64,000 nucleotides of DNA from positions 372,001 to 436,000 of the forward strand of contig NZ_CP045385.1 of NCBI RefSeq assembly GCF_009363615.1. Direction: 5' to 3'. How positions within the stretch are numbered: the first letter of the stretch is position 1; every line of letters begins with the position of its first letter. The notes below the pieces were generated by a model that saw only the letters and a list, made by a program, of their open reading frames with translations, was not told where the DNA came from and searched no databases. Below, piece by piece: positions 1 through 64,000 of the stretch. The position numbers were made by a program, and so were the translations under genes. The DNA comes from Ruegeria sp. THAF33. GTDB taxonomy: Bacteria > Pseudomonadota > Alphaproteobacteria > Rhodobacterales > Rhodobacteraceae.

Positions 1-7
1 GCATTAA

Positions 8-1048
8 TCAGGAATCCCGCCAATCAAAACCGTCGTCACAGAAGGCCATGAACCGGATCGAGGTTTCGCTGATGCGGATCAGGTCTCCGCTGGACAGGGC
101 CACGGTGCTGAGAACAGGTTTGCCGTTCAGACGTACAAGATTGGCCTTGCCGCCATGGCCCAAGTAACACTTCCGGTCTTCGGGATCATAGGCGATGACT
201 GCATGGTTCGAGCGCGAAATGCCGGTATCGCCAAAATCCAACTGAATGGCCTGGTCATCGTTGCGTCCGATTTGCATTAGGCCTTCGGTCAGAGTAATGC
301 TTGAACCCCGTCCCGGACCGGCTGTTACGACCAGCCAGCCCACCGGGAATGTCTCTTGCGCCGCTTCTGCTTTCGCTACGGGTTCGGAGGATTCGATCAG
401 GTCCTGAACATGTGTATCGGCGCGCTCAAATCCCAGAAATGTCGTCTTGACCCGTGAACGGCGATCCTCGACCGGGGCGGGGGCTGGTGCAACCTGCTCA
501 ATCACCGGCTCAGCGGTCTTTTCGACCTGCTTCGCTTCTGGGGCCGGAGCTTCCGCGACCTCAACCTCGACGACTTCCGGTTCGGTAGGTTCGGACACGA
601 CCTCGGCCGTTGCTTCCTCTGGCGAAGTCTCGGCGGGTGTTTCCGTCACATGCAGGGTGACAACCTGCTCGACCTCAACCAGTTCTTCGACATGCTCTTC
701 CACCAGAACGTTTTTCGGAGCGTCGTCCTCTTCCAAGTTGTCTTCTTCTTCCGAACTGTCTTCGGCGAAGATCGACTCCTCGGGGTCGGTCACTGCCTCC
801 GGCTCGGCCTCGTCGAACTCGGGCATCTTTTCTTCGGGGATCAGTTCATCCGTTTCCTCATAGGATTCGGATGTCATGTTTCCACCAGCCAGGGCGGCGC
901 GCAAAGCGTTGAAATCCGCAATGGGTTCCTGCTTTGCTTCTTCGCTTACGGCGCCGTCTACTGCGGCCGGTTTCTCGGCAACGTCTTCTTCTTTGGATTT
1001 GCCGGCACCTTCGAGAAGCCGGCTCAGAGGGCTTTTGTATTTGAACAT
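8..1048 (-). CDS. FHA domain protein with long acidic N-terminal region
   Basis: 346 residues. Residues 1-235 are low-complexity, rich in Glu, Ala, Val and Pro, and probably disordered. Residues 237-346 form a forkhead-associated domain, a phosphothreonine-binding fold: an IGR motif (260-262), a SRSNH motif (278-282) and an NG turn (308-309) match the conserved FHA phosphopeptide-contact positions. No signal peptide or membrane segment is visible, so it should be cytoplasmic. It lies about 200 bp downstream of the Ser/Thr kinase on the same strand, which suggests that it reads phosphothreonine marks made by that kinase, on itself or on the neighbouring GTPases; this is inference from context. 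The ATG at 1048 is preceded by a GAAGGTG-like ribosome site. The stop lies 7 bases from the window edge. Confidence 0.9.
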   Translation of the reverse strand: MFKYKSPLSRLLEGAGKSKEEDVAEKPAAVDGAVSEEAKQEPIADFNALRAALAGGNMTSESYEETDELIPEEKMPEFDEAEPEAVTDPEESIFAEDSSEEEDNLEEDDAPKNVLVEEHVEELVEVEQVVTLHVTETPAETSPEEATAEVVSEPTEPEVVEVEVAEAPAPEAKQVEKTAEPVIEQVAPAPAPVEDRRSRVKTTFLGFERADTHVQDLIESSEPVAKAEAAQETFPVGWLVVTAGPGRGSSITLTEGLMQIGRNDDQAIQLDFGDTGISRSNHAVIAYDPEDRKCYLGHGGKANLVRLNGKPVLSTVALSSGDLIRISETSIRFMAFCDDGFDWRDS

Positions 1049-1249
1049 GGTGTCGACACCTTCAAGTTAGTGACGCAGATAAGCCGCGTCGTAAGCTGCT
1101 ACTGTTCCCTGCACGTCAGCGCAGAGCCACTCAATGGATACCCATGGGAACTGGTACATTCTGCGGCGGGCCGGTTCCCGCCAGGGTGGCAAAACTTGAT
1201 ACCACCCTCAGCAAACACACACTGGCAGATCACTTTTGAACCGGTCAGA
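1049..1249. other. Intergenic gap between kinase and FHA genes
   Basis: About 200 bp with no supported gene. It holds a short GC hairpin (GGCGGG at 1165-1170 paired with CCCGCC at 1177-1182) without a following T-run, so it is not a convincing terminator. The FHA gene could have its own promoter here or be read through from the kinase gene. Confidence 0.5.
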
Positions 1250-3436
1250 TTACTCCTGTGCAAGCTGCATGATTGCGGCCGTCTCGGCCCCATTGCGCAA
1301 CACTGTCAGATTTGCCTCGGGCTGCTCGCTTGAAACGAGTGCGGCCAGCATCTCATCAAGGCTTTCCGAGCCGTCAAATGTGATGCCGGAATGGCTTTCA
1401 TTCAGCAGGACATCGTCTTTTTGCAGGCTTCCTGCCGCGTCAGCCGGAACTGCGTTCACCGTGGTTTGCCATCCGCTATTGCCTTCGGCGCTAACGGTAA
1501 AGGTGTAACCATTTTCCAATCCAACGGATCGTATGGCGGGAAGGGCCAACAGACCATTTTGCGCCCGGGTCTGACCCAGCGGGCGATAGCGGGCAGCAAC
1601 CCTTGTGTACCCATCGGCGTCAACCTTCAGGTTATCCAGAACCTGCGCCGCAAAAGGAACATCCTGACGGACTGGGCTGCCATTCAGGGTATAGATGACA
1701 GCGCCACGCTGTACCCAATCGCCGATCACGCTCATGTCCTGATTGGCGTCCACCCCCGTAACTGCAATGGTGGCTCCGGTCGAGCCGCGGCGGCGGGATG
1801 TCTGGAAGGGGATATCGACATCCCAATGCGCAAACGCCACCTGCTGTTCCGCCGGAACTCCGGCGTTGGCAATTGCATCAGTCGCAGGTGTCTCGATCTC
1901 AGACACTGCTGCAATATCAGTCGCTTCTTCCGACTGTGCCGGAACTTCGGAACGTTCAGTGTCTGCGGAGGCTGTTTCTGTGGCAGCTGGCTCCGCAGGT
2001 ACTGATTGTGCCTGCTCGACAGGCTCTTCCGGTTTGGGTTCGGGTGCAATGGCCACTTCGGGTTCGGGATCGGTGGCCTCTGTGACAGAAGGCTCTGTAA
2101 CGGGCGCCTCTGTCTCAGCGGATTGTATGTCTGCCGTGGGCTGCGCGACAGGTGTTTCTGCCTGGTCTTCCGCCTTGTCGCCGGACATCACAAAGAAACC
2201 ACCCGTGGCCAAAGCAACTGCAACAACAGCCGCGCCTGCAATCAGCTTGCCGCTGCCGCCGGACCCGCTCTGAACCACTGTATCGACAGCGACCGGGGTT
2301 TCCTCTTTCTTAGAGATTTTGGTAAGATCGACATCTTTTTTGTCTTCGTTGCCAAGAACGATGTCCGAGTTTCCGGCCAGCAGGGCCGTAACTACGGCTT
2401 CGGCGTTCTCGCTTTCGGCCTTGATCCGGGCCTTTTCTTCCTCTTTGTCTTTGCGATCCATGCCCACAATCACGGACACGGGCCGATAGGCGAATGTGTC
2501 GAACATGACACCGGGGCCGCGGAACATGCGCAACCAATCCAATGCAGATTGAAGACGATCCGTGGCGTGAACTTCCATCGCCTTGTCAATCGCCTCAAGG
2601 AACCCGTCTGGGTATCCTTCGAAACGACCGGTCAATGGCGTGTAGGGGTCATCCTGCCCGTTGTTGAACGCGTTCAGGCGGCTCTGGCCGTCGATGGGGC
2701 GTTCACCGCTGATCGCGTGATAAAGCGTGGCAGCCAGAACATATAGGTCGCTGCTGGGCCCTTGATCCGCGCCCCGGACATAGAATTCGTGCGGAGAGTA
2801 TCCATCCTTGATCACGCGCAGGGTCAGCAATGCTGCCGATTTGTTCGCCGCTTGCTCACGTGCGGCGCCAAAATCGATCAGGACGGGGTCTCCGTTTTCA
2901 TCAATCAGAATGTTGTCCGGCGAAATGTCCCGATGCAACATGCCGCTCTGGTGAATGAAAGACACCGCGGACAGCATTTTTTCGGTGACCTGAACGATGA
3001 AATCAGGGCCGCCGTCATTTTCCGGGTTTTCCACGTAATCCAGCAGGTCGCACCCACGGATGAGGTCCATTGCGATATATGCGGTGTCATTGTCTTCGAA
3101 CACCTGATGCACATCTACGATATTGGGATGTACCAGACGCGCATGATTGCGCGCCTCCTGAATAAAGAGGTCAATGATCGAGCGCAGGTCGTCCTTGAAG
3201 GATGGATCGTTTGGTTCGACCAGATCACCGTTGCGGCGGCACAGCGCTCCGGGGAAACACTCTTTGATCACGACGTCGCGCTCCAGGCTGTCGCGCGCCA
3301 GGTAAGTGATCCCAAATCCGCCGTTGCTGAGATAGCGGAGGATTTCATACTGCCCGCGCAACAGCTTTGCGCCTGGCTGCAATCCTTCAATTTTCGGTTC
3401 GTCGTGCGTCGCGCCGACAGCCTGGTTGTGGCTCAT
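1250..3436 (-). CDS. Membrane Ser/Thr protein kinase with periplasmic PDZ-like domains
   Basis: 728 residues. The N-terminal Hanks-type kinase domain (about 30-310) has a glycine loop LSNGGFGITY (36-45), the ATP-anchoring lysine in VVIKE (K58), the catalytic loop HRD (168-170) followed by ISPDN, and DFG (188-190). The usual HRDxK lysine is Ser here. A Lys/Glu-rich juxtamembrane stretch leads to one membrane helix (about 397-417), then a Glu/Pro/Ala-rich linker (420-530) and a periplasmic C-terminal region (about 540-728) with two segments resembling PDZ domains; the second contains the stretch AAGSLQKDDVLLN. The architecture suggests a receptor kinase that senses an envelope signal. No phosphatase gene is adjacent. 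It shares a strand with the FHA gene downstream and is separated from the upstream GTPase genes by a terminator. The ATG at 3436 follows a GGCGGA-like site. Confidence 0.92.
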   Translation of the reverse strand: MSHNQAVGATHDEPKIEGLQPGAKLLRGQYEILRYLSNGGFGITYLARDSLERDVVIKECFPGALCRRNGDLVEPNDPSFKDDLRSIIDLFIQEARNHARLVHPNIVDVHQVFEDNDTAYIAMDLIRGCDLLDYVENPENDGGPDFIVQVTEKMLSAVSFIHQSGMLHRDISPDNILIDENGDPVLIDFGAAREQAANKSAALLTLRVIKDGYSPHEFYVRGADQGPSSDLYVLAATLYHAISGERPIDGQSRLNAFNNGQDDPYTPLTGRFEGYPDGFLEAIDKAMEVHATDRLQSALDWLRMFRGPGVMFDTFAYRPVSVIVGMDRKDKEEEKARIKAESENAEAVVTALLAGNSDIVLGNEDKKDVDLTKISKKEETPVAVDTVVQSGSGGSGKLIAGAAVVAVALATGGFFVMSGDKAEDQAETPVAQPTADIQSAETEAPVTEPSVTEATDPEPEVAIAPEPKPEEPVEQAQSVPAEPAATETASADTERSEVPAQSEEATDIAAVSEIETPATDAIANAGVPAEQQVAFAHWDVDIPFQTSRRRGSTGATIAVTGVDANQDMSVIGDWVQRGAVIYTLNGSPVRQDVPFAAQVLDNLKVDADGYTRVAARYRPLGQTRAQNGLLALPAIRSVGLENGYTFTVSAEGNSGWQTTVNAVPADAAGSLQKDDVLLNESHSGITFDGSESLDEMLAALVSSEQPEANLTVLRNGAETAAIMQLAQE

Positions 3437-3716
3437 TTCAATCCGCCCGTTCTATTCATTTTGCGGCTTAGAAAAACCGGGCCGACAGCCCACGAACTCA
3501 CAACCAAAAACAACCGCAGGACACTTGAGAACGGTTAGACGTTTCAAATTTGACTTTATTGGGGCCGCCTGATGGCTTCACTATGGATCGTTTTTCGCAT
3601 GATGGCTTATGTTGTGCCTAGCGGTGCCTATGAGGCAATATATAGACAATGAATATGGGCTGATTGAAAACTTAAACCCGAAATCAAGCGTGTTGGTCCA
3701 CGAATTCGAAACAATA
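3437..3716. promoter_or_regulatory. Intergenic region, probable kinase promoter
   Basis: About 280 bp lie between the GTPase-operon terminator and the kinase start, with no supported gene. Because the terminator at 3717-3738 should stop transcription from the GTPase genes, a promoter for the kinase and FHA genes is expected here. I could not assign convincing -35/-10 boxes by eye. Confidence 0.4.
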
Positions 3717-3738
3717 AAGGGCCGATTCCTCGGCCCTT
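3717..3738 (-). terminator. Rho-independent terminator after GTPase D
   Basis: A perfect 9-bp stem AAGGGCCGA/TCGGCCCTT with a 4-nt loop. Read on the minus strand the stem is followed by TATTGTTTC, a T-rich tract. It lies 40 bp past the GTPase D stop and divides the GTPase operon from the kinase/FHA unit. Confidence 0.75.
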
Positions 3739-3777
3739 CGAATCGCTGCAATGCAGCTCAATCTTGACGGGAAAGCG

Positions 3778-5064
3778 TCAGGTTCCGGTTTTCGGTTGCG
3801 CCGCTGCGACCGTGCTTCCAGCCCAGGCAAGGTTGTCGCCCAGCTGCGCCAGAATGCTGATTGCGTCCTTCAATGGTGCGTCCCCGCTTTCGAATTGCAG
3901 CAACAAAAGCAAATCTGTCGCCTTTTCAAATTCTGCGGGAATCCAATCAGCTTTGGGGTCGATTTCGCCACCTTGTTCCAGCCGCTCCGCAAAATCTTCG
4001 ACGATCTCCTGACAGCTGTTCAGAAACGCGGCCGGTTCGATGTCAGAGGTTTCACGTAGATCTTCATAGATGCTTGCTATTGCGGCCAGCCAGTCCTCGA
4101 GAATGGGATTGTTCAACGGGGGCAGGGCAGACCCAAGCGTTGACTGCATCGATGTGGTGTCATTCGAAACAGGCTCTGGCTCTGCGCCCTTCAGCGCCTC
4201 AAGATAGGGCAGGAAGTCCTGTTGCAAATCTTTCCGCGCAGCCTCGAGATCGCCACGGCGCCGGTCGGATGCCGCTTCCAGCACGTGTTCCGCAAGGTTC
4301 TGCCCGCCGCAGGTTTCCCAAAGCGCAAAGTCGGGCTCGGGCTCTTGCGCCATGGCACGCACGGCGACCGGCGTACCAATTGGGACAACGGCGCGGAACA
4401 TTCCTTCTTTTTCCTTGTTCAGACGCGCAAGGACGCGGTCCAGGGCACCCTGCACAGGTGGCAGATCGGCATGTGTTACGGCAAGCAGGCTGTTGGCCCT
4501 CAGTTCGGGGGGTACCTGAGACCACAAGTGGCGCTCGGTCTCGCGCCAGGCATTGGTTCCATTTGTGCACCAGATGGCACAATCAACGAATTTCAGCAGA
4601 TCCAAAGTCGGCTTGTAGGTATCATCCAGAGCACCCGAGCCCGGAAGATCAAACAGTGATATTTCCTTGAGGGCCGGAGTATTGATGCCGACCGATATGA
4701 AATCGGGCTCCTCCTCGGCCGCTTTTTCCAGCACTATGCCGGAATAGGTCTTCGGTTCCCTGTTCCACCAACCGACAGTCGTTTCGGGCGCATCCGCGTA
4801 GGCGACGATCACCAGCGGCAATTTCAGATGCTGCGGGCCAGTTGGCAGAATGTCCGCGCCAGCCAGCATGTTCGCCAGACTTGACTTGCCTGCGCCGAAT
4901 TCCCCGGCGAAACCGATATTGACCGCGTTTGACAGACGTTCAGCGTGGGACAGAGCCCGCGCACGCATATCCTCCAACGCCTCGTCAGGCGTCAGGTTTT
5001 CAGTTGCGGTCAGGAAGCGCTCCAGTTGGCGTACTTCCTTTTCAGTTCCGGGAAATTCAATCAT
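3778..5064 (-). CDS. Dynamin-like GTPase D (short form)
   Basis: 428 residues. GTPase motifs: P-loop GEFGAGKS (54-61), switch II DLPG (139-142) and a G4-type THAD (197-200) in place of NKxD. The C-terminal half is mostly helical and contains an acidic stretch and a hydrophobic LLLLLQF segment. It shares a WCTxxTxAWRETER block (about 165-178) with GTPase B, so B and D are paralogues within the cluster. Bacterial dynamin-like proteins bind and remodel membranes and often act as unequal pairs; GTPase C is the likely partner because its stop overlaps this start (ATGA). This is the last gene of the operon before the terminator. Function beyond GTP hydrolysis is inferred. Confidence 0.88.
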   Translation of the reverse strand: MIEFPGTEKEVRQLERFLTATENLTPDEALEDMRARALSHAERLSNAVNIGFAGEFGAGKSSLANMLAGADILPTGPQHLKLPLVIVAYADAPETTVGWWNREPKTYSGIVLEKAAEEEPDFISVGINTPALKEISLFDLPGSGALDDTYKPTLDLLKFVDCAIWCTNGTNAWRETERHLWSQVPPELRANSLLAVTHADLPPVQGALDRVLARLNKEKEGMFRAVVPIGTPVAVRAMAQEPEPDFALWETCGGQNLAEHVLEAASDRRRGDLEAARKDLQQDFLPYLEALKGAEPEPVSNDTTSMQSTLGSALPPLNNPILEDWLAAIASIYEDLRETSDIEPAAFLNSCQEIVEDFAERLEQGGEIDPKADWIPAEFEKATDLLLLLQFESGDAPLKDAISILAQLGDNLAWAGSTVAAAQPKTGT

Positions 5065-7103
5065 TCCGCAGCCTCTGCTTGTCTTTCATCCGCATCGGGT
5101 GTTCCAAAAACCGTCTCCAACTCGGCTGAAATGCGACGCGCTTTGTCGAATGCACCTTGCGCTTCCGCTTGGGCGTTCAGTTCTCCTGAGTTGGACCGGT
5201 GTTCAAGATGACCGGCCAGAAGGGCCATATAGTGGTCCAGAACCGTATTCAGCCGTTCCAACAGATCGTCGCGGGTCGTGTCGATCAGGTCATCCCCGAT
5301 CAGTTCGAATTCCTGCACGATCAGCCGTTCTGCACGCGCCACAACGCTATTTCGCGAGATCAGACGCGACAACCAGTTTACACGCAATTCAACGGTAATG
5401 CCACGGGTCAGGGCGGTGGTGTCCGGCCGGAACCAACGCACAGCACTGGTGTTCATGCGATTGTCGACCGGTTCTTGCCATCCCGGCAATGCCCGCAAGG
5501 CGGCATTGCAATGCATGTCGATCGCGTAAAGCTCGCTGAGCATGCGCTGCCGAACAACTTGCGACGCCCCCTGTACCAGTTCACGCATACGCTCGCGCAA
5601 TGGCGTAAAATTGAGCTCGGTCTCTCCGCCTTTTGCCAGCAAAGGCGACTGGCCGTCCGGCCCGCGCACAACGATAGCCACCGATTCCGAGACAGTGTCA
5701 TCCATGACCCCGCGCAGATTCGACAGGACATCATCCATGTCACGCGTGATCTCCTGCGTTTTTTCAGCAATCAGTTTGCGCAGGTCGCCAAGTGTCTTGT
5801 CGCTTTCATCGGCGTTTCGAACATCCGAGCCGTCTTCATCTTGCAGCGCCCGCAAACGAACCTGAGAGCGCTCAAGCTCCCCGCGTGCGAAGCTGTCGAG
5901 ATGTTGCCAGGCCATCCGCAACTGTTCGTTGATCGGTCCGTCCGTCAAAGCCTGAGTGACATGACGACGCAGATCGGGCAGGCCCGACGCGATCATTGCG
6001 GCAAAGCGCAGAACCGCTTCGCGGCTGATCGGTCCTGGGCCTTGTTTGATCTCGGCCACACCGTTGAGATATTGCTGCATCTGTTCCGGGTGGGCGCGCA
6101 GCCATGCCAGAACGTGGTCGTGGTTCACTCCGGTTTCATCACCGGTCAGAGCATAATGCGCCCATTGCGCACTGCCCATCAGGACATCAATGTTCGAGTT
6201 GCCGAGCGCCTTTTCCAACCCGTCCAGTACATCCAGACGAACCTTGGCCGCGTCTTCGGCGCCGCCGCCCAATTCGTCCACACGGTTGATGAAGACGACG
6301 ATCTGCCCAAGTTCCAGCGCTTGCATCAACCGGAACAATTTCAGATCCGCGCGCGACAATGCCTGATGCGCGGACAGAACCACCACAAAGAAATCGGATT
6401 CCTTCAGATACTGTCGTGAAATTTCTTCGCGGATCAGCAGGGGGTCATTCACGCCGGGCGTGTCGGTGACCGTCAGCGGAAACGGAAAATGGCCCAGGTC
6501 AAAATAGACCTCGGCCTTGCGGGTGATGTCGCTGTAAAGCCCGCGATCACTGCCCGGATCCAAAGCCCCGTCTTCGGACGGATCATCCCCGGCACAGACA
6601 TATCTGGCGAGGTCATCCGACGTCAGTTCGTCCAGATCGTGCTGTTGCCCCAGCAGTTGTTCATAGCTGTCACCCAGACGTCGACGCGCCCGGACCTTCA
6701 TGGCCTCGACCTGTTCTTCGATCATCTCGCGCTTATAGCTGTCCTCGTCATCGGGAAACATGTTGCGCAGTTCTTCACCTTCGGCGATCAGCGATTGCCA
6801 TTGGTAATTGTCGAAGAAATGGAATTCGGCACCTTGGGTCCTGCCGGACGGGTGCCCGAAATGCATATCGGTGATAACAGTTGTCCAGGGGTTTACATCC
6901 GAAGGCAAATACTCGGCCTGACCGGTGAAGCCGTTGATCAGACGCGATTTTCCAGCCTTGATTTGCCCGACAAACGCAATTGACGGTTTCAGATTGCTAA
7001 GATCACCAATGATGCGCGAAATGAACTGGCGCGTTTCATCATTGGTTGCCCCGTTCATTTCTTCTGCTATGCGAATAAGTTCGCGGCGATGTGTTTCACT
7101 CAT
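5061..7103 (-). CDS. Dynamin-like GTPase C (long form)
   Basis: 680 residues. The P-loop GQIKAGKS (46-53), the block YLPSDVNPWTT just after it, DTPGVND (214-220) and NRVD (273-276) define a dynamin-family G domain. A long helical stalk follows (about 380-660), with a Trp/Arg/Leu-containing stretch near 575-600 (VNWLSRLISR) where dynamin-like proteins often carry a membrane-contacting tip. Its closest relative in the window is GTPase A, which has the same SDVNPWT and YVCxGD blocks. It lies 68 bp downstream of the 290-residue protein and overlaps GTPase D by ATGA. Likely role: membrane binding or remodelling as a C/D pair; the target membrane and trigger are unknown. Confidence 0.9.
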   Translation of the reverse strand: MSETHRRELIRIAEEMNGATNDETRQFISRIIGDLSNLKPSIAFVGQIKAGKSRLINGFTGQAEYLPSDVNPWTTVITDMHFGHPSGRTQGAEFHFFDNYQWQSLIAEGEELRNMFPDDEDSYKREMIEEQVEAMKVRARRRLGDSYEQLLGQQHDLDELTSDDLARYVCAGDDPSEDGALDPGSDRGLYSDITRKAEVYFDLGHFPFPLTVTDTPGVNDPLLIREEISRQYLKESDFFVVVLSAHQALSRADLKLFRLMQALELGQIVVFINRVDELGGGAEDAAKVRLDVLDGLEKALGNSNIDVLMGSAQWAHYALTGDETGVNHDHVLAWLRAHPEQMQQYLNGVAEIKQGPGPISREAVLRFAAMIASGLPDLRRHVTQALTDGPINEQLRMAWQHLDSFARGELERSQVRLRALQDEDGSDVRNADESDKTLGDLRKLIAEKTQEITRDMDDVLSNLRGVMDDTVSESVAIVVRGPDGQSPLLAKGGETELNFTPLRERMRELVQGASQVVRQRMLSELYAIDMHCNAALRALPGWQEPVDNRMNTSAVRWFRPDTTALTRGITVELRVNWLSRLISRNSVVARAERLIVQEFELIGDDLIDTTRDDLLERLNTVLDHYMALLAGHLEHRSNSGELNAQAEAQGAFDKARRISAELETVFGTPDADERQAEAAE

Positions 7104-7171
7104 TACTCATTACCCTGGTTACAATAAAAAACAGATTGAAGTAGTCGAAAATTTGAATTCAACGGAGGCAA

Positions 7172-8044
7172 TCATTTTTCGGCCTCCTGCAAAGAGGTCC
7201 ACAGGTTGACGACCGCCCCCAGTTTGCGGGCTTCGTGGATGGCGACCGCGATCTGACCACCGTCACTCAAAACGGCCAGACCGGCCCCTTTCCCGCCCGA
7301 TGGCCGCATGACAATCAACTGCGGGTCTTCACTCTCATGCTGAGAGTCGCCATCCCAGTTGGCAAGATCAGCCACAAAACGGGCCAGCGTGTCCTGGTCG
7401 GGATGCATCGGCTCAGATGGCTTGCAAACACCTTCCAAAAGAGGTGCGGCTTCGTCCGAACTGTCCACGAACACACGACCCGAGGCGAAGCGGCTCGACG
7501 CTTCAAAAAAACGTTGGGCAAGTGTTTCCGCTGCATCGGGTGTTGCCTCGGCGGGCAGAGAGTCATCAACAGGTTTCTCAGCACTCGGGACGACGGAAAC
7601 AATTGGCTCGGACGGAAGTTCGATGGCGGCGCAGGCTTTCTCGATTTCGCTGAAGGTGATACCTACCTCATCCACTTCAAGCGCTGTGTCCGGTCTGCCC
7701 GACGTCAACTCAAGCGGGGCAGGCGAGGCCGAGATCTCCGACACCAATCCAGCCAGCTTCTCGATCAGTTCGGCGCGTGATTCCGTTTCAAAGTCCGGAA
7801 CCTCACCTGACGGTACCTTGAAGACATCGGTGATCCGGGAGCTGTTCACCTCGATTGCCAGACAATCCCCGTTTGCGGCGGTGAATTCCAACCGGCGCGG
7901 CAATACTGTGCCACGGATTGCCCGCAATACCGCAGAACGGCGCGCGGCCGCTGTTTCTCCTGCGATCCTCACGGTCGGAGACAGCCGTGCGACCGAGGTC
8001 CGCCTGATATCTTCAAGCAGGTCGAGAATGTCCGTGTCCATCAT
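7172..8044 (-). CDS. Unrecognised protein of the GTPase operon
   Basis: 290 residues, not assigned to a family. The N-terminal 100 residues hold basic helices followed by a beta-rich stretch (LEFTAANGDCLAIEVNSS); the middle is acidic and Ser/Pro-rich and probably disordered; the last 60 residues have a beta-beta-helix pattern (LIVMRPSGGKGAGLAVLSDG, then AVAIHEARKL). No signal peptide or membrane helix. The frame is open back to a TTG at 8071 that overlaps the upstream stop, but the ATG at 8044 has a strong AGAGGGGG ribosome site (8052-8059), so I prefer it. It lies between the Roadblock-like gene and GTPase C, so it may be an adaptor that links the regulator to a GTPase (inference). Confidence 0.8.
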   Translation of the reverse strand: MMDTDILDLLEDIRRTSVARLSPTVRIAGETAAARRSAVLRAIRGTVLPRRLEFTAANGDCLAIEVNSSRITDVFKVPSGEVPDFETESRAELIEKLAGLVSEISASPAPLELTSGRPDTALEVDEVGITFSEIEKACAAIELPSEPIVSVVPSAEKPVDDSLPAEATPDAAETLAQRFFEASSRFASGRVFVDSSDEAAPLLEGVCKPSEPMHPDQDTLARFVADLANWDGDSQHESEDPQLIVMRPSGGKGAGLAVLSDGGQIAVAIHEARKLGAVVNLWTSLQEAEK

Positions 8045-8067
8045 GCCGTGACCCCCTCTGGTCCCGT

Positions 8068-8469
8068 TCAAACCGCAGCCGCAACCGGCCCCAGACTGAG
8101 ATGTGATTTGGTAAGCGCCAGTCCGACATTCGCACTGTTGCGGCAGATATAGCAGACCACATGATCAGGATATTCCTTGGTCCGCAGAAAGATGTTTAGC
8201 CTGTCCTTGGAAAAAACGGCGACTTCCCCAAAGCCAGCGCTTTCTTCGTCTGCACTGCCAGCCTGACGCAAGAGCGCTTCAAAGGCTGCAACCCCGCGCC
8301 CCTGAAACAGATTGGCCACAGCCACCGCCAAAACATCCAACGAATCCGCGCAGTCGGGATCTGAAACAGAGCTGCCCAAAAGCATCCCTGTCTCCATGTC
8401 GATATACCCGGCTGCTATACAGTCGGGTATCGTTTCCATGGCGGAGTTCAGTGCGGTTTGAATAGACAT
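8068..8469 (-). CDS. Roadblock/LC7-like small protein
   Basis: 133 residues. The pattern (helix ALNSAME, then IPDCIAAGYIDMETGMLLGSS, a central long helix around LAVAVANLFQG, strands VAVFSKDRLNIFL and HVVCYICRN, and a final helix) matches the Roadblock/LC7 fold, which in bacteria includes MglB, the GTPase-activating partner of the polarity GTPase MglA. The assignment rests on fold pattern only. Small Roadblock proteins commonly sit beside GTPase genes as regulators, so it may regulate or scaffold one of the four GTPases. Its stop is just upstream of the 290-residue protein, and it follows GTPase B by about 50 bp. Confidence 0.7.
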   Translation of the reverse strand: MSIQTALNSAMETIPDCIAAGYIDMETGMLLGSSVSDPDCADSLDVLAVAVANLFQGRGVAAFEALLRQAGSADEESAGFGEVAVFSKDRLNIFLRTKEYPDHVVCYICRNSANVGLALTKSHLSLGPVAAAV

Positions 8470-8521
8470 CTAATCCATTGTTTTCATTTATGAGTTTCTC
8501 ACTAGCTCGATTCGGATACCC

Positions 8522-10273
8522 TTACAACACATGCCATTCAGCGCCGCTATTTTCTTTGGCTTTCGGAATGGATCGAAGTGCCTCTTTGGTTTGCCTTTCG
8601 TTGTGTTCAATGGCGATCTGATCAAACTCGGCCAGAAAGGCCTTGAATACATTCTTCAGCCCTTCTGCATCTTGCGGCAGGTCTTCATTTCTCGAAACCT
8701 CCTGCCACATATCCGACGCGCTGAGAGGCGATCCGACCGCAACTTCGGGCAGGCCACTCAGCATGGCAACGCTTCTTTCAACTGCGTCAACCTGTTCGGT
8801 GGTGGCCGCTTCGATCAAACCGCTGGTTTCGGGTTCCGGCTCATACTCATCCGCAGTGTTGCCGGTTTGCGCGGCCATCAATGCCGTAATCGAGGATACA
8901 GAAACTTCTATGCCGCGATCTTCAGCCAAATCGGCCTGCTCGGATTCCTCTTCTTCGCCATCCGGCACGATCTGGGTCTCTTGCATCGAAGTGTTCAGCG
9001 AGGCAAGCACATCATCGGAATTGTCAACAGCCGCAAGAGGCGCGGGACTGATTTCAGCATCATCCAGAGCGCCCGTGTCGTCATCCAATGCGTCCTCCAG
9101 ATCGGCGTCAACGGACAGCTCGAATTCGTCTTCGTCATCCTCAAGGCCCGCGACATTCGTCAATTCCAGCGGGTCGTTCGAGGTGTCCTTGAAAAAGGAA
9201 CGCAGATCATCGCTTGTGTCGGGTTCAACGGGCAGCGGAACCGGCTCTGCCGTCATCTCTGCGCGCAGCCGTTCAGCCTCTTCCGCATCGATCCGAACCC
9301 GCTCGGCCTCATCCGAGCGCCGCTCGACCCGTGCAGGTCGTACCGGGAAGCTGGTTACAACTGTTTCGCCTACAGCGTTCGATTGCCCGGCGGCCTCCAA
9401 TGGGTTCACCAACCTCAAGGGTGCGGCTTCGTCTCTGGCAGTCGGCTCGTTTGATGAACGGGCAGGGCGCAAAGGTTTGACTTTGGGTGCGTCGGCTTGG
9501 CTCTTGTCGATCTGGTATCGAGCCAACTGATCGGCGCGGTTGTCCATAATCTGTTCCGTGATCTCCAGGAAACTGTCGATCATCTTGCCTCCGCCGCTGC
9601 GCGACCACATCTCGGCATCACCTGTCTTGTCCCGGGCAGTGATTGCGTCGCGGGCCGAGAACAGAATGGACCGATTGAACAGGTGACCAGCTTCGCGGTT
9701 AACGCGACGCAGTACTTTTTGACGGTCTTTGAGGCTCAGGGCATCTGCCCGCGTCACCAAAAGCAAAGAGTTGTGTTGCAACCTCTCGGGTAGGGAAACC
9801 CATGTCGCGCGTTCGGTTTCGCGCCAGGCTTGTGTCGCGTGGGTACACCACAAAACGCCGTTTGCCTGACCCACCGCGCGTTGCCACACATCCGTCGAGA
9901 TCTTGGGGTCCGAAATGCCGGGTGTGTCGATCAGGTCGACAGCCTCCAGAATATCGGCCTCAAGGAAGATGCGGATGAACTGTGCGTCATTGACGCCAAC
10001 GGTTTCAAGCTGATCCAGCTCGATCAGTTCAGTGCTTCCGTCATGGCGTTTGATATAGGGCGCTTGATTGCCCCAGCTAAACCAGACCGGTGGCAACTGG
10101 GTTGCCGTCACCTGCGTCGGCAAGGTCTGCGTTCGCAGCAAAAAGTTCATCAACGTGGATTTACCGGCGCTGAACTCGCCCATCAGGGCGAAAACCGGTT
10201 TGCGACGGGACCACTGCTCGATGCGTTCCCATGCCTTCGGAGAAACAAAGCGTGTTTGTGTATCTTTTGCCAT
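8522..10273 (-). CDS. Dynamin-like GTPase B (short G domain, acidic tail)
   Basis: 583 residues. The G domain begins almost at the N-terminus: P-loop GEFSAGKS (32-39), DTPGISD (116-122) and G4 TRAD (174-177). It shares the WCTxxTxAWRETER block with GTPase D. From about 265 to 500 the chain is acidic and low-complexity, with many Asp/Glu/Ser and few aromatics, so it is likely disordered. A short helical segment (about 505-575) closes the protein. This tail is unusual for a dynamin-like protein and could bind a partner or be a phosphorylation target of the cluster kinase (inference). The start lies 8 bp after the stop of GTPase A, so the two are probably co-translated as a long/short pair. Confidence 0.88.
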   Translation of the reverse strand: MAKDTQTRFVSPKAWERIEQWSRRKPVFALMGEFSAGKSTLMNFLLRTQTLPTQVTATQLPPVWFSWGNQAPYIKRHDGSTELIELDQLETVGVNDAQFIRIFLEADILEAVDLIDTPGISDPKISTDVWQRAVGQANGVLWCTHATQAWRETERATWVSLPERLQHNSLLLVTRADALSLKDRQKVLRRVNREAGHLFNRSILFSARDAITARDKTGDAEMWSRSGGGKMIDSFLEITEQIMDNRADQLARYQIDKSQADAPKVKPLRPARSSNEPTARDEAAPLRLVNPLEAAGQSNAVGETVVTSFPVRPARVERRSDEAERVRIDAEEAERLRAEMTAEPVPLPVEPDTSDDLRSFFKDTSNDPLELTNVAGLEDDEDEFELSVDADLEDALDDDTGALDDAEISPAPLAAVDNSDDVLASLNTSMQETQIVPDGEEEESEQADLAEDRGIEVSVSSITALMAAQTGNTADEYEPEPETSGLIEAATTEQVDAVERSVAMLSGLPEVAVGSPLSASDMWQEVSRNEDLPQDAEGLKNVFKAFLAEFDQIAIEHNERQTKEALRSIPKAKENSGAEWHVL

Positions 10274-10281
10274 TTTTCTAC

Positions 10282-12294
10282 TTATGCCGCTTCGTTGCTT
10301 AGATCTTTCAGTATGTCACCCAGAATCTCGTCCTTGGATTTCTGTGGCTGCAAGCCCGCCATCGCCGCCGCAGTCTGACCCGGGTTCTTGTCGGCAGAAG
10401 ACGAGATGCTCAGCAGTGTCTCCTTCTGCTCGCGCAGGAAATCCGTCAGGATCGCGCGAACGTTTTCCAGAACCGCCGCGATCTGGTTTTCCTCGATATC
10501 CTTGGTGATCGAGTTTGCCTCGGACGCGATCAGCCGCGTGTAATCCGCCGCATATGCCTCAAACCCCTTTCGGCGTTGCCACCAACGTCGCCACCAAGTG
10601 CTTTGCAAGTCCAGTGCGATCGTCCGGCCGATGCCGAGAGGCGGCGGAACACGGGGAACAATGGGCGCTTCGATGCTGAATTCGCCCAGATGGTTGCCGA
10701 GTATCTTATGATAAAGCGCTTCGACGTCCGCAGCAGCGGTTGCGTACAACGCCCCTGCATCCTTTCGCATGGCGCGGGCGAAACTGAAATAGGCAGCCTT
10801 TTGCAACGTCCGCAAACCCGCGGGATCGTATTGCCACGTGCCTTGTTCGCCATTTTTTTCAAGATGCGCGATCAGAGAGTCCGTTGCGCGTTTGACGAAA
10901 TTGTCCTCGGCTGACTTCAGACGCTCCAACACTTTGTCGCGCAGCGCATTTGTCAACTCGGCGGCTTTCTTTTCGTATTCGGCTGACACCGTGTTTATCG
11001 CCTCTTCGGGCGACACGCCGTCAAGATCCCGTGCAACGCCTTCGCCTTCGGACAGATTCTTGGCAACCGCAGTCGCGCGGATCTGACTGGCAATGTTACG
11101 CGCCCGATGGCGGACGCGGTCCATCAGGCGCGCTCCGGCACCGTCTGCAATGCGCTCATTCATGGCCAGCAGCAGATCGGGCAGACCGGACAGCGCCCAG
11201 ATTTTGTCGAGCGAGGCCGCCTGATCACCGAAACCGGCGGCCAGGTAGAACGTATTCAAGGCCTGGCGCGACTCTTCTGTCAGAATATCCGGGTTCCCGG
11301 TCAACGCCGCTTCGGCCCACAGTGCGCTGCCAAAAACGACGCTGGTATTTGTGTCGATATTGTTCTGTTTCAGCGTGTCCTGAATGCGGTCACGGATCTC
11401 TGGAACCTGGTTCACAGGATCGGACAGCTCGTCGATCCGGTTGACGAACAGGATGATCTGCCGGTTCTCGAACTGCGCGATAATGCGCATCAGGGCCATG
11501 TCCATTGTCGTCAGGGCCTGGCTTGCCGCCAACACCACAACGCAGACTTCGGATCCGCGTAGGCTGCGCAGAGTGATTTGTTCACGCACCATGAACGTAT
11601 CGTTCACACCCGGCGTGTCGCACAGTTTCAGCGCGATGGGGTATTGCGGAATGTCCATATACAGCTCGGCTGATTTGGTAACATCAGCAAACCGGCCCGT
11701 TTTGGGGTCAATATCGGGATCGTCTTCATCGCCCAGGCAAACATAACGCTGAATCAGTTCCTCATCGAAATGATCATACTGATGGCTTTGACCTAGGATC
11801 AGGTCGAAATGTTTGCCAAGACGTTCCTCTGACTTGGCCTTCATCTCACCGATCTGGCGGCGGATGTCTTCCATCTCGTCATCAGCGCCGGCGCGATTGG
11901 CCAATTCGCCAAGACGACCGCCACCGACCATCAGGTTGTCCCATTCTTCCTGCTCGAAAAACGTGAACTTGGCCTTTGTATCACCGGGTGGGCGCGTGTT
12001 GATGTTCAGGGTCGTAACCACCGACGTCCACGGGTTGACGTCTGACGGAAGCAGGCCGGGGTGCCCGGCAAGAATATTGACGATCGAGGATTTTCCGGCC
12101 TTGACCTGGCCCACCATCGTGACGCTGGCGGTAAAGTTCTCCATCCGGGTCTTGAGCGTCGCCAGCCGTGCCGAGGAGCGCGCATCAGCCACCTCAGTCA
12201 GTTGATCAATCTGAGCCGTCAGTGAAGCCATGGTTGCCGTCATCGGTGCCAGTGCTTCGTTGCCCACAGACAAAAGGTGATCGTTGCGCGCCAT
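10282..12294 (-). CDS. Dynamin-like GTPase A (long form)
   Basis: 670 residues from the ATG at 12294, which lies 2 bp past the stop of the preceding gene. The frame is open further upstream, but that extension would overlap the previous gene. Motifs: GQVKAGKS (62-69), SDVNPWT (84-90), YVCLGDE (184-190), DTPGVND (226-232) and NRID (285-288). A long helical stalk with coiled-coil character (about 430-530) follows. A conspicuous WWRRWWQRRK (567-576) after a hydrophobic ALDLQS stretch looks like a membrane-inserting tip. Paralogue of GTPase C and likely partner of GTPase B. It should act at the inner face of the cytoplasmic membrane. Confidence 0.9.
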   Translation of the reverse strand: MARNDHLLSVGNEALAPMTATMASLTAQIDQLTEVADARSSARLATLKTRMENFTASVTMVGQVKAGKSSIVNILAGHPGLLPSDVNPWTSVVTTLNINTRPPGDTKAKFTFFEQEEWDNLMVGGGRLGELANRAGADDEMEDIRRQIGEMKAKSEERLGKHFDLILGQSHQYDHFDEELIQRYVCLGDEDDPDIDPKTGRFADVTKSAELYMDIPQYPIALKLCDTPGVNDTFMVREQITLRSLRGSEVCVVVLAASQALTTMDMALMRIIAQFENRQIILFVNRIDELSDPVNQVPEIRDRIQDTLKQNNIDTNTSVVFGSALWAEAALTGNPDILTEESRQALNTFYLAAGFGDQAASLDKIWALSGLPDLLLAMNERIADGAGARLMDRVRHRARNIASQIRATAVAKNLSEGEGVARDLDGVSPEEAINTVSAEYEKKAAELTNALRDKVLERLKSAEDNFVKRATDSLIAHLEKNGEQGTWQYDPAGLRTLQKAAYFSFARAMRKDAGALYATAAADVEALYHKILGNHLGEFSIEAPIVPRVPPPLGIGRTIALDLQSTWWRRWWQRRKGFEAYAADYTRLIASEANSITKDIEENQIAAVLENVRAILTDFLREQKETLLSISSSADKNPGQTAAAMAGLQPQKSKDEILGDILKDLSNEAA

Positions 12295-12296
12295 AC

Positions 12297-12788
12297 TTAA
12301 CCTCCGGTTCCCGTTGCAGCAATTTGCGGTTCGTGCGCAACACGCCCCGCCGGAACGCTTGTCAGAGTGTCTATCCGCGCGATCAGGTCCAATGCATTGC
12401 CTAATATTTCGGCCTCGGCCCGAGGTGAAATGGTTTCGTACGACTTGGAATCGGCCAGAACTTCGATCGAGCTGAAGCGGTCGCCGTTCTCGAGGCAAGC
12501 AACGCGGCGCCCGGTTGGGAAACCTTCGGATTTTGCAGCTGGCAGCGGCATGCGTGCGTTCGCAAGCAGGTAATGTTCACCGGAATGCGTTCGAAGGGAA
12601 ATACCAAAGCCTGTGGTCGGGTGGTCGCGATTCAGAGTCTTGAGCTCACCAAGGAAACTCTCACGAGCGAAGAAGACAGCTTCTTGCTCGGCGGCAGCGG
12701 AGGGATTCAAATCGGTCACAGCAGAAAGCCTTGTATTGGAGTTGAGCAAAAAAACTCGTACAGGCGCCAAAGTGGCAAAAAGACTCAT
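12297..12788 (-). CDS. First gene of GTPase operon, unrecognised
   Basis: 163 residues from an ATG with an AGGAG site (12792-12796) only 3 nt upstream. The frame extends to 12890 but has no better site there. I recognise no family. The N-terminus is hydrophobic (LFATLAPVRVFLLN) without a clear export signal; the middle (FGISLRTHSGEHYLLANARM) looks like beta strands; the C-terminus has a helix (RAEAEILGNALDLIARID) and a Gly-rich end. As promoter-proximal gene, 2 bp from GTPase A, it is probably a dedicated part of the system. It might be a small regulatory domain like the Roadblock protein, but I cannot support that by motif. Confidence 0.7.
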   Translation of the reverse strand: MSLFATLAPVRVFLLNSNTRLSAVTDLNPSAAAEQEAVFFARESFLGELKTLNRDHPTTGFGISLRTHSGEHYLLANARMPLPAAKSEGFPTGRRVACLENGDRFSSIEVLADSKSYETISPRAEAEILGNALDLIARIDTLTSVPAGRVAHEPQIAATGTGG

Positions 12789-13552
12789 TAACTCCTGATA
12801 AACAACAAGTACCTTCAAGGCGGTGTTATTTTGGCGCGAATAAGATTTTTTAGCGGTTGAATTGTGGCGGCAATGTGGTCGATCTCTCATAAGAATGCCT
12901 CAACCGATGCGAGTATTTCGATGCGGCAGATCGGACCTTGAAACGTCAGACAAGCTTGTATGCAGGCATAGTAGGCGCAGCCAAATGAGGCAAAGGCGAC
13001 GTCTTCACAGGTGCATTCGAGTGATTTGGAGGTCGAAAATCTTTTAGCTTCATACTTCTGAATAAAAACAAATATTTATGTTTTGTTGCTTTACTGAAAA
13101 CACCGGATTTGCAGGATGAAGCTATGTGCCTTGGCAGATCCAGCAACGCAGTCTGCGACCGTTTTCGGGATCAGACTGCACCAACTCTGGTCCGTTGTGC
13201 CTTGATTCTCCACCAAGTTTGGCGCCACAAGTTCCGACCTGTAGTTCTGGCGTCTATTCAACGTTAGCGCGTTTTTGAACGGCTTGATTGTACCAGGCGT
13301 CAACATGTGAACCAAAAGCCGTAAAGCAGCTTCATATAGGTACTCTCAAACCGGTTGCAGGTAGGGTTTCAGATGCCTCTGGTTTCGCAGCCGTTGCGTT
13401 GCTTGCGGTATCAACCAGGCCGAAAACAGGTTGCAGTTTTTAACCAGGCAGCCCTGCAAGTCACAAACTTTGTATTCCTCGAATTTTCCCTCTCGCACTC
13501 CGATGCAAGCTTTGTTATTGACCGCTTCAATCCAGCGCTAACGCGCTTGGTT
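12789..13552. promoter_or_regulatory. Long gene-free region upstream of the GTPase operon
   Basis: About 760 bp without a supported gene. It must hold the leftward promoter of the GTPase operon and the rightward promoter of tRNA-Leu. An AT-rich block around 13055-13085 (runs of A and TTTATG) is the most promoter-like part. Short open frames here have no recognisable content or good ribosome sites. Confidence 0.4.
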
Positions 13553-13637
13553 GCGGGTGTGGCGAAATTGGTAGACGCACCAGATTTAGGTTCTGGCGCC
13601 GCAAGGCGTGGGGGTTCAAGTCCCTCCACCCGCACCA
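13553..13637 (+). tRNA. tRNA-Leu (anticodon UAG)
   Basis: 85 nt including encoded CCA. The acceptor stem GCGGGTG (13553-13559) pairs with CACCCGC (13627-13633), followed by A and CCA (13635-13637). The anticodon stem CCAGA/TCTGG (13580-13584/13592-13596) encloses the loop TTTAGGT with anticodon TAG at 13587-13589, reading CUA (and by wobble other CUN) leucine codons. The long variable arm (GCGCCGCAAGGCGT) is typical of class II tRNA-Leu, and GGTTCAAGTCC forms the T loop. Confidence 0.97.
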
Positions 13638-14003
13638 AATGAATTTACCATAATCATCATTATGCGTACTGTGAATGCGCCCGTCTTCAGAGATTGTGGA
13701 CACCTTCAAGCCCTTCGTTTTCCAAACATATCAGTGGACCCAATTGACTGGGGGACTGCAATGCCCAATGGAGCATACCTGCTTTGGCAGATCTCGGGTT
13801 CGTCAGATTGCAATGTTCCGCAGCCGCGATTGGCTTGTTTGGGGTTTGATTGAGTGGTCGGGATTATTGATGTTCTCGCCCCCGTGCCCCTGCCCTTCGC
13901 TGGTCACCGTCCCACATGTCAGTGACGTCAGAAAGCAAAGCTTCATACGCTTTGCGCGACCTTGTTCATGGCGAGTTAGCACCACGGTCAACCATTCAGG
14001 CAA
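13638..14003. other. Gene-free stretch between tRNA-Leu and acyl-CoA dehydrogenase
   Basis: About 370 bp before the hairpin at 14004. Several short open frames are present, none with recognisable content or good initiation signals. A small RNA ending at the hairpin is possible but unsupported. Confidence 0.35.
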
Positions 14004-14030
14004 CCGGCCGCAATAATGCGGCCGGCCTTT
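14004..14030 (+). terminator. Strong GC hairpin, probable terminator
   Basis: A perfect 9-bp stem CCGGCCGCA/TGCGGCCGG with loop ATAA, followed by CCTTTTG on the plus strand. It could end a transcript from the tRNA side or act for the leftward acyl-CoA dehydrogenase, where the downstream T-run is weaker. Direction is uncertain. Confidence 0.55.
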
Positions 14031-14091
14031 TGATCTTGCTGATGTCTGCGCAGAATCTCAAATTGGCGCCGATCAAACCGGTGCGGGACAT

Positions 14092-15270
14092 TCAGCCGGT
14101 CTCGCCAAAACCTTTCGGTACCGGCAGATCAGGCAGAGTTGCCGCACGTTTTTGCAAGGCCCGCCCGATGACCATACGGCTGATTTCCGTCGTCCCGTCC
14201 ACGATCCGCAGCATTTGCGCAAGGCGGGACAAGCGATCCAGGCCGTAGGGTTGCAACAACCCCGCACCTCCCAGAACCTGCGTACAGGTGTTTGCAGCTT
14301 TCACGGCGGCATCAGGCACAAACCTTTTCGCATGGGCAGCCATCAATGGACCTTCGGGCGTGCCAAGGGCTTCTGCTGCCTTTCGGTAGAGAAGCTTTGA
14401 GGCTTCAAGGTCGGTTGCAACCTCGCCCAGCATCCACTGAATCCCGTCCAGATCAAGGTTCCTGCCGCCAAACATCTTGCGGTTCTTGGAATAGGACAAC
14501 GCCGTATCCAGCGCGGATTGCATCAATCCACAACATCCTGAGGCAATCGAAACACGGGCAATGTCGATGGCCATGAGCGCGCCCTGAAGACCCTGACCAA
14601 TGGGCAGGATGATGTTGGTTTCATCGACCACGACCTTGTCCATGTACATTTCGGCCAAGGGCAGGAAGTTGTAGGATGGGGTATCATAAAGCGGCCCAAA
14701 GCTGAGGCCCGGTGCGTCGGCGGGAATGGCGATCATCGCCATGTCCTTGTGGCCGGGTGCGTCGCTGGTCTTGACCACAGTGAAATAGATATCCGCCTCG
14801 GTCGCCAGGCTGACCCATGCCTTCGCGCCGCTGATCGTCCATGTGCCGTCGCCATTGAGAACGGCGCGCGAATACATGTTTGTTGCGTCCGATCCGGATT
14901 GTGGTTCGGTCAGTGCAAAGTTCGCCAGCTTGCGTCCAGATGTCAGGTCCCGCGCCCACTTTTCCTTGAAGGCATCCGTGCCATAGCCGCAGCCCGCAAA
15001 GGTACAGATGTTGTGCATCGACAGCGCAAAGGCATATGCGCCATCGCCCCGTCCCAGTTGTTCATAAACCTGTATGCCTTCTGCCAGCGGCAAGGCCTGC
15101 CCGCCAAACTCTTCGGGGGCGTAGAGCCCCGTCAGACCAGCGGCCCCGGCCTTGTCCGAAGCATCGCGCGGCCACTTCTTCGCGGCGTTCCAGGCATCCA
15201 CATTGGGCAGGATCACCTGCTCGGCGTGGTCGCGTGCGGCTTGGAGTATGGTGTCGAGTTTGTCTGACAT
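14092..15270 (-). CDS. Acyl-CoA dehydrogenase family protein
   Basis: 392 residues, standard length. FAD-dependent enzyme that introduces an alpha-beta double bond into an acyl-CoA thioester. Seen: an N-terminal helical domain, the flavin/substrate motif [12 protein letters not shown] (about 117-128), the beta-domain stretch [11 protein letters not shown], and the C-terminal motifs [10 protein letters not shown] and [11 protein letters not shown]. At the position where short-chain members have the catalytic Glu (YEGT) this protein has Asp (VDGT), so the base may be displaced or the substrate unusual. The AraC-type gene lies upstream on the same strand, about 195 bp away, and may control it. 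The substrate cannot be read from sequence. Confidence 0.93.
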
Positions 15271-15464
15271 TGGTGGATCCTTTCACGACGGTCATTCTCA
15301 GATGGCGCCACAACCGGGAAGCCATGGATGAGCGGGATGATAATTTTTTGAGGGCAAAACTTCCGATAAGAACGTTTTTCTACAGCAAGATATGGCGATC
15401 CTGCCCGCTGGGGACCATCTCGTGCAATGACATATCATTGTCCAAAAGTGACAAATCAGGCGCC

Positions 15465-16484
15465 CTACATTTGCACCCTGCGGTATGAGCTCGGCGTGCT
15501 TCCGGTCCAGCGCTGAAAGGCCCGGTGGAAATTGGCCGCCGACGAAAATCCGACATCATGTGCGATGGCTTCAACGCTTTTACGCCCCGCCTGAAGATCA
15601 CGGATAGCGATATCACGCCGCAGGGCATCCTTGATGGCCTGAAACGATGTACCATCCGCATGCAGCCTGCGGATCAGGGTGCGGGGGGTCATGTGCATCG
15701 CGGATGCCGTCTGGGTCAGGGTTGCCGCGTCCCATCCCGATTGGAACAGATAGGTGCGCACCCGCAGCGATTGGGTGTGCTCTCGCGAACTGGTGAAGAT
15801 CCAGTCTCGGGGTGCGTTGTGCAAAAACCTGTCAAGGTCATTTGTGCTGCGCGCCTGCACTGGACCCAGCGCATTCGGATCGAACGAAATCGCGGTGGCA
15901 CCTTGGCCGAACCGCAGCGGTGCTGGAAAGATGACCGCGTAATCCTGATCAAAGTCGGGGCGCTCAAACACGAAATCGACAGCCTTGACCGGAACTTCGT
16001 GCCCCGCCAGCCAAGACATGAGCCCGTGGGCAAGTTTGAGTATCAGCATGTGCCCGAACCGCTGAACCTGGGCCGCGCCCCGTGGCTTCAGCGTAAGCAC
16101 CAACATGTTGTCGGCGTCATCCAGAGCAAACTGGTAGTCATCCAGCAACAAGTTCCAGAAGGTCGAAAAGCGGTAAAGTGCCGATGAAAGAGACGTGGCT
16201 TCCCGGACTGTCGTCAAAAGATGTTGCAGAGCTCTCGGCCGGATCGGGCGGCTCCAAAGCCCCATCATCTCATCACCGGTCTCAACTGCGGCAAGTTGAT
16301 AGAGGCATACGATCTGATCCAACGTGACGCGACCATGTGGGTGACGCGTATCTGCGACCAAACCCGACCGGCCGAGAAGCGACGCCATCTGCGCCTCGGG
16401 GCATAGCGTACGCAATGCCGTCAGCCAGTCATCGATAAACTGGCTGGAAACCGTGGAAAGGATCGTTGGCGCGACATTGGTCAT
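15465..16484 (-). CDS. AraC-family transcriptional regulator (OruR/ArgR-like layout)
   Basis: 339 residues from ATG 16484; the frame is open to a GTG at 16565 and neither start has a clear ribosome site. The N-terminal about 200 residues match the arabinose-binding-like sensory domain of long AraC proteins. The last about 100 residues carry the two helix-turn-helix units: MHMTPRTLIRRLHADGTSF and IAHDVGFSSAANFHRAFQRW. This group usually activates catabolic genes in response to a small effector. The acyl-CoA dehydrogenase downstream is the likely target, and the divergent nucleobase operon is a second possibility; both are inference. Confidence 0.88.
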   Translation of the reverse strand: MTNVAPTILSTVSSQFIDDWLTALRTLCPEAQMASLLGRSGLVADTRHPHGRVTLDQIVCLYQLAAVETGDEMMGLWSRPIRPRALQHLLTTVREATSLSSALYRFSTFWNLLLDDYQFALDDADNMLVLTLKPRGAAQVQRFGHMLILKLAHGLMSWLAGHEVPVKAVDFVFERPDFDQDYAVIFPAPLRFGQGATAISFDPNALGPVQARSTNDLDRFLHNAPRDWIFTSSREHTQSLRVRTYLFQSGWDAATLTQTASAMHMTPRTLIRRLHADGTSFQAIKDALRRDIAIRDLQAGRKSVEAIAHDVGFSSAANFHRAFQRWTGSTPSSYRRVQM

Positions 16485-16565
16485 GACGTGCAAGGAGGTA
16501 TCACCAAATCCGGTCGAGATGAAACACGGCACTTTCAGATGGCGGATTGTCAATGTCTTCACCAC

Positions 16566-16882
16566 ACAACGCTCTGGTTGAACTTATTTCAGTGGGCTGT
16601 CGCCTCTGTTCGCCGCACCGGTCATCGAATATCGCTGTGCGTCGGCGGGCCAGAGCTTTTGTTTACGTCAGCAAGCAATCTTGCGGATGAACTGGGCGCT
16701 CTTTTGGCTCGGGGCGTTCATTGCCCCAAATCCCGGGTTGTAGACGGCCAAAATTTAATCAGTCGGGCTTTGATAATGAGCAGTTGAGAGGCTGGCACAG
16801 GCGCCAATTCCAGAACACCGTAAAAATAAATAGCAATTTTTTTGAATACTTTTACCATGTGGTCAAATTAGGGGGCGGATGA
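16566..16882. promoter_or_regulatory. Divergent control region between AraC gene and deaminase operon
   Basis: About 317 bp without a gene. The AT-rich end (16822-16870, with A/T runs and TTGAATACTTTT) probably holds the promoter of the deaminase operon. A GGTCAAAT element at 16861-16868 sits just upstream of the start. I see no purine riboswitch core. Confidence 0.4.
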
Positions 16883-18196
16883 ATGTTTGACATCATCATC
16901 AGAAGGGCCAGCTTGCCGGATGGCCGCGAACCGGTGGATATTGCGATCAAGGGCGACCGTGTTGCGGAGATTACCGCTGACATCATGGGGGAGGCGCGCG
17001 AAGAAATTGATGCAACGGGCCGCCTGGTTTCACCTCCGTTCGTCGACCCGCACTTCCATATGGACGCCACCCTTAGCCTCGGGTCGCCACGTATGAATGT
17101 TTCGGGCACGCTTTTGGAGGGCATCGCGCTTTGGGGAGAACTGAAGCCCCTTCTGACGCCCGAAGCGGTAATTGAGCGGGCCATGCGATATTGCGATCTG
17201 GCCGTGTCGCAGGGATTGCTGGCCATCCGTTCGCATGTGGATGTTTCGTCAACTCCGTTGGTGGGCGTCGAAGCTTTGCTGGAAGTGCGCAAGCTGGTTG
17301 CCCCCTATATTGACCTGCAATTGGTGGCATTCCCGCAAGATGGACTGTACCGCGCGGAAAATGCAGAGAAAAATCTGATCCGGGCGCTCGATATGGGGGT
17401 CGATGTGGTGGGCGGCATCCCGCATTTTGAACGCACGATGTCGGAAGGCGCCCGATCGGTCACCAGGCTGGCCGAGATTGCCGCAGATCGCGACCTGATG
17501 CTGGACCTGCACTGTGATGAAAGCGACGATCCGATGTCGCGCCATGTGGAAACCCTCGCCTATGAGACCACGCGCCTCGGGCTCGGGGGTCGTGTGACTG
17601 CAAGCCACGTCACCGCGATGCATTCATACGACAATTACTATGCTTCGAAGCTTATTCCGCTGATCGCGGAAAGCGGCATGAACGTCGTACCGAACCCGCT
17701 TATCAATATCACTCTGCAAGGCCGCTCGGACACTTATCCGCGCCGCCGTGGCCTGACACGCGTACCAGAATTGCGTGCAGCAGGTGTAAACGTTTCCTTC
17801 GGGCAGGATTGCACCATGGATCCATGGTATTCTCTTGGGTCCGCCGACATGCTGGAAGTGGCCCATATGGGCGTGCATGCGGTGCCGATGACATCCCGCG
17901 AAGCGATGGAATGGGCTTTCACATCCGTTACCCAGAACGGTGCCAAGACCATGGGTCTGCCCGACCCGACAATTCGCAAAGGCGGCCCAGCCAACATGGT
18001 TGTGCTGCAAGCGCGTGACCCGATTGAAGCGGTCCGCATGAAAGCCACACGTCTTGCCGTCATCAAACACGGCAAGGTGCTGGCGCGCACCGAACCAAGA
18101 CTGGCCGCGCTTTCCCTGCCCGGCCGCCCCTCGACCCTGGATCCCGCGGATTACGCGCCCAGGCCCAATATTCAGGAAGACCAAGAACAAAAATAA
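16883..18196 (+). CDS. Cytosine deaminase-like amidohydrolase
   Basis: 437 residues. Metal-dependent TIM-barrel amidohydrolase similar in layout to E. coli CodA: an HxH metal motif in PHFHMD (about 56-61), VAFPQDG (substrate Gln), the HCDESDD block with the catalytic Glu, VTASHVTAMHSY, NPLINITLQGRSDTYPRRRG and FGQDCTMDPW near residue 310. CodA has Asp-Asp where this protein has Asp-Cys (QDC), at a position known to shape substrate choice, so the true substrate may be another pyrimidine or aminated ring. It opens an operon with a BMP-type uptake system and an amidase, consistent with scavenging nucleobases or related ring compounds. ATG 16883 is preceded by GGGGGCGG. Confidence 0.85.
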   Translation: MFDIIIRRASLPDGREPVDIAIKGDRVAEITADIMGEAREEIDATGRLVSPPFVDPHFHMDATLSLGSPRMNVSGTLLEGIALWGELKPLLTPEAVIERAMRYCDLAVSQGLLAIRSHVDVSSTPLVGVEALLEVRKLVAPYIDLQLVAFPQDGLYRAENAEKNLIRALDMGVDVVGGIPHFERTMSEGARSVTRLAEIAADRDLMLDLHCDESDDPMSRHVETLAYETTRLGLGGRVTASHVTAMHSYDNYYASKLIPLIAESGMNVVPNPLINITLQGRSDTYPRRRGLTRVPELRAAGVNVSFGQDCTMDPWYSLGSADMLEVAHMGVHAVPMTSREAMEWAFTSVTQNGAKTMGLPDPTIRKGGPANMVVLQARDPIEAVRMKATRLAVIKHGKVLARTEPRLAALSLPGRPSTLDPADYAPRPNIQEDQEQK

Positions 18197-18223
18197 TTGC
18201 CACCAACAGAAGAGGATACTCCG

Positions 18224-19207
18224 ATGAAACTCACCACTACACGTCGTCAACTGATGGTCGGCGCCGCGGCCACGCTGGCCCTGCCGGCTTATATCCGCCG
18301 CGCCAATGCACAATCTGCGATCCGCGTCGCTGGCGTGCATATGTCTCCGGTCGAAAATGCATGGAACAGCCGGATCCACGTGGCGATGCAGGAAGCCGCC
18401 GAGGCTGGTCTGATCGAATATGAGTTTTCAGAGGGTGTCGCTCCGACCGACTATCCCCGTGCGATGCGCGAATACGCCGAAGGCGGCGCTCAAATCATTT
18501 GGGGCGAGTCTTACGCGGTGGAACGCGAAGCACGCGAAGTGGCGGGTGATTACCCCGATACCGCGTTTTTGATGGGGTCCTCCGGCGGACCGGAGGGCGA
18601 CAATTTTGGTGTCTTCGGCACCCGCAACCACGAGGCGGCCTATCTGGCCGGAATGCTTGCCGGCCAAATGTCGGAAAGCAATGTATTTGGTTCCGTCGGC
18701 GGTTATCCGATCCCCGAGGTGAACCTCCTGATCAATGCTTTCCGGATGGGCGTCAGTGAAGTGAACCCTGACGCCACTTTCCTTAACGGTTTCATCGGAG
18801 CATGGTTTGATCCGGCTCGCGCGCAGGAAGCCGCGATTGCCCAGATCGACGCAGGCGCGGACATCCTGTTTGGTGAACGCATTGGCACCGCAGATGCCGC
18901 TCAGGCGCGCGGCGTGAAGGCCATCGGTTCACTGATAGATTATACACCGCGCTATCCCGGTACGGTCTTTGCCAACGCGATATGGAACTATGGGCCAACC
19001 ATCAAAGCCATCGTGGCGGATGTTCAGGCCGGCAAACCCACTGGGCGCAACTATACCGAATATTCCTTCATGGCCCATGGCGGCAATGAGCTGATCTATG
19101 TCGCCGACGAAGTGCCTGCCGACGCCATCCCTGCGATGGAGGCCAAACAGGCCGCGATCCAATCCGGCGAATGGGACGTTCCGATCGACGAAAGCGAGCC
19201 CTCCTGA
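18224..19207 (+). CDS. BMP-family periplasmic binding protein
   Basis: 327 residues from ATG 18224, with AGAGGA about 8 nt upstream. A twin-arginine-type signal (TTRRQLMVGAAATLALPA) ends near the ANAQ cleavage site. The rest fits the basic membrane protein (BMP/Med) family of ABC solute receptors, which bind nucleosides, purines or autoinducer-2-like ligands. The segment GSSGGPEGDNFGVFGTRNHEA shows the conserved G-G-x-x-x-N core before the AAYLAGMLAG helix. It lies 27 bp after the deaminase stop and is the receptor for the ATPase and two permeases downstream. Confidence 0.92.
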   Translation: MKLTTTRRQLMVGAAATLALPAYIRRANAQSAIRVAGVHMSPVENAWNSRIHVAMQEAAEAGLIEYEFSEGVAPTDYPRAMREYAEGGAQIIWGESYAVEREAREVAGDYPDTAFLMGSSGGPEGDNFGVFGTRNHEAAYLAGMLAGQMSESNVFGSVGGYPIPEVNLLINAFRMGVSEVNPDATFLNGFIGAWFDPARAQEAAIAQIDAGADILFGERIGTADAAQARGVKAIGSLIDYTPRYPGTVFANAIWNYGPTIKAIVADVQAGKPTGRNYTEYSFMAHGGNELIYVADEVPADAIPAMEAKQAAIQSGEWDVPIDESEPS

Positions 19208-19223
19208 TCCCGGGGGCTTTGAC

Positions 19224-20582
19224 GTGACCGACGCCACGGCTCTTGCTGCTGCCGTTTCCGCGGGGCAGATCACTGCCACCGATGCGATGGAAGCAAGCCT
19301 TTCCGCCTGCCACGCGCAGGCGGATCTGGGCGCCGTGGTGTTTCTGGACGAAGATATGGCCCGCGCCGGCGCGAGGGCGGCAGATGCAGCGCCATCTGAT
19401 CGACGCGGGCCCTTTCACGGGGTTCCGTTCCTGGTCAAAGACCTCGGCGGATCCGCCAAGGGACTGCCCGCTGCTGCCGGGTCTGCGGCAATCCGCGCGC
19501 AAGGGCGAAAATCCGAAACTGACAGCTGCCTGTTGCAGGATTTGCGCCAGACCGGCCTGATCCCTTTTGGCGTGTCGGCAACACCGCCATTCGGCCTTTC
19601 CCTGACATGCGAACCAGATGGCATGGCTGCGGCCCGCAATCCGTGGAATCCCGCGTTGACGCCCGGCGGCTCATCTGGCGGCGCCGCGGCTGCGGTTGCA
19701 GGCGGCATCGTCGCCATTGCTCATGCCACGGATGCGGCCGGATCTATCAGAGTCCCAGCCGCGTGCTGCGGCTTGACCGGGCTCAAGCCGTCTCGTGGTG
19801 CGGTGCCCGGAGGCCCTGATTTTGCCAATCACCTGATGGGGATAGCGTCAGAACTGGTTCTGGCGCGGTCCGTTCGCGATGTGGAAACCGCCTTTCAAGC
19901 CGTAGCCCAGCCCATGGCCCCGGTACATCCGGCGGACCGCCCCCGCATTGCATTGGCACTGCCCGAGCGTTGCGGAACTGACCAGTGCAAAGCCGCCAAG
20001 GATGCGGCTGACGCTCTGCGCGATGCAGGCTGCGAGGTGCATGACATTTGTACCCCGGACGAGATGGGGGCCGAGGCTCATGCAATTGCCCGCACGATAC
20101 TGGCTGTTTCGCTGGCCGAGTGGCTCATTGCACTCAGGCTTTGTGATGACCAGGTTCCACCGCTTGCCGCCGCCATGGCTGCCGAGGGCCGTGCCACATC
20201 TGTCACCGCGCTTTTTGCGACCTCAAGACAGCTTGCGCGCCTGACATATCGTGCTCGCAAGATTTTCAGTTCTGTGGATGCTGTCCTGATGCCGGTCATA
20301 TCGTCTGCGCCGCCCGTTATCGGCACTTTGGACCTTTCTGGCGCCTCCGCAGATGAACACATGGCGCGGCTAGAGGCCTTTGCCCCAAACGCAGCGCTTG
20401 CCAATGTCGCAGGCTTGCCGGCTTTGGCATTGCCTTTTGGCATGGCAAAAGGCCTGCCAATCGGTGTGCAACTGATGGGACCACCCGGCTCGGATGTTGG
20501 GCTGCTGAAACTCGGCGCTCTGATCGAGGCGCGTGCGCCCGAACTTACCTTTCCGTCTCCAATCGCAGGCCTGCCCACATGA
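19224..20582 (+). CDS. Amidase signature-family hydrolase
   Basis: 452 residues from GTG 19224, 16 bp after the receptor stop. Upstream in-frame codons overlap the receptor gene and look non-coding. The Ser-cisSer-Lys triad is visible: Lys in PFLVKDLGG, the Gly/Ser-rich GGSSGGAAAA, and the nucleophile Ser in DAAGSIRVPAA. The family hydrolyses C-N amide bonds of many substrates, including carbamates and ring-opened ureido compounds. Placement between deaminase and transporter suggests further breakdown of the same imported ring compound (inference). Its stop overlaps the ATPase start (ATGA). Confidence 0.9.
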   Translation: MTDATALAAAVSAGQITATDAMEASLSACHAQADLGAVVFLDEDMARAGARAADAAPSDRRGPFHGVPFLVKDLGGSAKGLPAAAGSAAIRAQGRKSETDSCLLQDLRQTGLIPFGVSATPPFGLSLTCEPDGMAAARNPWNPALTPGGSSGGAAAAVAGGIVAIAHATDAAGSIRVPAACCGLTGLKPSRGAVPGGPDFANHLMGIASELVLARSVRDVETAFQAVAQPMAPVHPADRPRIALALPERCGTDQCKAAKDAADALRDAGCEVHDICTPDEMGAEAHAIARTILAVSLAEWLIALRLCDDQVPPLAAAMAAEGRATSVTALFATSRQLARLTYRARKIFSSVDAVLMPVISSAPPVIGTLDLSGASADEHMARLEAFAPNAALANVAGLPALALPFGMAKGLPIGVQLMGPPGSDVGLLKLGALIEARAPELTFPSPIAGLPT

Positions 20583-22099
20583 ACAAGGTTCTGGAACTTC
20601 ACGGCATAACAAAGCGTTTTGGAACGCTTACCGCCAATGATGATGTGACCCTGTCATTGGCCCAGGGTGAAATCCTTGCATTGTTGGGTGAAAATGGCGC
20701 AGGCAAAACGACGCTGATGAACATCCTGTTCGGCCACTACGCAGCAGACGAAGGCTCTGTCAGGGTGTTTGGCAAAGCGTTGCCTCCGGGTCTGCCCCGC
20801 GCAGCGATCGAGGTAGGTGTGGGCATGGTACACCAGCACTTTACGCTTGCGGGCAACCTCACGGTTCTTGAAAACGTCATGCTTGGTTCAGAACCCCTTA
20901 CACGCGCACGGTCCGCACGTGGCGAGGCGCGCGCAAAGTTGTTGCAGATCGCGGATCGGTTTGGTCTGCCCGTGAATCCCGACGACAGGATCAAGTCCCT
21001 TTCCGTGGGTGAACGTCAACGCGTCGAAATTCTGAAAGCGCTGTACCGAGACGCGCGCATACTGATCCTGGATGAACCCACGGCCGTTCTGGCCCGGCCC
21101 GAGGCAATGCGCCTGTTCGAGACGCTGCGCGACATGACGAAAGAGGGCCTGTCGCTTATCTTCATCAGTCACAAACTGCATGAGGTCATGGCGACCTCTG
21201 ACCGTGTGGCCGTTCTTCGTGGCGGTAGGTTGGTCGCGGAACGCAGGACTTCGGAAACCACCCCCGGAGAGTTGGCGGAACTGATGGTTGGCCGCAAAGT
21301 GGAACGACCCGTTCGTCAAGACCACGAGATTGGCGCGCCGGTTCTGGTCGCAAACGATGTGCGCGTGAAAGAAGACGGTGAATTGCGGCTGGATGACGTA
21401 TCATTCACCGTCCATGCAGGCGAGATCCTTGGTATCGTCGGCGTATCAGGCAATGGTCAGGCCTCGCTTGGCGGGCTGTTGTCTGGACTGATCCACCCTA
21501 ACGCCGGGCAGTTGACACTGCTGAACAAGGATATCGGCCATCTGGGCCCGCGTGGCATGATCCAGGCTGGCGCCGGCAGGGTACCGGAAGACCGCCATGC
21601 AGAAGGTGTCGTGGGTGAATTGAGCCTGTGGGAAAATGCAGTTCTTGAACGTCTGCGCACACCGGAGTTTTCGCGCCGAGGCTTTGTCCGACAACGCGCC
21701 GCCCGAGAATACACCGCAGGGCTTATCGAACGGTTTGATATCCGAGGGGCCAGTCCCGACACGCGCACACGGCTGCTGTCTGGCGGCAACATGCAAAAAT
21801 TGATCCTGGGGCGGGTCCTGACCAACGGACCGCGTTTCGTGCTCGCCAACCAGCCGACGCGGGGCCTTGATGAAGGGGCAATTGCCGCAGTCCATGCCGA
21901 GCTTCTGGCCGCACGGGCCGAGGGTGCTGCGATCCTGCTTATTTCAGAAGAACTTGAAGAAGCCGTAGCTCTTTCAGACCGAATACAGGCGATCGTTAAG
22001 GGTCGATTGTCGAAACCGATATCCGCTGATGAGGCTGACCCGCAACGCCTTGGCCTGATGATGGCAGGTGTCTGGAAGGAAGATGATGATGCGGCTTGA
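20579..22099 (+). CDS. BMP-type ABC transporter ATPase (two nucleotide-binding domains)
   Basis: 506 residues with two fused ABC domains, as in RbsA- and YufO-type ATPases. Domain 1: Walker A GENGAGKTT (about 38-46), signature LSVGERQRVE, Walker B LILDEPTAVL. Domain 2 is partly degenerate: GVSGNGQASL in place of Walker A, signature LLSGGNMQKL, and ANQPTRGLDEGA. Degeneracy of the second site is usual for this class. It energises uptake with the two permeases downstream. It overlaps both the amidase stop and the permease start. Confidence 0.95.
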   Translation: MNKVLELHGITKRFGTLTANDDVTLSLAQGEILALLGENGAGKTTLMNILFGHYAADEGSVRVFGKALPPGLPRAAIEVGVGMVHQHFTLAGNLTVLENVMLGSEPLTRARSARGEARAKLLQIADRFGLPVNPDDRIKSLSVGERQRVEILKALYRDARILILDEPTAVLARPEAMRLFETLRDMTKEGLSLIFISHKLHEVMATSDRVAVLRGGRLVAERRTSETTPGELAELMVGRKVERPVRQDHEIGAPVLVANDVRVKEDGELRLDDVSFTVHAGEILGIVGVSGNGQASLGGLLSGLIHPNAGQLTLLNKDIGHLGPRGMIQAGAGRVPEDRHAEGVVGELSLWENAVLERLRTPEFSRRGFVRQRAAREYTAGLIERFDIRGASPDTRTRLLSGGNMQKLILGRVLTNGPRFVLANQPTRGLDEGAIAAVHAELLAARAEGAAILLISEELEEAVALSDRIQAIVKGRLSKPISADEADPQRLGLMMAGVWKEDDDAA

Positions 22100-23132
22100 A
22101 CGACGCACATATGTACCGCTGTACCTTGTGGTCATTGCGCCGCTGGCCGCGATCTTTACCGCGTTGTTATTGGCTGCGGGTTTAATCGCAGCGGCAGGTG
22201 TGAACCCATTGACTGCCTATGGTGAAATGCTGACCGGCGCCCTTGGGTCACGCCTTTCGATCACCGAGATGCTGACCCGCGCCACGCCGCTGATATTTAC
22301 CGGGCTTGCCGCGGCCGTCGCCTTTCGGGCCCGTCTTTGGAACATCGGCGGCGAGGGGCAGTTCTTTGTCGGCGCACTGATTACCGCCTGGATCGGGCAT
22401 TCTCTCGGGGTTCCCGGGTGGATCGGTATACCGATTTTGATGCTGGCGGGCATGGCGGCGGGTGCGGCCCTGTTGGCGGGCCCCGCTTATATGCGCCTGC
22501 GTTTCGGGGTGGATGAGGTGGTGACGACCCTGCTGCTCAACTTCATTGTGATCCTTTTCGTCGGCCTCATGATCGAGGGTCCGATGCGCGATCCGATGGC
22601 CTTTGGCTGGCCTTCCTCAGTGCCCGTGGGCGGAGAGTACCGCCTGCCGGATCTTATTCCCCGCACGCGCCTTCATATCGGGTTGCTTATTGCCATCGCG
22701 GCAGCAGGTGTTGTTTGGCTGATCCTGGCCCGCACGGTTTTTGGGGCTGAAACACGCGCCGCAGGCTTGAACGCCGGTGCCGCCGCCTTTGCCGGAATTT
22801 CCCTTCCCAAAACGATCATGGGTGTGGCCCTGCTTTCAGGCGCTTTGGCAGGTCTGGCAGGTTCCGTCGAAGTCATGGGCGTCACAGCCGGGGTCACCAC
22901 GACCATGAGCCCCGGATTCGGCTATGCCGGCATCGTCGTCGCAATGCTGGCCGCATTGCATCCGGCGGGTGTGGTCGCCGCCGCGGTTTTCGTCGCCACC
23001 GTCTTTGTCGGGGCCGACGCCATGAGCCGCGCAACCGGCGTTCCCAGCTTCATTGCCGACGTGATCGTGGCGCTCTGCCTGCTCACCATGATCGTGGCCC
23101 TTCTTTTCACAACGTACCGGGTGCGCCGATGA
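22086..23132 (+). CDS. BMP-type ABC transporter permease 1
   Basis: 348 residues. A multi-spanning protein of the BPD_transp_2 (branched-chain/BMP) permease type, with about 8-10 hydrophobic helices and the cytoplasmic loop GLNAGAAAFAGIS that contacts the ATPase. Three ATG codons lie in a row (22083, 22086, 22089), and GGAAGGA at 22074-22080 favours the second or third. A GTG at 22068 is also in frame but would precede that site. The gene overlaps the ATPase 3' end and its stop overlaps permease 2 (ATGA). Confidence 0.92.
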   Translation: MMRLERRTYVPLYLVVIAPLAAIFTALLLAAGLIAAAGVNPLTAYGEMLTGALGSRLSITEMLTRATPLIFTGLAAAVAFRARLWNIGGEGQFFVGALITAWIGHSLGVPGWIGIPILMLAGMAAGAALLAGPAYMRLRFGVDEVVTTLLLNFIVILFVGLMIEGPMRDPMAFGWPSSVPVGGEYRLPDLIPRTRLHIGLLIAIAAAGVVWLILARTVFGAETRAAGLNAGAAAFAGISLPKTIMGVALLSGALAGLAGSVEVMGVTAGVTTTMSPGFGYAGIVVAMLAALHPAGVVAAAVFVATVFVGADAMSRATGVPSFIADVIVALCLLTMIVALLFTTYRVRR

Positions 23133-24070
23133 GTGATGCAATTGATCTGCTGCTGAACACCAGCCTCTGGGCGTCCGTGCTGCGTATCGCAACGCCGCTT
23201 ATTTTCGGAGTCCTCGGCGCGTTGCTGTGTGAACGTTCGGGGGTTCTCAATCTGGGGATCGAGGGGATCATGACCATGGGCGCGATGAGCGGTTGGCTTG
23301 CCGTCTACATGGGCGCGCCTTTGCTGGTTGGCCTGATGATCGCGGCACTTTGCGGCGCGATGTTGGGATTGCTGCACGCCATACTAACGGTCCCGCTTGG
23401 ATTGTCGCAACATGTCTCGGGGCTTGGCATCACGCTGTTTGCATCCGCGCTGGCCTACTACCTTTACCGGTTGCTTGTCGAAGTGGGCGATCTGCCCCCG
23501 ACGATAGAACCTTTCCAGCCACTCGATGTTCTGGGTGTTTCCGATATTCCCATTCTGGGTCCGATCCTGTTTTCCCAGGCTCTGCCGACCTATCTCGCGC
23601 TGTTTGCGGTGGCTGTGATGGCTTACGTTCTTGCCCGGACACCGCTGGGGCTGGCCATTCGCATGACTGGTGAAAACCCGCACGCGGTTGAGGCACAGGG
23701 GCTGAACCCCATTCGCATTCGCATTGGTGCAGTGGTTGTCGGATCAGCGTTGATGGCAGTGGGTGGCGCGTTCCTGACGACAACGGCGTTCAACAGTTTT
23801 TTCCCGGGCATGGTTCAAGGACGCGGCTGGATCTGCATCGCGCTGGTTGTGTTCGCAAGTTGGCGGCCTGGCAAGGCATTGATCGGTGCCGTGCTGTTTG
23901 CTTTTTTCGATGCATACCAGCTGCGGCTGCAAACGGCGATTGAAGGCGTGCCATATCAACTCTTCCTGATGGCGCCCTATGTGCTTTCCATCGTCGCGCT
24001 TGTTCTCGTGGCCCGCAGGGCCGAGGTGCCTGCCGCGCTGATGGCGCCCTATCGGCGCGGTGAACGCTAG
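23129..24070 (+). CDS. BMP-type ABC transporter permease 2
   Basis: 313 residues, multi-spanning. The early stretch ATPLIFGVLGALLCERSG and the loop MTGENPHAVEAQGLNP are typical of the second permease in nucleoside/BMP systems. It completes a receptor-ATPase-permease-permease importer with the upstream genes. Last gene of the operon that starts at 16883; the next recognised genes face it from the right. Confidence 0.93.
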   Translation: MSDAIDLLLNTSLWASVLRIATPLIFGVLGALLCERSGVLNLGIEGIMTMGAMSGWLAVYMGAPLLVGLMIAALCGAMLGLLHAILTVPLGLSQHVSGLGITLFASALAYYLYRLLVEVGDLPPTIEPFQPLDVLGVSDIPILGPILFSQALPTYLALFAVAVMAYVLARTPLGLAIRMTGENPHAVEAQGLNPIRIRIGAVVVGSALMAVGGAFLTTTAFNSFFPGMVQGRGWICIALVVFASWRPGKALIGAVLFAFFDAYQLRLQTAIEGVPYQLFLMAPYVLSIVALVLVARRAEVPAALMAPYRRGER

Positions 24071-24131
24071 GATCAGGGTTCACAACCAGTGGATGACTGG
24101 TCGTTGCAAGCGCGAAAGGGGCAGGACACAC

Positions 24132-24284
24132 ATGAGACATCGCTTATGGCGGTTTGCGGAATTGGTGACCGTGCCATTCATGTTAGGGGGGACTTTGAGC
24201 CAACACCTTGGGCAAGAAGCCATTGATCCCAATGCAGTACGCCGATATCCGCTGGCAAAGCCGATAAGAAAAGGCGGCCTCTGA
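24132..24284 (+). CDS. Possible 50-residue small protein
   Basis: A short frame starting at ATG 24132 after GGGGCAGGAC and ending just inside the terminator. It has a basic N-terminus (MRHRLWRFAEL), a short hydrophobic stretch (VTVPFMLGG) and a basic C-terminus. No family recognised. It may be real or chance; the only support is a plausible ribosome site and position before a terminator. Confidence 0.25.
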   Translation: MRHRLWRFAELVTVPFMLGGTLSQHLGQEAIDPNAVRRYPLAKPIRKGGL

Positions 24285-24303
24285 CGATGAGAAGCCGCCT
24301 TTT
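24269..24303. terminator. Bidirectional Rho-independent terminator
   Basis: Stem AAAAGGCGGC (24269-24278) and GCCGCCTTTT (24294-24303), with A-run on one side and T-run on the other, so it can work in both directions. It sits between the transporter operon from the left and the Asp-rich protein gene from the right. Confidence 0.8.
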
Positions 24304-24326
24304 GTCTTTCGTTCTGACGTAGTTGC

Positions 24327-25151
24327 CTAGTTGCCTGCCGACTGCAATCTCCGACGGTCAGCGGCGGTTGCATTTCTCTCAACGACAGTCCGATTGTACG
24401 GGTCTTTCAACTCATAACGGCCAAACTCGATCTCTTCTTTCCAGCCATTGGCATAGTTTACTTCGATATTGTTGCCCTGGCGTTCGATTTTTGTGGGTCG
24501 ACTTCCAGCAGTGCCGCCTTGCCCTGAAGAGCGCACGTTGTCGATGGAGATACCATTAGCCAATGACCGGAGCCTTGAGACATCGGCGCCTGTCGCCAGC
24601 CGTTCTTCCACAGTGCGGTTCTGAGCATTCTTTCTTTCATACCGACCGTTTTCGATTTCTTCCTTGGTTCCATCGGCATAGCGCACTTCGATGCCGTTGG
24701 CGTTCGTCTCAACCTTCGTTATGCCGGCCGAGCGCGATGATCCGCCGCCTGACCGGGATTGATCCTTTTTGCCGCTTCCTCGATTTGAACGCTTCGAGTC
24801 ATCGTCGTCATCGTCATCGTCATCGTCATCGTCGTCGCGACCACCTTTGCCGGATCCGGAATTGTCGCCCCGATCATCGTCGCGGTCATCGTCCCTGTCG
24901 TCGTCGCGATCACCACCGCGACCACTGTTGCCCGACCCCGAGTTGTCGTCCCGTTCGCCGCCACGATCATCCCCCCGGTCGTCATCGCCACCATCTCCAT
25001 CTTTTCCGCTGCCGCTTTTGGCAAAGGCATAGGCTAGTTCAAGGTGCAGGCGACCTTCCGTGTCAAACTTCGGCACGTAAGGCGTCGCGGCAATCAACGA
25101 AGCCAGAGCTGCTGTGCTGAGAAGCTGGCCCAGTTTTCCTTGAAGTTTCAT
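24327..25151 (-). CDS. Secreted Asp-rich protein with two 50-residue repeats
   Basis: 274 residues from ATG 25151, preceded by GGAGG (25158-25162). A signal peptide (KLGQLLSTAALASLIAATPY) is followed by a low-complexity region of Asp, Gly, Arg and Ser that includes a run of 13 Asp, encoded by a TCGTCA-type simple repeat. The C-terminal half holds two similar units, each with IEVRYADGTKEEIENGRYE-like and NRTVEER-like segments. The acidic region could bind Ca2+ or other cations; the neighbouring gene is a cation exporter, which fits loosely. No enzyme motif seen. Function unknown. Confidence 0.8.
   Translation of the reverse strand: MKLQGKLGQLLSTAALASLIAATPYVPKFDTEGRLHLELAYAFAKSGSGKDGDGGDDDRGDDRGGERDDNSGSGNSGRGGDRDDDRDDDRDDDRGDNSGSGKGGRDDDDDDDDDDDDDSKRSNRGSGKKDQSRSGGGSSRSAGITKVETNANGIEVRYADGTKEEIENGRYERKNAQNRTVEERLATGADVSRLRSLANGISIDNVRSSGQGGTAGSRPTKIERQGNNIEVNYANGWKEEIEFGRYELKDPYNRTVVERNATAADRRRLQSAGN
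24782..25010. repeat. Simple-sequence repeat coding the Asp-rich region
   Basis: An imperfect tri/hexanucleotide repeat (TCGTCA, TCGTCG, GATCATCG) inside the Asp-rich gene, with the purest part around 24802-24838. Such tracts are prone to slippage in multiples of three, which would change the length of the acidic run without breaking the frame. Confidence 0.8.
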
Positions 25152-25306
25152 TTTTCGCCTCCAGTTCTGTTCGACCCAATTCATGGTGTCGGTGACAGAT
25201 TATCCGGGGCTATGCGTCCCGACATCGGGCTTAGGTCTGATGAATTGCAAGCCGAACGTCCCATCCATGACCACGACTTGCGTCGCATTCGGTTGCACCG
25301 AGTGGC

Positions 25307-26197
25307 TTAAGAAACCTGGCTGGGTTTTGCTCCGTTGCCCTTCAGTTCGTCATCGGGTTCGAGATGAATGAAAAAGACAGAACCCGGATAAAGACGTTCC
25401 AATGCGTGTTCGACTTCATTGCAGATGTCATGGGCCGCGCTGACCGACATTGCGCCGTCCACAACGAGGTGAAACTCGACGAAGATGACATTCGCGGATC
25501 TACGCCCCTTGAGGTCGTGATATTCCAGCGCAGCACCTAGGTTGCTTTCAATGGTGCTGGAAACAACCTGCAAGTCATGGTCAGAAAGGCTTACATCCAT
25601 CAGCCCGTCAACGGACGCACGAATGACTTTCCAACCTTCCCACAGGATGTTCAGCGCGACCAGTATCGCAAGGATCGGGTCAAGGATCAGCCAGCCGGTG
25701 ACAAGTGCAAGTATAAGCCCCGCGATGACACCCGCTGACGTCATGACGTCTGTAAAAATGTGCCGCGAGCTTGCCTCCAATGCAGGTGAACCCTCACGCC
25801 TGCCGATTTTGAGTAACAAGTAGGCCCATGCGCCATTCACGCCCGTTGCAATGACATTGACGGCGATTCCAAGAAAAGGCGCATCCTCAAGATGTGGGGT
25901 GGGAAGTGCCAGCACGGCCTCTCTGATGATCAAGAACGCCGCCAACACAATCAATGCGCCTTCGACGACAGCGGAAAGATACTCGGCTTTCTTGTGACCA
26001 AAGGGGTGGTTTTCATCAGGGGGCTTGTTTGCGACCCGAACCGCAAAATAAGCCAGCAGGGCCGCTGCGACGTTGACGGTGGATTCCATCGCGTCCGACA
26101 ACAACGCCACCGAACCTGTCAGCCACCAGGCCAGCAGCTTCAGGGCCAGTACCGCCAGGGATATCGGAATGGACCAAAGAGCGATTTTTTGTGTCAT
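25307..26197 (-). CDS. Cation diffusion facilitator (divalent metal exporter)
   Basis: 296 residues from ATG 26197 (GAGGG 10 nt upstream); the frame is open to 26218. Six predicted membrane helices and a cytoplasmic C-terminal domain. CDF features: helix 2 LLSDAMESTVN, the loop NHPFGHKKAEY, helix 5 HIFTDVMTS with the His/Asp metal pair, and the C-terminal regulatory domain with LEPDDE. The family exports Zn2+, Fe2+, Mn2+ or Cd2+ in exchange for protons; helix 2 has Glu and Asn where FieF has Asp pairs, so metal choice cannot be stated. It lies about 155 bp upstream of the Asp-rich protein on the same strand. Confidence 0.93.
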   Translation of the reverse strand: MTQKIALWSIPISLAVLALKLLAWWLTGSVALLSDAMESTVNVAAALLAYFAVRVANKPPDENHPFGHKKAEYLSAVVEGALIVLAAFLIIREAVLALPTPHLEDAPFLGIAVNVIATGVNGAWAYLLLKIGRREGSPALEASSRHIFTDVMTSAGVIAGLILALVTGWLILDPILAILVALNILWEGWKVIRASVDGLMDVSLSDHDLQVVSSTIESNLGAALEYHDLKGRRSANVIFVEFHLVVDGAMSVSAAHDICNEVEHALERLYPGSVFFIHLEPDDELKGNGAKPSQVS

Positions 26198-26361
26198 TTG
26201 GCCACGACCCTCAATCAATCATGAACAGAAACGCGGGCGCGTGCTGCGTTCCGGTGCCCAGAACGTAAAACAGGAGTTTGGCGAAAAGGGAATAGGCCTT
26301 GCGGCTTCGTGCTGACGGCTGGCAAGGACATCTGGCATCGGCCGCATGGCGCCAAAGAGGG

Positions 26362-27270
26362 TTACTCTAACGGCGAGCCTGTCGGTGACGCGGGCACGGC
26401 CTTGAGATAGGCCGCAATCGCCAGACGGTCGTCATCCGTAAGGCGGGATGTGTTTTCGATGACTTCCACCATCTCACCACCCGCGCTGTCATAATCCGGC
26501 GTGAAGCCGGATTTCAGATATTCGGCAATATCAGCCTCGGACCAATCCAGTTGGGCAGAAGTCAGACCGGGGATGCGTCCCTTTCCGCTGGGGTTTGGCG
26601 CACCTGTCAGCCAGAGATCGCGTTTCAGGCCTCCTAACCCGTTACGCGGCGTGTGGCATTCTGCGCAATGTCCCAACGCCTCTACCAGGTACCGGCCTTG
26701 AATTTGCTGGTCAGTCAGATCGCCTTGCACAACCCAGCCCGGTTTCAGATACAACAGCTTCCACCCGCCCAGCCCACGTCGAATATTGAAAGGAAAGCCA
26801 ACCTCGTGCGCTGCGCTTTGGGTTGGAACCGCCGGCAGAGTACCGAGGAAGGCATGCAGTGAAACAACGTCCTCGGCTGACATGTTGGCGTAGGACGTAT
26901 AGGGAAATGCGGGAAAATAGTGCTGTCCTTCGGGGCCGGTCCCGTGAAGCAAAGCATTGGCCAGATCCAATGCGGACCACGACCCGATGCCGGCAACCGG
27001 ATCACTGGATATGTTCGGGGCTATGAACGTGCCGAAATCCGACGCAAACCGACGACCGCCAGCGAGCACCAGCTTTTCCTCACCCGTTGCGTTCGGTGCA
27101 GAATGACAGGACGCGCATCCAGCCGCGTAAAACACCGCCTCACCTCGACTGAGATCAGGGACAATCCCGTTCAGTTGTGTCTGGTCAACTGTTTTCGGAC
27201 GGGTCAGCACCAAACCGACCAACCCGACCAGTACAGCGATACCTGCGGCGAAAATGAACAAACGCCGCAT
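26362..27270 (-). CDS. Diheme cytochrome c
   Basis: 302 residues from ATG 27270, chosen because AGGAG (27279-27283) lies 8 nt upstream. One N-terminal membrane helix (LFIFAAGIAVLVGLVGLVLT) anchors it to the periplasmic side. Two heme motifs are seen, CASCH and CAECH, about 140 residues apart, each with a following region that could supply the axial Met. It resembles the cytochrome subunits of alcohol or sorbitol dehydrogenases and electron-transfer diheme proteins. It follows the cytochrome c' gene by 13 bp and is probably co-transcribed; the two may form one electron-transfer chain. Confidence 0.93.
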   Translation of the reverse strand: MRRLFIFAAGIAVLVGLVGLVLTRPKTVDQTQLNGIVPDLSRGEAVFYAAGCASCHSAPNATGEEKLVLAGGRRFASDFGTFIAPNISSDPVAGIGSWSALDLANALLHGTGPEGQHYFPAFPYTSYANMSAEDVVSLHAFLGTLPAVPTQSAAHEVGFPFNIRRGLGGWKLLYLKPGWVVQGDLTDQQIQGRYLVEALGHCAECHTPRNGLGGLKRDLWLTGAPNPSGKGRIPGLTSAQLDWSEADIAEYLKSGFTPDYDSAGGEMVEVIENTSRLTDDDRLAIAAYLKAVPASPTGSPLE

Positions 27271-27283
27271 GGCCAGCGCTCCT

Positions 27284-27751
27284 TTAGTCTTTCGGCGCCC
27301 TGTAAGCTTTGTGACAGGCCGAGCACGATCCGCCCAGATCACCCATCGCCGCCTTCAGGGCATCGACATCCTGGCCTGCCGCCGCTTGCATCGCAACCGC
27401 GGCTTCGGCCATGGCCTGACCCTTTGCGCTTACATCCGGGAAGTTCTCCCAGATGGCTGGCAAGGCTCGGGTGGACGGGTCGGACGCATTGTCGGATCCG
27501 GCAGGCCACATCGCAGATTGATCGATCTGCGTCAGAACAACCAGGTTGTTTGCGGCCCGTGTTGCTGCTTCGGCATCATATTCAACCTCTCCCTTGGCCA
27601 TGCCGCCCAATGTGCCAAGGTTGAAGGCATAAAGCTGCATGATTGAGGTCCGAGCCTTCACCGCAGGATTTTCGCTTTCATGGGCGATGGCTGATCCAAT
27701 GATGGCTACCGACAACAAACCTGTAGCAACGGCCGGGATTTTCTTGATCAT
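27284..27751 (-). CDS. Cytochrome c' (class II c-type cytochrome)
   Basis: 155 residues with signal peptide (KIPAVATGLLSVAIIGSAIA). Four-helix-bundle type, with the single heme motif CSACH close to the C-terminus, diagnostic of class II cytochromes c. Such proteins bind NO or CO or act as periplasmic electron carriers. First gene of a two-cytochrome operon; the LysR gene is divergent 86 bp away with a dyad between them. Confidence 0.93.
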   Translation of the reverse strand: MIKKIPAVATGLLSVAIIGSAIAHESENPAVKARTSIMQLYAFNLGTLGGMAKGEVEYDAEAATRAANNLVVLTQIDQSAMWPAGSDNASDPSTRALPAIWENFPDVSAKGQAMAEAAVAMQAAAGQDVDALKAAMGDLGGSCSACHKAYRAPKD

Positions 27752-27789
27752 TGTGCGTCTCCCTGTTCAATGCGTCGGATATTAACCTG

Positions 27790-27811
27790 AACAATTTTTC
27801 TTGTAATTGTT
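27790..27811. promoter_or_regulatory. Inverted repeat in cytochrome/LysR divergent promoter
   Basis: AACAATT (27790-27796) and AATTGTT (27805-27811), perfect 7-bp arms with an 8-nt spacer, in the 86-bp gap between the cytochrome c' and LysR genes. It fits an operator for the adjacent LysR regulator. Confidence 0.5.
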
Positions 27812-27837
27812 TGTTATTCGTCGTTCCTTGTTAATTT

Positions 27838-28683
27838 ATGCACAACCAAAACTGGGATGATCTTCGATACGCGCTGGCCGTAAGGAAACACGGATCACTG
27901 AATGCGGCTGCCGGGGCGCTGGGTGTCACTCATGCAACGGTGCTGCGCAGAGTCGCCGCGCTTGAAAAACGTTTTGGATGCGTGATCTTTCAAAAACACC
28001 CGTCAGGGTACACCGCCCTGCCCGAGGCCAGAGCAATTCTTTCGGCGATGGAAAGCGTTGAAGAGGCCGTACTTTCCGTAGAGCGGGCAATAGTGGGGGC
28101 AAACCGGTCCCCCGCGGGTCAGGTCCGCATTGCGTCCACGGACAGCCTTTGCCAGCTTGTACTGCCCCAAATACTGACCGAGATATCGCGGCTCTACCCC
28201 GACTTGGAACTGACTTTGTTAAGCGGCAACAGCCATCATGATCTGTCGAGGCTGACCGCGGACATCGCCGTGCGACCCTCGATCAAACTTGAAGAAGGGC
28301 TTGTCAGCGAACGTGCAGGAACCCTGTCATTCGGCGTTTTTGACGACGGTTCCCCAAACCGAAAATGGATGAGGCTTGATGGGGCGTTGAGTCGCTCGCT
28401 TCCCGCCAAATGGCTGGCCGAACATGTCAGTGCCGATGAAATGGCCAACGGGGCAGACAGCTTTTTGGTGCTTCAGCAGATGGCGGCCTCCGGGGCGGGC
28501 AAAGCGTTTCTGCCCTCGTTTATTGGGAATGCGGATCCTCGGCTTCATCGGTCGTCAGAAATTGATCCCGGAATAGATGTTCCGCTCTGGGTGGCGACTC
28601 TGGACGAGATAGCGCGCACTCCCAGATTTGCCATTGTGCAAAGAGCTTTGGTTGAACGCCTGTCCATTGCTCTGCCGGGGTGA
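27838..28683 (+). CDS. LysR-type transcriptional regulator
   Basis: 281 residues. N-terminal winged helix-turn-helix (about 5-65: LRYALAVRKHGSLNAAAGAL, then HATVLRRVAALEKRFGCVIF) and a substrate-binding-like effector domain (from about 90). Divergent from the cytochrome genes, the usual arrangement for a LysR protein controlling its neighbour and itself. Effector unknown. Confidence 0.93.
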   Translation: MHNQNWDDLRYALAVRKHGSLNAAAGALGVTHATVLRRVAALEKRFGCVIFQKHPSGYTALPEARAILSAMESVEEAVLSVERAIVGANRSPAGQVRIASTDSLCQLVLPQILTEISRLYPDLELTLLSGNSHHDLSRLTADIAVRPSIKLEEGLVSERAGTLSFGVFDDGSPNRKWMRLDGALSRSLPAKWLAEHVSADEMANGADSFLVLQQMAASGAGKAFLPSFIGNADPRLHRSSEIDPGIDVPLWVATLDEIARTPRFAIVQRALVERLSIALPG

Positions 28684-28931
28684 CAAAAAAATACTCGCCC
28701 GTAGGTGTGGCTCCTCCGAGGACGGCTTTGGGCCGATGCGCTGGTCGTCTGGACGGAGTTTTGAGCGAACTCCGTGTACCTCCTGCAAGGCCACGCGTGC
28801 CTTCTGTCCGCCGCCTGCGCGATTGCGCGATCAAGGGGTCGACATGATCCAAATTCTGAAACGGAACGCTGATGAGTTCAGACCAAGGTCGGTGGTGCGG
28901 TCAGGGATTGTCGTTCATAGTTGAACACGAA

Positions 28932-30335
28932 ATGAGACCCGAGATTTCCGATCTGTCAGTTCGCAATTGGTCATTGTCGCGAGTTTTCCTTGCGGCCTGC
29001 ATTGTCGTGATGGGAACGGCCACCGCGATAGTTGGCGTATGGGTGTCAAATCGGATCGAGAATGCAGTTGTGCAAAATTCTGCCAATTCCGCAGCGCTGT
29101 ATATGGAGAGCATCGTATCCCCTCTCAGCCAGGAACTTGCATACGGGGATCGTCTTTCCGATCAAGCGAGGCGGGCGCTGGACGAAATATTCATGACCCA
29201 GCCAATGCGGGACCGCATTGTGTCCTTCAAGTTTTGGAAACAAGGCGGCGTGATCGCGCACGCGTCGGATCCAACCATCATTGGACGCCGTTTCGACCCG
29301 ACTGACGATCTGAGCCGAGCCTGGAGCGGAGAGATTTCGGGTTCTTTCGAAGATCTCGACCATGCTGAAAGCGCCGCAGAAGCAGCACTTGGGATCCCGC
29401 TACTTGAAGTGTACAGCCCGATCCGAGAACTCTGGTCAGGAGATATCATTGCAGTTGCAGAGTTTTACGAGAAAGCTGAACAGCTGGAAGTTGATATGGC
29501 CAGAGCCCGCCGGACAAGCTGGCTGGTCGTCGGGTCAGCATTTACAGCAAGTACAATCGTGCTGTTTTCCATCGTGGCAATCGGTGACAACACCATTCGA
29601 CGTCAGGGGCGCCTGTTGGAGCGGCGTCTGAAAGAGAGTGAGCAGATGGCAGAGCAGAACGCCAGGCTGCGGTCGCGCGTGGTCGAAGCGTCGGAACGAT
29701 ATGCCACGCAAACAGACCGATTTCTGAAGAAGCTTGGTTCCGAGCTTCACGACGGTCCCGCTCAATATCTGTCCCTCGCAGCCCTCAGGTTGGAGGCGGC
29801 ATTCTCGGACAGGCCTGAAAAGCCTGCGGAGGCCGAGGAGATTCAACAGTCTTTGCAGAAGTCCTTGGCCGAAATTCGAGCGTTGTCGCGGGGGTTGTCC
29901 GCTCCGGACATCGACAATCTGGCGCTGATTGATGTGGTGAAAAGAGCGATAGAAGATCACTCGGAACACAGCCCATTGCGGCCGGATGTTTCACTTCAGG
30001 GAAGCCAGACGATCGAGTTGTCCGTGTCCGACAAGCTGTGTGTTTTCCGGTTCCTTCAGGAAACGCTTTCCAATGCCGCCAGGTATGCTCCGAATTCTCG
30101 ATGCACCGTCATTTGCGAGGCGCATAACGATCGGGTCGTCATTCATGTCAACGATGAGGGGCCCGGATTTGACCCCTCGGACGGAAAAGTACTGCGTGAC
30201 GATGGAGGCCAGGGGCTCTTGGGCTTGCGAGATCGGGTTGAGAGTATCGGCGGCAGGTTCGAAGTCAGGTCAAGCCCTGGCAAAGGCACCTCTGTCACAA
30301 TGACACTATTTCCCAGAAAGATGAGTACGTCATGA
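28932..30335 (+). CDS. NarL-type sensor histidine kinase
   Basis: 467 residues from ATG 28932; ATG 28872 is also in frame. Two membrane helices (about 12-36 and 198-220) enclose a periplasmic sensor of about 150 residues without recognisable motif. Cytoplasmic part: coiled-coil linker, HisKA_3-type phosphoacceptor ELHDGPAQYL, N-box ETLSNAARYA, DEGPGFDP and GLLGLRDRVESIGG of the ATPase domain. It phosphorylates the response regulator encoded next (ATGA overlap). Signal unknown; proximity to cytochromes hints at a redox-related signal, only as inference. Confidence 0.93.
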   Translation: MRPEISDLSVRNWSLSRVFLAACIVVMGTATAIVGVWVSNRIENAVVQNSANSAALYMESIVSPLSQELAYGDRLSDQARRALDEIFMTQPMRDRIVSFKFWKQGGVIAHASDPTIIGRRFDPTDDLSRAWSGEISGSFEDLDHAESAAEAALGIPLLEVYSPIRELWSGDIIAVAEFYEKAEQLEVDMARARRTSWLVVGSAFTASTIVLFSIVAIGDNTIRRQGRLLERRLKESEQMAEQNARLRSRVVEASERYATQTDRFLKKLGSELHDGPAQYLSLAALRLEAAFSDRPEKPAEAEEIQQSLQKSLAEIRALSRGLSAPDIDNLALIDVVKRAIEDHSEHSPLRPDVSLQGSQTIELSVSDKLCVFRFLQETLSNAARYAPNSRCTVICEAHNDRVVIHVNDEGPGFDPSDGKVLRDDGGQGLLGLRDRVESIGGRFEVRSSPGKGTSVTMTLFPRKMSTS

Positions 30336-30979
30336 CAACATCTGTCGTAATAGCGGATGATCACCCGATTTTCAGGGACGGTTTGCACCGGACATTGGAC
30401 GAAGCCGATGGGTTCGAAGTTCTCGCTGCCGGCTCGAGCGCGGATGAGGCAATTTCACTTGTCGGCATTCATCAACCTGACATCGCCATCCTTGATCTTT
30501 CGATGCCCGGGGGCGGCATTAGTGCGACGCGAAAAATCGCGGCCATGGCAAACCCGCCATTCATCGCGATACTGACGGTCTCGGAAAACAACAGTGACGT
30601 TGCGGATGCTTTGGAAGCAGGGGCAATCGGCTACATCGTCAAAGGTGTGACGGCTAGCGAACTGACGGCTTCACTGCGCAGCATCGCCGCAGGTGAAGGA
30701 TTCGTGTCACCCGGGTTGGCCTCGCGCGTGCTGCTTCAGATCAACAGAGAGGCAGAAGCTTCCAAAGACGGTGATGTTCTGGATGATCTCACGCATCGCG
30801 AGGAAGAAATACTTCGACGTGTGGCGAAGGGGATGAGCAATCGGGAGATCGCAGATCAACTGGATCTTCAGGAAAAAACCGTAAAGCACTATATGACGGC
30901 AATCCTGTCCAAGCTCCACGCCCGAAACCGGGTCGAGGCCGCGCTGATCGCGCACGATGCTTGGGGCAAGACCGACTAA
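30332..30979 (+). CDS. LuxR/NarL-type response regulator
   Basis: 215 residues. Receiver domain with phosphoacceptor Asp in AILDLSMPGG (about residue 54), Thr in ILTVSEN and Lys in GYIVKGV. C-terminal LuxR helix-turn-helix (LTHREEEILRRVAKGMSNRE, then EKTVKHYMTAIL). Cognate partner of the overlapping histidine kinase gene. Confidence 0.95.
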   Translation: MTTSVVIADDHPIFRDGLHRTLDEADGFEVLAAGSSADEAISLVGIHQPDIAILDLSMPGGGISATRKIAAMANPPFIAILTVSENNSDVADALEAGAIGYIVKGVTASELTASLRSIAAGEGFVSPGLASRVLLQINREAEASKDGDVLDDLTHREEEILRRVAKGMSNREIADQLDLQEKTVKHYMTAILSKLHARNRVEAALIAHDAWGKTD

Positions 30980-31216
30980 ACCATGGGTCAAACGTGATTG
31001 CATGCTCAATGCGGGCCCTATCACTTCGAAAAACGCGTGCACCCGGGATCTAAGATTTCAGTTTCGTGCCGGCAGATCCAGTTGGTGGCAAGCTTTGTTG
31101 CACATGTTCGCCCTTGCGCTGTACCACCTCAAAGCGCATGCCCAAAGTGATCTGTCGGTCAGGGCCCTGGCGACACTGGCCGCGACCGGATGGCGTGGTT
31201 CGGCGGATCTTTTGGC

Positions 31217-32140
31217 CTAACTCTCAGGCCTGTGTTGGAATCCATCCAAATAGGGGTCGGATTTGAGACGCTTGGCCGCAAAATCGACAAAGGCGCGCAC
31301 TTTTGCAGACACGGTGCGGCCCTCTTGATGCACGAGATGGATGGGGATCTCGGGTGGTTCATACGAATTCAGAACGGTTCTGAGCCGCCCCTCCGCAACG
31401 TAGGGTGCAACCTGATAGGATAAAAGCCGCCCGATGCCATGCCCTTGCAGCGCCAGCTCGATCACCGCGTCATTGGTGTTCATGCTGATGCGCGGGTTCA
31501 CGCGCTTTGTCACGACCGTTTCGCTTTTTTGAAAATGCCATTGGGCCGAGGCGTGCAGGGCAGTTGAGTTTATGATCGCATGATTGGCCAAGTCGTCGGG
31601 TGTGTCTGGTTCGCCGCGCGCATCGAGATATGCCGGAGCGGCAAACACGACCTGCCTCACCGCGCCGCATCTCACCGCCATCAGGCTTGAATCTGCAAGG
31701 TTTCCGATCCTGATGCCGACGTCGAGGCCCTCATCCACCAGATTGACCACGCGGTCCACATAGAGAGTGCGCGCGGAGAGCTTTGGATGCAGTTCCAGAA
31801 ATTCACCCAGAATCGGAGTGACGAACATACGGCCGAACAACACCGATGCGGTCACGCTGAGTTCCCCGGTCGGTTCGGCATAGGATCCGACGGCGGCACG
31901 CTCTGCCTCCTCGAGATCCATCAAAATGCGTCTGGCATCTTCAAAAAACCTTCGCCCGCTGTCCGTCAGCATGACTGATCGCGTGGTGCGCACAAAAAGA
32001 CGAAGCCCCAGGCTGTCCTCCAGCATGGAGACCAGTCGGGTTACCGTTGGTGGCGACATATTGAGGTGGCGCGCTGCGGCAGCAAAGCCATTCAGCTCGG
32101 CCACCTTCACAAAAACGCTCAGTGCGTGAAATCTATCCAA
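31217..32140 (-). CDS. LysR-type transcriptional regulator
   Basis: 307 residues if started at TTG 32140, giving the typical N-terminus (start)DRFHALSVFVKVAELNGFAA; an ATG at 32176 in frame would add 12 atypical residues across a perfect dyad. Helix-turn-helix residues about 5-62 (AAARHLNMSPPTVTRLVSML), effector domain from about 90. Divergent from the flavin-binding-protein gene and probably its regulator. Confidence 0.92.
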   Translation of the reverse strand: MDRFHALSVFVKVAELNGFAAAARHLNMSPPTVTRLVSMLEDSLGLRLFVRTTRSVMLTDSGRRFFEDARRILMDLEEAERAAVGSYAEPTGELSVTASVLFGRMFVTPILGEFLELHPKLSARTLYVDRVVNLVDEGLDVGIRIGNLADSSLMAVRCGAVRQVVFAAPAYLDARGEPDTPDDLANHAIINSTALHASAQWHFQKSETVVTKRVNPRISMNTNDAVIELALQGHGIGRLLSYQVAPYVAEGRLRTVLNSYEPPEIPIHLVHQEGRTVSAKVRAFVDFAAKRLKSDPYLDGFQHRPES

Positions 32141-32145
32141 ACAAC

Positions 32146-32164
32146 TATTCCATATTTTGGAATA
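32146..32164. promoter_or_regulatory. Perfect dyad upstream of LysR gene
   Basis: TATTCCA (32146-32152), 5-nt spacer, TGGAATA (32158-32164). It lies between the divergent LysR and flavin-protein genes, right at the LysR start, and contains T-N11-A spacings. Likely autoregulatory operator. Confidence 0.55.
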
Positions 32165-32257
32165 ATATATTGCCAAATAGGGATATTCTGCAACACCAAG
32201 GCTTTGACTAGCTTCACCTCAACCCCAGGGCTCTGCCCGGTTGAGACGGAGAATTCA

Positions 32258-32884
32258 ATGACACGCCCATTTGCAGAAATCAGTTTTACGCCTTCCGTAC
32301 GTGCAACACAGGCCAAGAACGGATCGGCTGAAGGCTACGCAAAGTTTCTGGCCGGCGCCGTTCAGGAAGACCTCATCAGCCCGGTCGAAGCCAGCTTCAT
32401 CGCACAAAGGGACGGCTTCTATCAGGCGACCGCCTCTGAAACCGGCTGGCCTTATGTTCAATTCCGCGGCGGACCGGCAGGCTTTCTGAAAGTGCTGGAT
32501 GAACGGACGCTGGCCTACGCAGATTTTCGCGGCAACCGGCAATATCTGAGCGCAGGTAACCTGCTGAACAACGACCGCATTTCTCTGATCCTGATGGACT
32601 ATCCCAACCGGAGACGCCTCAAGATCTGGGGCCGGGCGAAACTTGTTGATGGCGCGGATGATCCGGCCCTGATGCAACGTTTGCATGACCCGAATTACAG
32701 GGGCCACCCAGAGCGGGCCATTGTGATCAAGCTTGAAGCGATGGACTGGAACTGCCCGCAGCACATCCCCCAACGCCTGACCCTGGAAGAGTTTGAAGAG
32801 CACATGGCGCCGCTTCGCGATGAACTGGCGGAACTGAAAGCTCAAAACGCAGAGCGCAACGAAAAGCCCGGCCATAAACGCTGA
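32258..32884 (+). CDS. Pyridoxamine-phosphate-oxidase-like flavin protein
   Basis: 208 residues from ATG 32258 with GGAG upstream. Split-barrel flavin-binding fold of the PNPOx family: ATASETGWPYVQFRGGPAGF, RTLAYADFRGNRQYLSAGNL and RRRLKIWGRAKLV. Related proteins with this layout reduce small molecules using FMN or accompany oxidative-stress genes; the substrate is unknown. The C-terminus is a charged helix. Same strand as the hydrolase and PhzF-like genes that follow, so probably an operon. Confidence 0.85.
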   Translation: MTRPFAEISFTPSVRATQAKNGSAEGYAKFLAGAVQEDLISPVEASFIAQRDGFYQATASETGWPYVQFRGGPAGFLKVLDERTLAYADFRGNRQYLSAGNLLNNDRISLILMDYPNRRRLKIWGRAKLVDGADDPALMQRLHDPNYRGHPERAIVIKLEAMDWNCPQHIPQRLTLEEFEEHMAPLRDELAELKAQNAERNEKPGHKR

Positions 32885-32942
32885 CCGATGCTGAACCCCG
32901 CGCGTTCAGACGCGCCCCAAAACCCCAAGAAAGGAAATACCC

Positions 32943-33923
32943 ATGTCGCGCAATTTGAAATCCATCCTCAGCGCCAGTCTTCTCGCGCTTACCATCGCGG
33001 TGCCATTAACTCCGGCCCCTGCAATCGCAAGTGAGACCGGCATTGAAGCCACCCAAGCGGTCAGTTTCCGCGCAGAAAAAATCGGCGAGGTCAATATCGC
33101 CTATCGTGAGGCCGGAGACCCGAGCAGGCCAACCGTTCTGTTGCTTCATGGGTTTCCGACCTCGTCACATATGTTCCGCAACCTTATCCCCGAGCTGGCC
33201 AAGCACTATCACGTGATTGCGCCCGATTTCCCCGGATTTGGGGCGTCGGACATGCCGCAAGCCGAAGATTTCGAGTATTCCTTTGCGAATATCGCCGAAA
33301 TCATGACCTCCCTGCTGGATCGGAAGGGTGTCGATCAATACGCGGTCTATCTGATGGACTATGGTGCCCCGGTTGGATTCCGGATGTTTGCCGAACAGCC
33401 CGAACGGGTCACCGGCTTCGTCATTCAGAACGGCAATGCGTATGAGGAAGGGCTGCGTGAATTCTGGGACCCGATCAAAGCCTATTGGGCCGACCCCTCG
33501 AAAGAGAATGGCGACCAGCTTCGTGGGTTTCTTACTCTGGATGCGACCAAGTGGCAGTTCACCCACGGTGTACAGAGGCCGGAACTGATCAGCCCGGACA
33601 ACTATTGGCACGTCCAATACCTGCTTGATCGCGAAGGCAATCAGGAGGTGCAACTTGAACTGTTCCTGGACTACGGCACCAACGTTGCCGAGTACCCGAA
33701 ATGGCAGGCGTTGTTTCGTGAACATCAACCACCTGCGCTGCTGATGTGGGGTAAGAACGATCACATCTTTCCGGCCGAAGGCGCCCTACCCTATCAACGC
33801 GACCTGAAGGATCTTAAGTTTCACCTGCTCGATACCGGACACTTCGCGCTGGAGGAATATGGGCCTGAAATTGCGGAACGGATGACCGCATTCCTGAATC
33901 GCATCACCGCCACCGGCAACTGA
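32943..33923 (+). CDS. Exported alpha/beta hydrolase with Asp nucleophile
   Basis: 326 residues. Signal peptide ([17 protein letters not shown]) directs it to the periplasm. Alpha/beta-hydrolase fold: oxyanion [19 protein letters not shown], the nucleophile elbow with Asp (LMDYGAP, about residue 139), acid Asp in WGKNDHIFP and catalytic His in [10 protein letters not shown]. An Asp nucleophile is typical of haloalkane dehalogenases, epoxide hydrolases and haloacetate dehalogenases rather than esterases. Export of such an enzyme is less common. Preceded by AAGAAAGGAA. Confidence 0.9.
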
Positions 33924-33932
33924 TGCGCAACT

Positions 33933-33959
33933 GGCCGCGCCTCGATCAAGGGCGCGGCC
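33933..33959. other. Intergenic GC hairpin between hydrolase and PhzF-like genes
   Basis: Perfect 9-bp stem GGCCGCGCC/GGCGCGGCC with a 9-nt loop. No T-run follows (TCATG), so it is more likely a pause or mRNA-stabilising hairpin than a strong terminator. Confidence 0.5.
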
Positions 33960-33978
33960 TCATGTTTGGAGACGATCA

Positions 33979-34887
33979 ATGAACACGCAAGCAAACACTG
34001 CCAAGGAAGTCACGGTTGAAATCGTGCACGGGTTTGTCGGCGGTGGCACCGGAGGAAATCCCGCAGGCGTCGTTCTGGACGCTGATGATCTGAGCGCGCA
34101 AGATATGCAAACCGTGGCGGCAAGAGTTGGATTGTCCGAGACGGCGTTTGTCTCGCGATCCGAGACGGAAGGCTTCAAGCTGGATTTCTTCACACCGAAC
34201 CGGCGCATCGCTCGTTGCGGTCATGCACAATCGCCGCCTTCTCTCACCTTGATGCGCTTGGCCGGATCCCCAGCCGATACGTCAAAGGAAACTATTGATG
34301 GCCCCAGGTGCATACTCACGAAAGACGGCGCCGCCTATATGGAACAATTGGCCCCACGCTACTCGGGTGCTCAGGAATGGATCGAAAAGGGCGTGAAACT
34401 CGACGATGTGCTGAGCTCTCTCGGGGTCGACAAAACTGACCTGGATCAGAGGTTTGCTCCGGTTTTGGTCAACACCGGCAACAGCTTCATCCTCGTCGGT
34501 CTTTCGGATGCGGCGAGCCTTGCCAAAATCAGACCAGATTTGGCCAAAATCAAGCAAATCAGCGAGCAACTGGATCTGATTGGCTATTATGTATTAACGA
34601 AAGACCCTTCAATCACCAGCCGGAACGCCACAACCCGTATGTTCGCACCCAGATACGCGATAGATGAAGAAGCCGCCACGTGGATGGCAGCCGGGCCACT
34701 TGCATGCGTGTTGCATGATTTCGGCGGCACGTCTCAGCGATCATTTGAAATCGAACAAGGGGTGTTTATGAACCCGGCAAGCCCGAGCCTGATAAAGGTC
34801 GAACTTGACATCGAGAATGGTGCGATCACGGGCCTCATGGCGGGTGGTTACGGAAAAGCCATGACCTCGGCCCGGATTGCTTTGTGA
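33979..34887 (+). CDS. PhzF-family isomerase-like protein with internal double frameshift
   Basis: 302 residues. PhzF/diaminopimelate-epimerase fold: N-terminal GGTGGNPAGVVLDADDL, catalytic Glu in GLSETAFVSRS, FFTPNRRIARCGHA, and matching C-terminal part (DFGGTSQRSFEIEQGVFMNP). Between about 34226 and 34270 the frame reads QSPPSLTLMRLAGS where the family has a T-I-A-A-F-type helix; the neighbouring frame reads IAAFSHLDALGRIP over the same bases. So one base is missing near 34226-34229 and one extra C lies in the C-run 34268-34271, and together they restore the frame. The Gly-His-Ala-Thr region is functionally important, so the protein may be impaired, or the two indels may be sequence errors. 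Confidence 0.82.
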   Translation: MNTQANTAKEVTVEIVHGFVGGGTGGNPAGVVLDADDLSAQDMQTVAARVGLSETAFVSRSETEGFKLDFFTPNRRIARCGHAQSPPSLTLMRLAGSPADTSKETIDGPRCILTKDGAAYMEQLAPRYSGAQEWIEKGVKLDDVLSSLGVDKTDLDQRFAPVLVNTGNSFILVGLSDAASLAKIRPDLAKIKQISEQLDLIGYYVLTKDPSITSRNATTRMFAPRYAIDEEAATWMAAGPLACVLHDFGGTSQRSFEIEQGVFMNPASPSLIKVELDIENGAITGLMAGGYGKAMTSARIAL

Positions 34888-35064
34888 CGCGAAAAGGCCA
34901 GGTGTGTCCGCAGCACCAGCTTTGGATGCGCCCAGGTCCTTGAGCGCGAATACGTCTCGTCGAAGGGTCCAGCGACGGGACCTTAGTCAGCGCGGTGCGA
35001 GGCCCGGTCGCCCGCAGCCCAAATTGAAACCGGCCATTGCGGACAATGTAGAAGCTTGCGATTC

Positions 35065-36285
35065 TCAATCCATGTTGTCCGGATCAATGTGGCGATCCGG
35101 CATGGGGCTGGCTTGATGCTCCTTTTCGACGAGAGAATACAGCTCGATGGATCCGGCAAGCCCTCGAACTTCGTGAAACCCGCAAGCAGAGAACAGTTCA
35201 GGCGAAGCCGCGGCAACAGCTGACGTCGCCAGAACTCTGTGGCCCAGGGATTTCGTCAATACCTCAATACGGCTTGCGAGGTTGACTGCCTTACCCAGAA
35301 CAGTGAAATCCAGCCTGCCAGGGCTGCCGATATTGCCATAGCTGACCTGCCCGACATTGATCCCGATGCCTATGTCCAACGGCGGCTTCCGAGCCTCTTC
35401 GCGGCGATGGTTGAGTGCGGCCAAACCGGTCAATACGCTTTGAGCGGACCGTGCTGCCCTTTTGCATTGGTCGTTCAAATCTTGCTGTGTCGCGACGGTG
35501 AATATCGACAGAATGCCGTCTCCCATAAACTTGAGAATGTCGCCGCTATTCTCTTCGACAGACTGCACGACTAGATCAAAATATCCACTCAGCATGTCGA
35601 AAACGTCCTCTTCGGATGCCCTGTCCGAAAGAGCGGTGAAACCGCGCAGGTCAGAGAACATGACAACTGCGTCAAGGGTCGTGCGTTCCCCTCGCTTGAT
35701 CCGCCCGTTCCACACAGCATCAGAGGGCCCATCGCCAAGATAGGTTCTCAGAAGACCTTTGGACGACTTGCGCATTGTGACCGGTTCCAGAGCAGAGGAC
35801 AAAGCGGGCAATGCATCCTCAATCATTTTCAGATGCCGGGGTGAGAACCCTTCTGGCGACCGGGTGACAAAAGTGCAGCCGTGCAGCGATCCGTCTCCGT
35901 AATATAGCAGCGTAGCATAGTAATCGGTGCCACCCAGCTCGGCGAAATCAAGATATGATGAGTGCTCGGTCTTGGGATCCAATTGCCGTAGACTTTTGTG
36001 AAGTGGCTTCCGGTGTTCTAGAATGTATTCGAATGAGCTGCCGACATACCCATCCGTCAGCATGGTCTCATGTGTTACGTCATAGCTTTCGGTGCCATCC
36101 GGTGTCCAAACGATCCCCCATGCAATCAGCAGCGGATTGGCGAAACGCTGACCGATATTGACCCGCCAGAGCGGCACACCCGCCTCGATCAGAGACGAAC
36201 AGAAATATGACACCACTTTTTCCGGGTCATCCGAACGACGCCCCTCGGCAATCATCCAATTGGTCAGTTGGGCAATAGCATCCAT
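35065..36285 (-). CDS. Class III adenylate cyclase
   Basis: 406 residues. An N-terminal about 170-residue domain of unknown ligand, then a class III cyclase domain (about 200-400). Metal-binding Asp in FSDLRGFT and in FMGDGILS; Lys in LKFMGDG and Asp in LDFTVLGKAVNLASR are the ATP-selecting pair, and Asn/Arg in NLASR stabilise the transition state, so adenylyl rather than guanylyl cyclase activity is predicted. No membrane helices. Single gene facing the PhzF-like gene; the LacI gene is divergent. Confidence 0.93.
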   Translation of the reverse strand: MDAIAQLTNWMIAEGRRSDDPEKVVSYFCSSLIEAGVPLWRVNIGQRFANPLLIAWGIVWTPDGTESYDVTHETMLTDGYVGSSFEYILEHRKPLHKSLRQLDPKTEHSSYLDFAELGGTDYYATLLYYGDGSLHGCTFVTRSPEGFSPRHLKMIEDALPALSSALEPVTMRKSSKGLLRTYLGDGPSDAVWNGRIKRGERTTLDAVVMFSDLRGFTALSDRASEEDVFDMLSGYFDLVVQSVEENSGDILKFMGDGILSIFTVATQQDLNDQCKRAARSAQSVLTGLAALNHRREEARKPPLDIGIGINVGQVSYGNIGSPGRLDFTVLGKAVNLASRIEVLTKSLGHRVLATSAVAAASPELFSACGFHEVRGLAGSIELYSLVEKEHQASPMPDRHIDPDNMD

Positions 36286-36634
36286 TGTTTAAAACCAATC
36301 GCTTAGATAAGATCGTCAAGAATTTGGGTTCAGCGTTCGATCATATTATTCTAGACTTTTTCTTACCCCGTCCAAGCCTGCTGTTCGGTCCACAGTTATC
36401 GGCCGTAAGCGCCGGCCAAGCCACACGCAGACCTTCCTGGATACGTTTTGCCAGCCTTGTCATCAATTTGAATGAATCTTGGAAAAAGTCCGGCGTCACT
36501 TTCGAAATCCCTTTGAACGCCTTGTCGCGCGCTGGTTGCACGAGGCCGCTCTGGCTATTGATTTATTAGCGCGCGCAAAGAATATGTAAATCTATGATAA
36601 GTTCACGACGAACAAAACCAGCAGGCAGACTGGC
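36286..36634. promoter_or_regulatory. Control region between cyclase and LacI genes
   Basis: About 350 bp without a gene. It holds the LacI promoter with a TATGAT -10-like box at 36593-36598 and the operator at 36566-36580, plus the cyclase promoter on the other strand, not localised. Confidence 0.5.
36566..36580. promoter_or_regulatory. Putative LacI operator, copy 1 (regulator promoter)
   Basis: TTAGCGCGCGCAAAG, differing at two symmetric positions from the copy upstream of the transporter operon (TTAACGCGCGTAAAG). The alternating CG core is typical of LacI-family sites. It overlaps the probable -35 region of the TATGAT box, consistent with autorepression. Confidence 0.65.
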
Positions 36635-37660
36635 ATGACCAAGATAAAGAATATGGAAGAGTTTGCAGCGCTCAGCGGCATCTCGCGCCCGACGGTATCC
36701 AAATACTTTCACGATCCCGACAGCGTTCGCCCCACGACGCGGGCCCGAATCGAAGAGGCGCTGGAACGGTTCGACTATCGCCCCAACATTTACGCGGTGA
36801 ACCAGAACCGGAAGCTTACCAAGAATATCGGTATCGTCGTACCGTATCTGGCCGATCCGTTCTTTGCTGAAATCGCACGCTATCTGGAACAAAGCTGTAT
36901 CGCGGCCGGATACCGTCCGTTCCTGTTCAGCTCTCATGGTGAACAAAAGCTGGAAAACGAAATTCTGGACGGGTTGCAATCCATGAAGCCGGCAGGTGTA
37001 CTTTTGGCGCCTCTCGGACGCGTTTCGGACAGATCAGCAATAGAGAAATTCTGCGCCAATGTTCCGACGATCTTATTTGACAGTAATCTCGATGGTTTGG
37101 GGGCTGCATTCGTTGGTTCTGATAACTTCAGTTTTGTTTCGCAAACCGTCGAATACATGACCCGCACTGGTGAACCGCCCTCGTTTTTTGAAATGCGCAC
37201 ACCTGCGAACCCAAACGCCAACAAGCGGAGGAAAGCCTATATCAAAGTGATGGAACGTCTTGGGCTCGAGCCGCATATAATCAAAGTTGAAGGCAAAGGC
37301 TGGGCGTTTGAAGAAATCGGCCAAAGAGGGGCGCTGAAAGTTCTGGAAGAACGCGGTTTGCGAACCGACTCGGTACTATGCAGCAATGATCGACTGGCCA
37401 TTGGCTTTCTTGCAGCTTGCTACAAACAGGGGATTCGCGTCGGTCGTGATGACAGTTGCGCGCTGCGCGTGGCCTCAAATGATGACCATCCCTTCGCGCA
37501 GTTCACTTGCCCATCCCTTACAACGGCGGCTCATGACTATGACAATGTTGCCGGTCGCAGCGTCGAAACCCTGTTTCAACTCATTGAAAGTGGAGGGAAA
37601 TTCAAGACGCGATCAGAAACGTTGTTTCCCGCAAGACTGGTTTTGAGGGATTCCGCGTAA
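36635..37660 (+). CDS. LacI-family transcriptional regulator of polyol operon
   Basis: 341 residues. N-terminal LacI helix-turn-helix (MEEFAALSGISRPTVSKYFH, about 7-26) with the hinge helix region YRPNIYAVNQNRKL, then a periplasmic-binding-protein-like sugar domain (NIGIVVPYLADPFFAEIARY). The operon it precedes encodes polyol uptake and oxidation, so a polyol or its keto-sugar product is the likely effector. Matching operators lie in front of both this gene and the operon. Confidence 0.93.
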   Translation: MTKIKNMEEFAALSGISRPTVSKYFHDPDSVRPTTRARIEEALERFDYRPNIYAVNQNRKLTKNIGIVVPYLADPFFAEIARYLEQSCIAAGYRPFLFSSHGEQKLENEILDGLQSMKPAGVLLAPLGRVSDRSAIEKFCANVPTILFDSNLDGLGAAFVGSDNFSFVSQTVEYMTRTGEPPSFFEMRTPANPNANKRRKAYIKVMERLGLEPHIIKVEGKGWAFEEIGQRGALKVLEERGLRTDSVLCSNDRLAIGFLAACYKQGIRVGRDDSCALRVASNDDHPFAQFTCPSLTTAAHDYDNVAGRSVETLFQLIESGGKFKTRSETLFPARLVLRDSA

Positions 37661-37670
37661 CCTACAACTT

Positions 37671-37685
37671 TTAACGCGCGTAAAG
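37671..37685. promoter_or_regulatory. Putative LacI operator, copy 2 (transporter operon)
   Basis: TTAACGCGCGTAAAG with palindromic ACGCGCGT core, 6 bp upstream of a TTGACG -35 box. Second copy of the site found in front of the LacI gene. Confidence 0.7.
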
Positions 37686-37691
37686 TTTTTA

Positions 37692-37721
37692 TTGACGCCG
37701 CGACAATTTACACACTACTTT
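37692..37721 (+). promoter_or_regulatory. Promoter of polyol operon
   Basis: TTGACG -35 box (37692-37697) and a TACTTT -10-like box (37716-37721), 18-nt spacer. About 35 bp upstream of the receptor gene start, with GGGAGGA as ribosome site. Confidence 0.5.
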
Positions 37722-37755
37722 CTGTGTACGGCATCCAAGCTCAGGGAGGACAAGG

Positions 37756-39060
37756 ATGTATTTGAAGAACGCACTTCGTGCGGCGACGGCATTAACCTTT
37801 GTCGCAACGGCCGCGGCCCATGCAGAAACGATCACGATCGCAACCGTCAATAATGGCGACATGATTCGGATGCAGGGCTATACCGACAACTTTACCGAGG
37901 CGACTGGTATCGACGTGGAATGGGTGACGCTGGAGGAGAACGTCTTGCGTCAGCGTGTTACCACCGACATCACCACCAAGGGCGGTCAGTTCGATATCAT
38001 GACCATCGGCATGTACGAAACGCCGATCTGGGGCGCGAATGGCTGGTTGGTTCCTTTGGATGGACTGTCAGAGGAATATGATGTCGGCGATCTGCTTCCT
38101 GCGATGGCGGGTGGCCTGAGCCATGAAGGCACGCTGTATGCCGCTCCGTTCTATGGCGAAAGCTCGATGATCATGTATCGCACCGATCTGATGGAAAAGG
38201 CCGGGATGGAGATGCCTGAGGCGCCGACATGGCAGTTTATCCGCGAGGCGGCGGCTGCGATGACGGACCGTGACAACGACATCAACGGCATCTGCCTGCG
38301 TGGCAAGGCGGGTTGGGGTGAAGGCGGTGCCTTTATCACCGTGACTGCGAATTCCTTTGGTGCGCGATGGTTTGATGAAGACTGGAAACCTCAGTTTGAT
38401 CAGCCCGAATGGAAAGAGGCGCTGACCTTTTTTGTCGACATGATGAATGAATCCGGCCCTGCCGGTTACGCGACCAACGGCTTCAACGAAAACCTGTCGC
38501 TGTTCCAGCAGGGCAAGTGCGGAATGTGGATCGACGCCACTGTTGCGGCGTCCTTCGTGACAAATCCGGATGATTCAACTGTCGCGGACAAGGTCGGGTT
38601 TGCTCTGGCACCAAATTCGGAAGGCGTCGACAAGCGCGCCAACTGGCTGTGGGCCTGGGCACTGGCCATTCCGGCGGGAACCCAGAAAGAGGATGCAGCC
38701 AAGCAGTTCATCGAATGGGCTACTTCGAAGGACTACATCGAACTGGTGGCGGAAAACGAAGGTTGGGCCAATGTCCCTCCGGGCGCGCGTACCTCGCTTT
38801 ATGAGAACGCGAACTACAAGGACATTCCGTTCGCCAAGATGACGCTCGAGTCGATCCTGTTGGCCGACCCGCAGAACTGTTGCGCCAAGCCAACACCCTA
38901 TACTGGCATCCAGTTCGTTGCGATCCCGGAATTCGCAGGCATTGCCACACAGGTCAGTCAGGAATTCTCGGCGGTTTATGCCGGACAGCAGACTGTAGAT
39001 GAAGCGCTTGAAAAGGCGCAGGCCTTTACGGCTGAAGAAATGGAAGCCGCAGGGTACTGA
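37756..39060 (+). CDS. smoE: Polyol ABC transporter receptor
   Basis: 434 residues, signal peptide (LRAATALTFVATAAAHA). Family 1 extracellular solute-binding protein. Its layout and operon match the sorbitol/mannitol receptor SmoE of Rhodobacter. It binds a hexitol in the periplasm and delivers it to the SmoF/SmoG permeases. The symbol is by operon match (receptor, two permeases, ATPase, SDR sorbitol dehydrogenase, mannitol dehydrogenase). Confidence 0.9.
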   Translation: MYLKNALRAATALTFVATAAAHAETITIATVNNGDMIRMQGYTDNFTEATGIDVEWVTLEENVLRQRVTTDITTKGGQFDIMTIGMYETPIWGANGWLVPLDGLSEEYDVGDLLPAMAGGLSHEGTLYAAPFYGESSMIMYRTDLMEKAGMEMPEAPTWQFIREAAAAMTDRDNDINGICLRGKAGWGEGGAFITVTANSFGARWFDEDWKPQFDQPEWKEALTFFVDMMNESGPAGYATNGFNENLSLFQQGKCGMWIDATVAASFVTNPDDSTVADKVGFALAPNSEGVDKRANWLWAWALAIPAGTQKEDAAKQFIEWATSKDYIELVAENEGWANVPPGARTSLYENANYKDIPFAKMTLESILLADPQNCCAKPTPYTGIQFVAIPEFAGIATQVSQEFSAVYAGQQTVDEALEKAQAFTAEEMEAAGY

Positions 39061-39169
39061 GGCATCCCTCCCAGTAGGGGACAGGTGATCTGTCCCCTGC
39101 TCTCTCCACTTCCACAACTCGCGTTTTTCTCGCAGGCTGAGTTACGCCTGAACAGAGAGGGTTTGCGTA

Positions 39170-40036
39170 ATGGCTACTCAACACTCCCGATCCGTTGCTC
39201 GCCTGATGATGGCACCCGCAGTTGTCCTGCTGCTTGGCTGGATGCTCGTGCCATTGACGATGACGCTGTACTTTTCTTTCAAGAAATATCTGCCTCTGCG
39301 CGGGGGTGATCTGGGTTGGGTCGGGTTCGACAACTATGTCCGCTTTGTCTCGTCCAGCACATTCTGGCCCGCAGTGCAGGCAACACTGGTCATTGTTGGC
39401 GGTGTTCTGATCATAACCGTCATTCTCGGAATTCTGCTTGCCATGCTGCTGGATCAGCCGATGTGGGGGCAAGGCATTGTCCGAATCCTTGTCATCGCGC
39501 CGTTCTTCGTCATGCCCACCGTGTCTGCGCTGGTGTGGAAGAACATGTTTATGGACCCGGTCAATGGTTTGCTGGCCCATCTGTGGCGTTTTTTCGGGGC
39601 CGAGCCGATCTCGTGGTTGTCCGAGGCGTCGATGACCTCGATCATCATGATCGTTTCGTGGCAATGGCTGCCCTTTGCAACGCTGATCCTGTTGACCGCC
39701 ATTCAGTCGCTGGACAGCGAGCAACTGGAAGCAGCCGAGATGGATGGTGCACCGCCGTTGAAGCGCTTTTATCACATCATTCTGCCGCATCTGGGCCGTG
39801 CGATCACCATTGTGATCCTGATCCAAACAATCTTTCTCTTGTCGATTTTCGCCGAGATCTTCGTGACCACAGGCGGCGCTTTCGGCACCCGTACACTCAC
39901 CTACCTGATCTTCCAGCGCGTGTTGGAAAGCCAGAATGTCGGCCTTGGATCAGCCGGAGGTGTCTACGCAATCATCCTTGCCAATATAGTTGCGATCTTC
40001 CTGATGCGCATCGTCGGCAAGAACCTGGACGCGTGA
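39170..40036 (+). CDS. smoF: Polyol ABC transporter permease 1
   Basis: 288 residues, six predicted membrane helices. MalF-type permease with the EAA loop EAAEMDGAPPLKRFYHIILP (about 188-207) that docks to the ATPase. It lies 110 bp after the receptor gene, then 12 bp from the second permease. Confidence 0.93.
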   Translation: MATQHSRSVARLMMAPAVVLLLGWMLVPLTMTLYFSFKKYLPLRGGDLGWVGFDNYVRFVSSSTFWPAVQATLVIVGGVLIITVILGILLAMLLDQPMWGQGIVRILVIAPFFVMPTVSALVWKNMFMDPVNGLLAHLWRFFGAEPISWLSEASMTSIIMIVSWQWLPFATLILLTAIQSLDSEQLEAAEMDGAPPLKRFYHIILPHLGRAITIVILIQTIFLLSIFAEIFVTTGGAFGTRTLTYLIFQRVLESQNVGLGSAGGVYAIILANIVAIFLMRIVGKNLDA

Positions 40037-40048
40037 GGAGGAAAACCC

Positions 40049-40879
40049 ATGGCCCGCGCTGTCACATCCCGACGCAAATCGCTGAACACCGCCCTTGCCT
40101 GGGCTGTTGGACTGCTGATTTTCTTCCCGATCCTCTGGACGATCCTGACCAGCTTCAAAACCGAAGCGCAGGCCATTGCCAGCCCGCCCCTGTTTTTGAA
40201 CTTTGACTGGACGCTGGAAAACTACGCCATCGTGCAGGAACGCTCGGACTATATGCGCTTCCTGTGGAATTCGGTGATCATCGCCGGTGGATCGACCATG
40301 CTGGGTGTGATCATCGCCGTGCCCGCCGCCTGGGCGATGGCGTTTGTTCCGTCCAAACGAACCAAGGACATCCTGTTGTGGATGCTGTCCACCAAGATGC
40401 TGCCAGCCGTAGGTGTGTTGTACCCGATCTACTTGCTGTTCATCCAACTGGGCCTTCTGGATACGCGCGGAGGGTTGGTCGTGGTGCTGATGCTGATCAA
40501 CCTGCCGATCATCGTCTGGATGCTTTACACTTATTTCCGCGAAATTCCGGGTGAAATTCTGGAAGCTGCACGGATGGATGGGGCGACGCTGAAAGAGGAA
40601 ATTCTCTATGTCCTAACCCCTATGGCCATTCCCGGCATCGCTTCGACCGTGTTGCTGAACTTTATCCTTGCGTGGAACGAGGCGTTCTGGACCCTCAATC
40701 TGACGGCTGTTGATGCGGCGCCACTGACCGCCTTCATCGCCAGTTATTCCAGCCCCGAGGGCCTGTTCTTTGCCAAGCTCAGCGCGGCCTCGACCATGGC
40801 AATTGCACCCATCCTGATCCTTGGCTGGTTCAGCCAGAAACAACTTGTCCGCGGCCTGACCTTCGGCGCTGTGAAATAA
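40049..40879 (+). CDS. smoG: Polyol ABC transporter permease 2
   Basis: 276 residues, six membrane helices. MalG-type permease with EAA loop EAARMDGATLKEEILYVLTP. Preceded by GAGGAGG. Pairs with the upstream permease. Confidence 0.93.
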   Translation: MARAVTSRRKSLNTALAWAVGLLIFFPILWTILTSFKTEAQAIASPPLFLNFDWTLENYAIVQERSDYMRFLWNSVIIAGGSTMLGVIIAVPAAWAMAFVPSKRTKDILLWMLSTKMLPAVGVLYPIYLLFIQLGLLDTRGGLVVVLMLINLPIIVWMLYTYFREIPGEILEAARMDGATLKEEILYVLTPMAIPGIASTVLLNFILAWNEAFWTLNLTAVDAAPLTAFIASYSSPEGLFFAKLSAASTMAIAPILILGWFSQKQLVRGLTFGAVK

Positions 40880-40891
40880 GGAGCATTCCTC

Positions 40892-41896
40892 ATGGGACGC
40901 ATACAACTCAAGTCCGTGACCAAAAGCTTCGGCGACGTTCAGGTCATCCCTCCGCTGGATTTGACCATTGAAGATGGCGAGTTCACCGTTTTCGTCGGCC
41001 CTTCGGGCTGCGGAAAATCCACGCTGCTGCGCCTGATCGCAGGGCTGGAAGACATCACCAGTGGCCACATAGAAATCGATGGAGCAGACGCAACAGACGT
41101 GCCGCCCGCCAAACGGGGGCTGGCAATGGTGTTCCAATCTTATGCGCTTTACCCGCATATGACCGTTCGCAAGAACATCGCCTTTCCGCTGCGCATGGCG
41201 AAACTGGATCAGGCTGAAATCGATAAGCGGGTTGAGGGCGCGGCCAGTGTCCTGAACCTGACTGATTACCTGGATCGCCGCCCAGGCCAGTTGTCCGGTG
41301 GTCAACGCCAGCGCGTCGCCATTGGTCGGGCTATCGTTCGTGAACCGGCCGCGTTCCTGTTCGATGAACCGCTTTCAAACCTCGACGCAGCTTTGCGGGT
41401 GGGCATGCGGTTGGAGATCAGCGAGCTACATGAACGCCTCGCGACAACGATGATCTACGTCACCCACGATCAGGTCGAAGCCATGACAATGGCGGACAAG
41501 ATCGTTGTGCTCCAAGCTGGCGTGATCGAACAGGTTGGCAGCCCGTTGGAACTGTACCGAACGCCACGCAACCTGTTTGTTGCGGGGTTTATTGGCTCGC
41601 CCAAGATGAATTTTATCGAAGGGCCCGAAGCGGCAAAGCATGGCGCACAAACGATCGGCATTCGACCGGAACACATCGCGGTGTCGGACTCCGAAGGAGA
41701 ATGGTCCGGGCGCGTCAGCGTCTCTGAACATCTTGGTTCGGACACGTTTTTCCACGTCCACGACACCGGACTGGCCGAGACAATCACTGTTCGTGCCGAT
41801 GGCGAGGTTGGTTTCCGCCATGGGGATCGCATTCATCTGACTCCACGCGCCGATGTGATCCACAGATTTGACGCAGACGGTCTGCGGATCGAATGA
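40892..41896 (+). CDS. smoK: Polyol ABC transporter ATPase
   Basis: 334 residues. MalK-like ABC ATPase: Walker [10 protein letters not shown] (about 37-45), Q-loop [11 protein letters not shown], signature [10 protein letters not shown], Walker [13 protein letters not shown], switch His in THDQVEA, and a C-terminal OB-type regulatory domain. Preceded by AAGGAG. Overlaps the SDR start (ATGA). Confidence 0.95.
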
Positions 41897-42666
41897 AACG
41901 TCTGACGGGCAAAACCGCCCTGATTACAGGGGCTGCGCGGGGAATTGGATTGGCATTTGCCAAGGCCTACGTGGCAGAGGGCGCGCGGGTCGCCGTCGCC
42001 GACATCGACATCCAGCGCGCGCAGGACGCGGCCGCTGGAATCGGCGCGGCAGCTTTCGCTGTCGAAATGGACGTGACCGACCAGCAGAGCATCGATCAGG
42101 CCATAGCCAAAACCGCGGCGCAATTCGGCCCAATCGACATTCTGATCAACAACGCGGCCATCTTCAGCGCCGCACCATTCGTCGAGATCGAGCGCGCCGA
42201 CTACAATCGGGTGTTTGACATCAACGTCGCGGGCGCGCTGTTTACGATGCAGGCCGTCGCCAAACATATGATCGAGCACGGAACCAAAGGCCGAATTATC
42301 AATATGGCCTCGCAGGCCGGGCGAAGGGGTGAACCTTTGGTCGCTGTCTACTGCGCCAGCAAGGCGGCGATCATATCACTGACCCAATCGGCGGGGCTGA
42401 ACCTGATTTCTCATGGGATCAATGTAAACGCGATTGCCCCCGGTGTCGTCGATGGCGAACACTGGGATGGCGTGGACGCCTTTTTTGCAAAACACGAAGG
42501 CAAACCCCTTGGCCAGAAGAAGCGCGAAGTGGCGGCAGCTGTTCCATATGGCCGCATGGGGCGCGCGGAAGACCTGACGGGCATGGCGGTTTTTCTAGCC
42601 TCTGACGAAGCCAGGTATGTCGTCGCGCAGACTTACAATGTCGACGGCGGAAATTGGATGAGCTGA
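41893..42666 (+). CDS. smoS: Sorbitol dehydrogenase, short-chain type
   Basis: 257 residues. SDR fold: cofactor motif TGAARGIG (about 12-19), Asp in VADIDIQ after strand 2 (NAD preference), NNAA, catalytic Ser in NMASQAG and YxxxK in YCASK, and the C-terminal [10 protein letters not shown]. It oxidises D-sorbitol/galactitol-type polyols to keto sugars (fructose from sorbitol). Overlaps both neighbours. Confidence 0.92.
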
Positions 42667-44171
42667 TGGACCCTGTGGCGAACGCAAAAACCCCTGCACG
42701 GCTGCGGCAAGAGAGCCTTTCCAAGCTGCCAACCACCGTGAAGACTCCGAAGTATGAACGTACGGATCTGACGCCGGGCATCGTTCATATAGGATTGGGT
42801 AACTTCCATCGCGCGCATCAGGCCTGGTATATCCATCGGCTCATGCAGCAGGGGTTGGCCTATGACTGGGCAATCGTCGGAGCGGGTGTGCGAAGCTATG
42901 ACGCCGTCATGCGAGAACGATTGCTGGCGCAGGATTGCCTCACAACGCTGATCGAGTTGGGGCCAAACGGAATGTCCGCCGAGGTGATTGGCCCGATGAT
43001 CGACTACCTGCCGATCGAAGAAAACAACGCTGCCCTCATCCACGCGATGGCCGACCCGGCCACCCGGATCGTTTCGCTGACTGTTACCGAAGGAGGGTAT
43101 TTTCTGGAGGCCAACAGCGGCGCATTCGATTTCGATCACGCAGATATCCGTCATGACGCAGAAAACCCCAATCAGCCCCGTACGGCCTTTGGCGCAATGG
43201 TTGCGGCACTCAGACGACGGCGCGCCGAGGGGTTGACCCCGTTCACGGCGCTCAGCTGCGACAACCTTCAGGGTAACGGAACGATTTTGCGAAACTGTGT
43301 TGTGGGATTGGCGCGCATGTTCGACCCGGAACTGGCCGACTGGATCGACAGGCATGGCGCATTTCCGAACTCGATGGTGGATTGCATCGTACCTGCAACC
43401 ACCGACCAATTGGTATCGCAATGCCGCGCCCTTGGCGTCGATGACAGAGCGCCCGTCTCGCATGAGAACTTTCGTCAATGGGTCATCGAGGATGCCTTCT
43501 GCGCCGGGCGCCCGCCCCTCGAAAACGTCGGCGCAATACTGACTAACAACGTCCATGGTTACGAGACCATGAAGTTGCGCATTTTGAACGGAGGTCATCA
43601 ACTGTTGGCGAATGTCGGAGAAATACTGAGTGTTCCGACGATTGCCGACTGCATGAAGGACCCGGACATCGTGGCGTTTTTTCGAAAAGTGCAGGTCGAA
43701 GAAATCCTTCCGCATGTCGAAGCGGTTCCCGAAACCACTGCAAATGAGTACCTTGAGTTGATCGAAAGCCGATTTGCAAACACGGCGATTCACGACACCA
43801 CACGCAGGGTTGCATTCGACGGATCGGCAAGACATCCCGGATTTTTGCTGCCGTCGCTGCGTGATGCACTTGCATTAGGGTCTTCTGCAAACGGGCTCGC
43901 TCTCGCCGAAGCATTCTGGTGCCGGATGTGCGCGGGTATTCGTGAGGATGGCTCCGAGATCACCCCCAATGATCCCCAATGGGAAAGCCTGAACAGCACT
44001 GCAAAGGCGTCCAAAGCTGATCCTGAGCTTTGGCTGGAACAGGGTTTCTACAGTGGTGATTTTGGAATCAGCACACAGTTTTCCAACGCCTTTGCCCGCT
44101 GGCTGACCCTGATATGGCAGCGTGGCAGCCGGGCCGCCATTGCTGAGTATGTCGCCAACGGTTCAACGTAG
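42666..44171 (+). CDS. mtlK: Mannitol 2-dehydrogenase (long-chain polyol dehydrogenase)
   Basis: 501 residues from ATG 42666, overlapping the SDR stop by one base (TGATG). The N-terminal Rossmann domain begins IVHIGLGNFHRAHQA; the C-terminal catalytic motif KxxxxNxxH is seen in MKLRILNGGHQLLANVG. It oxidises D-mannitol to D-fructose with NAD+. Last gene of the polyol operon; together with SmoS it feeds fructose to central metabolism. No fructokinase gene lies within the window. Confidence 0.93.
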   Translation: MDPVANAKTPARLRQESLSKLPTTVKTPKYERTDLTPGIVHIGLGNFHRAHQAWYIHRLMQQGLAYDWAIVGAGVRSYDAVMRERLLAQDCLTTLIELGPNGMSAEVIGPMIDYLPIEENNAALIHAMADPATRIVSLTVTEGGYFLEANSGAFDFDHADIRHDAENPNQPRTAFGAMVAALRRRRAEGLTPFTALSCDNLQGNGTILRNCVVGLARMFDPELADWIDRHGAFPNSMVDCIVPATTDQLVSQCRALGVDDRAPVSHENFRQWVIEDAFCAGRPPLENVGAILTNNVHGYETMKLRILNGGHQLLANVGEILSVPTIADCMKDPDIVAFFRKVQVEEILPHVEAVPETTANEYLELIESRFANTAIHDTTRRVAFDGSARHPGFLLPSLRDALALGSSANGLALAEAFWCRMCAGIREDGSEITPNDPQWESLNSTAKASKADPELWLEQGFYSGDFGISTQFSNAFARWLTLIWQRGSRAAIAEYVANGST

Positions 44172-44644
44172 CAATTCAATCTCGGCGCTCGGTTCAATCG
44201 GGACCCATGCGGTGCGGTATCTGACCCTTGGAGCTTTGTCTGACATTGACGCAAATAGGGCTTGCAATCTGCCGAAAGTGGCTTGGATGTTAGCCTCGGC
44301 GGGCCTGACCGGTTCACCGCCTTGGGCAAATCCTCACTACAGAGTCCATGGAATAAGCGAAAGTTTGCCACCGGATCAAAAGCTCCGAGAACGGGTCCAA
44401 AAAAAATGAAAAAATACTTGGCTGAATGCCTAAACCCTAAACGGCCGCAGATGCCTGGTTCAGCCAAGGAACACGGGTTTCTGTTGCACTTATGAGACGG
44501 TTCTGCTGTTGAAAGAAAGTGTCATTTGAAACATGGTGTCACCTGCTGTTTCAAAAGGGTTGGTGCATAGTAGTTTGTCATAAAAAGAACAATTTAAGCG
44601 TGCATCCGAGTGCAATCTAATCTTCCGAGGTACAGGGCTGAGCA
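44172..44644. promoter_or_regulatory. Control region upstream of the metalloprotease
   Basis: About 470 bp with no supported gene. GC is lower toward the protease. It contains the dyad at 44525-44555; I found no clear terminator for the polyol operon and no confident -35/-10 pair. Confidence 0.45.
44525..44555. promoter_or_regulatory. Long inverted repeat upstream of the protease gene
   Basis: TTTGAAACA (44525-44533) and TGTTTCAAA (44547-44555): perfect 9-bp arms, 13-nt spacer, centres two helical turns apart, about 90 bp before the protease start. Typical geometry of a dimeric regulator site. Confidence 0.55.
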
Positions 44645-47563
44645 ATGGCTACTACGACTATAATACCAAGACCTTCCGCTTCTTCTCCGCTCAGTCCAAT
44701 ACAAGGTTATGTTGCCTACGGTGACGGCAATCCTGCGACCACCACCGTAATTTCTTATCACTTCGAACAATACGCGGGTACACAAGCGTGGACTGCGGAA
44801 TACAAAGCAGAATTCCGAGCGGCTCTCTCTGCAATTGAAGCAGTCGCAAATGTGACTTTTGTCGAATCCGGCAGTGCTTCTGCCGACTTGGTAGAGGTCA
44901 TTGCGCCCACAAGCTTTTTTTCAAATCCCAGAACGCTTGGCTACCACTACACGCCATCGCGCAACCCCTCCGAAGGCGCCTTCAACACCGCTTACTGGAC
45001 TGCCGGAACAAATGGAAACGGCGATCCGGGCGGGTTTTTCTTTACTACGTTGCTCCACGAACTGGGTCACGCGCTAGGGTTGGGTCATCCCCACGACACC
45101 GGTTTGGGTACAACCGTGATGAATGGCGTTACATCGCCATTTGACTCTTTCGGGACCGGCAGCCTGAATCAGGGTGTCTACACGGTGATGTCGTATAATG
45201 ATGGCTGGACCGAAAAGAACGGAATTCTCTCTGTCAACGCGACTTATGGTGGTTCAACGGGTCTTGGCGCTTTGGACATTGCTGCGTTGCAGGCGATGTA
45301 TGGCGCCAATACCAACCACAACTCTGCTAACAATACCTACACGCTTCCTTGGGCAAACGTTGCGGGTACCGGCTATCAGTCTATTTGGGATACTGGTGGA
45401 AACGATACCATCCAGCATGTCGGCAGTTCGAAGGCGCGGATCGACCTGCGGGCCGCAACACTGGATTATTCCGAGACCGGCGGCGGCGTAGTGTCTTACG
45501 CAGAGGGCATAAAGGGCGGCTTTACAATCGCGCATGGCGTTGTGATTGAAAACGCGATCGGCGGGACCGGTGACGACGTGATCGTCGGGAATACCGCTCA
45601 GAACGTTCTGAATGGCAACCATGGTCACGATAAGATCTATTCAGTGTCCGACGGAACCAACAACAACACCGTTTATGGCGGCTTGGGGAACGACACCATT
45701 TATCTGGCGAACGGTTCCGGCGCAGACCAGGTATTCGGCGGCCAGGGCGACGATTGGGCCATTGTGACCAACAATGCCGGCTCGTTTTCCGGAGGAAGCG
45801 GTACTGACACAGTCCGATTTGTCAGCGCCATCAGCAGCTATCTGTTCATTAAAAACGGCACGAAATACGAATTTATCGATGCCGTTTCACGTATCACTTT
45901 CACGGTGGAAGATGATGTCGAGGCCATACAGTTCCTGAATGGATCACAGGCGTATACTCGTTCGAATATCGAAGCTGCCATGCAGCTTTCGGATATCGAG
46001 ACGACCGGCACCACACTGAAACATGCAAGTCAGGGCATTTACGTTCTGGATGCAGGCAGCTCGAACGTGACGCTGGTATTTAATGGTCAGGCTGTTGGTC
46101 AAAACACGATCGCCGGCTGGCAGGCCATTCAGGCCGAGGCTTCGGGCGGCGGTTACAAAGTGCTGTGGAAAAACGTGGATGGGACGTACGGGGAATGGAC
46201 GGTAAATGCCAATGGTCAGTTCCTCAGCAGCAGTAGCATCGGCAACGTGGCTGATGTTGAGGCCTTCTATGGTGCTGATTTGAACAATGACGGGCTGACG
46301 GGTCATGGTACGGTCACGGTTGAAACCACTGGCTCCACGACACTCGTTTCGTCAAGCTTGGGTTCATACTTGATTAATGGCACCATTGAACTGACCCTAA
46401 ACGGTGCCAAAGCCGGCTCGGGCAGTTTCCCTGGCTGGCAGGCCATTCACGCCGAGGCTTCGGGCGGCGGCTACAGGGTGCTTTGGAAGAATGCGAATGG
46501 CACGTTTGGGGAATGGGTGACGGATGCTAATGGTCGTTTTGTCAGCAGCAGCACCATAGACGACGTCAGGGATGTCGAGGTCTTTTATGGCGCAAATCTG
46601 AACAATGATGGGCAAATCGGCCATATCACGACCAGCATCGAATCCAACGGTTCCACGACGCTGGGATCGTCAACCAATGGCGCATATGTAATCGGCGGCA
46701 GCATCGACTTGAAGCTCAACCAGGCTAATGCCGGTCCTGGCAGCTTCCCGGGTTGGCAGGCCGTTCAGGCCGAGGCTTCAGGTGGCGGCTATCGGGTGTT
46801 GTGGAAGAACTCGGATGGGTCCTACGGTGAATGGACGACGAATGCGGCTGGTGAATTCCAAAGCAGTACAACAATCACCAATGTTGCGGATGTAGAGGTC
46901 TTCTATGGTGTAGACCTGAACAATGACGGGCTGACGGGGCATGGAACGATCAGTATTGAATCCAACGGCGCGACAACGCTGGGGGCGACAACCCAAGGTG
47001 AATATCTGATTGGCGGCACCACCAAGATGACATTCAACAACGCTACTGTCGGACCGAACAGTTTCCCCGGCTGGCAGGCCATTCACGCCGAGGCTTCAGG
47101 TGGCGGCTACCGGGTATTGTGGAAGAATTCGGACGGAACTTACGGTGAATGGGTCACGGATTCCAATGGTGTATATGTCAGTTCCAACACCGTCCCTGAC
47201 GTGGTCGCGGTCGAAACTTTCTATGGCTTTGATATCGATGGCAGTGGGACAGTGGGATACGGATTGCCCAAACTCGCTCGGTTTACTGAAGGCGATCAGA
47301 AAATGCCGACGGGCGAAGAAGTTTTGGGTGTGTCCGATTGGGATGAAACGGTCGATATTCTAAAGTTCGTCCCTGACCTTGAGGCTCCTGAAGACGTAGA
47401 AGACGACTACATACTGGTGAACTTGCATCAGGCTCAGGACGGGGCGCTTAACGTTTCCGAAGACTCATTGGCCGCCGTATTGAGTGGGAACTTGGACGTC
47501 GAGGATGGCGAGGCCAGTCCGGCACTTACACCCCATTTGGACGAAGACAGCTTGTGGATTTAA
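44645..47563 (+). CDS. Serralysin-like secreted zinc metalloprotease with four C-terminal repeats
   Basis: 972 residues, no signal peptide. The N-terminal M10-type protease domain has the zinc motif HELGHALGLGH (138-148) and the Met-turn VMSYND (181-186). RTX-type Ca2+-binding nonapeptides follow (about 305-395: GGTGDDVIVGN, GGLGNDTIYL, GGQGDDWAIV). Residues about 450-870 are four tandem 106-residue units, each with GWQAIHAEASGGGYRVLWKN and EFYGxDLNNDG-like segments. The acidic C-terminus ends DEDSLWI, in keeping with a type I secretion signal. The two genes after the next gap encode the secretion ABC protein and fusion protein. Substrate unknown; likely an extracellular or surface protease. 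The outer-membrane TolC partner is not in the window. Confidence 0.92.
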   Translation: MATTTIIPRPSASSPLSPIQGYVAYGDGNPATTTVISYHFEQYAGTQAWTAEYKAEFRAALSAIEAVANVTFVESGSASADLVEVIAPTSFFSNPRTLGYHYTPSRNPSEGAFNTAYWTAGTNGNGDPGGFFFTTLLHELGHALGLGHPHDTGLGTTVMNGVTSPFDSFGTGSLNQGVYTVMSYNDGWTEKNGILSVNATYGGSTGLGALDIAALQAMYGANTNHNSANNTYTLPWANVAGTGYQSIWDTGGNDTIQHVGSSKARIDLRAATLDYSETGGGVVSYAEGIKGGFTIAHGVVIENAIGGTGDDVIVGNTAQNVLNGNHGHDKIYSVSDGTNNNTVYGGLGNDTIYLANGSGADQVFGGQGDDWAIVTNNAGSFSGGSGTDTVRFVSAISSYLFIKNGTKYEFIDAVSRITFTVEDDVEAIQFLNGSQAYTRSNIEAAMQLSDIETTGTTLKHASQGIYVLDAGSSNVTLVFNGQAVGQNTIAGWQAIQAEASGGGYKVLWKNVDGTYGEWTVNANGQFLSSSSIGNVADVEAFYGADLNNDGLTGHGTVTVETTGSTTLVSSSLGSYLINGTIELTLNGAKAGSGSFPGWQAIHAEASGGGYRVLWKNANGTFGEWVTDANGRFVSSSTIDDVRDVEVFYGANLNNDGQIGHITTSIESNGSTTLGSSTNGAYVIGGSIDLKLNQANAGPGSFPGWQAVQAEASGGGYRVLWKNSDGSYGEWTTNAAGEFQSSTTITNVADVEVFYGVDLNNDGLTGHGTISIESNGATTLGATTQGEYLIGGTTKMTFNNATVGPNSFPGWQAIHAEASGGGYRVLWKNSDGTYGEWVTDSNGVYVSSNTVPDVVAVETFYGFDIDGSGTVGYGLPKLARFTEGDQKMPTGEEVLGVSDWDETVDILKFVPDLEAPEDVEDDYILVNLHQAQDGALNVSEDSLAAVLSGNLDVEDGEASPALTPHLDEDSLWI
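46003..47270 (+). repeat. Four tandem 318-bp repeats in the protease gene
   Basis: The GGxTGGCAGGCC landmark occurs at 46115, 46433, 46751 and 47069, exactly 318 bp apart. The protein units are conserved in the Trp/Gly core and vary between. Exact period with sequence drift suggests an old duplication kept in register. Confidence 0.9.
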
Positions 47564-48308
47564 AGATCCTTTGGCGCTGGAGGCGGCCCGTTCGGTTAAA
47601 CTGACGGTGCCGTTTCTGGCGTAGTTCTCTGAGTACGTTTGTGATTTCAATCAGTGTCCCGGCCCTGCAGGCCCGCCTTGTCAGCTCTGTCAAACCTAAC
47701 AGCAGGGTGAAAGCAAATCGCCAAGGTTTAAGCGGAGCCGTAGCAACATACCCTGCCACCAGCCAGCCACCACCGGTGTTTCAAGGCAGTTCTGGCAACA
47801 TCTAAAACCCATAGTGTACCGCGCGAAGTACCGCGATCGATCACGGTGATACTCCAAACATCTTTGCGAGGAGGTATTATTCGTTTGTCCTATTGGCCCT
47901 GATAGTTTGTACGGTCGCGCTGCTGAAATGCGCGAACACGCATCTTCTGTGCAGCTTGAGTAGGCGCTCTTATTTTGATCTCGGGCGCTGACCCAGGCTT
48001 TGCAATCAGTCATCACCTGATGCGCATCGTGTGGGCCATCATTGGCGTATCCGTCGCCGACAACCTGACCTTGCGTTGGCCCAGACCTCGGAACTGGTCA
48101 GGTGCTTTTGGCCGCGACCGCATAGTTTCCGTGCGTCGGAACCACCGAGTTCAAACGTTGAGACAGTCTTTGCGACGTTGGCCAAAAAGTGCTTCTTCCA
48201 GCCTGCTGTCTGCGGTTTCTTGCTCAAAAAAACATGTGCAAACTTGGCAATGCTGAACTAACTTTCTAAATGCGGCGATGCCTGTCCGAATGATGTGGAT
48301 TTTAAACT
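47564..48308. other. Gene-poor region between protease and secretion genes
   Basis: About 745 bp. Short open frames on both strands have no convincing start or family; the longest leftward ones (47526-47759, 47696-48016) carry many Cys/Arg and look like chance frames or decayed sequence. It could be the remains of a mobile element, but I saw no terminal repeats or transposase motif. It should contain the promoter for the secretion genes unless they are read from the protease. Confidence 0.4.
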
Positions 48309-50048
48309 GTGAAACCTCAACACCGCCTGTCAGCGGCCCCTCGCCATGAATTGCGCAACGTGCGCAATCAGGGCATTGCCTTTCTGGCCTTGGCGTTTTT
48401 GTTCAGCATCTTCGTCAACCTGCTCATGCTGACAGGTCCGCTGTTCATGCTGCAAGTATATGATCGGGTTCTTGGTTCACGGGCAGTTGAAACTCTGACA
48501 GCACTGTTTTTGCTTGTTGCGTTGCTTTATGCGCTGATGGCTATGCTGGACTATGCACGCGGTCGCATCGTTGCCCGCTTTGGTGCACGGTTCCAGTCAC
48601 AGCTGGATGAACGTGTGTTCGAAGCGACAATGCGTCGGTCTCTGGTGCCCCAGGTGCGATCGGCTCCGGCAACTGCACTGCGGGATCTCGAGGCCATTCG
48701 CACCTTGTGCTCTTCGCCCGTGTTGCTTGCAGTAATGGATATTCCGTGGACACCTGTCTTCCTGGGGGCGATATTCATTTTTCATCCACTTCTTGGCTGG
48801 TTGGCCGTTGCAAGTGGCGTGCTGCTTGTGGTGATCGCATTACTCAACCAGGCCCTGACCAGCCGTAAGGTGGCCGAGGCACAATCCGCGGCGGCTCGGG
48901 CGAATGCCTTTTCCGAACACGCAAGGCAAGCAGCTGAGGTTGTGCGCTCTCAGGGAATGCAGGCGGACGTGACCAGGCGGTGGTTGAACCAGCGTTCCGA
49001 AGCTTTGCGTCAAAGCATTTCCGCCAGTGACTGGACTGGTAGCTTCACGTCGCTGACGAAATCGCTTCGGCTTTTCCTGCAATCTGCCATGCTGGCTTTG
49101 GGCGCGTGGTTGGTACTGCAAAACGAAATGACGCCCGGGGCGATGATTGCGGGCTCGATTCTCTTGGGACGGGCCTTGGCCCCGGTGGAACAGGCTGTCG
49201 GCCAATGGAGTTTGGTCGAACGGGCACGCACGGCCTGGAGTTCGTTGAACCGGTTTCTGGACCAGACACCGCCAGAGGAACAGCGGATTCGTTTGCCGAT
49301 CCCAAAATCCCAATTGGAAGCCAAATCCCTGACGGTAATCCCTCCGGGTGCCACTGCGCCAACATTGCGGAACGTTAACCTGAAACTGGAACCGGGAAAG
49401 GCGCTTGGTGTGATCGGGAAAAGTGGGTCGGGCAAGACGACCCTGGCCAAGGCTCTGCTTGGGCTTTGGAGACCGGCGGCTGGCGAGATCCGGTTGGGCG
49501 GGGCCACGTTGGACCAATATGATCCCAACGATCTGGGCAGCCATATCGGATACTTGCCGCAGCAGGTGACCCTGTTCAACGGAACCGTTGCTGAAAATAT
49601 TGCACGGATGTCGGAAAACCCGGATTCAGAAGCGGTGGTTGCGGCGGCCAAGAAGGCCAAGGCACACGAACTGATTCTGTCATTGGAAAAGGGTTACGGC
49701 ACCTTTCTTGAAGGCAATGACAGTCAGTTGTCGGGCGGTCAGAAACAGCGCATTGCGCTGGCCCGTGCGCTGTATGGCGACCCGGTCCTTCTTATTTTGG
49801 ACGAACCGAACTCGGCCCTCGACGCAGATGGCACCGAAGCTTTGAATGCAGCCGTGCGCGGCCTCAAGGAAGCGGGAAAGGCCGCCATCATCATGACGCA
49901 CCGCCCGCAGGCCATTTCGGAATGTGACGATCTTGCTGTTGTGGAAAAAGGCCAGGTGGTGAGGTTTGGCAGCCGCGACGAGGTTCTGAACGCAATGGTC
50001 CAGAATGCGGGCGCGATTAAGCGCAAGCTTAGCCCCGTAGGTGAATAA
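48309..50048 (+). CDS. Type I secretion system ABC transporter
   Basis: 579 residues, GTG start. N-terminal membrane domain of about six helices (first around IAFLALAFLFSIFVNLLMLT), then an ATPase domain: Walker A GKSGSGKTT (about 374-382), signature LSGGQKQRIA, Walker B LLILDEPNSALD, H-loop MTHRPQA. PrtD/AprD-type exporter, which drives RTX proteases from cytoplasm to outside in one step. The fusion-protein gene overlaps its stop by one base. The protease upstream is the obvious cargo. Confidence 0.93.
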   Translation: MKPQHRLSAAPRHELRNVRNQGIAFLALAFLFSIFVNLLMLTGPLFMLQVYDRVLGSRAVETLTALFLLVALLYALMAMLDYARGRIVARFGARFQSQLDERVFEATMRRSLVPQVRSAPATALRDLEAIRTLCSSPVLLAVMDIPWTPVFLGAIFIFHPLLGWLAVASGVLLVVIALLNQALTSRKVAEAQSAAARANAFSEHARQAAEVVRSQGMQADVTRRWLNQRSEALRQSISASDWTGSFTSLTKSLRLFLQSAMLALGAWLVLQNEMTPGAMIAGSILLGRALAPVEQAVGQWSLVERARTAWSSLNRFLDQTPPEEQRIRLPIPKSQLEAKSLTVIPPGATAPTLRNVNLKLEPGKALGVIGKSGSGKTTLAKALLGLWRPAAGEIRLGGATLDQYDPNDLGSHIGYLPQQVTLFNGTVAENIARMSENPDSEAVVAAAKKAKAHELILSLEKGYGTFLEGNDSQLSGGQKQRIALARALYGDPVLLILDEPNSALDADGTEALNAAVRGLKEAGKAAIIMTHRPQAISECDDLAVVEKGQVVRFGSRDEVLNAMVQNAGAIKRKLSPVGE

Positions 50049-51364
50049 TGGCGAAAAAATCAACCAAGACACCCGTCCCCGTCTGGGGCATCAAAATACC
50101 TGCGCTGGTGGGATTTCTTGCCCTTGGCATTCTGGTCGGCGGGTTGGGCCTTTGGGCCGTGAAAACGCGGCTGGCCGGGGCGATTGTATCTTCGGGCGTC
50201 ATTGAAGTTCAAAGCAACCGTCAGGTCGTTGAACATCCTGACGGCGGCGTGGTCGGCGAGATTTTCGTGCGCGACGGTGATACGGTTGCCTCGGGCGATT
50301 TGCTTTTGCGGTTGGATGACACATTTCTGTCTTCAGAACAGACGATTGTAGAATCTCAACTCTTTGATCTGCTGGCCCGCCGCGCCCGGCTGGAGGCCGA
50401 GCGGGATGGCCTGACATCCGAAGAATTGGCCACGCGCCTGGCTGAGGTTCAAAAAGAATACGATATCGATCCGGACCTGATTGCAGGGCAACAGAACCTG
50501 TTCGATGCCCGGCTGGAAACGCTGTCCAAGCAGGACGAACAACTGCGCAAACAGTTGGTTCAGATAGAAAGCGAGATCGCAGGCACGCAGGCTCAGTTGG
50601 TCTCGTTGCGCCGCCAGACAGAGTTGATCGAGGCGGAGTTGAAGGATCAGCAAAGCCTGTTGAGCAGGGGTCTGACACAAAACAGCCGCGTGCTGGCGCT
50701 GCAACGCGAAGAAGCCAGCCTGACAGGCGAAATCGGCAAACTGGAAGCGTCCGTTGCGCGCCTCAAGGGACAGATTGCATCAACCGAGATCAAGATTGTC
50801 GAACTGACCGCGACCCGGCGGGAAGAAGCGATCACTACTTTGCGGGACGTTCAGGCGCAGGTGGCAGAGCTGTGGGAACGACGTTTGTCCCTGGCGGAAC
50901 GTCTGGCCAGGCTTGAAATTCGCGCACCTGTCAGCGGTACGGTTTACGGCAGTCAAGTCTTTGCCCTGCAATCGGTCATTCAGCCGGGCGAACCCATGAT
51001 GTATGTGGTTCCGCAGGACACGCCGCTGTTGGTGGCAGCGCGGGTGGATGCGATCCATGTGGATCAGTTGCATGTCGGGCAATCCGTTGCCCTGCGCTTT
51101 CCGGCGTTCAATCAACGCGAAACGCCCGAACTCGAAGGACAGGTCAACAACGTCTCGGCGGACACCTTCACGGATGAACAGTCCGGTTTCACCTTTTACC
51201 GCGCCGAAGTGGTGCTGAACGACGGTGAGATCGACCGGCTCAATGGTCAGGAACTTTTGCCGGGTATGCCGGTTGAGACACTGATCAAGACCGACGAACG
51301 CACGCCGTTGTCCTATCTTGTGAAACCGATGGCAGACTACTTCAACCGCGCGTTTCGCGAATGA
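50048..51364 (+). CDS. Type I secretion membrane fusion protein (HlyD family)
   Basis: 438 residues. One N-terminal membrane helix (IPALVGFLALGILVGGLGLWAV, about 17-38), a split biotinyl-lipoyl domain (IVSSGVIEVQSNRQVVEH and EIRAPVSGTVYGSQVFAL), a long coiled-coil hairpin (about 90-285), and the C-terminal beta-barrel (PGMPVETLIKTDERTPLSYL). It bridges the ABC protein to an outer-membrane TolC-like channel encoded elsewhere. Confidence 0.94.
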   Translation: MAKKSTKTPVPVWGIKIPALVGFLALGILVGGLGLWAVKTRLAGAIVSSGVIEVQSNRQVVEHPDGGVVGEIFVRDGDTVASGDLLLRLDDTFLSSEQTIVESQLFDLLARRARLEAERDGLTSEELATRLAEVQKEYDIDPDLIAGQQNLFDARLETLSKQDEQLRKQLVQIESEIAGTQAQLVSLRRQTELIEAELKDQQSLLSRGLTQNSRVLALQREEASLTGEIGKLEASVARLKGQIASTEIKIVELTATRREEAITTLRDVQAQVAELWERRLSLAERLARLEIRAPVSGTVYGSQVFALQSVIQPGEPMMYVVPQDTPLLVAARVDAIHVDQLHVGQSVALRFPAFNQRETPELEGQVNNVSADTFTDEQSGFTFYRAEVVLNDGEIDRLNGQELLPGMPVETLIKTDERTPLSYLVKPMADYFNRAFRE

Positions 51365-51369
51365 TGCGG

Positions 51370-51398
51370 ACGCGGTTATCGCTGGATGACCGCGTTTT
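51370..51398 (+). terminator. Terminator of the secretion genes
   Basis: Stem ACGCGGT (51370-51376)/ACCGCGT (51389-51395) followed by a T-run to 51398, 6 bp after the fusion-protein stop. It overlaps the last codons of the convergent gene. Confidence 0.6.
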
Positions 51399-52383
51399 CC
51401 CATTCTGCCAGAAAACGGCGGCGTTTCAGCCTGTCCAGAAATGTCATGAGCCCCGGGTCCAGCCCTATCGTTTCGCGATCGGTGCCAGTTTCGTGTGGGG
51501 CCAAGGGCGGCAAGGTAACAGGGTCGCCTACCCGCTTGGTTTGGTTGGAAATCAGGTGTTTGAGAAAAGACGTGGCCGCGTCCGGTTGCGGGGTGCCATT
51601 CAACACCATGGCCGTGCGCATCATGGTCGTCTGAAAATCCGACGGCAGAATGATTTCCACCGTGTCCTTGCTTCCGGCGCGGGCTTCGGCGTAGCTGCCC
51701 AGAACGTTGTAAGCCACTGCAATCTCACCTTTGACGAGGTCATCGATCATATCCGCCGAACAACAGTACAGGCGTACGTCCAATCCACCCATCACCTCCA
51801 TAAGCCGCCAATACGTCTCGGACGCGCGGGCATCCTGCGTTGCGAACAGATAACCCAGACCGGATTGACGGATGTCATAGGTGCCCACACGGCCCCTGAA
51901 ATCATCGGGACGCAAACGAAGGATTTCGATTAGTTGTTGCCGGGTCTCGGGGATGGGGCCGCCGGCAAAGGCCGCGCGGTTAATCACGATTGTCGCCGGT
52001 TCCGATGTGAACGCGAACAGGCTTTGATGCCATTGGGCCCAGGATGGCAGCGGTATGTCGTCGATGATACGCCCGAAACCGTCGTTTGCCAGCTTCAGTT
52101 GCAGATCCATCGCGCTGGATATGACAACATCGAAGTCTTCCGGCGCGGCGCGGACTATTCGGTCGATATCTGCGGTGCCGGTCACCAGGTATTCGACAGA
52201 GATACCGGGGTTTTCTTCGATGAAACCCGCAATCAAGGGTTCGAACAGAAAGGTGTCCGTGCTTGAGATCACGCGTAGATGCGCCTCATTTGCCGAGGCG
52301 TTGAAAACCTGCCTGTCCTCCCAGGTTTGGGCGGCAACAACGACAGGAAGGCTGAAGAAAATCAAAGCGATAAGATAACGCAC
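51376..52383 (-). CDS. Periplasmic solute-binding protein linked to TctDE-type sensor
   Basis: 335 residues, signal peptide (MRYLIALIFFSLPVVVAAQ). Type 2 periplasmic binding fold (SBP_bac_1/11-like, as in iron or thiamin receptors): RVISSTDTFLFEPLIAGFIE, VVISSAMDLQLKLANDGF and the paired Cys in LYCCSADM. It has no transporter genes of its own; instead it overlaps the sensor kinase gene by 22 bp, so it may present ligand to the sensor domain rather than feed an ABC importer (inference). Confidence 0.88.
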   Translation of the reverse strand: MRYLIALIFFSLPVVVAAQTWEDRQVFNASANEAHLRVISSTDTFLFEPLIAGFIEENPGISVEYLVTGTADIDRIVRAAPEDFDVVISSAMDLQLKLANDGFGRIIDDIPLPSWAQWHQSLFAFTSEPATIVINRAAFAGGPIPETRQQLIEILRLRPDDFRGRVGTYDIRQSGLGYLFATQDARASETYWRLMEVMGGLDVRLYCCSADMIDDLVKGEIAVAYNVLGSYAEARAGSKDTVEIILPSDFQTTMMRTAMVLNGTPQPDAATSFLKHLISNQTKRVGDPVTLPPLAPHETGTDRETIGLDPGLMTFLDRLKRRRFLAEWENAVIQR

Positions 52384-53741
52384 GCGCCGCCCCCCTGCCG
52401 ATTGGTCAATTCCAGTGTGCCACCATGTGCAGATGCAACGTCCTGAACGATTGTAAGGCCCAATCCGGATCCGATGGTTCCGCTTGCGTTCTTCCCGCGC
52501 TCAAAACGGCGCGTCAAAGTGCCGATCTCGTCAGGAGGAAACCCCGGCCCACGGTCTTTGACAATTATCTGAATGCGTGGCTCCGAAACAACCTCGATGC
52601 GTACAAAACTGTCCGCAGGGGCATATTTCAGAGCGTTGTCGATCATGTTGCGCACAGCGTTTTGAATAAGAATCGGATCACCCGAGTAGGAAACCTTTGG
52701 ATCGCCACTCAGGGAAAGCGACAAGTCCTTCATCTCGGCGATTGGCGTGAGACGCTGCACCAGATCACGGACCAAAGCATTGAGATCAATGTCTTCGCGC
52801 TCCAGATGATCGGCGCGGAACGTGATCATCGCATGATCCAGCAATTGCCCCGCCGCGCGCGAGCTTTCATCAATCGCCCGCACCATTGAGCGCAATGCTT
52901 CGCGATTTTCTTCCTTTTCAACCCTCTGCAATGTGGCATCGGCATAAGATCGAACGGTTGCCAAAGGGGTGCGCACCCGGTGGGCCGCCTCGGCGATGAA
53001 ATCCTCCGATTGGCTCAATGACTGATCCAGTCGCCCCATCAAAGAGTTCAACGACGCCACCAAAGGCGCCATTTCGCGGGGTACGGGCTTTTTGAACGGG
53101 CTCAGGTCCTGCGGGCCGCGCCGGGTGACAGAGGTCGTAAGCCTGTTCAATTGGCCAATCGTGGACGAGGTGGCCCAGAACGACAGCGCAGCGGCAAGGG
53201 CAAAGAACCCGACGCCCAAAATCGCCGCGTTGCGTGAAATCTGGTCCAGAGTTTCCGCAAGCGCGTCCTGCGTTTGGCCCAACGCGACCTCGATGACGGT
53301 TTGTTTGTTCAGGCCCACCAGGGTTCGCCGAGCACTGACCTGACGTATGGTTTCACCCCTTATCCGACTGGTTTGAAAGCTCCACTTGCCGTCGAATTGC
53401 CCTGTGGCCTGCTGCAGATCTTCATATCCTGAAAGAAACGCGCCATCCTGAAAAATTGCGTAAAAAACCCGGTCGTCGGACGGTGTGCTGAGCATGGCGA
53501 AGGCTGCATAGGGAATATCAACCTCCAACTGACCGTCGCGCAAGGCAGCCGCGTCCAGAATTGAGGTGACCGACGCCCCAAGGATGTTGTCCTGCCCTTG
53601 TTGCGCGACCTGTGCGGCATAGTTGCGAACCGCGACAAACAGAAGAAACGCCAATATCGCGGCGCCACCGATCAAAGTCAGGACCAGCCTGTTCCGAAGC
53701 GATCCTGACACATAGGGATCAGGAGGGGGATCAGGAGGCAT
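52362..53741 (-). CDS. tctE: TctE-type sensor histidine kinase
   Basis: 459 residues. Membrane helices about 15-33 and 170-190 enclose a periplasmic sensor. HAMP-like linker, phosphoacceptor in AEAAHRVRTPLATVRSYAD (His about 248), N-box NAVRNMIDNALKYA, DRGPGFPPDE, GSGLGLTIV. Same family and layout as TctE, which controls tricarboxylate uptake; the divergent tctCBA supports the symbol. Overlaps the response-regulator gene and the binding-protein gene. Confidence 0.92.
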   Translation of the reverse strand: MPPDPPPDPYVSGSLRNRLVLTLIGGAAILAFLLFVAVRNYAAQVAQQGQDNILGASVTSILDAAALRDGQLEVDIPYAAFAMLSTPSDDRVFYAIFQDGAFLSGYEDLQQATGQFDGKWSFQTSRIRGETIRQVSARRTLVGLNKQTVIEVALGQTQDALAETLDQISRNAAILGVGFFALAAALSFWATSSTIGQLNRLTTSVTRRGPQDLSPFKKPVPREMAPLVASLNSLMGRLDQSLSQSEDFIAEAAHRVRTPLATVRSYADATLQRVEKEENREALRSMVRAIDESSRAAGQLLDHAMITFRADHLEREDIDLNALVRDLVQRLTPIAEMKDLSLSLSGDPKVSYSGDPILIQNAVRNMIDNALKYAPADSFVRIEVVSEPRIQIIVKDRGPGFPPDEIGTLTRRFERGKNASGTIGSGLGLTIVQDVASAHGGTLELTNRQGGGACVILSL

Positions 53742-54399
53742 GATCCAGCCTGTATCCCAGTCCGCGAAGCGTGGTGATCTTCAAGTCCGACGGTTCAAGA
53801 TGTTTGCGAAGGCGGCCAACGTAAACCTCGATTGCATTGTCCGAGACATCGTCATCATATGAAAAAAGCCGGTCGGTCAGTTTCTGTTTCGAAAAAACCT
53901 GACCAGGCGCGCTGATGAACAGTTCCAGAAGGCGCAGTTCCCGGTTGCGCAACGAAACAGTCTCATCCCCTACGGTCAGATGACCTGCCAATGGATCAAA
54001 GACTATTCCGCCCACTTCAATCGTTGTCCGTGAATTCCCGGATTTGCGACGCAGAACGGCGCGGCAGCGGGCCTCGAGTTCGGCGTGGTCGAACGGTTTG
54101 GTGACATAGTCGTCGGCCCCCAGATCCAGCGAACCGATTCGATCCGAAACCTGGCTGCGTGCGGTCAAAACGATCACGGGGGTGTCCAGGCGACCTGCGC
54201 GATGCCGTTTGAGAAAGTCGCGCCCATCCCCATCCGGCAACATGATATCCAACAGAATAAGGTCATATTCCTGAGTTTCGGTAAAGGCGGTCGCCTCGTC
54301 CAATTTAGACGCATGATCAACCACATGGCCGTCTAACCTCATGCGCGAACAGATGGCGTTCGCCAGATCAAGATTGTCTTCCACAAGGAGGAATTTCAT
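53731..54399 (-). CDS. tctD: TctD-type response regulator (OmpR class)
   Basis: 222 residues from ATG 54399; the frame is open to 54465. Receiver domain with Asp in LILLDIMLPDGDG (about residue 51), Thr in VLTARSQ and Lys in DYVTKPFDH. C-terminal winged helix (TVGDETVSLRNRELRLLELF, DNAIEVYVGRLRKHL). It probably activates the divergent tctCBA operon 107 bp away. Confidence 0.93.
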   Translation of the reverse strand: MKFLLVEDNLDLANAICSRMRLDGHVVDHASKLDEATAFTETQEYDLILLDIMLPDGDGRDFLKRHRAGRLDTPVIVLTARSQVSDRIGSLDLGADDYVTKPFDHAELEARCRAVLRRKSGNSRTTIEVGGIVFDPLAGHLTVGDETVSLRNRELRLLELFISAPGQVFSKQKLTDRLFSYDDDVSDNAIEVYVGRLRKHLEPSDLKITTLRGLGYRLDHAS

Positions 54400-54506
54400 G
54401 GGATTTTTGCTATTTTTCGTGCGTGACAGGTTGATGTCAGGTTGATGTGTTTTTGTTCCACCCAATCTGAGCCGCCATGCGGCTGGTTGTCAAATGGGAG
54501 GACATC

Positions 54507-55490
54507 ATGACGACATTCACACTGGGCCGTCGCGCCCTGATCGCGGCTGTGGCCGCAATTGGCCTGGCAGGGCCGGCTTTGGCTGATGGCCATCAGGTCG
54601 TGGACAGCATTCACTTTCTGATCCCCGGTGGCGCCGGTGGCGGCTGGGACGGAACCGCGCGCGGCACAGGCGAAGCGCTGACAAAAGCTGGCCTTGTTGG
54701 CACGGCGTCATACGAAAACATGTCGGGCGGCGGTGGTGGCAAAGCCATTGGATATCTGATTGAAAATGCCGACAGCAACCATGGCACTCTGATGGTGAAT
54801 TCGACGCCGATCGTGATCCGCTCATTGACCGGTGTATTTCCTCACAACTTCCGCGACCTGACGCTGGTTTCGGGCACTATCGGCGACTATGCCGCGATCG
54901 TTGTAGGCAAAGACAGCCCGATCAACTCGATGGCGGATCTGCTTGCCGCTTTTGATGCGGACCCAGGCGGCACAGCGATCGGTGGCGGCTCGGTTCCCGG
55001 CGGCATGGACCATCTGGTGGCGGCGATGGTGATGGAAGCAGCGGGCAAGGATGCGCTTGGCGTGAAATACATCCCCTATGATGCGGGCGGCAAAGCCATG
55101 GCGGCCCTGCTGTCGGGTGAAATCGCCGCCTTGTCCACCGGTTTCTCGGAAGCGGTCGATCTGGCGAATGCGGGTGAAGTCAAGATTATCGGCGTGACAT
55201 CCGAAGAGCGCGTTGATGCGGCTCCTGACGCGATGACGATGAAGGAACAGGGTATTGACACCACTTTCGTGAACTGGCGCGGCTTCTTCGCGGCCCCCGG
55301 CCTGCCCGAAGAAAAACTGGCCGCCTACCAGGAAGCGATTGCCAAGATGTACGACACCCAGGAATGGGAAGAGGTTCGTGCACGCAACGGTTGGGTCAAC
55401 ATCCACAACTCGGGCGCAGATTTCCAGACCTTCCTGGAGCAGCAGGAACAGCAGATCGGCGATCTTATGAAAAAGCTGGGCTTCCTCTAA
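54507..55490 (+). CDS. tctC: Tripartite tricarboxylate transporter receptor
   Basis: 327 residues from ATG 54507, with GGGAGG 5 nt upstream. Signal peptide (LGRRALIAAVAAIGLAGPALA). TctC/Bug-family receptor with the SIHFLIPGGAGGGWDGTARG ligand loop and AAGKDALGVKYIPYDAGGKA. It captures a tricarboxylate or related carboxylic acid for the TctAB permease. Confidence 0.93.
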   Translation: MTTFTLGRRALIAAVAAIGLAGPALADGHQVVDSIHFLIPGGAGGGWDGTARGTGEALTKAGLVGTASYENMSGGGGGKAIGYLIENADSNHGTLMVNSTPIVIRSLTGVFPHNFRDLTLVSGTIGDYAAIVVGKDSPINSMADLLAAFDADPGGTAIGGGSVPGGMDHLVAAMVMEAAGKDALGVKYIPYDAGGKAMAALLSGEIAALSTGFSEAVDLANAGEVKIIGVTSEERVDAAPDAMTMKEQGIDTTFVNWRGFFAAPGLPEEKLAAYQEAIAKMYDTQEWEEVRARNGWVNIHNSGADFQTFLEQQEQQIGDLMKKLGFL

Positions 55491-55556
55491 GTCCGTTTTC
55501 GGCAGAGCGGATCCGCCGCTCTGCCTTCCCACGAACAGGAACAGGGAGAGGCTCTC

Positions 55557-56039
55557 ATGGCGCTGGATCGCTGGATCGCGCTCATTCTTCTGGGTGTGTG
55601 TTTGACATATGGCTACGCCGCCTGGTTCACGATGGACGGCAGCCTGCCCCCTTTCATGCAGCGAAATCCGATCTGGCCCAGCACCTTCCCCAAAGTGCTG
55701 TCGGTTCTGGGTGTCGTTACCACCACGATCATTTTGCTGGGTTTTGAAAAGGCGGAACCAAAGGAAGCCGATATCGATTACCGGCGACTGGGGGAATACC
55801 ATCTTGATCAAGCGCTTATGTTGCTGGCCTTGATGGTGATTTACGCGCTTTGCCTGCGCCCTGTTGGGTTTCTGATCTCGACCTCGGCCTTTCTGATCCT
55901 CGGGTCTTTCATTCTGGGTGAGCGCAAATGGCACGTCATGCTACCCGTCGCGCTGATCGCCACAGGCGCGGTCTGGTATCTGGTTCAGGAAGTTCTTGGC
56001 ATCTACATGCGCCCATTGCCGGGCATTTTCGGAGGCTGA
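55557..56039 (+). CDS. tctB: Tripartite tricarboxylate transporter small membrane subunit
   Basis: 160 residues with four predicted helices, standard TctB layout. Preceded by GGGAGAGG. The next gene starts 1 bp after its stop. Confidence 0.9.
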   Translation: MALDRWIALILLGVCLTYGYAAWFTMDGSLPPFMQRNPIWPSTFPKVLSVLGVVTTTIILLGFEKAEPKEADIDYRRLGEYHLDQALMLLALMVIYALCLRPVGFLISTSAFLILGSFILGERKWHVMLPVALIATGAVWYLVQEVLGIYMRPLPGIFGG

Positions 56040-56040
56040 C

Positions 56041-57552
56041 ATGCTCGAAGGACTTCTGATCGGTCTGCAAACGGCGTTTTCAATTCAAAACCTGCTGATG
56101 GTGATCGCAGGGTGCCTGATCGGCACGTTCATCGGCATGCTTCCGGGTCTTGGGCCGATGTCGATCATCGCCATCATGATCCCGGTCGCGATTTCCATGG
56201 GCGACCCGTCCGCAGCGCTGATCCTGCTGGCCGGAGTGTATTACGGCGCCATCTTTGGCGGTTCGACATCTTCGATCCTTCTCAACGCGCCGGGGGTCGC
56301 GGGCACTGTTGCGTCCAGTTTCGACGGCTATCCGATGGCCCGCCAGGGCAAAGCGGGCAAAGCATTGACTGTTGCAGCTATTGCAAGTTTTGCCGGCGGT
56401 ACGATCGGGGCCATTTTGTTGATGGTCTTTGCCCCTGCTCTGTCTTCGGTGGCATTGCTGTTCCACTCGGCCGAGTATTTCGCGCTTATGGTCGTGGGCC
56501 TGTCCGCTATCGCTGCCTTCGCAGGCACCGGTCAAGTGGCCAAAGCCGTCATCATGACGCTACTTGGGTTGATCATGGCAACGGTCGGTGAAGGTGCATT
56601 GTTCAACCTGCCGCGTTTCACCATGGGTATCATGGACCTGCAATCGGGCTTTGGCTTCATCACGCTTGCCATGGCCATGTTCGCCCTGCCCGAAGCGCTG
56701 TTTCTGGTGCTCAAACCAAAGAACCTTCAGGGGGATGACGGCGAGATCAAGGACCTGCGCATCACAGGCAGTGAAGCCAAGGCCATCGCGCCGGTGATCG
56801 GCCGCCAATCTGTACAGGGCTTCTTCATCGGGGTTTTGCCCGGTGCAGGGGCAACGATTGCCAGCTTCCTGGGCTACGCGGTCGAACGCAACATTGCCCC
56901 GAAAGAGGAACAGGACGAATTCGGCAAAGGGTCAATAAAAGGTCTGGCTGCGCCCGAAACGGCGAACAACGCGGCATGCACCGGTTCTTTCGTGCCGCTG
57001 CTGACACTGGGCATTCCCGGGTCCGGCACCACCGCGATCCTGCTTGGCGCACTGATTGCCCTGAACGTGACACCCGGCCCACGGCTGATGCTGGACGAGC
57101 CGCAGATATTCTGGGCCGTCATCATGTCAATGTTCATTGGCAACCTTGTTCTGCTGATCCTGAACCTGCCGCTGATCCCATATATCGCAAAGGTACTCTC
57201 GGTTCCGCGCAATTACCTGATCCCCTTCATTTTGTTCTTCACTCTGATGGGGGCCTATATCGGGCAGAACAACGCGACCGAGCTTTTGATACTTGTTGGC
57301 TTCGGTGTTTGCGCCACGGCGTTGAAATTTGCCGACTACCCGCTTGCGCCGCTGCTGATCGGTTTCATCCTCGGGGGGATGATGGAGGACAACTTTGCCC
57401 GCTCGATGCAGCTCTATGACGGTATTGCTTTCATCTGGGAACGTCCAATGACGCTGGGTCTGCTTGTTGTCGCGGTGCTGCTGGTGCTGTTGCCCAGCTA
57501 TCGCGCACGCCGCGCGCGTGCCCGGGCCGCAGGGGTTGCGGACGGTGACTGA
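56041..57552 (+). CDS. tctA: Tripartite tricarboxylate transporter large membrane subunit
   Basis: 503 residues from ATG 56041; about 11-12 helices. TctA motifs GMLPGLGPMS and GGSTSSILLNAPG near the N-terminus, and the inverted-repeat counterpart LGIPGSGTTAILLGAL later. Ion-coupled carboxylate permease. Its stop lies inside the start of the CoA-transferase gene. Confidence 0.95.
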   Translation: MLEGLLIGLQTAFSIQNLLMVIAGCLIGTFIGMLPGLGPMSIIAIMIPVAISMGDPSAALILLAGVYYGAIFGGSTSSILLNAPGVAGTVASSFDGYPMARQGKAGKALTVAAIASFAGGTIGAILLMVFAPALSSVALLFHSAEYFALMVVGLSAIAAFAGTGQVAKAVIMTLLGLIMATVGEGALFNLPRFTMGIMDLQSGFGFITLAMAMFALPEALFLVLKPKNLQGDDGEIKDLRITGSEAKAIAPVIGRQSVQGFFIGVLPGAGATIASFLGYAVERNIAPKEEQDEFGKGSIKGLAAPETANNAACTGSFVPLLTLGIPGSGTTAILLGALIALNVTPGPRLMLDEPQIFWAVIMSMFIGNLVLLILNLPLIPYIAKVLSVPRNYLIPFILFFTLMGAYIGQNNATELLILVGFGVCATALKFADYPLAPLLIGFILGGMMEDNFARSMQLYDGIAFIWERPMTLGLLVVAVLLVLLPSYRARRARARAAGVADGD

Positions 57553-58729
57553 GCCACTGGCAGGAATACGGGTTCTCGATCTGACGAATGTCCTCGCGGG
57601 TCCGTATTGCTGCTATCAACTGGCGCTCATGGGTGCCGAAGTGATCAAGGTCGAACGCCCTGACGGTGGCGACCTTGCCCGCGTTCTGGGTGCTGATCCT
57701 GCCAGAAACAAGGCCGGTATGGGCGTCAGCTTTCTGGCGCAGAATGCTGAAAAAAAGTCCATCACGCTCAACATGAAATCAGAACGGGGCAAGGCGCTTC
57801 TGAAACGCCTTGTACAGACGGCCGACGTACTGGTAGAGAACTTTCGCCCCGGTGTGATGGATCGGCTTGGACTTGGGTATGGCGTCTTGCGCGATGTGAA
57901 CCCCAGCCTGATTTACTGTGCCATAAGCGGGTTCGGTCAGGACGGTCCGCGCCAGGGCGATCCGGCCTATGACCAGATCGTGCAGGGTATCAGTGGCGTG
58001 ATGTCTGTCACCGGCGGTCCAGACACCGCACCCTATCGCGTTGGCTATCCTTTGGCGGACACGATCGGTGGAATGACAGCTGCTTTTGCAGTGTCCGCCG
58101 CCCTGAACGCGGATCCTCGCGGGGCCTATCTGGATGTGGCAATGTCCGAAGCCGTGATCTCGACAATGGGTTGGGTCGTGTCGAACTATCTGATCGCCGG
58201 CGCCATTCCCGGGGCCCATGGCAACGAAAACACGACGTCAGCGCCGTCAGGAACATTTGCAACTGCTGACGCGCCCATCAACATTGCCGCAAACCGCGAC
58301 GAACAATGGCAGGCACTGGCCCGGCATCTGGGCCGGCAAGACCTGCTGGCCCACCCGGATTTTGACACGCGCGAAGACCGCAAGCGCAATCGCCATGCCC
58401 TGCGCGCGGCGCTGGAGGAGACCTTGCGGACCAGAGCGGCATCAGACTGGGTCAGCGAACTCAACGCAATCGGAGTGCCGACAGGGCAGGTATTGACCGT
58501 GCCCGAGGCGCTTGATGACGAACAGCTTGCCGGTCGTGGCCTGATCGGGTCTTTGCGGGTGCAGGGCGAAGACATGAAACTTGCAGGCAGCCCCATTGTC
58601 ATGGACGGCGAACGGCAAATGCCCCAAACCGCGCCGCCTGAACTTGGGGCAGACAATAACGCGATCTGGTCTGAAATTGGGTTGTCCGGCGCGGAAATGG
58701 ACGCTTTGAGCAAGGAAGGCATCATATGA
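57545..58729 (+). CDS. Class III CoA-transferase (CaiB/BaiF family)
   Basis: 394 residues from GTG 57545, overlapping tctA by 8 bp. Family motifs GIRVLDLTNVLAGPYCCYQL and VENFRPGVMDRLGLGY, plus AISGFGQDGPRQGDPAYDQI with the catalytic Asp in the DPAYD stretch. Moves CoA between a donor thioester and a carboxylic acid. Next to a citryl-CoA lyase-like gene it probably activates the imported tricarboxylate as a CoA ester. Confidence 0.9.
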   Translation: MTEPLAGIRVLDLTNVLAGPYCCYQLALMGAEVIKVERPDGGDLARVLGADPARNKAGMGVSFLAQNAEKKSITLNMKSERGKALLKRLVQTADVLVENFRPGVMDRLGLGYGVLRDVNPSLIYCAISGFGQDGPRQGDPAYDQIVQGISGVMSVTGGPDTAPYRVGYPLADTIGGMTAAFAVSAALNADPRGAYLDVAMSEAVISTMGWVVSNYLIAGAIPGAHGNENTTSAPSGTFATADAPINIAANRDEQWQALARHLGRQDLLAHPDFDTREDRKRNRHALRAALEETLRTRAASDWVSELNAIGVPTGQVLTVPEALDDEQLAGRGLIGSLRVQGEDMKLAGSPIVMDGERQMPQTAPPELGADNNAIWSEIGLSGAEMDALSKEGII

Positions 58730-59493
58730 GCGATGTGTCCGATTGGTGGACGACTTCCATCATCGATATGGAACCGGGCCGGATCGACCTGCGCGGAGAG
58801 CCGATCCAGAATCTGATCGGGCATCTCAGTTTCAGCGAGATGATCTGGTTCATGGTTCGTGGCGACCGACCATCCAGGGCGCAGGCCCGGTTGTTCGAGG
58901 CCGCGCTGGTCGCCGCCGTGGACCACGGACCTCAGGCCCCTTCCATCGCAACGGCGCGCATGGCCGTGACCTGCGGGCTGCCCCTGAACAACGCGATGGC
59001 GAGCGCTGTGAACATGTTAGGGGATATTCACGGCGGGGCTGGCGAGCAAGCGGTTATGCTGTACCATTTCGTGGCGCAACATCCTCGCCGGTTGGATCAA
59101 ACGCTGGACGAGTGGATTGAGCGTGAAGGAAAGATATTGCCGGGTTTCGGCCATCGTTTCCACACGCCAACGGATCCGCGCGCACCACGTCTGATGGCGT
59201 TGGTCCGTGATGCTGTGACGGACGGGGCTTGTGATGGTCAGTTCCTACAGATCGGACAGGCGATCGAGGCAGAGTTGGCCCGGCGCAAGGGGAAACCCGT
59301 TCCAATGAACATAGATGGAGCCACCGCAGTGATCTATGCCGAGTTGGGCTTTGCGCCCCCACTGGCACGCGGTCTGTTTTGCCTATCCAGATCTGTTGGC
59401 ATTCTGGCCCATGCGTGGGAACAGATGCAGCAAGGCGGCCGGAACAAGGGCCCGACCCCGCCTGCCTATCGCTGGACCTATGTCGAGACGTAG
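58726..59493 (+). CDS. Citryl-CoA lyase-like (citrate synthase fold)
   Basis: 255 residues, shorter than citrate synthase. Catalytic signatures: His in GDIHGGAGEQA, His in GFGHRFHTPTDPR, and the Asp region VPMNIDGATAVIYAELGF. This short citrate-synthase-like group is annotated as citryl-CoA lyase and would split citryl-CoA (or a homologue) into acetyl-CoA and oxaloacetate. ATGA overlap with the CoA-transferase supports a two-step pathway. The exact substrate may be a citrate analogue. Confidence 0.85.
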   Translation: MSDVSDWWTTSIIDMEPGRIDLRGEPIQNLIGHLSFSEMIWFMVRGDRPSRAQARLFEAALVAAVDHGPQAPSIATARMAVTCGLPLNNAMASAVNMLGDIHGGAGEQAVMLYHFVAQHPRRLDQTLDEWIEREGKILPGFGHRFHTPTDPRAPRLMALVRDAVTDGACDGQFLQIGQAIEAELARRKGKPVPMNIDGATAVIYAELGFAPPLARGLFCLSRSVGILAHAWEQMQQGGRNKGPTPPAYRWTYVET

Positions 59494-59497
59494 ATCG

Positions 59498-60694
59498 CTA
59501 GGCAGTTCTGAGCCGAGGACGTTTGGCCAGCAGGTCGGCCGCCGCACGGGCAATGACCAGTTCTTCATTGGTCGGGATTGCCATCACCACGACGCGGGAC
59601 AGATCGGTTGAAATGATCCGGTCATTGTCAGCATTTGCGTCAGGATTGAGCTCGATGCCCAGCCATCCCATCCCAGAGCATACCCGCTCACGCACCAGAC
59701 GTGAGTTTTCTCCGATCCCACCGGTAAACACCAAGGCGTCGATACCGCCGAGAATGGCCGCCATCGCGCCAAGCTCGCGCCGGATACGGAAGGTGAAATA
59801 GCTGATCGCCTGTCGGCTTTCGCGTGTGTCCGCCTTTTCCAGGGTACGCATATCGTTGGACAGCCCGGACAGGCCCAACAGCCCAGATTTCCGGAACAAC
59901 AGGTCTGAGATTTCGTCAGCGCTCAGCCCTTCCTGATCCATCAGGTACAGGACCACGCCGGGATCAAGTTGACCACAGCGCGACCCCATCGGCAGCCCGT
60001 CAAGGGCCGAAAACCCCATGGTCGATCCGACGGAACGCCCTCCGATCATCGCACACATCGATGCACCATTGCCCAGATGGGCCACCACCACGCGCCCTTC
60101 GTGCAAAAGCGGCGCTGTCTTAGCCATGTGATCCGAAATGAATTCATAGCTGAGCCCGTGAAAGCCATAACGCCGAACACCTTTGTCGTAATACTCTCGC
60201 GGCAAGGCAAAAACGTCATTCTCCCACGGATGATTGCGGTGAAAGGCGGTGTCGAAACAGGCGATCTGAACCGCATTCGGAAAACGTTCCATCGCGGCCC
60301 TCGCTCCGGCCAGATTGTGCGGCTGATGCAAAGGCGCAAACGGGGAAAGCTTGTCCAGCTCTTGAATGGACGCCTTGGTCAATGGCACCGGAGCGTCGAT
60401 GTCAGGACCACCATGGACAACACGATGCCCGACCGCAGTCACGTCGCTGTTTGGAAACGAGCGCGCAAGCAGGTTCAAAACCCAGTCCAGCGCTGCGGCG
60501 TGATCGCGTATTTCTCCGGCGGTGCCGCTGGCAAGGACACTTCCGTCGGAAGACTTTGCCTTGACAAGCGGCTCTGGCTCTCCAATCCGCTCCACCGCGC
60601 CGGTGCACACCATGATCGGATCGTCATCGGTCAGCTCGAACAGACCAAATTTCATGGAAGACGATCCAGCGTTCAGTGTCACGATATGTGTCAT
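59498..60694 (-). CDS. ackA: Acetate kinase
   Basis: 398 residues. Family signatures VTLNAGSSSMKFGLF at the N-terminus, the second signature VVAHLGNGASMCAM, and the C-terminal TGGIGENS. Interconverts acetate plus ATP with acetyl phosphate plus ADP. ATGA overlap with the phosphotransacetylase fusion upstream. Convergent with the citryl-CoA lyase-like gene with only 4 bp between them. Confidence 0.95.
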   Translation of the reverse strand: MTHIVTLNAGSSSMKFGLFELTDDDPIMVCTGAVERIGEPEPLVKAKSSDGSVLASGTAGEIRDHAAALDWVLNLLARSFPNSDVTAVGHRVVHGGPDIDAPVPLTKASIQELDKLSPFAPLHQPHNLAGARAAMERFPNAVQIACFDTAFHRNHPWENDVFALPREYYDKGVRRYGFHGLSYEFISDHMAKTAPLLHEGRVVVAHLGNGASMCAMIGGRSVGSTMGFSALDGLPMGSRCGQLDPGVVLYLMDQEGLSADEISDLLFRKSGLLGLSGLSNDMRTLEKADTRESRQAISYFTFRIRRELGAMAAILGGIDALVFTGGIGENSRLVRERVCSGMGWLGIELNPDANADNDRIISTDLSRVVVMAIPTNEELVIARAAADLLAKRPRLRTA

Positions 60695-62088
60695 GCGGGT
60701 GCTCCGGTGCGCGGTAAGGAAAAGGCTTCGTGCAGTGCCGCCACGGCACAGGACGCCAGCCGGGCTTTGTCGTCATCGGCGCGGCTGGTCAAAATGATCG
60801 GAGCTTTGGCCCCCATGACCAGACCGGCCCCTTCTGCATTGGCGATATAGGTCAGTTGCTTGGCCATCATGTTGCCGGCATCCAGATTTGGCACCACCAG
60901 AATATCGGTTTTGCCCGCGACATCCGACACAATCCCCTTGGAACGCGCAGCCGCAAGGCTAACGGCATTGTCCATGGCAAGCGGGCCGTCAACAAGCCCG
61001 CCCTTGATCTGACCGCGTTCCGCCATTTTCGACAGCAAAGCCGCATCAACCGAGGATCGGATCGCCGGATTGACGGTTTCGATGGCAGACAGAACACCCG
61101 CCCTGGGGTTTTCGATCCCCAGCGACAGGGCCAGGTCGATTGCGTTCTGGACAATATCAATCTTGGTTTCCAGGTCCGGCTCGATATTGATCGCCGCGTC
61201 CGTCACCAACAAAGGTCTGGGTTGTCCGGGCACGTCCATGACAAAGACATGGGTAAAGCGGCGGCCGGTGCGCAGGCCGTTTTCACGCCTGAGCGCAGCC
61301 TTCAGCAATTCATCCGTATGCAGATGCCCTTTCATCAGCGCTTTCGCTCGACCTTCTGCAACCAGATCGACCGCCGCATGGGCCGCATTGACGTGATCGC
61401 TCTGCGCAATGATTTCAATCCCATCCAACGACGCTCCGATTTCGGCGGCCGCGTGCGCGATTTTGTCCGAGTCACCGATCAGAATGGGTGTGATGATCGT
61501 CTCATGCGCGGCCAGCAGCGCCCCACCCAAGGCGTTGGGCTCTTCCGGGGCCACGACAGCGGTCGGCATGGGCGGCAGCGGGCGCACCTTTTCCAGCATG
61601 GCATCAAAGTGACGATGACGTTTCACCACCAGCCCGGGCAAATCCAACTCGGCGAACACCATCTCTTTCTCCGGCGCGATCACGACGGCCTGCCCGCTGA
61701 CGATCACGGCACCGTCCGATGGGCGCGTAACGACCGTGTCAAAGACAACCTCCCGGTTTGGTCGCTTTTCCAGAACGGTGACTTTGGATACCAGCTCATC
61801 ACCGGCATGCGCCCTTTCCACAAAATCAAATCGCTGCGATTTGTAGAGCGTCCCTGCCCCCGGCAAAACGTTCCCCAAAACGGCCGAGATCAGGGCCCCC
61901 ACGAACATGGCAGGGGCAACCGCTTCGTTGATGTGGTCCCCGTCGCCGTCTTCGCTGGCCAGATGAAGCGGATTGTGGTTGCCGGAATTGTTGGCGAACA
62001 CATAGAAATCATCGACCGAGCACGTGCGGGCCAGCTCGGCAGTATCACCGACCTGAAGCTTGTCGTAAGGCGTGTTGTGGTACTGCAT
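60691..62088 (-). CDS. MaoC-phosphate acetyltransferase fusion
   Basis: 465 residues from ATG 62088. Residues about 10-150 are a MaoC-like hot-dog hydratase domain (TCSVDDFYVFANNSGNHNPLH with the Asp/His pair). The rest is a phosphate acetyl/butyryltransferase domain (LGGALLAAHETIITPILIGD, MKGHLHTDELLKAALR, LVMGAKAPIILTSRAD). It converts acyl-CoA to acyl phosphate for AckA; the MaoC part suggests it can act on hydratable acyl-CoA intermediates. Common in Rhodobacterales. Confidence 0.92.
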   Translation of the reverse strand: MQYHNTPYDKLQVGDTAELARTCSVDDFYVFANNSGNHNPLHLASEDGDGDHINEAVAPAMFVGALISAVLGNVLPGAGTLYKSQRFDFVERAHAGDELVSKVTVLEKRPNREVVFDTVVTRPSDGAVIVSGQAVVIAPEKEMVFAELDLPGLVVKRHRHFDAMLEKVRPLPPMPTAVVAPEEPNALGGALLAAHETIITPILIGDSDKIAHAAAEIGASLDGIEIIAQSDHVNAAHAAVDLVAEGRAKALMKGHLHTDELLKAALRRENGLRTGRRFTHVFVMDVPGQPRPLLVTDAAINIEPDLETKIDIVQNAIDLALSLGIENPRAGVLSAIETVNPAIRSSVDAALLSKMAERGQIKGGLVDGPLAMDNAVSLAAARSKGIVSDVAGKTDILVVPNLDAGNMMAKQLTYIANAEGAGLVMGAKAPIILTSRADDDKARLASCAVAALHEAFSLPRTGAPA

Positions 62089-62260
62089 GAACTGTCGTAT
62101 CCATTTCGATCCGATTGGCGACGCTGAGAACTCTCTTGCTGATACCCAGTTCAGCGCGCAATGAAAACAACGCATGCCGGCTGCCCGTATCGGTCTGCAC
62201 GCTATTTCCGGCGGGTAACGCCTTCATGTCGTTACGCCCGGATAATGTGCAGATTGCAGA

Positions 62261-64000
62261 TCAGGCGCGCCGCTTTCCGCCGCCGCCCTGTTTGCGCATC
62301 GAAAGCCCGATCCGTTTTCTGGGTACATCCACCTCGACAACGCGCACTTTCACGACTTGCCCGGCCTTGACGACCTCGTGCGGGTCCTTGACGAAGCGGT
62401 CGGCCAACTGGCTGACGTGAACCAGACCGTCCTGATGAACGCCCACATCCACAAAGGCCCCAAAGGCCGCCACGTTTGTCACGGTGCCTTCAAGAACCAT
62501 TCCGGGCTTCAGATCGGTTATCTCTTCGATGCCATCCGCGAAAGTGGCCGTGACAAAGCTGGGCCGGGGGTCTCGTCCGGGTTTCTCAAGCTCGGCAAAG
62601 ATATCCAGAACCGTGGGCAGGCCGAAATCTTCGGTTACGAATTGTTGTGCCCGCAACCCTTTCAAGGCCCCCTCATGGCCCATGATGTGCCTGATATCCC
62701 GCCCGCAGGCCGACACGACGCGGCGGGCGACTTCATAGGCTTCGGGGTGCACCGACGACGCATCAAGCGGTTCGGCGCCGTCCCTTACGCGAAGAAACCC
62801 GGCGCATTGTTCAAAGGCACGCGGCCCCAGCCCGGCAACGGACAACAGGTCCTTGCGTGATTGGAACGGCCCGTTCAGATCGCGATGGGCGACGATGGCT
62901 TCGGCTTGCGCGGCGCCCAGCCCCGACACGCGCGCAAGCAAAGGTGCAGAGGCCGTGTTCAGGTCAACCCCGACCGCGTTCACGACATCCTCGATCGCGG
63001 AATCCAGGGATTGCGACAGGCGGTGCTGGTCAACGTCATGCTGATATTGCCCGACGCCGATGGATTTCGGTTCGATTTTGACCAGTTCTGCCAAAGGGTC
63101 CTGCAATCGCCGGGCGATGGACACCGCCCCACGCAGCGAAACGTCCAGATCGGGAAACTCTCGTGCTGCCAGCTCCGACGCGGAATAGACCGAAGCCCCC
63201 GCTTCGGACACTACCACCTTGGTTGGCGCTTTTACCGCCTTGGGGAGCAGAGCCAGCGTATCCGCAACCAACCGTTCGGTTTCGCGGCTCGCTGTTCCGT
63301 TTCCGATTGCGATCAGTTCGATCTGATGGGCCGAGATCAGATTCAGGATGGCAGCCTGCGCGCCACGCAAATCGTTTTTGGGTTGAAAGGGATACAGCGT
63401 GTTAGTGGCCACGACCTTGCCCGTTGCGTCAACCACCGCCGCTTTCACACCGGTGCGGATGCCGGGATCAAGACCCAAAGTGGCCTTGGCACCCGCCGGA
63501 GCAGAAAACAGCAAGTCCTTGAGGTTGCGTGAAAAAACCTGAATTGCATCGTCCTGTGCCCGACTGCGCAGTTCGGCCATCAGTTCGACCATCATGGACA
63601 GCGAAAGCTTGACCCGCCATGTCCACCCGGCAACCTTGCGCAACCAGGCATCACCCGGCCCTTGGCCACGGGTCTGCAAATGCGCGGCCACGATGGATTC
63701 GGCCCGGGCTGCCCCGAACTCTGGTTCCGGCGCGATATCAAGTGAAACAATGCCCTCTTTTGACGCCCGCAGCATTGCCAATGCCCTATGCGACGGAACA
63801 TCCGCCCATCGTTCGGAATGGTCAAAATAATCACTGAACTTGGCGCCTTCCTTTTCTTTCCCGTCGACAACCCTTGCACTGAGCAGCGCCTCGCGCTGCA
63901 TGAAGGCCCGCAACTCACCCAGCAGAGTCGCATTTTCCGTCAATCGTTCAGTCAGAATGTCCCGCGCGCCGTTCAGCGCGTCACGAGGGGTGGCAACGGC
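62261..64000 (-). CDS. tex: Transcription accessory protein Tex, cut by window edge
   Basis: 579 C-terminal residues; the start lies beyond 64000 and the frame is open to the edge. Seen in order: the end of the Tex N-terminal region, YqgF-like RNase H fold ([20 protein letters not shown]), helix-hairpin-helix units ([40 protein letters not shown]), and the S1 RNA-binding domain ([20 protein letters not shown]) with a Lys/Arg/Gly tail. Conserved nucleic-acid-binding housekeeping protein. Confidence 0.95.

Follow-up and report, generated by a model that had tools for sequence, protein, structure and literature searches.

Bacterial dynamins have been described as single genes or as pairs, and what triggers them is unclear. 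In the window studied here, a stretch of 64,000 nt of Ruegeria sp. THAF33 within which all feature coordinates are numbered, the initial annotation described a leftward run of nine ORFs that combined four dynamin-like GTPases and a Roadblock-type protein with a receptor kinase and an FHA protein. Such a run raised the question of whether these genes form one system and, if so, what would switch its dynamins on.

Layout of the locus

All nine leftward ORFs were confirmed to be real, and the start of a phosphatase gene was found at the edge of the window. The features were as follows.

12297..12788, minus strand: unkA, about 163 aa, without known family
10282..12294, minus strand: dynB, 670 aa, full-length dynamin-like GTPase
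10570..10596, minus strand: Trp-rich patch WWxxWW of dynB (W567, W568, W572)
8522..10273, minus strand: gtpC, dynamin-like G domain with a long acidic tail
8068..8469, minus strand: rbD, 133 aa, predicted Roadblock/LC7-fold protein
7172..8044, minus strand: unkE, 290 aa, two domains
7175..7546, minus strand: C-terminal domain of unkE, Roadblock-like fold with moderate support
5061..7103, minus strand: dynF, 680 aa, second full-length dynamin-like GTPase, DLP1-like, of Ruegeria-type loci
3778..5064, minus strand: gtpG, 428 aa, DLP2-like small GTPase, in which DLPG is kept
3716..3739, minus strand: terminator-like hairpin 3' of gtpG (2 sites in 3400-3800 against 0.5 expected)
1250..3436, minus strand: pkn, 728 aa, Ser/Thr kinase with a PpkA-like catalytic domain and a C-terminal outer part
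8..1048, minus strand: fha, 346 aa, FHA protein with an acidic N-terminal part
428..448, minus strand: KTTFLGF motif ahead of the FHA domain in fha, its first Thr being T202
1..4, minus strand: start of pp2c (PP2C phosphatase), the rest of which lies beyond the window (L003:11222-12004)

From upstream to downstream, the order was unkA, dynB, gtpC, rbD, unkE, dynF, gtpG, pkn and fha. The end of dynF was overlapped by gtpG by 4 bases, and gtpG was separated from pkn by a gap of 341 bp that contained the terminator-like hairpin. The start codons of several of these genes were picked from alignments. In the same genome, pp2c was followed by sbp1 and sbp2 (LysM/solute-binding) and then by a family-2 glycosyltransferase. 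The closest plasmid record, the 743-kb plasmid unnamed1 of Ruegeria sp. AD91A, carried a dynB 98% identical to that of the window in the same gene order, and four of its genes bore the annotation "dynamin family protein". A tRNA-Leu lay upstream of the module at 13553-13637, and a tRNA-Leu was located upstream of the module in five of the ten named loci scanned, all five from Ruegeria (L006, L007, L011, L033, and L055). Elsewhere in the window, 24327-25184 encoded a secreted-looking protein with long Asp/Gly/Arg-rich repeats (arrays at about 24798-24988), and 46412-47170 held a tandem repeat with a period of 318 bp and 2.4 copies.

Co-occurrence and gene order in the Rhodobacterales

Profile searches of the same 149 genomes of the Rhodobacterales found dynB in 60, fha in 59, and rbD in 55 (47 with the first rbD profile, 55 with a deeper one). 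All 55 genomes with rbD also carried dynB and fha, and 86 of the 149 carried none of the three; the Fisher p values, which ignore shared ancestry, were 3e-32 for dynB/fha and 2e-36 for rbD/fha. The genomes with matches all bore one family label, and by genus rbD was present in 23 of 72. Three genomes had fha without dynB (G009, G060, and G133), and four had dynB without fha (G019, G063, G088, and G094).

For 42 of the 55 genomes with rbD, the neighbourhood was read over as much as 20 kb; the genome of the window was represented by the window itself, and eleven of the remaining 12 were covered in 3-kb pieces, with G127 left out. Gene order in the family outside Ruegeria, the genus of the window, differed from that of the window. 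There, 39 of the 48 rbD regions (36 genomes) showed exactly the eight-gene order pkn-fha-pp2c-gtpG-dynB-gtpC-rbD-unkE on one strand, the common or single-operon form. The nine other regions comprised three divergent loci of G057, two regions cut by contig ends, two in which unkE fell below the threshold, L127 with binding proteins at the expected place of the kinase, and a region of G072 whose rbD lay with a gtpC-like ORF near the end of a contig that did not carry the kinase genes. At the junctions fha-pp2c (43/43), dynB-gtpC (43/44), and pp2c-gtpG (42/44) of the single-operon rbD regions, the genes lay within 30 bp of each other, and pp2c-gtpG had a median overlap of 1 bp in the common form, which couples the signalling half to the GTPase half.

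Among the 67 loci found through dynB in the named genomes, 55 contained all eight of unkA, dynB, gtpC, rbD, unkE, dynF, gtpG, and pkn. The other 12 included three contigs shorter than 10 kb, L022, which met the contig end before a full kinase, and L069 of Halocynthiibacter, in which rbD was absent and every other tested gene present. Seven of the 67 (Actibacterium, Defluviimonas, and two MAGs) lacked dynF, and one of these, L063, held the GTPase half only, the kinase half being absent from its 22 kb. The loci of Actibacterium and Defluviimonas carried the two halves next to each other on opposite strands, the GTPases on one and kinase/FHA/PP2C on the other. Since gtpC adjoined unkE with no rbD between them in Halocynthiibacter (L069:12111-14716) and G072 (L191:13576-14960), rbD can be lost or moved. 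The profile of unkA was matched in 64 of the 67 loci, and unkA was absent from the single-operon form. Convergent with the module, L109:11047-15252 encoded a 1401-aa ORF with Gly/Asp-rich, calcium-binding-like repeats (by eye), and a related ORF was present in L111.

The initial annotation had proposed that the kinase/FHA pair, the Roadblock gene, and the GTPases travel together, and the survey of neighbourhoods bore this out: the genes are co-conserved because they co-occur and their two halves stay neighbours, even when inverted. The signalling genes and the GTPase/Roadblock genes are one unit.

Features of the encoded proteins

Dynamin_N was above the cut-off in all four GTPases of the window. 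The closest solved structures were C. jejuni DLP1 for dynB and dynF and DLP2 for gtpC and gtpG (PDB 5owv, chains A and C). DLP1 was matched at 1.5e-12 by a profile built from ten dynB rows and four dynF rows (dynF alone, 2.4e-15), and the matches to DLP2 were 2e-18 for gtpC and 1.4e-21 for gtpG. As dynB adjoins gtpC and dynF adjoins gtpG, the window contains two DLP1/DLP2-like pairs. The four dynamins of the initial annotation thus stood for the Ruegeria form and were not constant, since the common form has three dynamin-like proteins, namely the DLP1-like dynB, an intact DLP2-like gtpC, and a degenerate DLP2-like gtpG. According to the available part of the report on the C. jejuni proteins (PMC6104087), DLP1 and DLP2 are likewise encoded by adjacent large and partner genes, and the formation of their tetramer triggers GTPase activity and lipid binding, with tethering of liposomes; that part describes no kinase, FHA, PP2C, or Roadblock partner. 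At 614 aa, DLP2 of C. jejuni is a full-length protein; by contrast, gtpC consists mainly of the G domain, and gtpG is in most cases degenerate.

The G motifs were intact in all aligned orthologues of dynB (24/24; 23 of 25 picks and the window), dynF (9/9), and gtpC (22/22; 21 of 25 picks and the window). In the 19 single-operon loci, gtpC was 273-338 aa long and therefore had no room for a stalk or trunk. The alignment of gtpG comprised the window, two additional sequences, and 17 of 25 picks, the remaining 8 of which proved to be gtpC; DLPG was found in 5 of these 20 (Ruegeria-type rows) and DVSG in 1 of 20 (Actibacterium). In the single-operon copies, DxxG was absent at the aligned place in 43/43 and the P-loop GK[ST] in 13 of these, counts that rest on alignments of divergent proteins. 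Owing to these losses, gtpG of the single-operon form is most likely a pseudo-GTPase. Residues W567, W568, and W572 of the Trp-rich patch in dynB were invariant in 24/24, and the patch, by its position alone, may resemble the lipid-binding paddle of BDLP. The length of 670-680 aa and the WWxxWW patch would fit a neck and trunk with a lipid-binding tip.

In G019, G063, and G088, two pairs formed an operon with neither Roadblock nor signalling genes within 20 kb, and a single dynamin pair was found in L193-L195 and G660. Because such pairs exist by themselves, the DLP1/DLP2-like pair looks like the core, to which signalling and Roadblock genes were added. Four-GTPase operons of two DLP1/DLP2-like pairs, with no Roadblock, kinase, or FHA gene in 20 kb, were seen at L183:7251-14320, L184, and L186. 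LeoABC and DynA are bacterial dynamins too, but gave weak profile matches only, and we know of no signalling genes of the kinase/FHA/PP2C type in either system.

The proteins rbD, unkE, and unkA had no convincing family in Pfam or NCBIfam, and profile-profile comparison revealed no relation among the three. For rbD (59 of 70 picks and the window aligned), fold prediction gave the Roadblock order of helix, two strands, helix, three strands, and helix, nearest to MglB with 12-20% identity to MglB chains; on this prediction, rbD is a Roadblock/LC7-fold protein. Pfam Roadblock matched none of 12 rbD members, and a profile search of the PDB returned weak matches, the best to LAMTOR4 (E 0.22). No Ras-like GTPase partner was found in the module, and, unlike in the case of MglB, the GTPases beside the Roadblock gene belong to the dynamin family. 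Roadblock proteins often assemble into heteromeric GAP or GEF complexes (PMC9481161). Roadblock regulation of a dynamin was not found in the open-licence literature, among the matches listed.

Outside the family, rbD-like proteins occurred in 30 of 398 genomes of the phylum, and the dynamin set was absent from all 18 rbD-like regions read (17 of the 30 genomes). The four strongest of these relatives adjoined an ABC-type ATPase (by eye in L164-L166, by Pfam in L163), as in the ABC ATPase-Roadblock-DSP phosphatase sets (Pfam PF22785, Tc-R-P), and in L163 the DSP phosphatase domain was part of the ATPase ORF. Sets of this ABC-Roadblock-phosphatase kind differ from the module in that they contain no dynamins and have a Tyr/dual-specificity phosphatase instead of kinase-FHA-PP2C. 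A hybrid run at L103:4203-10906 (G057), with a DSP-type phosphatase (PF22785), rbD, unkE, an ABC-type ATPase, dynF, and gtpG, is a bridge from the dynamin module to the ABC-Roadblock-phosphatase sets of other Pseudomonadota. At L179:8994-13622 (G354), the rbD relative lay amid a run of several small ORFs that resembled Roadblock proteins, together with one like a metallo-beta-lactamase (by eye).

PpkA-Fha1-PppA is the threonine phosphorylation pathway of type VI secretion (T6SS), and the module likewise has a PpkA-like kinase, an FHA protein, and a PP2C as neighbouring genes. It differs from this pathway in its coupling to dynamins, in an FHA domain nearest to GarA, and in a genome without the T6SS sheath gene. 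The profile of pkn matched PpkA at 1.1e-64 (next match, 2.3e-31), and one PpkA-like kinase was found in the own genome of the window. The catalytic residues K58, H168-R169-D170, N175, and D188-F189-G190 were invariant in 19/19 kinases. A hydropathy scan of the same 19 gave a likely transmembrane helix in 12, including the kinase of the window (one helix, near residue 398), a doubtful one in 3, and none in 4. Envelope sensing by a receptor kinase, as first proposed, is thus not universal, and a PDZ_6 match in 2 of the 19 points weakly to the PDZ-like domains that had been placed in the periplasm. At L105:5421-8223 (G057), the kinase and FHA genes were separated from the GTPase by genes for a PBP-like/OmpA protein and a binding protein of the DctP type; the periplasmic binding proteins that accompany this kinase differ between lineages.

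The residues of the FHA site were conserved in the 23 aligned fha proteins (22 of 23 picks and the window). The Thr of KT[RT]xxGF, some 60 residues N-terminal to the first FHA-site residue, was present in 23/23, and the strict motif in 22/23. The best solved match was GarA, for the FHA domain only and at a modest 2.6e-5. GarA and OdhI have a regulatory Thr at a similar place, and T202 of fha is a candidate phospho-acceptor, judged from the alignment. The PP2C motif residues were invariant in 19/19, and pp2c matched PppA less well (4e-23) than other bacterial PP2Cs (1e-37). The predicted phosphothreonine writer and reader of the initial annotation are joined in this set by a PP2C as eraser, and some lineages add periplasmic binding proteins. 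A search for VipB found no T6SS sheath gene in the own genome, whereas the E. coli control was matched, and type VI secretion was rejected for this genome.

A proposed phosphorylation-gated dynamin module and its alternatives

We lean towards the reading that the genes encode a self-contained, phosphorylation-gated dynamin module. Its basis is computed as far as gene set, co-occurrence, order, folds, and the state of the catalytic motifs are concerned, and from these we infer interactions, phospho-site, direction of control, and membrane activity. A PpkA-type kinase, membrane-anchored in some lineages and aided there by periplasmic binding proteins, would act as the sensor and write phosphothreonine on the FHA protein. 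The FHA protein would read this mark, possibly by way of the conserved Thr in the KT[RT]xxGF motif that it carries itself, in the manner of GarA/OdhI, and the PP2C would erase the mark. The output would be a dynamin complex of the membrane-binding, DLP1-like dynB, the intact, stalk-poor gtpC, and the mostly catalytically dead gtpG; Ruegeria would have a second pair, dynF-gtpG, with an intact gtpG. Most likely, rbD and probably unkE would serve the GTPases as scaffolds or govern their nucleotide state, in the way that MglB acts on MglA. Phosphorylation would release a block, upon which the complex would assemble on the inner membrane and then tether, stabilise, or reshape it. Our favoured role for this complex would be membrane surveillance, by likeness to DynA (PMC8844932).

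In another reading, the T6SS-like threonine pathway and the Roadblock switch would place or open an envelope machine for vesicle formation, polarity, or secretion, with the dynamins shaping the membrane there. The PpkA-like kinase suits this reading, as does a Roadblock fold nearest to MglB, a polarity GAP (PMC9481161). At L104:3897-8650 (G057), unkE was directly followed on its strand by genes that by eye resemble those of chemotaxis, and this, like a response-regulator-like cluster in 6 of 40 regions, points the same way. The reading is nevertheless unlikely, given that the T6SS sheath gene is missing from the own genome, that a Ras-like GTPase was not found in the module, and that no flank cluster, and hence no recurrent extra partner gene, appeared in more than 8 of the 40 regions.

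The spread of the module bears on a role in anti-phage defence, which the initial annotation had suggested and in which kinase-triggered dynamins would delay lysis or seal membrane damage upon infection. B. subtilis DynA delays phage-induced lysis (PMC8844932). The distribution is patchy (rbD in 55/149), dynB was carried by 17 plasmid records (12 from Leisingera, 4 from Ruegeria, and 1 from Rhodobacter), all typed as non-mobilizable in PLSDB, and distant copies coexist in one genome (G031, G053, and G112) and fall into different clades of the dynB tree. Three of the 17 plasmids were read (two Leisingera and one Ruegeria); a 33-kb Leisingera plasmid had exactly the eight-gene order, and one of 72 kb had the set in convergent form, with binding proteins between kinase and FHA. 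Given the plasmid copies, the lack of a recurrent flank cluster, and the different clades of same-genome copies, the module looks self-contained and accessory. In wider scans, dynB was found in 1 of 190 and 2 of 385 genomes of the class, all in the own family, and in 9 of 398 genomes of the phylum, 8 of them within the family; the ninth, G660, had only the dynamin and GTPase pair in 20 kb. These scans scored at most two to six candidates per genome and may miss weaker members.

A general kinase domain is also common to the kinase and those of PADLOC, and weak matches link the dynamins to LeoA/LeoBC, but the kinase matches are generic and those to LeoA/LeoBC partial, with a best E of 6e-10. A match to a PADLOC family (1e-15) was seen in just 3 of 116 flank ORFs, which were picked by length and include some that are not genes (one of 117 was dropped because it overlapped the module), and the reading as a defence island was rejected. 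Likewise, dynB had no match in 50,697 phage records, and a phage-borne origin was rejected. Phage defence thus gained no positive support and is distinctly improbable. The reading that a kinase/FHA/PP2C unit only happens to lie beside an independent dynamin/Roadblock unit can be dismissed almost entirely. The hairpin between the two units in the window, the genomes with fha or dynB alone, L063 with its GTPase half, L189 (kinase-FHA-PP2C with no GTPase in 20 kb), and L187 (a different FHA/PP2C set) would fit it. However, a gtpG-like ORF is present even in the fha-only region L188, at a contig end; in the common form, pp2c overlaps gtpG; the adjacency survives inversion and is kept on two of the plasmids read; and rbD never occurred without both dynB and fha in the 149 genomes.

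The phosphorylation-gated dynamin module could quite possibly represent a new class of regulated dynamin machine, in which a threonine phosphorylation switch of T6SS style, detached from secretion, would control a heterotypic dynamin complex with a pseudo-GTPase subunit and a nucleotide cycle set by Roadblock proteins. If so, no earlier case of a dynamin-family GTPase regulated by Roadblock proteins would be known to us, and the machine would parallel, in bacteria, the kinase-controlled dynamins and Ragulator-controlled GTPases of eukaryotes. Neither a link between threonine phosphorylation and dynamins nor this gene set appeared in the open-licence literature, among the matches listed. The eight-gene set, widespread in the Rhodobacteraceae and also present on plasmids, names candidate inputs (kinase, FHA protein, PP2C, and binding proteins) and candidate regulators of dynamins (Roadblock proteins and a pseudo-GTPase), so that the question of how bacterial dynamins switch on becomes directly testable. 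The module would tie threonine phosphorylation to the membrane work of dynamins, and its presence in many marine Rhodobacteraceae suggests that they place a dynamin machine under phosphorylation control.
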